Part shown: one piece after another, positions 1-21,874 of the stretch
Numbering within the stretch: position 1 is the first letter of the stretch
Layout: the number at the start of each line of letters is the position of its first letter
IMG/VR virus record: IMGVR_UViG_3300048032_000284
Span: 1-21,874 of that record
Source of the DNA: a virus
DNA length: 21,874 nucleotides
Reading direction: 5' to 3' (one strand)
The notes under the pieces: model-generated
What the model was told of the DNA's origin: nothing
The model's database searches: none
The model's input: the letters and a program-made list of their open reading frames with translations, nothing else
Made by a program: the position numbers and the translations under genes

Positions 1-2118
1 TACGGCGACGGATTTCCAGATGTAGATAATCCAGTTAACGAGATTCTCACAATTGCATATAAGAGTTCAAAGGATGATACGTATCGAGTATGGGGAATGA
101 AGCCATACGATGCTACAAAGACAGAACTTAATGGAGTCAATATTGATTATCGTCAATACACAGCTGAGTCTTCAATGCTCGAGGCATTTATCAACTATTG
201 GGCGAAAGAGGAAAATATTCCAGATGTTATCACAGGTTGGAATACGCGTTTCTTCGATATTCCATATATGGTATCACGTATGGTTTTTCTCCTTGGTGAA
301 GATAAGGTTAAGGAGCTATCCCCTTGGAAAAAGATTGATCGTAGAGAGATTGCTGTTCGAGGTCGTAAGCAAGTTACCTTTGATATAGTTGGCATTCAAC
401 ACCTCGACTATATGGAGCTCTTTAAGAAGTTCGCATATACGTATGGTAACCAAGAATCATATTCGTTGAATCATATTTCAAGTATAGTCCTTGGTGAAAA
501 GAAGCTCGACTATTCTGAGGTTGGTACACTTCGTGATTTATATGATGCAGACTTTCAAATGTTTGTTGACTACAATATCAAAGACGTTGAACTTATCGAA
601 CGTATGGAAGAAAAGCTTGGTCTTATTACTCTTGTATTAACAATGGCATATCTCGGTGGAGTTAATTATGGAGACACTCTTGGCACTACTGCAATATGGG
701 ATTCAATTATCTTTCGTCGACTAGCTCGTTCCCGAATCGCTGTACTTCCATCAGAAGAATCTCAGACTGAATCATATCCAGGTGGATTCGTTAAAGATGT
801 GCATGTAGGAATGCATGATTGGGTAATGTCATTTGACTTAAACTCTCTATATCCAAATTTGATTGTGCAGTATAACATGTCTCCTGAAACATTGATTGAT
901 GCTACTTCTAATGCTGATGGTGCACAAGCTTCGAATGGTGCTAGGTTTACTAAAGAAAAGAAAGGCATTGTTCCTGAAATTGTTGAGGAACTATATACTA
1001 AACGTGTTACAATTAAGCAAGAGATGTTAGAAGCAAAACGTAAGCTTGAAGTCATATCAACGAATGAAAAGTATGAGCATCAACAAATGACCTCACAAGT
1101 CGCGCGCCTCGAGACTCTACAGACTGCAATCAAGATTCTTCTTAATTCGCTTTACGGTGCAATGGGTAACAAGTATTTTCGTTACTTTGATCTTCGCATT
1201 GCTTCTGGAATTACTCTCACTGGTCAAGAAGTGATTAAACATGCAGAGAAAAGTGTTAATGAGTTTCTTAATGGTTTTATTGGAGAGTCTAAAGATCGAG
1301 TAGTTGCTATGGATACTGATTCAGTTTATATCTGTGCAAAGGATGTTGTTGATAAGTTTAAACCAAAAAATCCTGTTGCATTCCTCGATGAATTTGGTTC
1401 TAAAGCAATCGAACCAATGTTATCAAAAGCATTTGATGAATTTGCTGAACGCACAAATGCGTATAGTAACCGTATGGTTATGAAGCGAGAGGCAATTGCT
1501 GATCGTGGCATTTGGGTTGCAAAGAAGCGATATATCCTCAATGTTCATAATAATGAAGGTGTTCAATATGCAGAACCAAAGATCAAGATCATGGGTCTTG
1601 AGGCAGTGAAGTCATCTACTCCGCAATCGTGCCGTACAGTCATGAATGAAATGTTTAAAATCATTGTAACAGGAGAAGAAGAAAAAACACAAGAAGCAAT
1701 CGCGATATTTAAGAAGCACTTTAAGACTCTTTCTCCTGATCAAGTAGCGTTTCCTCGAGGTGTTACTGATATTACAAAGTGGGCATCGCGCGGTACTATA
1801 TACAAAAAAGGTACACCAATCCACGTTCGTGGTTCTCTTCTCTATAATGATCAGTTAAAGTCTCGAGGCCTTAATCGTAAATACCAAGTTATTCAAAATG
1901 GTGATAAGATTAAGTTCTTGTATATGCTTATGCCAAATACTCTTCGTGAAAACGTTGTAGCCTTTCCAGACTTTTTGCCTAATGAATTAGAGCTTGATAA
2001 ATATATCGATTATGATAAGCAATTTCAAAAGGCATTTCTTGATCCTATTGAAATTATTCTTAAAGCTATAGGATGGACATCGGAGCCTCAGGCTGACCTT
2101 CAGCAATTCTTCTTTTAG
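1..2118 (+). CDS. 43: DNA polymerase gp43, family B, 5' truncated by window edge
   Basis: This is the replicative DNA polymerase with 3'-5' proofreading. The frame is open from base 1, so the gene starts upstream; 705 residues are visible against about 900 in T4 gp43. The first visible residues (YGDGFPD) correspond to the stretch just after the Exo I motif (DIE), which lies outside the window. Exo II (GWNTRFFD) is near 235-258 and Exo III (YNIKD) near 570-585. Polymerase motif A (DLNSLYPNL) is near 835-861, motif B (KILLNSLYG) near 1132-1158 and motif C (DTDS) at 1312-1323. The C-terminus ends LQQFFF, which resembles the sliding-clamp-binding tail of T4-type polymerases. All catalytic motifs look intact and there is no frameshift or intein. 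The assignment is very secure; only the start is unknown. Confidence 0.97.
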   Translation, partial: YGDGFPDVDNPVNEILTIAYKSSKDDTYRVWGMKPYDATKTELNGVNIDYRQYTAESSMLEAFINYWAKEENIPDVITGWNTRFFDIPYMVSRMVFLLGEDKVKELSPWKKIDRREIAVRGRKQVTFDIVGIQHLDYMELFKKFAYTYGNQESYSLNHISSIVLGEKKLDYSEVGTLRDLYDADFQMFVDYNIKDVELIERMEEKLGLITLVLTMAYLGGVNYGDTLGTTAIWDSIIFRRLARSRIAVLPSEESQTESYPGGFVKDVHVGMHDWVMSFDLNSLYPNLIVQYNMSPETLIDATSNADGAQASNGARFTKEKKGIVPEIVEELYTKRVTIKQEMLEAKRKLEVISTNEKYEHQQMTSQVARLETLQTAIKILLNSLYGAMGNKYFRYFDLRIASGITLTGQEVIKHAEKSVNEFLNGFIGESKDRVVAMDTDSVYICAKDVVDKFKPKNPVAFLDEFGSKAIEPMLSKAFDEFAERTNAYSNRMVMKREAIADRGIWVAKKRYILNVHNNEGVQYAEPKIKIMGLEAVKSSTPQSCRTVMNEMFKIIVTGEEEKTQEAIAIFKKHFKTLSPDQVAFPRGVTDITKWASRGTIYKKGTPIHVRGSLLYNDQLKSRGLNRKYQVIQNGDKIKFLYMLMPNTLRENVVAFPDFLPNELELDKYIDYDKQFQKAFLDPIEIILKAIGWTSEPQADLQQFFF

Positions 2119-2120
2119 AG

Positions 2121-2149
2121 TTTACAAAATACACAAAATAATATATAAT
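2121..2149 (+). promoter_or_regulatory. Sigma70-like promoter TTTACA-17-TATAAT
   Basis: The -35 hexamer TTTACA is at 2121-2126 and the perfect -10 TATAAT at 2144-2149, with a 17-base spacer. It begins three bases after the gp43 stop. The ATG of the MazG-like gene is only 9 bases after the -10, so the predicted transcript would have almost no 5' leader. The same layout recurs at five other places in the window. Confidence 0.75.
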
Positions 2150-2158
2150 ATATAACTT

Positions 2159-2569
2159 ATGAGTAACAACTGGCCAAAAGACATAAATGAAATGCATACT
2201 AAATTTGGTGTGCGAAATGCCGTAAAGAATTTCGATAGTGTAATGCTACGAACATTCTTACGTTTTAGATTAGACTTCCTCCACGAGGAATTGGGAGAAA
2301 CTGAAAAAGCGGCAGAAGCTGGCAAACCTATCGATGCAGAAGAAGTGGTTGATGGTTTGATTGACCTATGCGTTGTGGCTATCGGCACACTTGACGCGCT
2401 TGGTGTAGATCCTTATAAAGCTTGGGATGAAGTTCATAAAGCAAATATGTCAAAAGAAGTTGGTATTAAAGAGGGTAGAGATAACCCGCTTGGCCTTCCA
2501 GATTTGTGCAAGCCAGAAGGGTGGGTAGCACCAAGCCACAAAGGAAACCACGGTGATCTAGCTAAATAG
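2159..2569 (+). CDS. MazG-like all-alpha NTP pyrophosphohydrolase
   Basis: This 136-residue protein has the signature of the all-alpha NTP pyrophosphatase (MazG / PRA-PH-like) superfamily. HEELGE (E43, E44, E47) forms the EExxE half, and EEVVDGLID (E62, D65) the ExxD half that binds magnesium. A further block, KAWDEVHKANMSK near residues 87-99, matches the conserved end of phosphoribosyl-ATP pyrophosphohydrolase-like members. The family hydrolyses nucleoside triphosphates to monophosphates and pyrophosphate. In phages it is proposed to clear non-canonical dNTPs or lower alarmone levels. The exact substrate cannot be read from sequence, though a role in cleaning the dNTP pool fits the DNA-modification genes downstream. 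It is driven by the promoter at 2121-2149 and starts without a Shine-Dalgarno site. Confidence 0.85.
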   Translation: MSNNWPKDINEMHTKFGVRNAVKNFDSVMLRTFLRFRLDFLHEELGETEKAAEAGKPIDAEEVVDGLIDLCVVAIGTLDALGVDPYKAWDEVHKANMSKEVGIKEGRDNPLGLPDLCKPEGWVAPSHKGNHGDLAK

Positions 2570-2573
2570 AAAT

Positions 2574-3506
2574 ATGTCTTACTCTCTTACGATCTACAAA
2601 AATATTTTCGATAATAAGACTCATAAGTCAATGAGCTTTGGCTCGCTTGAGAAGTTCGAAAATTTATTGTATGATTTGTCAAAGCAGCCTGGATATAAGC
2701 CAAAGAAAGGTGAATTCAAAGAAGGTTCACCGCTTATATCTCCAGCAGCATATGTCAATGGTGAAACACGTAAGAATGTAAACGTAACACAGTGGTCAAA
2801 GTGGGCAGCATTGGATGTCGATGAGTATGATACGTCATTTGAAGAAGCAATAAAGGTGTTTAAAGATCACTACTTTATTTGCTACTCATCGGCATCCTCG
2901 ACGAAGGAGCATCCTAAGTTTAGAATTGTATTTCCACTTTCCGATAAAGTTCCAGCTGATAAGATTAGACACTTTTGGTTTGCTCTTAATACCGAATTTA
3001 ATTCGCTTGGTGATAAACAAACTAAGGATTTAAGTCGAATGTATTATGTTCCAGCACAGTATCCGAATGCATATAATTTTATCTTTACTCATAAAGGACC
3101 ATTACTTGATCCTTACAAGTTAATGGATAAACACGAATTCGTAAATGGATTTAAAAATACATTTGCCGATAAACTTCCAGATCATATTCGTGAGGAAATA
3201 CAAAAATACCGAGAGACCAAATTGACAAATACATCTATTACATGGTCGTCATATTCAGATTGTCCATTCGTGAATAAACATCTTGTTATGGAGTATAAGA
3301 CTATTAACTCATCTGGATGGTATTCAAAAATGTATTCTATTATGGTGTCTATTTCAGCTAATGCGATAAAGCGCGGATATCCAATTACTCCTGAAGAGGT
3401 ATCAAGACTTTGCACAGAAATTGATCAAGATACTGGTGGATGGTATAATAATCGTCCTTTAGTTCTCGAGGCTGCAAGAGCAATCGATTATGCGCTAAAG
3501 GCGTGA
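2574..3506 (+). CDS. Stand-alone primase-polymerase-like (AEP superfamily) protein
   Basis: This 310-residue protein carries the pattern of archaeo-eukaryotic primase / PrimPol catalytic cores. There is a D-x-D pair after a beta strand (WAALDVDEYD, D81 and D83). A serine-rich turn then leads to a K/R-rich strand (SSTKEHPKFRIVFPL, about residues 108-122), and a D-x-S-R block follows (KDLSRMYYVPAQYP, about 151-164). Such cores make primers or extend DNA. No P-loop helicase domain is fused, unlike phage D5 or plasmid primases; the C-terminal ~130 residues are of unknown nature. It follows the MazG-like gene by four bases. T4 itself uses a DnaG-type primase (gp61), which is not seen in this window. 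The fold assignment is by motif only; an alternative is a degenerate AEP-like nuclease or RepB-like protein. Confidence 0.6.
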   Translation: MSYSLTIYKNIFDNKTHKSMSFGSLEKFENLLYDLSKQPGYKPKKGEFKEGSPLISPAAYVNGETRKNVNVTQWSKWAALDVDEYDTSFEEAIKVFKDHYFICYSSASSTKEHPKFRIVFPLSDKVPADKIRHFWFALNTEFNSLGDKQTKDLSRMYYVPAQYPNAYNFIFTHKGPLLDPYKLMDKHEFVNGFKNTFADKLPDHIREEIQKYRETKLTNTSITWSSYSDCPFVNKHLVMEYKTINSSGWYSKMYSIMVSISANAIKRGYPITPEEVSRLCTEIDQDTGGWYNNRPLVLEAARAIDYALKA

Positions 3507-3511
3507 CAATT

Positions 3512-3548
3512 TGTGAATTTTTGGAACATTTTTTGTACCAAATTCATA
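3512..3548 (+). terminator. Hairpin after the AEP-like gene, possible terminator
   Basis: The left arm 3512-3528 pairs with the right arm 3534-3548 around a T-only loop. The stem has one A-A mismatch, one G-U pair and a 2-base bulge. It sits just after the stop codon at 3506 and before the promoter at 3579. There is no clean T-run after the stem, so it may stabilise the 3' end rather than terminate transcription. Confidence 0.4.
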
Positions 3549-3578
3549 ACTAATTGGCTATCAAAGATGTAATGCCTA

Positions 3579-3606
3579 TGTACAATTGTGTGATTTATGG
3601 TATAAT
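3579..3606 (+). promoter_or_regulatory. Sigma70-like promoter TGTACA-16-TATAAT
   Basis: TGTACA (3579-3584) and TATAAT (3601-3606) are separated by 16 bases. The motif TTTATGG directly before the -10 is shared letter for letter with the uvsX promoter (11694-11700). Here the ATG at 3641 leaves a leader of about 28 bases. The promoter serves the run of small genes that begins at 3641. Confidence 0.75.
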
Positions 3607-3640
3607 TAATACTGTAACCAACTAATAGAGCTTATATATT

Positions 3641-3865
3641 ATGAAAAAACCAATACTACGCATCATCGACAATCCTTACGGATCAAAGTTCACCTCCACT
3701 GACACCTCCACTGGCGTCACAGTAGACATTAAAGAGTCTACAGCTCGCGGATTTGCGAAAATCACTTCTGGAGTGTTTCTCACAGCTCGTGCCAATGTCA
3801 ACCTCAAGAGTGTACCACAGCACGAGATTTTCCCCGGCACCTCTTCTGCCCTCGCCTCCCTTTAA
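3641..3865 (+). CDS. Small hypothetical protein, C-rich coding sequence
   Basis: I do not recognise this 74-residue protein. It is the first ORF after the promoter at 3579-3606 and starts in the recurrent TATTATG context without a Shine-Dalgarno site. It is rich in S and T, with no signal peptide, membrane segment or known motif visible. Its base composition is odd: long C-rich runs such as the near-repeat CACCTCCACTGACACCTCCACTGG at the start of the coding region, and a C-rich end, contrast with the A/T-ending codons of every neighbour. That could mean recent acquisition or a constrained nucleic-acid function. The promoter and its placement between genes argue that it is real, but no function is proposed. 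Confidence 0.55.
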   Translation: MKKPILRIIDNPYGSKFTSTDTSTGVTVDIKESTARGFAKITSGVFLTARANVNLKSVPQHEIFPGTSSALASL

Positions 3866-3887
3866 TTTACGAAAGAATATTTATATT

Positions 3888-4223
3888 ATGAAAATGACAA
3901 ACGAAATGACTGATGCTATAGCTAACCTTCACGAAGCCATGAAAGCTGATTATAATCGCTTTATGGCAGGTGATGATCCTATTAAAAATGAGATGCGAGA
4001 GGAATATGCTAATTCGCTTAGCTATAAATCTGGTTCAAAATACATCGCAATTAGGACAGGTGGAGGAGCCCACTCTTTCATCGTTAATACCGATACAGAT
4101 AAGAAATTCTCGTATGGCGATATTCTTAAAGCTGCTTCGTGGAAAGCCCCAACCCGAAACTTTGCTCGCGGAAACATCTTTGTCGATGAAGATCTTCCTA
4201 AGATTGCTTGGACTGGAGCATAA
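3888..4223 (+). CDS. Conserved small phage protein of unknown function
   Basis: This 111-residue protein begins MKMTNEMTD. The frame is open further upstream, but the ATG at 3888 is chosen because it follows the previous stop and lies in the ACGAAAG-AATATTTATATTATG leader that recurs before 4768. The C-terminal half carries a sequence type that I recall from many unrelated phages: a KYIAI strand, AHSFIV, then GDILKAASWKAP and FARGNIF. This is typical of a small conserved family without assigned function. It looks soluble, with no membrane segment. It is probably a host-interaction or accessory protein of the early/middle small-gene cluster. Family recognition comes from memory of the motif and was not searched. 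Confidence 0.75.
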   Translation: MKMTNEMTDAIANLHEAMKADYNRFMAGDDPIKNEMREEYANSLSYKSGSKYIAIRTGGGAHSFIVNTDTDKKFSYGDILKAASWKAPTRNFARGNIFVDEDLPKIAWTGA

Positions 4224-4248
4224 CAACAAACATAATTGTAATATAGCT

Positions 4249-4680
4249 ATGGGTAAAACTTATATTAAAACATATGATCTTTCGAAAGTTTGGCCACCAG
4301 CGGAGATACTTCGTTGGTGCTCTCGAAATAACTTTAATCGAGGTGCAGCGTCTGATCTTGGGAATAATTATAGCGTCATTAAAGATCGACTAGATAATTG
4401 TTTACTATACGACTATGGGCATTTAATGGTTGCACATGATGGAGAAAAATATACTGGTTGGGGATTAGCATATAATCGCCATGAACAGAAAGAGTTTCAA
4501 TGTTATGTGATGCCACGTCAACGTAGAAAAGGTATTGGCTCGCGTCTCCTTAAAAAGGCATGTTCAATTTATAATCGAGTAGAGATATATTCACATGGAA
4601 CAAGCGAATATTTCTATAAAGCAAATGGTATGACTAAGAACGAAGCTATCACAGGAAAGCGTTTAAAAAAATCAAAATAA
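4249..4680 (+). CDS. GNAT-family N-acetyltransferase
   Basis: This 143-residue protein has the acetyl-CoA-binding motif A of GNAT acetyltransferases. A beta strand (FQCYVM) leads into RQRRKGIGSRLLKKA (the R/Q-x-x-G-x-G/A loop and following helix, about residues 84-98). A YFYKANGM segment near residues 124-131 matches the usual C-terminal element. The open frame extends upstream to 3970, but that part overlaps the previous gene in another frame and has non-protein-like composition, so the ATG at 4249 after a short intergenic gap is chosen. A weak promoter candidate, TTGGAC-17-CATAAT, lies at 4208-4236. The substrate (protein, small molecule or base) cannot be told. An acetyltransferase of host proteins or of nucleotides is possible. 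Confidence 0.75.
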   Translation: MGKTYIKTYDLSKVWPPAEILRWCSRNNFNRGAASDLGNNYSVIKDRLDNCLLYDYGHLMVAHDGEKYTGWGLAYNRHEQKEFQCYVMPRQRRKGIGSRLLKKACSIYNRVEIYSHGTSEYFYKANGMTKNEAITGKRLKKSK

Positions 4681-4681
4681 A

Positions 4682-4771
4682 ATGAATTCAAACTTAAGAG
4701 CTATATTAGGATTAGGCAATGCTCCGATTCGTGAAGTCACTCTAATCCACGAAAGGAAATTTATATTATGA
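4682..4771 (+). CDS. 29-residue ORF sharing the RAILGL..xPxREV motif
   Basis: A tiny ORF starts two bases after the GNAT stop and ends in an ATGA overlap with the gene at 4768. Its product, MNSNLRAILGLGNAPIREV followed by ten residues, closely matches the N-terminus of the protein at 5039 (NIRAILGLDEPPTREV): 11 of 16 positions are identical. Such similarity between two tiny neighbouring frames argues that the reading frame is used. It is either a true small peptide or a remnant of a duplication truncated by the next gene. It has no known function. It is too short for routine gene callers. Confidence 0.5.
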   Translation: MNSNLRAILGLGNAPIREVTLIHERKFIL

Positions 4772-5049
4772 ATACACGTACATCAGACTATTATGTCGAA
4801 ACAGTTCACCACCACTCAGTTGCTGGTAAAAAGCGCATTGCCGATTTACGAGCAAAAGTGAAGGCTGATGATATCCGCTATGGGTACTCTCGTCGAGTAA
4901 TGTTACAAGGTCGTATGGGTAAGAACAATCCAAATGCTTACAAGTACTCAGTGAAGAATCCACCGAACACTTGGTCTGGTTCACACTCTCATCAGCGCAT
5001 TAAACTTGCCGATGCTGCTACTGCAGACATATACATTTATGACCGCTAA
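4768..5049 (+). CDS. Small basic conserved phage protein
   Basis: This 93-residue basic protein is rich in R, K, H and Y. It has an HHH cluster near residues 14-16 and the blocks RMGKNNPNAYKY (about 49-60) and SHQRIKLADAA (about 74-84). The C-terminal block resembles small proteins I recall from marine T4-like phages, but I cannot name a function. It is one of the few genes here with a Shine-Dalgarno-like stretch (GAAAGGAAA, centred about 12 bases before the ATG). The same leader stands before the gene at 3888. Its start overlaps the stop of the 29-residue ORF (ATGA), and its end overlaps the start of the next gene, so the three are probably translated as a coupled set. Confidence 0.7.
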   Translation: MNTRTSDYYVETVHHHSVAGKKRIADLRAKVKADDIRYGYSRRVMLQGRMGKNNPNAYKYSVKNPPNTWSGSHSHQRIKLADAATADIYIYDR

Positions 5050-5242
5050 TATTAGAGCAATTTTAGGATTAGACGAACCACCCACGCGCGAAGTAAATCG
5101 CAATCGTAAAGGTATAATGTCGTATTCCTCTAAAGATGCGGGGTCCATACAACTCTTCACCAACGATAGTTGGGAGCGGAATAAAAAATACTATGTTCCA
5201 AATGGTCCACGTAGTTGTGTTAAGAACTTTATGAGAGGTTAA
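5039..5242 (+). CDS. Small hypothetical protein with RAILGL..xPxREV N-terminus
   Basis: This 67-residue protein starts MTANIRAILGLDEPPTREV. The frame is open upstream to 5006, but the ATG at 5039 is preferred because it gives this N-terminus, which is shared with the 29-residue ORF at 4682, and a short overlap with the stop of the preceding gene at 5047-5049. The rest is polar, with SYSSKDAGS and a basic C-terminus (PRSCVKNFMRG). No known domain is visible. The gene ends just before the promoter at 5251-5279. Confidence 0.6.
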   Translation: MTANIRAILGLDEPPTREVNRNRKGIMSYSSKDAGSIQLFTNDSWERNKKYYVPNGPRSCVKNFMRG

Positions 5243-5250
5243 TTTAAATA

Positions 5251-5279
5251 TGTACATATAATACCAAATACGTTATAAT
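5251..5279 (+). promoter_or_regulatory. Sigma70-like promoter TGTACA-17-TATAAT, predicted leaderless
   Basis: TGTACA (5251-5256), a 17-base spacer and TATAAT (5274-5279) are followed after exactly six bases by the ATG of the hydroxymethylase gene at 5286. A start site 7 bases after the -10 would coincide with the A of the start codon. The transcript of the modification block would then be leaderless. Confidence 0.8.
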
Positions 5280-5285
5280 AATATT

Positions 5286-6029
5286 ATGCAAAATATAGTT
5301 AAAGATATACGCGAAATTTTCGTACAAAAGTTTAATGATGACGAGTTTGTCACAGATAAAACAGGAGTAAAAACCATTGAAATTGTTGGTGCTTCATTCT
5401 TAGCAGATGAAGTTGCTATCTTTGGTACACCTGACCAAAATTACATTGATCGTGAAATTCAATGGTATGAATCGCAATCGTGCAATGTGAATGATCTTGT
5501 TCCAACTCCAAAGATTTGGCAAGAGATATCAGATAAAGACGGTATGATTCATTCGAATTATGGTCATCTAATATTTAGCGCTGAAAACAAACATCAATAT
5601 AAGCGTTGTCTCGAGCATCTCTCTTTAAATTCTAATACTCGTCGTGCTGTAATGATTTATACGCGACCAACTATGCATACCGAATATAATCTTAATGGTA
5701 TGTCTGACTTTATCTGCACAAATGCTGTTCAGTATCTTATCCGCGATAATATGCTACATGCGATTGTTCAAATGCGATCTAATGATGTTGTCTTTGGTTA
5801 TCGTAATGATTCAGCTTGGCAAGAGTATGTACTCAATAAGTTGGCTAATGATCTTGGTATTGCAGCTGGTGGCATAACATGGCAAGTTGGCTCTCTTCAT
5901 GTATATGAACGCCACTTTAAGTATATTGAAGAGTTTATCACTACCGAAAAAAAGAAAGTTAACACAATTAAACTAGTAGATCATGCTATGGGAAACTATA
6001 TGCGAGGAGTAACTGAATTTTATGATTAG
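5286..6029 (+). CDS. 42: dCMP hydroxymethylase (T4 gp42-like)
   Basis: This 247-residue enzyme (T4 gp42 has 246) converts dCMP to 5-hydroxymethyl-dCMP using methylene-tetrahydrofolate. It belongs to the thymidylate synthase fold. Conserved blocks match T4 gp42 closely: DKTGVKTIEIVGASF (24-38), REIQWY (56-61), SNYG (90-93), MIYTRP (123-128), GMSDFICTNAVQYLIRD (138-154), QMRSNDVVFGYRND (162-175) and GSLHVYERH (202-210). The nucleophile is C144 (T4 C148). D175 replaces the Asn of thymidylate synthases, as D179 does in T4; this change switches specificity from dUMP to dCMP. It is transcribed from the leaderless promoter just upstream, and its end overlaps the nuclease gene by 8 bases. It strongly implies hydroxymethylcytosine in the phage DNA. 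Confidence 0.95.
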   Translation: MQNIVKDIREIFVQKFNDDEFVTDKTGVKTIEIVGASFLADEVAIFGTPDQNYIDREIQWYESQSCNVNDLVPTPKIWQEISDKDGMIHSNYGHLIFSAENKHQYKRCLEHLSLNSNTRRAVMIYTRPTMHTEYNLNGMSDFICTNAVQYLIRDNMLHAIVQMRSNDVVFGYRNDSAWQEYVLNKLANDLGIAAGGITWQVGSLHVYERHFKYIEEFITTEKKKVNTIKLVDHAMGNYMRGVTEFYD

Positions 6030-6465
6030 TATGAAATTTAATGCAAGGGAATTAAACCAAGACCACTACGTTCGCCGCGCTAAAGAAGAAGCTTCGCAAA
6101 TATACGCGAAGCCTGACACCCGCAGAGGTCGCAGTTTTGTCAATATACTTCAGACTACTTTGTATGGCCATGCTCCTGAAGTGTACCTTATTGATAGGTG
6201 TGGGTTCACTGACGACGAGCGTCCTTACAAGGATGTGATTGATACTGACGGAAATTACGTAGAAGTTAAGGCCACAAAAGGTGACTACTATGTTCCATAC
6301 GTTTTAAAGAGAGCGAACGAAGCAAAACAGATAACGTGGAAAAAGTATCCAGACATCCTTTACATTTTTATCGGCGATAAGAAAACAGCCGATTACGAAT
6401 TAGAAGGAGTTTATAAGTGGAATGGCACCCAATTTGTTTTACAACCTACAACAAACATAGTATAA
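6022..6465 (+). CDS. PD-(D/E)XK-like nuclease
   Basis: This 147-residue protein has a restriction-endonuclease-like core. A helix carries E53, then an acidic strand YKDVIDTDGNYVEVKA follows (about residues 69-84). This gives D71 or D74 and the E81-V-K83 pair of the PD-(D/E)XK active site, after which come KKYPDILYIFIGD and a final strand. It starts inside the end of the hydroxymethylase gene (8-base overlap); a second in-frame ATG at 6031 is possible. Tight coupling to gp42 suggests a nuclease that spares modified phage DNA and cuts unmodified DNA, functionally like T4 host-DNA degradation enzymes. That role is inference; the active-site pattern is visible. The last 28 bases carry the promoter of the next gene. 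Confidence 0.65.
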   Translation: MISMKFNARELNQDHYVRRAKEEASQIYAKPDTRRGRSFVNILQTTLYGHAPEVYLIDRCGFTDDERPYKDVIDTDGNYVEVKATKGDYYVPYVLKRANEAKQITWKKYPDILYIFIGDKKTADYELEGVYKWNGTQFVLQPTTNIV

Positions 6466-6466
6466 T
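6438..6466 (+). promoter_or_regulatory. Sigma70-like promoter TTTACA-17-TATAAT, predicted leaderless
   Basis: TTTACA (6438-6443) and TATAAT (6461-6466) lie inside the 3' end of the nuclease gene with a 17-base spacer. The ATG at 6473 follows the -10 after exactly six bases, as at 5286 and 9745. Confidence 0.8.
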
Positions 6467-6472
6467 AATAAT

Positions 6473-6829
6473 ATGAAAAGCGAAAAAGAATCTATTAAAG
6501 TCTTACAAGAATGTGCCGAGTTGCAGATTAAAAAGGGTAATGATTATCAAAATCCCAATAGTCGTATTCGTCAAGCAGATTACTATCCACGTGGTGTATC
6601 AACTATTCTTGACATTGTTCATGCTAAGGTGCTTCGTATGCAGTCAGTTATTGAAGCTATGGAGAATGATCCCAACTATGATCCAAACTTTGAATCTCTT
6701 GAAGATTCAGCAAAAGATTTGATTAATTATGGTTCGTTCATTACTTCGTATATTCGCGGTGGAATGGATGGTCAAAAGATTGATCGTGATTTTCTTAATC
6801 GTAAGATTACTTTAGACAATGCTAAATAA
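6473..6829 (+). CDS. Nmad1 / DUF1599-like protein
   Basis: This 118-residue protein has the features of the small helical family called nucleotide modification associated domain 1 (DUF1599). An N-terminal helix leads to KKGNDYQNP (about residues 20-28), then a hydrophobic/basic helix STILDIVHAKVLRM (43-56). A C-terminal helix follows with SLEDSAKDLINYGSF (about 75-89). The D-Y of KGNDY and the paired acidic residues of EDSAKDLINY are the sort of conserved polar positions expected. The family was named for its recurrence next to DNA-modification genes in phages, and that is the context here, between gp42 and dCMP deaminase. Its reaction is not established to my knowledge. The assignment is by motif and context only. 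Confidence 0.6.
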   Translation: MKSEKESIKVLQECAELQIKKGNDYQNPNSRIRQADYYPRGVSTILDIVHAKVLRMQSVIEAMENDPNYDPNFESLEDSAKDLINYGSFITSYIRGGMDGQKIDRDFLNRKITLDNAK

Positions 6830-7253
6830 ATGGCATAAACGGTATATCGAGTTAGCTCGTGATATTGCGCAATGGTCGAAAGATCCTTCAACACAATGTG
6901 GTGCAGTAGTTATTGGCGAATCAGGACAAGTGTTATCTCAGGGATATAATGGCTTTCCTCGAGGCATGGATGATAGTGATGAATTATATAAGAACCGCGA
7001 AACAAAATATGATCGCATTGTCCATGCTGAAATGAATGCAATCTATAACGCATCTCGTACTGGAGTATCTTTAGAAGGTGCAACAGCATATATCCATGGA
7101 CTTCCATGTTGTCATGAATGCGCTAAAGCAATGATTCAAGTTGGCATTAAAGAAGTTGTTATGGGAGAAGCTAGTAACATACGCTGGAACGATTCTTGTG
7201 GAAAAGGAATGGACTATCTAAATGAAGCTAATGTAAAAATAACCTATATATAA
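6819..7253 (+). CDS. cd: dCMP deaminase
   Basis: This 144-residue zinc enzyme deaminates dCMP to dUMP, feeding thymidylate synthesis and balancing the C and T pools. The active site is complete: VHAEMNAI (H69, catalytic E71) and the second zinc block GLPCCHECAK (C98 and C101 as the PCxxC-type pair). QCGAVVIG and SQGYNGFPRG are the usual N-terminal substrate-binding blocks. It is shorter than T4 Cd (193 residues), lacking an insertion. The gene overlaps the Nmad1-like gene by 11 bases and lies in the gp42 transcription unit, so deaminase and hydroxymethylase compete for the same dCMP and probably set the modified-C to T ratio. Confidence 0.93.
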   Translation: MLNKWHKRYIELARDIAQWSKDPSTQCGAVVIGESGQVLSQGYNGFPRGMDDSDELYKNRETKYDRIVHAEMNAIYNASRTGVSLEGATAYIHGLPCCHECAKAMIQVGIKEVVMGEASNIRWNDSCGKGMDYLNEANVKITYI

Positions 7254-7257
7254 TATT

Positions 7258-7551
7258 ATGGCAAAAATAAAACTAAAATACCCACCAAACGAAGTCTACT
7301 TTAAAAAGGTAATTGACTTTGATTTAGACGTTGGAGGTAAACTTCTAACAGTTCGTCTTGAAGAAGATTCAAACGAAGGACATATACACTATAAGTATGA
7401 AGATGGTTTTAGTGAAACTCCTCCAGAGTGGATCACAGAAATGGGAGAAGATGATTATGGAGATCTAATCTTTGAACAAGCATTGTTTGAAAACCTTCCG
7501 TGTATGTCAGTAGGTGAAGAAATCTATACACACGAAGACGACGAACTATAA
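7258..7551 (+). CDS. Small acidic hypothetical protein
   Basis: I do not recognise this 97-residue, strongly acidic protein. It is rich in E, D and aromatic residues (DSNEGHIHYKYEDGF; WITEMGEDDYGD; ending THEDDEL) and appears mainly beta-stranded. No catalytic motif, signal peptide or membrane segment is seen. It starts four bases after the deaminase stop in the common AATATTATG context, and its stop overlaps the next start by one base (TAATG). A charge-rich protein like this could be a DNA mimic or a partner subunit of the neighbouring modification enzymes. That is speculation based on charge and place. Confidence 0.75.
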   Translation: MAKIKLKYPPNEVYFKKVIDFDLDVGGKLLTVRLEEDSNEGHIHYKYEDGFSETPPEWITEMGEDDYGDLIFEQALFENLPCMSVGEEIYTHEDDEL

Positions 7552-8747
7552 TGGTGAATACTACTCCATACTATGATGAGTTTAAATATTACTTTAAGCT
7601 TGCTAAAGACCAACAAAACAAATCTAATTTAGGTCATATACCGCATAAAGATTCACAGCTCAATGATCCTTTAATGGAGACGATTGAGCTTTATGATGTG
7701 GTTGAACGCAAGTTTGCAGGCTTTAGCCAAATCGTAAATGATGCGTTCTATGGTTGGTCAGAAGATCATCCATATTGGTCACGTATGGATGCAGGCCTTT
7801 ATACTAAACAACGTAAAGAAGTAGCCACAAAATGGACCAATAAGCGAGATACATTTGGATTACCTGAATGGTTATATATTTTTATCTTACACCGCGTATG
7901 TGGTTCTGCTATTAATTATGGCACAAAGCCAAGTGGATACCACAATACTCTCTTGTTTGATCTATGGCAGTCAGATACAATTGAAGAAATGTGTGATCAA
8001 GTAAGATTCGCGAATAAGACATTCTATACTTCAATTGGTTATCAATTTCCTGCATTCCCTAAACCACCTAAACCAAAGGTCGAAGCTGCACCATTATTTG
8101 GAATTGAAGGTGATTATGTGTACAAGCGAGGTGGAGATTATTTCCTTTGCGAGTTTGCGCCAAGATTGGCTCGAGACCTTGCCACATTTTTGGAGACCAG
8201 CAATAAGAAACTTGATCTACGAGAAATCGGTGATTGGATGTTTGATTGGAATAAGACTAATAATCTAAGAGTCTATCGTTTTCAGTATGCAGCTATCATA
8301 GCAGATATTGCAGATTGGTTTCCTGAGTTTGTTAATACAGAATCAATGTTCTACTATGGAACGAATGCAGTCGAATGCATTGGATACTTAGCAGACACAC
8401 CAAACGGTAAGGGTAAAAAATCTGAAGAATTTTTAGATGGTGTAATGAAGTTAATTTACGAAGAAACAGGTTCAGTTCCATATAATGCTGAAGATGTTGC
8501 TTGTGACTTTATTCGATGGATTGAAAACTATGTCCGCCCTGGAGCCGATTATGCCGATGTAAATATGGATACCTTATGGAATTCATCGAGCATTAAAGAT
8601 CACCCATATGGTAGACAGAAGGCAATGCTCGATCTTGGGTTGGTAGAAACATTCAATGGAATAAAGAATCATCCATCAGACGATACTATTCTTAGACAAG
8701 CAGGAATGACAGTTGAACAATATACTGAAAAATGCAAAACACTTTAG
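7551..8747 (+). CDS. Unrecognised helical protein, candidate DNA base-modification enzyme
   Basis: This 398-residue protein is rich in W, Y, F and charged residues and is probably all-helical and soluble. Its most distinctive stretch is LPEWLYIFILHRVCGSAIN followed by YGTKPSGYHNTLLFDLW (about residues 103-140); the H-R-x-x-G-S-x-x-N and Y-H-N pattern looks catalytic or base-binding. It faintly recalls the alpha-glutamyl/putrescinyl-thymine pyrophosphorylase-like families (now linked to amino-acid:DNA transfer) predicted in phage base hypermodification, but I cannot confirm this. A proline-rich linker (FPAFPKPPKPK, about 164-174) separates an N-terminal domain from a C-terminal one with YVYKRGGDYFLCEF. 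It is translated in step with the acidic protein (TAATG) and overlaps the next gene by 16 bases, so it probably acts with the products at 8732 and 9745. Confidence 0.8.
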   Translation: MVNTTPYYDEFKYYFKLAKDQQNKSNLGHIPHKDSQLNDPLMETIELYDVVERKFAGFSQIVNDAFYGWSEDHPYWSRMDAGLYTKQRKEVATKWTNKRDTFGLPEWLYIFILHRVCGSAINYGTKPSGYHNTLLFDLWQSDTIEEMCDQVRFANKTFYTSIGYQFPAFPKPPKPKVEAAPLFGIEGDYVYKRGGDYFLCEFAPRLARDLATFLETSNKKLDLREIGDWMFDWNKTNNLRVYRFQYAAIIADIADWFPEFVNTESMFYYGTNAVECIGYLADTPNGKGKKSEEFLDGVMKLIYEETGSVPYNAEDVACDFIRWIENYVRPGADYADVNMDTLWNSSSIKDHPYGRQKAMLDLGLVETFNGIKNHPSDDTILRQAGMTVEQYTEKCKTL

Positions 8748-9709
8748 AAAACTTCATTGACGAAGATACTAGTCATAAAATCGACTATCCAAATTCATCA
8801 GATCCAATCCTTAAAAAGGGAAAACCAACGAATTGTCTATTAGAGAACTATACTCTTGAAGAACGATTTCAAAAGTTCTTTGAATTTTGTAGAGCATATG
8901 ATGTAAGAGAAGAGCCATTACTTAAAGCAAATCCACAACAATTCTCTCATCGATTGCATTGGGACGAAATGCCATACGTAGACGAGATGAAGGAGGAAAA
9001 AGATCTTAAGACTCTTTTACATCATACTATTGTATGGTCATTTAGTAATGAGCATTGGCTGACATTTAGAGCACTACGTGATCATGGTATCGAAGCCATG
9101 AAGACTCGGTTTGAAACTGAAAGGCATGCTCGCTCTGATCTTTTTCAAATCTATTATCCAAAAGGAACTATTGTACGAGATTGGTTGTGTGAAGTTCCTC
9201 AACAGATTGCTGAAGATTGTCATTCGATTCTAAAATCTGATAGGAAACTTACAATGATGGAGTTAGCATCTAAGTTGGAACGACACACTAAAGAGAAGTT
9301 TGGATTTCGCAATGTGATGTATCCGTTTAAGAATCTTTCTCGCCATATTGCTATGGCTCGTCCTGATTTGGTAGATCCAGAATCGTGGGTAACACCTGGC
9401 ACATTATCATTCTATGGCTTATGGCAACTTTTTGGAGGTAAGAATTTATTTGGCAAAACAAAGTTTGAATTAGATGAATCGTCTGGAGAATATACACCGA
9501 TCAATGATCCAGCGAAAGAGCTTGTCAGTCAATTTAATGAGGTAGCTGCACATCCAGATAATCCAATGAAACGCCAATATAATATCAATATTGAAGATAA
9601 GGCGTGTATGTGGTGTAAGCATCTATTCATTCGACATGGAATAAAAGGAACCACTAAAAAAATTCCATACGAGTGGATCTATCCAAAGTCATTCTCCCTA
9701 AAAAACTAA
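8732..9709 (+). CDS. Unrecognised protein, HhH-glycosylase-like hypermodification candidate
   Basis: This 325-residue protein begins inside the end of the previous gene (16-base overlap). It is mostly helical. The central part, FGFRNVMYPFKNLSRHIAMA then DLVDPESWVTPGTLSFYGLWQLFGG (about residues 190-235), has the shape of the helix-loop-D-x(n)-W-x(n)-G-x-G/S-x-x-GL pattern I associate with phage HhH-glycosylase-related families (5-hmdU kinase helical domain and glutamyl/putrescinyl-thymine pyrophosphorylase clades). Near the end, IEDKACMWCKHLFIRHGIKG and KKIPYEWIYP form a second strongly patterned block with C-x-x-C. Together with the preceding gene it could form a two-component enzyme acting on hydroxymethyl-pyrimidines in DNA. 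Identity of the family is inferred from memory, and no function is proven. Confidence 0.8.
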   Translation: MQNTLENFIDEDTSHKIDYPNSSDPILKKGKPTNCLLENYTLEERFQKFFEFCRAYDVREEPLLKANPQQFSHRLHWDEMPYVDEMKEEKDLKTLLHHTIVWSFSNEHWLTFRALRDHGIEAMKTRFETERHARSDLFQIYYPKGTIVRDWLCEVPQQIAEDCHSILKSDRKLTMMELASKLERHTKEKFGFRNVMYPFKNLSRHIAMARPDLVDPESWVTPGTLSFYGLWQLFGGKNLFGKTKFELDESSGEYTPINDPAKELVSQFNEVAAHPDNPMKRQYNINIEDKACMWCKHLFIRHGIKGTTKKIPYEWIYPKSFSLKN

Positions 9710-9738
9710 TGTACAATATAGGCTAAATATGGTATAAT
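9710..9738 (+). promoter_or_regulatory. Sigma70-like promoter TGTACA-17-TATAAT, predicted leaderless
   Basis: TGTACA (9710-9715), a 17-base spacer ending ATATGG and TATAAT (9733-9738) lie immediately after the upstream stop codon, which ends one base before the -35. The ATG of the PLP-enzyme gene (9745) is exactly six bases after the -10, predicting a leaderless message. Confidence 0.8.
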
Positions 9739-9744
9739 ATAATT

Positions 9745-10641
9745 ATGTCACACGATAATCACGTAATAGATAACTGCAATAAGGATATCGACTACCTACT
9801 TTTTAGTGGAGTATCTAATCGGCATGAAGCTCGAGAGTACTATCTAAACTTAGCAGGAGATTGGGAAGATCCTAATCCAAAACCAGTCGTTAAGATCCAT
9901 GAGGGTGTAAGAGTTGTTCGAGACGACCTCTTAGTTGGTAGTAAGGTTCGAGGCGGTGATTGTCTTATTTCGAACATTAAAGAAAAGACTCTCGTATATG
10001 TTCAACCTCGTACTGGATTGGCTGGAGTATCTCTCTTAGATGTCGCATCGCGTCATAACAAGAAGGTAAGGTTATTCATGCCATCTTCGAAGCGCATCTC
10101 ACATCATCAGGCATGCTGCATTGAGCGCGGGGCAGATTATGAATTTCACCGCATTGCTGCTATGCCTAATCTAAATGCAATCGCTAAGAAGTGGGCAGAT
10201 GAACAAGATGATGCATTCTTTATTCCTCTTGGCCTTAAACACGAACTTGTTACTGCGGGATTTGTTAAGGCTGCATCACAAATTCCAGAACCAGAAGAAG
10301 TGTGGACAGTTATTTCAACAGGCGTATTGCATCGTGCTTTACAGATTGCTTGGCCTAATGCTAAGTTCCACTGTGTTGCAGTATCTCGTAACATGAAAGA
10401 TGGTGAGATTGGCCATGATAGTATCATATCACACCCCTTACCATTTACTACTCCAATTAAGGAAGATTTGCCTCCATTCCCATCTGTAGCAACATACGAC
10501 GCGAAAGCTTGGGCATCGATTCCTAAAAACACTGATCGCGACATTTTATTTTGGAATGTTGGGCAAAACCCAACTCTTGAAGATGAATCAATATACGACA
10601 AAATAAACTCATATAGAAAGTGGAAGAAAGATGAAAAATAA
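9745..10641 (+). CDS. Fold-type-II PLP-dependent enzyme
   Basis: This 298-residue protein has the layout of the tryptophan-synthase-beta / ACC-deaminase-like PLP fold. VVRDDLLVGSKVRGGDCL (about residues 57-74) contains K67, the likely Schiff-base lysine. YVQPRTGLAGVSLLDVASRH (85-104) is the substrate-loop helix, KKVRLFMPSS and ERGADYEF form the next Rossmann-like unit, and STGVLHRALQIAWPNA (191-206) is the phosphate-binding loop region. The C-terminal PPFPSVATYDAKAWASI and DILFWNVG match a subfamily recalled from bacteria and phages. Such enzymes eliminate or exchange groups on amino acids, or decarboxylate and tailor amino-acid adducts. Known thymidine-hypermodifying phages also carry PLP enzymes for this. 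It has its own leaderless promoter and overlaps the SGNH-like gene by 11 bases. Confidence 0.75.
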   Translation: MSHDNHVIDNCNKDIDYLLFSGVSNRHEAREYYLNLAGDWEDPNPKPVVKIHEGVRVVRDDLLVGSKVRGGDCLISNIKEKTLVYVQPRTGLAGVSLLDVASRHNKKVRLFMPSSKRISHHQACCIERGADYEFHRIAAMPNLNAIAKKWADEQDDAFFIPLGLKHELVTAGFVKAASQIPEPEEVWTVISTGVLHRALQIAWPNAKFHCVAVSRNMKDGEIGHDSIISHPLPFTTPIKEDLPPFPSVATYDAKAWASIPKNTDRDILFWNVGQNPTLEDESIYDKINSYRKWKKDEK

Positions 10642-11665
10642 AGTACTATTAACAGGCTTAGGACCAATCTCGAATAAGATCGCTTCGCATAAAGCAGCGC
10701 AAGCTATTATATATGCTGATCAAATTAGTGAAGCTGGAAATAACGTTGAAATTAATTTGGTGTCAAATAAGATTACTGATTACTCAGAATATCATTCTCT
10801 TGCATTCTATCATGGAAGCGATTGGAGTGGAAACTTAAATCTATTTGGTGGAATACAGGCATACAAAAATAGAGAGTTCCTCGTTGCACTTTCTCGATTC
10901 AAAGGACCAGTTAATTCATTGATGGTCGATTTCCCCGATTATGCAGGAATGTTCCAAGATAGATTACAAAAGGCTGCCTGGAAATGGGACGATGTCGATT
11001 GGGAAGGACTCAAGGCTTTACAATATCGAGCAGTTACAATTGATCCAAATAAAATAAAAAGATATAACCGTATATCGATAGGTGATAGTCATGCCATTTG
11101 CATGTATCGTCCTCGTTGGGAAAATGTATCTCGACCATTTTCTACATTGCATGGATCAATTAATAAAGGCTTTGAAACGTTTATCCCTGTAGGTTCAGAG
11201 TATGATATTATTGAAACATATTTTGGAAACATTGATATTCGACATCATCTGTGTCGATTTGACGATCCAATCTTTGAAGCTAAAAAATTAGCTGATCGAT
11301 ATGCTGCAGAATTAGAACGAATCTCTCGTAAATATCAAGCTAAGACACTTGCTTATGAACCTCTGCCTATCGAGTGTGAATCTCGTAAGGTTCCTAAAAC
11401 TGGATGGTATAAAGGAACACCGTTCTTCGGGTCATGGAAAGAGCGCACCGAAGTACGCGAAGCATTTATTTCTCAGTTGCAATTAAACGCGAATGTTTAT
11501 ACGTGGACAGAATCACTTAAAAACCAGGCTGGGCAGCTCAGCTTTGATGTAATGGAAAAACCGCAATCAGTGCACCTTTCTCGAGCATCATATCCGCATT
11601 GGCAAGGTAAAGAATGGACCGAGCCAGCCGATTTGTCTGGTAATTTAGATATATTCTTTGCATAG
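10631..11665 (+). CDS. SGNH/GDSL-hydrolase-like protein
   Basis: In this 344-residue protein the middle and end carry SGNH-family blocks. ISIGDSHAI (149-156) is block I, with the nucleophile S153 in GDSH. YFGNIDIRHHLC (197-208) resembles the G-x-N-D / E-I-D-x-R block III, and SVHLSRASYPHW (313-324) could supply the His of block V. SGNH enzymes hydrolyse or transfer acyl groups. The first 140 residues form a separate domain beginning KVLLTGLGPIS, of unknown type. The C-terminal part between blocks (GTPFFGSWKERTEVREAF) is long for the family. The start is preceded by GGAAGAAAG, a rare purine-rich ribosome-site-like stretch. Overlap with the PLP-enzyme gene implies a shared pathway, perhaps acyl or amino-acid transfer in base hypermodification. 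Confidence 0.6.
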   Translation: MKNKVLLTGLGPISNKIASHKAAQAIIYADQISEAGNNVEINLVSNKITDYSEYHSLAFYHGSDWSGNLNLFGGIQAYKNREFLVALSRFKGPVNSLMVDFPDYAGMFQDRLQKAAWKWDDVDWEGLKALQYRAVTIDPNKIKRYNRISIGDSHAICMYRPRWENVSRPFSTLHGSINKGFETFIPVGSEYDIIETYFGNIDIRHHLCRFDDPIFEAKKLADRYAAELERISRKYQAKTLAYEPLPIECESRKVPKTGWYKGTPFFGSWKERTEVREAFISQLQLNANVYTWTESLKNQAGQLSFDVMEKPQSVHLSRASYPHWQGKEWTEPADLSGNLDIFFA

Positions 11666-11677
11666 ATAAAAAACCGC

Positions 11678-11706
11678 TTTACAATTGCCATTATTTATGG
11701 TATAAT
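11678..11706 (+). promoter_or_regulatory. Sigma70-like promoter TTTACA-17-TATAAT for uvsX
   Basis: TTTACA (11678-11683) and TATAAT (11701-11706) are separated by 17 bases. ACAATTG after the -35 and TTTATGG before the -10 are shared with the promoter at 3579. The ATG at 11730 leaves a leader of about 17 bases. Confidence 0.8.
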
Positions 11707-11729
11707 TAGATCTTTAATTAACAAATATT

Positions 11730-12785
11730 ATGTCACTACTAGAAAAACTAAAGAAATCAAGTCGAGTCAGCGGTACAGATGTGCTATCAGACTCTAAACT
11801 ATTCGGCGAAAAGGAGCTTACTACTACAGCAGTTCCTATGGTAAATGTCGCCTTATCGGGAAGTATCGATGGTGGATTAGCTTCAGGACTTACTGTCCTT
11901 GCTGGTCCATCTAAGCACTTCAAAACATCGTTCGCATTGCTTATGGCATCATCATATCTAAAGAAGCATGATGATGCAGTACTGCTCTTTTATGATTCAG
12001 AATTTGGTTCACCGCAATCGTATTTTGAAGCATTTGATATTGATCCTGCTCGCGTTCTTCATACACCTGTTACAAATATTGAAGAACTTAAATTCGATGT
12101 AGTTCATCAATTGAATGAGATTGATCGTAAAGAAAAGGTAATTGTTGTGATTGACTCAGTTGGCAATATTGCTTCGAAGAAAGAAGTTGAAGATGCCGAG
12201 AATATGAAGTCTGTTGCAGACATGACACGCGCGAAGGCTCTTAAAGGTCTTTTTCGTATGGTCACGCCGATGCTTACAATTAAAGATATTCCACTACTTG
12301 CTATTAATCACACTTATATGGAACAAGGTATGTTTCCTAAAGCTGTTGTATCTGGTGGCACAGGCGTAATGTATTCTGCAGATAATGTATGGATTATCGG
12401 TCGTCGACAAGAAAAGACTGGTACTGAAATTACAGGTTATGACTTTGTCATTAATGTCGAAAAGTCTCGCTTTGTAAAGGAAAAGTCAAAAATTCCAATC
12501 TCAGTCTCTTGGGAAGGCGGAATCGAAAAATGGTCAGGTCTTACTGAAGTAGCGCTTGAACTTGGATACGTTGTCAAACCAAAAAATGGTTGGTACATGG
12601 CAAAGAATCCCACAACAGGCGAAGAACTCTCAGGTAATGTACGTATGAAAGATACTCTAAAGAAAGAATTCTGGCATAATATTCTTAATAATACTAATTT
12701 TGCTTCAGCTCTTGAAGAACGATATAAGGTTGCGTATCGATCAATTCTTGAAGATGATACTCCTAAACTAGAAGAAGATGAGTAA
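11730..12785 (+). CDS. uvsX: UvsX, RecA-like strand-exchange protein
   Basis: This 351-residue ATPase coats single-stranded DNA and catalyses homologous pairing for recombination-dependent replication and repair. It follows T4 UvsX closely: IPM-type start of core (AVPMVNVALSG), Walker A GPSKHFKT (59-66; T4 GPSKSFKS), FYDSEFG with catalytic E91, Walker B VIVVIDSVGN (D142), SDMTRAK-like VADMTRAKALKGLFR (177-191), INHTY, GGTG..YSAD (loop 2 region) and VKPKNGWY. It is about 40 residues shorter than T4 UvsX (391), mainly at the C-terminus. It keeps the acidic tail (EDDTPKLEEDE) thought to interact with other recombination proteins. Its end overlaps the next gene by 8 bases. Highly confident. Confidence 0.96.
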   Translation: MSLLEKLKKSSRVSGTDVLSDSKLFGEKELTTTAVPMVNVALSGSIDGGLASGLTVLAGPSKHFKTSFALLMASSYLKKHDDAVLLFYDSEFGSPQSYFEAFDIDPARVLHTPVTNIEELKFDVVHQLNEIDRKEKVIVVIDSVGNIASKKEVEDAENMKSVADMTRAKALKGLFRMVTPMLTIKDIPLLAINHTYMEQGMFPKAVVSGGTGVMYSADNVWIIGRRQEKTGTEITGYDFVINVEKSRFVKEKSKIPISVSWEGGIEKWSGLTEVALELGYVVKPKNGWYMAKNPTTGEELSGNVRMKDTLKKEFWHNILNNTNFASALEERYKVAYRSILEDDTPKLEEDE

Positions 12786-13098
12786 TAATTTTGTATTTGT
12801 AGAGAAAGAGGATTCTGAACTTTATTCATTAAAGATTGTACAAGGTCCTTATAATAAGGTAATATTTACGTATGGTGCAGTTACGATTGAAGAAGATACT
12901 GAAAATGACTTAGCACGTCTTAAATTCAATTATACTATTGAAGAAGTACCACCACCATATTCAAAAGAAGAGCTTGAAGAAAGCGATGAGTTCCGAAATT
13001 ATATCGGAGACATACTAACAGAAATACTAGAGGATCAAACAGCACAAATTGGTAATGCAGGACATACAGACGATAATACTGAAATCATTGACGAATAA
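12778..13098 (+). CDS. Small acidic conserved protein between uvsX and helicase
   Basis: This 106-residue, strongly acidic protein starts within the last codons of uvsX and extends 50 bases into the helicase ORF. The N-terminal part is beta-rich (NNFVFVEKEDSELYSLKIVQG), followed by VTIEEDTENDLARLKFNY and a helical ELEESDEFRNYIGDILTEILED. No catalytic motif is seen. T4 has small gene 40 between uvsX and 41; this protein holds the same place, but I see no clear similarity to gp40 and do not name it so. Its position suggests a helper or regulator of UvsX or of the helicase. Confidence 0.8.
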   Translation: MSNNFVFVEKEDSELYSLKIVQGPYNKVIFTYGAVTIEEDTENDLARLKFNYTIEEVPPPYSKEELEESDEFRNYIGDILTEILEDQTAQIGNAGHTDDNTEIIDE

Positions 13099-14416
13099 TG
13101 AGACGTTCCTCAGAAAGGCCCTTCCACATATTAAGAAGGAATATTTTGAGGATCATCATAAAGCAGTCTATGATTTATTCTTGCAGTTCGTAACTAAATA
13201 CAATAAGTTGCCAACTCCAGCTATTCTTGAAATCGAGTTTCAGGAATCAGAATACACTAATCGTCCTATTGCAAATGATACTCTCGCTCTAATCAAAACT
13301 CTTCATGAAGAAAATAAGGTTGAGTTAGAGTGGTTAATCGAATCGACAGAGAAGTGGTGTAAAGATAGAGCAGTATATCTTGCACTAATGGAATCGATAT
13401 CGATTGTTGATGGTAATACCGACAAGGCCGAGGGAGCAATTCCCGATATCTTGACAAAGGCCTTGTCGGTCACGTTTGACACAAATGTTGGGCATGATTA
13501 CTTTGAAAACACTGAAGAACGATATGAGTTTTATCACCAAAAGGAAGATAAAATTCCATTTAATATTGAACTTCTTAATACAATCACTAAAGGTGGTGTA
13601 CCAAAGAAATCTCTTAATATCATATTAGCTGGTACAGGTGTGGGTAAGAGTTTGGCAATGTGCCATTTTGCTGCAGATGCTCTTACTCAAGGGAAAAATG
13701 TGTTATACATTACACTTGAAATGGCTGAAGAAAAAATTGCTGAACGTATCGATGCTAATCTATTTGATGTAGATATTGCTACTCTTACAGATCTAAGTAA
13801 AGATGCCTTCATTAATAAGGCACACCTCGTTAATCAAAAGACACATGGTAAGTTAATCATTAAAGAATATCCTACAGCAGTTGCTCACGTTGGCCATTTC
13901 CGCTCGCTTTTAAATGAGTTGAAGATGAAAAAGAAGTTTGTTCCAGATGTCATTTACATTGATTACCTTAACATCTGCTCAAGCTCAAGAATCAAGGGGT
14001 TGGGTGGATCTATCAATACGTATTCCATGATTAAAGCAATTGCTGAAGAGATTCGTGGTCTTGCTGTTGAATATAATGTACCTATTTGGTCTGCCACTCA
14101 AGTTACTCGTACAGGATTTGGTAATTCTGATGTTGAGATTACTGATACGTCAGAATCGTTTGGTCTTCCAGCCACAGCTGACTTAATGATTGCTCTTATT
14201 TCGACAGAACAATTAGAAGGTATGAATCAAGTAATGATTAAACAATTGAAGAATAGATATAATGATCCCACAGAAAACAAACGATTCTGTGTAGGCATCG
14301 ATAGATCTAAGATGCGATTGTTCGATGTAGAAGATTCCGCACAGACATTATCAAGTGGCGATACAACTGCTCCTGCTCCAGAAAAAACGACAGATTTCTC
14401 AGCATTTAAAATCTAA
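13049..14416 (+). CDS. 41: Replicative DNA helicase gp41 (DnaB-like)
   Basis: This 455-residue protein (T4 gp41: 475) is the hexameric 5'-3' helicase of the replication fork. An N-terminal helical domain (IILKSLTNNETFLRKALPHI) precedes a RecA-like motor with Walker A GTGVGKS (195-201) and LYITLEMAEEKIAERI. Walker B lies in PDVIYIDYLNI, the sensor region in PIWSATQVTRTGFG, and IKQLKNRYND resembles the arginine-finger/DNA loop region. The start at 13049 (or 13055, MQDIQ) overlaps the previous gene by about 50 bases; no later ATG would keep the N-terminal domain. The stop overlaps the next start (TAATG). A 12-bp inverted repeat lies inside at 13418-13470. Confidence 0.95.
   Translation: MVMQDIQTIILKSLTNNETFLRKALPHIKKEYFEDHHKAVYDLFLQFVTKYNKLPTPAILEIEFQESEYTNRPIANDTLALIKTLHEENKVELEWLIESTEKWCKDRAVYLALMESISIVDGNTDKAEGAIPDILTKALSVTFDTNVGHDYFENTEERYEFYHQKEDKIPFNIELLNTITKGGVPKKSLNIILAGTGVGKSLAMCHFAADALTQGKNVLYITLEMAEEKIAERIDANLFDVDIATLTDLSKDAFINKAHLVNQKTHGKLIIKEYPTAVAHVGHFRSLLNELKMKKKFVPDVIYIDYLNICSSSRIKGLGGSINTYSMIKAIAEEIRGLAVEYNVPIWSATQVTRTGFGNSDVEITDTSESFGLPATADLMIALISTEQLEGMNQVMIKQLKNRYNDPTENKRFCVGIDRSKMRLFDVEDSAQTLSSGDTTAPAPEKTTDFSAFKI
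13418..13470. repeat. Perfect 12-bp inverted repeat inside gp41 gene
   Basis: ACCGACAAGGCC (13418-13429) is exactly complementary to GGCCTTGTCGGT (13459-13470), with a 29-base loop that itself contains a short GGGA/TCCC pairing. The arms are far more GC-rich than the surroundings. In RNA this would form a stable stem inside the coding region of the helicase, in the linker before the motor domain (around residues 124-140). Confidence 0.6.
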
Positions 14417-14886
14417 TGGTTGTATCGGTCACAGGCTCGAGTAAGTCCAAGAGGGAGATGGCAGAAGACATTGCGCATTTCTCTCTTGGTATTTTGGCTC
14501 CTAGATTAGGCGCTAAATTAGAGATAGATATAGTATTAATCAATAATTTGCGGAACAAAGAAGGTATAGCTGGAGATTGCACATGGGAAGATAGGTCTTA
14601 TCGTCCTCGTGAGTTTACAATACGAATTGATTCTTCGCAATCAAAACAGGAATTGCTTGAAACCATTGCGCATGAGATGGTACATGTAAAGCAGTTTGCT
14701 AGAGGAGAGTTAAAGGATACTAATTCATTACATATTAGTAAATGGAATGATAAAGAAGTTGATGATATAAAAACTAATTATTATGATCTGCCATGGGAGA
14801 TTGAAGCCCACGGTCGAGAACGCGGTATATTTATACGATGGTTTGAACAAAGTCAATGGAAAAAATGTAAGTGGGCTGATTATTAA
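14416..14886 (+). CDS. SprT-like HExxH zinc metalloprotease candidate
   Basis: This 156-residue protein contains IAHEMVHVKQFARGELKD (about residues 87-104), a canonical HExxH zinc site preceded by a helix. A later LPWEIEAHGRE (about 127-137) has acidic residues well placed as third ligand. The N-terminal half is a beta/alpha scaffold (IDIVLINNL, FTIRIDSSQ). This arrangement resembles small SprT- or WLM-like minimal metalloproteases, the family linked to DNA-protein crosslink repair, but the specific family is uncertain. It starts in a TAATG overlap with gp41, so it is expressed with the replication genes rather than the late block. A function at the fork (clearing protein adducts) or as a small host-targeted protease would both fit. 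Confidence 0.7.
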   Translation: MVVSVTGSSKSKREMAEDIAHFSLGILAPRLGAKLEIDIVLINNLRNKEGIAGDCTWEDRSYRPREFTIRIDSSQSKQELLETIAHEMVHVKQFARGELKDTNSLHISKWNDKEVDDIKTNYYDLPWEIEAHGRERGIFIRWFEQSQWKKCKWADY

Positions 14887-14898
14887 AGTGTAATATAT

Positions 14899-14906
14899 TA
14901 TAAATA
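14899..14906 (+). promoter_or_regulatory. T4-type late promoter TATAAATA
   Basis: An exact TATAAATA lies in the 42-base gap after the metalloprotease gene, about 23 bases before the next ATG. This is the gp55-recognised late -10 of T4-like phages and marks the switch from replication genes to virion genes. Confidence 0.8.
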
Positions 14907-14928
14907 GAATAAATATATATTACACAAA

Positions 14929-15249
14929 ATGGGAACTATGCTAAATTTTAAAGATTCTCTTCAATTCGAAGAGACCGAATATAAGGGTAAAAAGGTTACT
15001 CTTAATAAGCCTTTTCGTGGAAACGATGGTAAGAAAAAGTTCTATGTCTATGTAAAGAACGAAAAGGGCAATGTCATTAGATTAGGATTTGGAGATCCTA
15101 ATATGGAAATTAAGCGTGATGATCCAGCTCGCCGTAAGAGTTTTAGAGCTCGTCATCAGTGCGATACTGACCCAGGTCCTAAATACAAAGCACGTTATTG
15201 GTCATGTAAATTTTGGGCAAAAGGTAAATCAGTTACTGACTTGACGTAA
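14929..15249 (+). CDS. Conserved late phage protein with FGDPNMEI / ARYWSC motif
   Basis: This 106-residue basic protein carries a block I recall from many tailed phages: YVYVKNEKGNVIRLGFGDPN, then RRKSFRARHQC (about residues 64-74) and KARYWSCKFW (about 87-96), with two conserved Cys. It is generally annotated as unknown or head-associated. The N-terminus (MLNFKDSLQFEE if the second ATG at 14938 is used, which I favour for its likeness to the other leaders in this block) resembles a capsid-targeting peptide but lacks an exact L/I-x-E. It is the first gene after the late promoter at 14899 and is followed by the next gene with one base between, so it is co-expressed with the virion cluster. 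Confidence 0.75.
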   Translation: MGTMLNFKDSLQFEETEYKGKKVTLNKPFRGNDGKKKFYVYVKNEKGNVIRLGFGDPNMEIKRDDPARRKSFRARHQCDTDPGPKYKARYWSCKFWAKGKSVTDLT

Positions 15250-15250
15250 A

Positions 15251-16891
15251 ATGGCATTATTTGGAAAGGCAGATCTATCAAAATCAAAATATATCGTAGC
15301 GATTGTTGCGAAGATAAACGTTGGTGATAAGATAAAAATGTCTAATGGCAAGTCTTATAAATTAAAAAAGACAAAAGATATTATTGCTTTAGAAAAGGTA
15401 CAAACTGATTTTGCAAAATACAAACAGATTCTATATCCTAATGGTCAATTCGCTGCAGTTTTTACTGACGCAAAAGTAAATTTAAGTTTAAAACCAGATG
15501 ATATCCTTGATTCGTATGGTACTATTGAACTTAGATATCGTAGCTTCTCTGCTATTCGTGAAGCTGAAAAGGAATTGGCAAAAGTAGGAATCGAATCGAA
15601 CATAAGTACTCGTGGTCGCGATATTCTTGAAGTTGACACAAATTCATCTGCGTTTAGGAAGGCTAATATTACTTCATCCTTTACTACAGATAAAAGAAAA
15701 GAGGCAGTAATGGATGCTCTCGACGGAAGCTTATCATTTAGATTTAACGATATCGATAAAGCTCCATTTTCTGGCATGGGAGGTGGATCACGTAATGCTT
15801 TAGGTAAACAGCTTGCAGATGCAGGAGAACTTGCTACGGTGATGTCTTTAATCAAAGATGTTAAAACACCAAAAGATACTGGACAAAAAATATTCATTGA
15901 TAATCCAGATGCGTTTATAGCGTGGAACCAAACATTTCAATCGACTAAACCAGCAGTTGTTAAGATTGCGGGTAATCTTAATCGTTTTGATATATTGCAT
16001 GATGCAACTGATAAGTCTGCATTCGCTACTGTAATCAGTGCATTTACAAAGAAGGTAAAAATTGCAAAAGATTCGTGGAATCCAGCCGACATCTTTCTTA
16101 TTGATAAAAACAAGAAAACACAAATAATTAAAGATCTGCAATTCTGTATTGACAATTACGAAGTTAAGGATGGACTAACTTCTATGTTTAATAACAAGAT
16201 GTATGATTATTATAAAAAAAAGCAACTATATCCTATATCTCTTAAGCAATTGGTCAGCGATAAACCATCTGTAGATTTTGCAAACGAACCAGGTAAAGCC
16301 AAGAAAGCTGCATATAATATTCAAATTGCCAAGTTTAATTGCAACTTAAGCGCTGAAGGAAAGGAAATTGGTTTATTTACATTTAAGAATGTTGATACAT
16401 CAAAGCAAATTAGCCTACAAGTAAGAGGATTTCCTCATGGATATGGCACGGCTCAAACTGAAATTACATCTGATGGCACACCTTCTGGAGGTCGTTTAGG
16501 TAAAATTAGTACCGGAATTGTTGATCGAGTAATGGAAGAGTTCGATGACGAGCGAATTAAAAGTATTACATATTTTGGTAAAACACCAGAAGTATTTGGC
16601 GAGTTTGATGAAAAACGAATTAGCGAAGTTTATAGTATGTATCAAACGGTATCTAAACATTCAAAAGTTCAAGACGGAAATAAATTAACAAAAGCTCAGT
16701 TTGAGGCGTTAGTCGGAGACGCACAAAGAAATATGGATATCGCATCTAATCTTTGTATGAAAATACAGGGACTAAAAATGATGCATTTCTTTGTTACTAA
16801 CGAAAAGAATATTTCTACAATTATGAATAAGATGATTAATGGAGCGAAGAAGATCAGCGATGATAATGGATTTTTTATTAAAATTTACTAA
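15251..16891 (+). CDS. Large late protein of unknown function, SWNPADIF motif
   Basis: I do not recognise this 546-residue protein with confidence. It lies between two genes with capsid-targeting-like leaders but starts MALFGKADLSKSKY, without such a leader. Visible landmarks are a conserved-looking SWNPADIFLID (275-285), a stretch RGFPHGYGTAQTEITSDG (about 394-411) rich in G and T, GGRLGKIS, and a helical C-terminus ending GFFIKIY. Predicted character is mixed alpha/beta, soluble, Lys-rich, with no membrane segment. W-N-P-A-D motifs occur in phage proteins of unresolved function. As a member of the late transcript it is probably a virion or internal head protein. An enzyme is possible, but no catalytic triad is evident. 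Confidence 0.85.
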   Translation: MALFGKADLSKSKYIVAIVAKINVGDKIKMSNGKSYKLKKTKDIIALEKVQTDFAKYKQILYPNGQFAAVFTDAKVNLSLKPDDILDSYGTIELRYRSFSAIREAEKELAKVGIESNISTRGRDILEVDTNSSAFRKANITSSFTTDKRKEAVMDALDGSLSFRFNDIDKAPFSGMGGGSRNALGKQLADAGELATVMSLIKDVKTPKDTGQKIFIDNPDAFIAWNQTFQSTKPAVVKIAGNLNRFDILHDATDKSAFATVISAFTKKVKIAKDSWNPADIFLIDKNKKTQIIKDLQFCIDNYEVKDGLTSMFNNKMYDYYKKKQLYPISLKQLVSDKPSVDFANEPGKAKKAAYNIQIAKFNCNLSAEGKEIGLFTFKNVDTSKQISLQVRGFPHGYGTAQTEITSDGTPSGGRLGKISTGIVDRVMEEFDDERIKSITYFGKTPEVFGEFDEKRISEVYSMYQTVSKHSKVQDGNKLTKAQFEALVGDAQRNMDIASNLCMKIQGLKMMHFFVTNEKNISTIMNKMINGAKKISDDNGFFIKIY

Positions 16892-16897
16892 ACTAAC

Positions 16898-17194
16898 ATG
16901 AAAACATTTAAAGAACACACAATCGAAGAAGAACAAGAACTCGAAGAAGGTTATGCAATCGATCTAACACCTTGGCAATTTTCACATCGAGGACAACAAC
17001 CTAAGGGTGAAGGAACATGGGCATTCGATTATAAAGCAACTTTAGATTCTGGTGGAATGATTGGAATGCAACAAGATACATTCTTTTCAAAAGCAAGGTC
17101 AACATATAAAAACGCTGTTAAACAATTGACTAAATTCCTAAAGAAAGATTTGAAGGTAAAACCAAAACAAGTTGAAATTAAATTAGCGCCATAA
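16898..17194 (+). CDS. Small protein with capsid-targeting-like N-terminus
   Basis: This 98-residue protein begins MKTFKEHTIEEEQELEEGY. The first residues match the T4 internal-protein targeting peptide (MKTYQEFIAE), and there are two candidate gp21-type cleavage sites, I-E-E and L-E-E. The mature body (about 80 residues) is WQFSHRGQQPKGEGTWAFDY followed by a basic helix and strand (SKARSTYKNAVKQLTKFLKKDLKVKPKQVEIKL). The likely mature protein is basic and small, like T4 internal proteins IPI-III that are injected with DNA and protect it from host nucleases. Its stop overlaps the next start (TAATG). Its function is unknown. Confidence 0.75.
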   Translation: MKTFKEHTIEEEQELEEGYAIDLTPWQFSHRGQQPKGEGTWAFDYKATLDSGGMIGMQQDTFFSKARSTYKNAVKQLTKFLKKDLKVKPKQVEIKLAP

Positions 17195-17937
17195 TGATAC
17201 CATTTAAAGACTACTTATACGAATCAGCTAAGTCGGATCAATACGAAATCGATGTAGCTAATCACATTAATACATTAGGAGATAACTTAAAGGCTGAACG
17301 TCCTAAGGTTTCTGCTAAATACGCTGATGTTAGAATAGAGCGTAATGGTAATAGTACTTGGTTAGAAGTTAAGATGAATCATACTGATAATCTATCTAAT
17401 CCAAGAGTATTCTTCGATGGTAAAAAATGGGATACAACGTATAACACACCATCGGCTAAGTTGGCAATTAATAAATTAAATAAGTCAAAAGAAGCTGCAG
17501 AGTTTCTAAAGGCAATTGCTAAATTTTCAGGAATTAATAATCCTAAAATTCCAACTACTAAGAGCGGTCTTAAAGACTCAAATGCTGTACCCTTACAGGT
17601 AATGAAAGACTTCTTTGCTCAACCTGGCATTAATAGGTATATCATGTCAGAGCCAAATATCAATTTAGGCAAAGTTGTAACAGATCATTATTTGAAAGGT
17701 AAAGCAGAGCCAGCTCATTATATGCAGGCTGCAGATGATTTTTATATGATCGGAACACGTAATCCTTTGAATGTACCTAAGAATGTACCGATACTCAGCG
17801 GTGTTGGTCCGTTTAAGATAAGAGTTGCTACAAGATCGCAGTTTTACGAAGTGCAAGCAGAAATTAAGATTAGTGAAATGCCTTCTTCCCGTTATTCAAT
17901 AAAACCCGGTAGTTCTAAGAGAAACCCATTCGCATGA
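17194..17937 (+). CDS. PD-(D/E)XK-like nuclease with capsid-targeting leader
   Basis: This 247-residue protein begins MIPFKDYLYESAK, a targeting-peptide-like leader with an exact L-Y-E cleavage site after residue 10. The following part has a restriction-endonuclease-like core: helix QYEIDVANHIN, then SAKYADVRIERNGNSTWLEVKMN (about residues 40-62), with D45 and the E58-V-K60 pair spaced as in PD-(D/E)XK enzymes. The long C-terminal half (MQAADDFYMIG, GPFKIRVATRS, YEVQAEIKI) is unassigned and may bind DNA or target. It couples translationally with both neighbours (TAATG before, ATGA after). A nuclease packed in the head would reach the host with the first DNA. Whether it acts in the host or on packaged DNA ends is unknown. 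Confidence 0.7.
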   Translation: MIPFKDYLYESAKSDQYEIDVANHINTLGDNLKAERPKVSAKYADVRIERNGNSTWLEVKMNHTDNLSNPRVFFDGKKWDTTYNTPSAKLAINKLNKSKEAAEFLKAIAKFSGINNPKIPTTKSGLKDSNAVPLQVMKDFFAQPGINRYIMSEPNINLGKVVTDHYLKGKAEPAHYMQAADDFYMIGTRNPLNVPKNVPILSGVGPFKIRVATRSQFYEVQAEIKISEMPSSRYSIKPGSSKRNPFA

Positions 17938-19169
17938 TCAAGTTTAAACAATTTATAGCCGAAGCGGCATCGAATAAAAATACACACATGACACATCTGG
18001 AGGATCGCGTTATTTATGGTGGTGTCAAAGGTGCAAGAGAAGCCATCTTTGCTTTAAGAGCAATGCGTGATATGCTAGCAGGTAATAGTAATAAGAATTA
18101 TGACGTTACTGTTAAATGGGACGGTGCACCTGCAGTTTTCGCTGGCACCGATCCTAGCGATGGTCAATTCTTTGTTGCTAAAAAAGGCATTTTCAATAAA
18201 GACCCTAAGGTCTATAAATCAGAAGCCGATGTTCGTGCAGATACATCTGGAGATCTTGCCGATAAGTTGTCAATTGCATTTAATGAGTTGAAGGATTTGG
18301 ATATTACTGATGTCATTCAAGGTGATATTATGTTTACTAAAAAGGATGTTCAGACCGAGACGATTGATGGTGAAAAGTATTACACATTCCAACCAAATAC
18401 GATTGTATATGCAGTTCCAGTAAACTCGAAGATGGGTAAAGAGATTAAGAAGGCTAATCTTGGTGTAGTGTGGCATACCACTTATAAAGGTAATGACTTT
18501 CCTTCAATGCGTGCATCATTTGGCGTCAATATCACTGGTCTTAAGAAGAAGTCTTCAGTGTGGTATCAATCAGCTGAATATCGTGACATCACTGGTAAAG
18601 CAACTCTATCAGCTACTGAGACTGCTAAAGTTACTGCTGCTCTATCTAAGGCAGGCAAGATCTTTAGTAAAATCGCGGGCAATACACTTCGTGAGTTAGA
18701 GAATAATACAAAGCTAGCACAATCAATTGAAACCTTTAATAATTCGTTAGTTCGTAGAGGAGAGAGAATCGAAAATACAACTAAACACGTTAATAACTTG
18801 ATTGCTTGGTTCGCTAATAAGTTTAATAAAGAGCGTGATAAGAGAAAGACTGAAAAGGGTAAGGCTAATGTCACTAAGAAAGAAGAAGAGTTGATGAAAT
18901 TCTTCTCTAAGGGGAATAAAGATAATCTAAAACAAATATTTGATCTTCAAAACGCATTGGTTGATGCAAAGCTGCTTATTATAAATAAACTAGATAAGGT
19001 TAAGCAACTGGACACATTTGTTCGCACTAAGACTGGTTTTAAAGTAACTAATTCAGAAGGATTTGTTGCCATTGATAAGACTACCGATGGTGCGGTTAAA
19101 CTAGTTGATAGACTAGAGTTTTCAATGAACAATTTCAGCAAAGACGTAATAAAAGGATGGGAGAAATAA
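17934..19169 (+). CDS. Ligase-like nucleotidyltransferase with capsid-targeting leader
   Basis: This 411-residue protein begins MIKFKQFIAEAAS, almost the T4 targeting peptide (MKTYQEFIAE|AAS) with the I-A-E cleavage site. The body has covalent nucleotidyltransferase (ATP-dependent DNA/RNA ligase) motifs: motif I VKWDGAPA with the presumed AMP-accepting K61, FVAKKG (80-85), VIQGDIMF (127-134, motif III-like), VYAVP (159-163), SEGFVAI (374-380, motif IV) and VKLVDR (388-393, motif V with K389). A long helical, lysine-rich insertion (about 220-350) between motifs III and IV is unusual. Related phage proteins I recall are annotated only as unknown (DUF6267-like). I infer an RNA or DNA ligase delivered with the genome. 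A capping- or modification-type transferase is an alternative. Confidence 0.75.
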   Translation: MIKFKQFIAEAASNKNTHMTHLEDRVIYGGVKGAREAIFALRAMRDMLAGNSNKNYDVTVKWDGAPAVFAGTDPSDGQFFVAKKGIFNKDPKVYKSEADVRADTSGDLADKLSIAFNELKDLDITDVIQGDIMFTKKDVQTETIDGEKYYTFQPNTIVYAVPVNSKMGKEIKKANLGVVWHTTYKGNDFPSMRASFGVNITGLKKKSSVWYQSAEYRDITGKATLSATETAKVTAALSKAGKIFSKIAGNTLRELENNTKLAQSIETFNNSLVRRGERIENTTKHVNNLIAWFANKFNKERDKRKTEKGKANVTKKEEELMKFFSKGNKDNLKQIFDLQNALVDAKLLIINKLDKVKQLDTFVRTKTGFKVTNSEGFVAIDKTTDGAVKLVDRLEFSMNNFSKDVIKGWEK

Positions 19170-19233
19170 CACTACTAGCATTATTAAAAAGAAATATCTA
19201 GTAGCAGAGTCATTAGACAAGTTGTCATAATTG

Positions 19234-19241
19234 TATAAATA
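19234..19241 (+). promoter_or_regulatory. T4-type late promoter TATAAATA
   Basis: An exact TATAAATA lies in the 97-base gap after the ligase-like gene, 33 bases before the ATG at 19267. The gap also holds a 7-bp inverted repeat, CTACTAG/CTAGTAG (left arm near 19174, right arm near 19198), and the short palindrome GACAAGTTGTC (19216-19226). Confidence 0.8.
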
Positions 19242-19266
19242 TATGTATAATCAACTTCTTAAAAAA

Positions 19267-19461
19267 ATGAAACCAGAAAATAGCAACATGAATAAATTAC
19301 CAGAGAAAGTTTTAAACTTTAAAGATTTCTTAGTAGTAGACTATACCCAACAAGCTGGTACTGACATCGATCCAGATGGGATCCTTGCTTATAAAAATAA
19401 TAAAAGAAAGAAACTACACGCAGGCGGCGGACCAAGTGAATCAACCACAAAGAAGAAATAG
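19267..19461 (+). CDS. Small late protein with LNFKDF leader-like motif
   Basis: The open frame reaches back to 19231, but the late promoter at 19234 would start the RNA near 19247. The ATG at 19267 (64 residues), or the one at 19288 (57 residues, MNKLPEKVLNFKDF), must therefore be the start. VLNFKDFLVV resembles the leader of the gene at 14929 (MLNFKDSLQF), though no L/I-x-E site follows. The middle is acidic (GTDIDPDG) and the end strongly basic (NNKRKKLHAGGG...TTKKK). It ends one base before the next gene. It may be a scaffold, core or internal head peptide; its function is unknown. Confidence 0.6.
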   Translation: MKPENSNMNKLPEKVLNFKDFLVVDYTQQAGTDIDPDGILAYKNNKRKKLHAGGGPSESTTKKK

Positions 19462-19462
19462 T

Positions 19463-21775
19463 ATGTTAGTAAAAGGATTCAAACAGTTTAACGAAGAAAG
19501 GGTCAAATCAGTAACATTTACATTTGGCCGATTTAATCCTCCCACAGTTGGCCATGGAAAGCTTCTTGATAAAGTTGCGTCTTTATCGACTGGCAATGAC
19601 TATAAGGTATTTGCCTCTAAGTCAAACGATGCTAAAAAGAATCCATTGGAATATTCTGAAAAAATTAAGATAATGCGTAAGATGTTTCCTAAGCATGGAA
19701 GAAACATTGTTAATGATAAGAGTGCTTCAATACTACACGCAGCATCATCGTTATACTCTCAAGGTTATACTAAAGCAAAACTTGTAGTTGGCTCTGACCG
19801 TATCAAAGAAATGAGCTCGCTCCTTAATAAGTATAATGGAGTTAAGTCGAAACATGGATTTTATGATTTCGAAGGAGGTATCGAAGTTGTATCTGCTGGA
19901 GACCGTGATCCAGATGCAGATGACGTTTCAGGAATGTCTGCCTCTAAAATGAGAGCAGCTGCAGTATCTGGTGATTTCCAAGCATTTTCTAACGGTCTTC
20001 CAAAATCATTTGGTGATAAGCTATCAGTATTCAACCTTCTTCGTAAAAGAATGGGATTGAAAGAAATGGTTAACTTTCGTAAACACGTACAGCTTCCAAC
20101 AGTTTCAGAAAAACGAGAAAGGTTTATCTCTGGTGAAATCTTCAATGTTGGAGATAGAGTTCAGTGCCAAAAGTCGAATCAAAACTTTACCATATCTGAG
20201 CGTTATTCGAATTATGTAGTGAGCGCTATCGGTACTAAGTATTTTATTAATGATCTTGAGGAATATTCTGAAGAAACCGTGAATCCAAAATATCATGCTG
20301 GTTTGTCAAAGTCAACTAAGGCTAAACGAAAAGCACAGTTTAAAAAGCAAGCCAAAATGGATGATGATAATCCAGCTGCTTATAAACCAGCACCGGGTGA
20401 TGCAAGAGCAGAAACGAAACCGTCCAAATATACCAAAAGATTTAAGGATATGTTTGGCGAAGAATATATTGAAGAAGGCGTTGATGATCCTGCAATCTTT
20501 AAAGCAATCTTTCTTGCTGGTGGCCCAGGTTCAGGTAAATCATTTACTGTTGGTAAAACTGGTCTAACTGCGCTTGGATTTAAAATTGTTAATTCGGATG
20601 ATAAGTTTGAGGCTGCTATGAAGAAAGCTAATCTTGAGCCAACTCCAGATAACATCTTTTCTCCTAAAGGTCAGAAACTTAGAAGCAAAGCAAAGGAACT
20701 AACTGCAAAGCAGCAAGAACTTTATCTTAATGGTAGACTTGGCTTAGTCGTTGATGGTACTGGTAAAGATTATGATAAGATTAAAAAGCAATCTGAATTG
20801 CTTAAGAAGTTGGGATATGATGTAGCAATGATCTTTGTTAATACTGATCTTGAGACAGCACAAGTTCGTAATAGAATGCGTCCACGGAGCCTTCCAAATG
20901 ATCAAGTGGCTAAAATGTGGCAAGGAGTTCAGAATAATCTCGGTAAATTCCAATCAATGTTTGGATCTAACTTCGTAATTGTTGATAACTCTGAAGGTTC
21001 TAACATTGAGAAAGCAACAATATCAGCCTATAAAAAAATGGCTAAGTTTGCTAAAGAAGCTCCTAAGAATAACATTGCAAGAGGTTGGATTAAGAAACAG
21101 CTTGGAGAAGAAACTGAAATATTGATCTCTGAAAATAAAAAGGGAATTCAAAATAAAGCTAAAGCTACTGGTATTTCATATTCGATTCTAAAGAAGGTAT
21201 TCGACCGCGGAGTTGCAGCTTGGAGAACGGGTCATCGTCCTGGAACTACTCCATCCCAATGGGGATTCGCTCGAATTAATTCATTCGCCACTGGCGGCAA
21301 GACTAGAACAACTGCTGATAAAGATCTTTGGGCTCAACATAAAGGAAAGAAAGAGTCTATTGAAGAATCAAAAGATTTTGAGCCGCATTGGATGTATGAT
21401 CCTGAAACAGGAGAAAAAGAATGGGCAAAAGTTAAAGCTGATCATGATAGATTAAATAAAAAAGGTTGGTCCCATGAGCCAAACGAAGCTTTAGATTATG
21501 GTACTCCTGAGACAACAAAGAACTTTAAAAGAAATACTCCTGGTCAAAAGATAGAGGAAGGCGAAGGTAAGTATAAAGGAGAAACTTGGGAACAAGGATA
21601 CAAAAGACGAGTAGTCAAAACCTCTGATCCAGACCACGTCGAAAAGGGTTATAAATGGCGTATAAAGGGCAAAGAACGTCCTGAAATTTCTATTAAGCTA
21701 TATAAGGAAAAGCCGAGCTTTAAGGAATATAGTAAGCAAATGGAACGAGTAGCAGGTCATGAATTTGGAAAATAG
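19463..21775 (+). CDS. Multidomain cytidylyltransferase-like / P-loop kinase virion protein
   Basis: This 770-residue protein starts at MLVKGFKQFNEE; an upstream frame extension overlaps the previous gene and is rejected. Modules seen: (a) residues 15-200, a nucleotidyltransferase of the NMN/cytidylyl family with GRFNPPTVGH (22-31, an HxGH variant), VVGSDR (108-113) and VSGMSASKMR (155-164); (b) 225-270, a small beta domain, NVGDRVQC...VSAIGTKYFI; (c) 343-530, a P-loop kinase with GPGSGKS (354-360), NSDDKF, VVDGTG (429-434) and RNRMRPRSLP (469-478); (d) 560-625, DRGVAAWRTGHRPGTTPSQW, a block known from marine phage proteins of unknown role; (e) 705-770, a basic tail. Linkers carry L/I-x-E sites. 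It could be an NadR-like NAD enzyme or an RNA/DNA end-repair kinase. Confidence 0.8.
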   Translation: MLVKGFKQFNEERVKSVTFTFGRFNPPTVGHGKLLDKVASLSTGNDYKVFASKSNDAKKNPLEYSEKIKIMRKMFPKHGRNIVNDKSASILHAASSLYSQGYTKAKLVVGSDRIKEMSSLLNKYNGVKSKHGFYDFEGGIEVVSAGDRDPDADDVSGMSASKMRAAAVSGDFQAFSNGLPKSFGDKLSVFNLLRKRMGLKEMVNFRKHVQLPTVSEKRERFISGEIFNVGDRVQCQKSNQNFTISERYSNYVVSAIGTKYFINDLEEYSEETVNPKYHAGLSKSTKAKRKAQFKKQAKMDDDNPAAYKPAPGDARAETKPSKYTKRFKDMFGEEYIEEGVDDPAIFKAIFLAGGPGSGKSFTVGKTGLTALGFKIVNSDDKFEAAMKKANLEPTPDNIFSPKGQKLRSKAKELTAKQQELYLNGRLGLVVDGTGKDYDKIKKQSELLKKLGYDVAMIFVNTDLETAQVRNRMRPRSLPNDQVAKMWQGVQNNLGKFQSMFGSNFVIVDNSEGSNIEKATISAYKKMAKFAKEAPKNNIARGWIKKQLGEETEILISENKKGIQNKAKATGISYSILKKVFDRGVAAWRTGHRPGTTPSQWGFARINSFATGGKTRTTADKDLWAQHKGKKESIEESKDFEPHWMYDPETGEKEWAKVKADHDRLNKKGWSHEPNEALDYGTPETTKNFKRNTPGQKIEEGEGKYKGETWEQGYKRRVVKTSDPDHVEKGYKWRIKGKERPEISIKLYKEKPSFKEYSKQMERVAGHEFGK

Positions 21776-21810
21776 TATGATTATACTACAAATGAAATAG
21801 TATAATCATA
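21776..21810. repeat. 13-bp perfect inverted repeat, possible hairpin
   Basis: TATGATTATACTA (21776-21788) is exactly complementary to TAGTATAATCATA (21798-21810), with the 9-base loop CAAATGAAA. It begins at the base after the stop codon of the multidomain gene, and its right arm runs into the late promoter. There is no T-run after it, so it may mark or stabilise the 3' end, or act on the promoter. Confidence 0.65.
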
Positions 21811-21816
21811 TAAATA
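21809..21816 (+). promoter_or_regulatory. T4-type late promoter TATAAATA
   Basis: An exact TATAAATA overlaps the last two bases of the hairpin. It would start a late transcript for the gene entering at the window's right edge. Confidence 0.8.
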
Positions 21817-21848
21817 TAAATCAATCAATTAACAATGGGATCACTTAA

Positions 21849-21874
21849 ATGAATATAAAGGAACAAGAAATTAT
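21849..21874 (+). CDS. Start of a late gene, cut by window edge
   Basis: ATG at 21849 opens a frame reading MNIKEQEI to the window end, 33 bases after a late promoter. GGGA at 21837-21840 could be a weak ribosome site. An earlier ATG (21835) opens only the five-codon frame MGSLK, whose TGA overlaps this start, a possible leader peptide. Nothing can be said of the product. Confidence 0.4.

Follow-up and report, generated by a model that had tools for sequence, protein, structure and literature searches.

Predicted capsid-targeting leaders of the T4 internal-protein type on unrelated enzymes and a five-module fused protein in a T4-like phage

A cluster of late genes in a T4-like phage fragment encodes proteins whose N-terminal decapeptides we read as capsid-targeting sequences of the T4 internal-protein type. 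The fragment analysed here, hereafter the window, is the complete 21,874-base IMG/VR virus record IMGVR_UViG_3300048032_000284. Late in infection the leaders would dock their cargo onto the prohead core, a gp21-type prohead protease would cut after [LI]xE and remove the leader, and the mature cargo would remain in the head and go into the next cell with the DNA. The tagged cargo appears to include a ligase-like DUF6267 protein, a polynucleotide-kinase-like P-loop domain, an NMNAT-like nucleotidyltransferase and a putative nuclease. Five modules are fused in one chain, and the same protease would probably cut them into individual proteins within the prohead. Taken together, capsid targeting, gp21 trimming, module release and injection make up a reading that we consider highly probable.

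The mechanism is known from the T4 internal proteins and Alt; the scale, the enzyme cargo and the fusions are new. As in T4 IPI-IPIII, the leader is of 10 residues with aromatics at 4 and 7, L/I at 8 and E at 10, the genes are late, and a gp21-type protease is present, here in related genomes; unlike IPI-IPIII, the cargo includes large enzymes and fused multi-module proteins and spans many more families, and its cleavage is predicted. T4 also packs an enzyme into its head, the ADP-ribosyltransferase Alt, which gp21 trims at [LI]xE sites (PMC5694885), whereas the cargo here consists of unrelated enzymes with an IP-type leader, and sites also lie at module borders inside the chain. The ejection proteins of phiKZ and SPN3US, too, reside in the head and are processed by a prohead protease before ejection, but with other cleavage motifs and longer propeptides; for them we have seen no report of one short leader shared by unrelated cargo. 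In the mainly open-access full-text literature, the only paper to speak of both a capsid targeting sequence and cyanophages is a T4 review, so within that literature the leader in this clade seems undescribed.

Leaders and late setting of the gene cluster

The strict motif, M-x(1,4)-[FY]xx[FYHW][ILVM]xE, was defined on T4 data: an aromatic residue at roughly positions 4 and 7, one of L/I/V/M at 8 and E at 10. In the window it fits MIPFKDYLYE and MIKFKQFIAE, and a looser motif fits MKTFKEHTIEE (Table 1). The first-pass annotation had named these three as T4-type leaders; the ORFs and N-termini are as it described, and the naming is borne out by an enrichment at the protein starts of Phage C48C1 (Kyanoviridae, 156 kb), the nearest annotated genome, whose DUF6267 protein is 55% identical to that of the window. 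In that complete genome 6 of 206 proteins begin with the strict motif against 0.12 expected from internal positions, with a maximum of 3 in 2000 shuffles, which rules out a chance origin of the leaders. Applied to T4, the motif finds IPII and IPIII. The UvsW start MKDYSHFMVE, among the six matches in C48C1, is probably a chance hit. The C48C1 cytidylyltransferase (L002 14448) probably starts at GTG 63448 (MIKNFSQYLLEEE), and the annotated ATG at 63514 removes its leader. By megablast, the window had no match in the phage collection.

Table 1. Features of the leader cluster in the window (a slash marks the predicted cut)
Feature	Position	Strand	Remarks
TATAAATA, T4-type late promoter box	14899..14906	+	octamer also precedes C48C1 structural genes
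103-aa protein, phrog_7595	14938..15249	+	degenerate leader MLNFKDSLQFEE; conserved body EYKGKKVTLN
546-aa phrog_1462 protein	15251..16891	+	leader absent here; some relatives have one
98-aa leader-tagged protein	16898..17194	+	leader MKTFKEHTIEE at 16898-16930
247-aa putative PD-(D/E)XK nuclease	17194..17937	+	leader MIPFKDYLYE at 17194-17223; body SAKSD...
411-aa DUF6267 protein, RNA/DNA-ligase-like fold	17934..19169	+	leader MIKFKQFIAE at 17934-17963
TATAAATA, T4-type late promoter box	19234..19241	+	sequence match
small ORF MNKLPEKVLNFKDFLVVDYT...	19288..19461	+	targeting-like stretch without cleavage Glu
770-aa fused cargo protein	19463..21775	+	leader MLVKGFKQFNEE at 19463-19498; five modules A-E
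module A: cytidylyltransferase/NMNAT-like + linker domain	19499..20464	+	
predicted prohead-protease site IEE/G, A/B border	20468..20476	+	E338
module B: P-loop kinase, Zeta/AAA_33/polynucleotide-kinase-like	20477..21100	+	standalone tagged in L175
predicted site ISE/N, B/C border	21125..21133	+	E557
module C: DUF5824	21134..21346	+	standalone leader-tagged in C48C1, G002, about 15 loci
predicted site IEE/S, C/D border	21359..21367	+	E635
module D: PHWMYDPETG domain	21368..21532	+	standalone leader-tagged in L028, L038, L039
predicted site IEE/G, D/E border	21551..21559	+	E699
module E: ETWEQGYKRRVVKT domain, C-terminal	21560..21772	+	standalone leader-tagged in L127, G002
TATAAATA, T4-type late promoter box	21809..21816	+	sequence match

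Three further N-termini had been listed as looser versions of the leader; they were found, in degenerate form. The phrog_7595 gene has a possible alternative start at 14929 that adds MGT, and its homologues carry an [LIVMF]xE site just ahead of the conserved body in 18/18 distinct cases. Relatives of the small ORF at 19288 likewise lack the glutamate. In the leader of the fused protein, Asn stands where L/I is expected, at a position needed for cutting; the canonical counterparts are MIKNFSQYLLEEE in C48C1 and MKNFSSFLTEA in S-CREM2. The three products may be targeted yet poorly cut at the leader site.

DNA polymerase, UvsX and a gp41-type helicase are encoded upstream of the cluster. The octamer TATAAATA occurs 6 times in the window against 2.9 expected, which is not significant by itself, so the lateness of these genes rests on its distribution in C48C1: 22 copies lie on the plus strand and 3 on the minus strand, mostly before structural genes and also before four genes of the equivalent cluster. 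Together with the three plus-strand boxes of Table 1, this supports the earlier description of the genes as late. Directly before the cluster, at 14416-14886, the window and its relatives encode a SprT-like/DUF6782 metallopeptidase-like protein with a HEMVH motif. PADLOC returned weak matches only, which were left unused.

The fused protein and its border sites

All four module borders of the 770-residue protein carry [LI]xE, the B/C border also at E549. In relatives, module A is the leading module behind the leader, whereas B, C, D and E are each found as standalone tagged proteins: MLPFKSFIEEG/KNDPAIF, MKSFNNFIKED/ATSTALKKKAEK, MLNFKQYIAEA/ADFKPHWMYDP and MKTFSQYISEA/ESWEVGYERRVVKT, respectively. 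The relatives combine these modules as A, AB, ABC, ABE, ADE, ACE, ABCE and ABCDE, and one of them, G002, holds A, E and C as three neighbouring separate leader-tagged genes. An [LIVMF]xE site precedes module B in 24/24 distinct contexts, C in 15/15, E in 12/12 and D in 17/23, against a background of 0.31 per 24 residues, the counted sequences being related and the counts not independent. As read from the sequences, a five-module fusion whose borders all carry an [LI]xE site is new here, and the fused protein found no match in a PDB sequence search. In another relative, an 851-aa fusion (L096 5373-7925) has an additional RimK-like ATP-grasp domain, preceded by the internal leader-like stretch SFSQFTEKFEE.

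In the model of the fused protein, confidence falls below 50 at residues 1-11, 332-344, 628-638 and 673-714. Because three of the four sites (E338, E635 and E699) lie in such stretches, and E557 in a predicted helix instead of a clear linker, release of the modules by gp21 is likely rather than proven. The leading alternative, to which we give roughly one chance in four, is that the proteins are packaged via the leader but the fusion stays whole, the border [LI]xE sites being leftovers of old leaders. Joining separate leader-tagged genes would leave just such remnants, and both the adjacent separate genes of G002 and the internal leader-like segment retained in L096 fit such a history; on the other hand, the border sites are conserved over many fusion architectures while the linker around them varies, and T4 gp21 is known to cut one substrate repeatedly (PMC5694885). 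Separate release is the reading that we prefer, and we call it probable because each module border has its [LI]xE site. This suggests a polyprotein strategy in tailed phages, with processing inside the prohead.

Virion proteins of relatives and the prohead protease

For S-CREM2, the published virion list gives 52 proteins with their coordinates (PMC10665884). Translation of all 219 S-CREM2 genes yields exactly three strict leaders, all three in that list (Fisher p 0.013): a SAM hydrolase (MKDFDSFLEE), an APH-like kinase (MKRFDAFLTEE) and the cytidylyltransferase (MKNFSSFLTEA). Under a relaxed motif these are joined by gp13 and gp136, which are in the same list, and by gp30 and gp175, which are absent from it; LRFASFMAEA stands near the start of a Cas9-like virion protein, at about residues 17-26. 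The virion cytidylyltransferase of S-SZBM1 (leader MRFRQFIIEA) and the virion NMNAT of S-SCSM1 (MKSFLQFLKEA) are tagged as well, and S-SCSM1_90, the phrog_1462 homologue of the window protein at 15251, is annotated as a virion protein. Two strict-motif genes of S-SZBM1 and one of S-SCSM1 do not appear in these virion data, nor does the S-SZBM1 DUF6267 protein, which has no leader. Pooled over the three phages, 5/8 strict-motif genes were detected (p 0.006). Virions of S-SM1 also contained a cytidylyltransferase (PMC3037559).

That these detections merely reflect particle preparations contaminated by abundant soluble enzymes is very improbable. The S-CREM2 authors themselves named contamination as something they could not exclude, and the available part of their report mentions no leader (PMC10665884). 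However, all three strict-leader genes of S-CREM2 were detected while replication enzymes do not figure in its list, and the same enzyme family recurs in several virion studies. The cyanophage virion enzymes (S-CREM2, S-SCSM1) share with our cargo the cytidylyltransferase family and the kind of leader, which was found here, and differ in that the passages available mention no leader and contamination was left as a possibility. Packaging via the leader would explain why such enzymes recur in cyanophage virion proteomes.

Identification of gp21 had been proposed as a check in the first-pass annotation. The gp21 family is present in C48C1, HTVC008M and 4/5 longer relatives; within the 21.9-kb window, gp21 and the capsid genes are absent. 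Several prohead proteases have a leader-like stretch, [FW]xxF[LM], at the C-terminus (REFKNFLSLLK, SAFHEFLQSL, AAFEKFMRK; genes at L001 14633-15292 and L008 16489-17136 and in G001, G002 and HTVC008M), which is perhaps the protease's own core-docking signal. The virion protein S-SCSM1_93 (L010 10508-10717) also has a leader-like C-terminus, RTFKEFLEYIE, which suggests C-terminal targeting.

A portable leader and its cargo

About 150 related loci came from two scans of viral contigs. One of the patterns in the first DUF6267 scan was taken from the leader, so the unbiased count is that of the second, leader-blind scan: 39/70 DUF6267 loci have a strict leader, and most of the others a near variant (e.g. 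MKSLKGYLSE or MNLKQHIAE). Among 41 aligned DUF6267 proteins, F4 is found in 36, Y/F7 in 33, L/I8 in 39 and E10 in 40, with F/L as alternatives at 4 and Y/F/H at 7, and positions 2, 3, 6 and 9 are variable. According to suppressor genetics in T4, targeting depends on residues 4 and 7 and processing on residues 8 and 10 (PMC9026906). The leader occurs on at least 23 cargo families, whose bodies have no mutual blastp match at 1e-3 and range from small basic proteins like the T4 internal proteins to proteins of at least 500 residues; Lys stands at position 5 in 16/23 of these families, which the motif does not demand. All strict-motif genes of two 142-147 kb relatives fall in one cluster each. The claim that the cargo consists of enzymes, and not only of small basic proteins, was right, and small basic tagged proteins coexist in the same clusters (e.g. 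L063 15851 and C48C1 63080).

Homologues of the protein at 17194 exist both with the leader (e.g. MKKFKSYISE/SAKSD and MRTFKEYLTE/SAKSD) and without. In 16/35 distinct junctions the leaderless form starts M/SAASD or similar, with the Met exactly at the predicted cut, and the hybrids MRTFKGYLVE/MSAAD and MKTFKGYLIE/MSPAD still carry the former start Met after the leader. These junctions are most simply read as a leader placed before a pre-existing gene. Judged by its distribution over sequences, the leader is a portable module set on many unrelated proteins in this clade. The capsid-targeting interpretation of the first-pass annotation draws support from position-specific conservation, from the add-on leader, from the gp21 genes of relatives and from published mass spectrometry that places homologues in virions.

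Instead, the shared N-terminus might bring the enzymes to a different assembly, such as the replisome or an RNA-processing complex, without involvement of the head. The cluster does adjoin the gp41 helicase and its cargo belongs to nucleic-acid metabolism, but the late-promoter context, the homologues in virions, the coincidence of the key leader positions with the T4 targeting positions and the leaderless forms that begin exactly behind the predicted cut make this very improbable. It is scarcely believable that the leaders, similar as they are in length and spacing, are alike merely through a shared ancestral N-terminal domain, given 23 body families without mutual match and leaderless homologues that start at the junction. 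If they are capsid-targeting sequences, a simple sequence rule would predict which unknown proteins of abundant marine T4-like phages ride in the head and get injected, and new natural leaders and protease sites would be at hand for loading enzymes into phage heads.

T4 gene 61.1 (NC_000866.4 18966-19130, minus strand, L271), annotated as a hypothetical protein of 54 aa, starts with a near-perfect leader, MKTFKEFIKED, and sits in the gp41-gp61 interval, a neighbourhood shared with the window cluster; its product may be an unrecognised internal protein.

The DUF6267 protein looks RNA-ligase-like in its model. Motif I (KxDG, K61-x-D63-G64), E375-G376 (EGxV) and K389 (K motif) are invariant in 41 sequences. 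Foldseek gave no significant match (E >0.3), and in a second-look alignment the best 32 rows were all RNA/DNA ligases (Z up to 8.2, rmsd 3.7, 185 residues); leader residues 1-13 have confidence below 50 and the fold begins behind them. The protein at 17194 has no Pfam, PHROG or PDB sequence match and shows a nuclease-like pattern, AD45V...WLE58VK60, conserved by eye in one aligned pair. Module B matches small-molecule and polynucleotide kinases and resembles a polynucleotide kinase, and module A matches nicotinate-nucleotide adenylyltransferase and NadR in a model of modest confidence as a whole.

T4 itself has a kinase and ligase pair, Pnkp and Rnl1. By this likeness, our preferred guess is that the injected cargo would serve, most likely at once in the new host, as a kit for nucleic-acid repair or counter-defence that is backed by NAD and nucleotide functions. 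To the fuller proposal, in which tagged cargo genes are freely fused to polyproteins that the prohead protease would cut into a ligase, a polynucleotide-type kinase, a nuclease and an NAD-related nucleotidyltransferase for the first moment of infection, we give an even chance. A leader-tagged HAD-like protein (L038 930-1532) has a weak, below-cut-off match to the HAD domain of 'Swiss Army Knife' RNA repair proteins. Elsewhere in the window, at 5286-11665, genes for a thymidylate synthase and a dCMP deaminase are grouped with one for a weakly PLP-enzyme-like protein and with several unassigned ORFs; the group may be a DNA base modification cluster.
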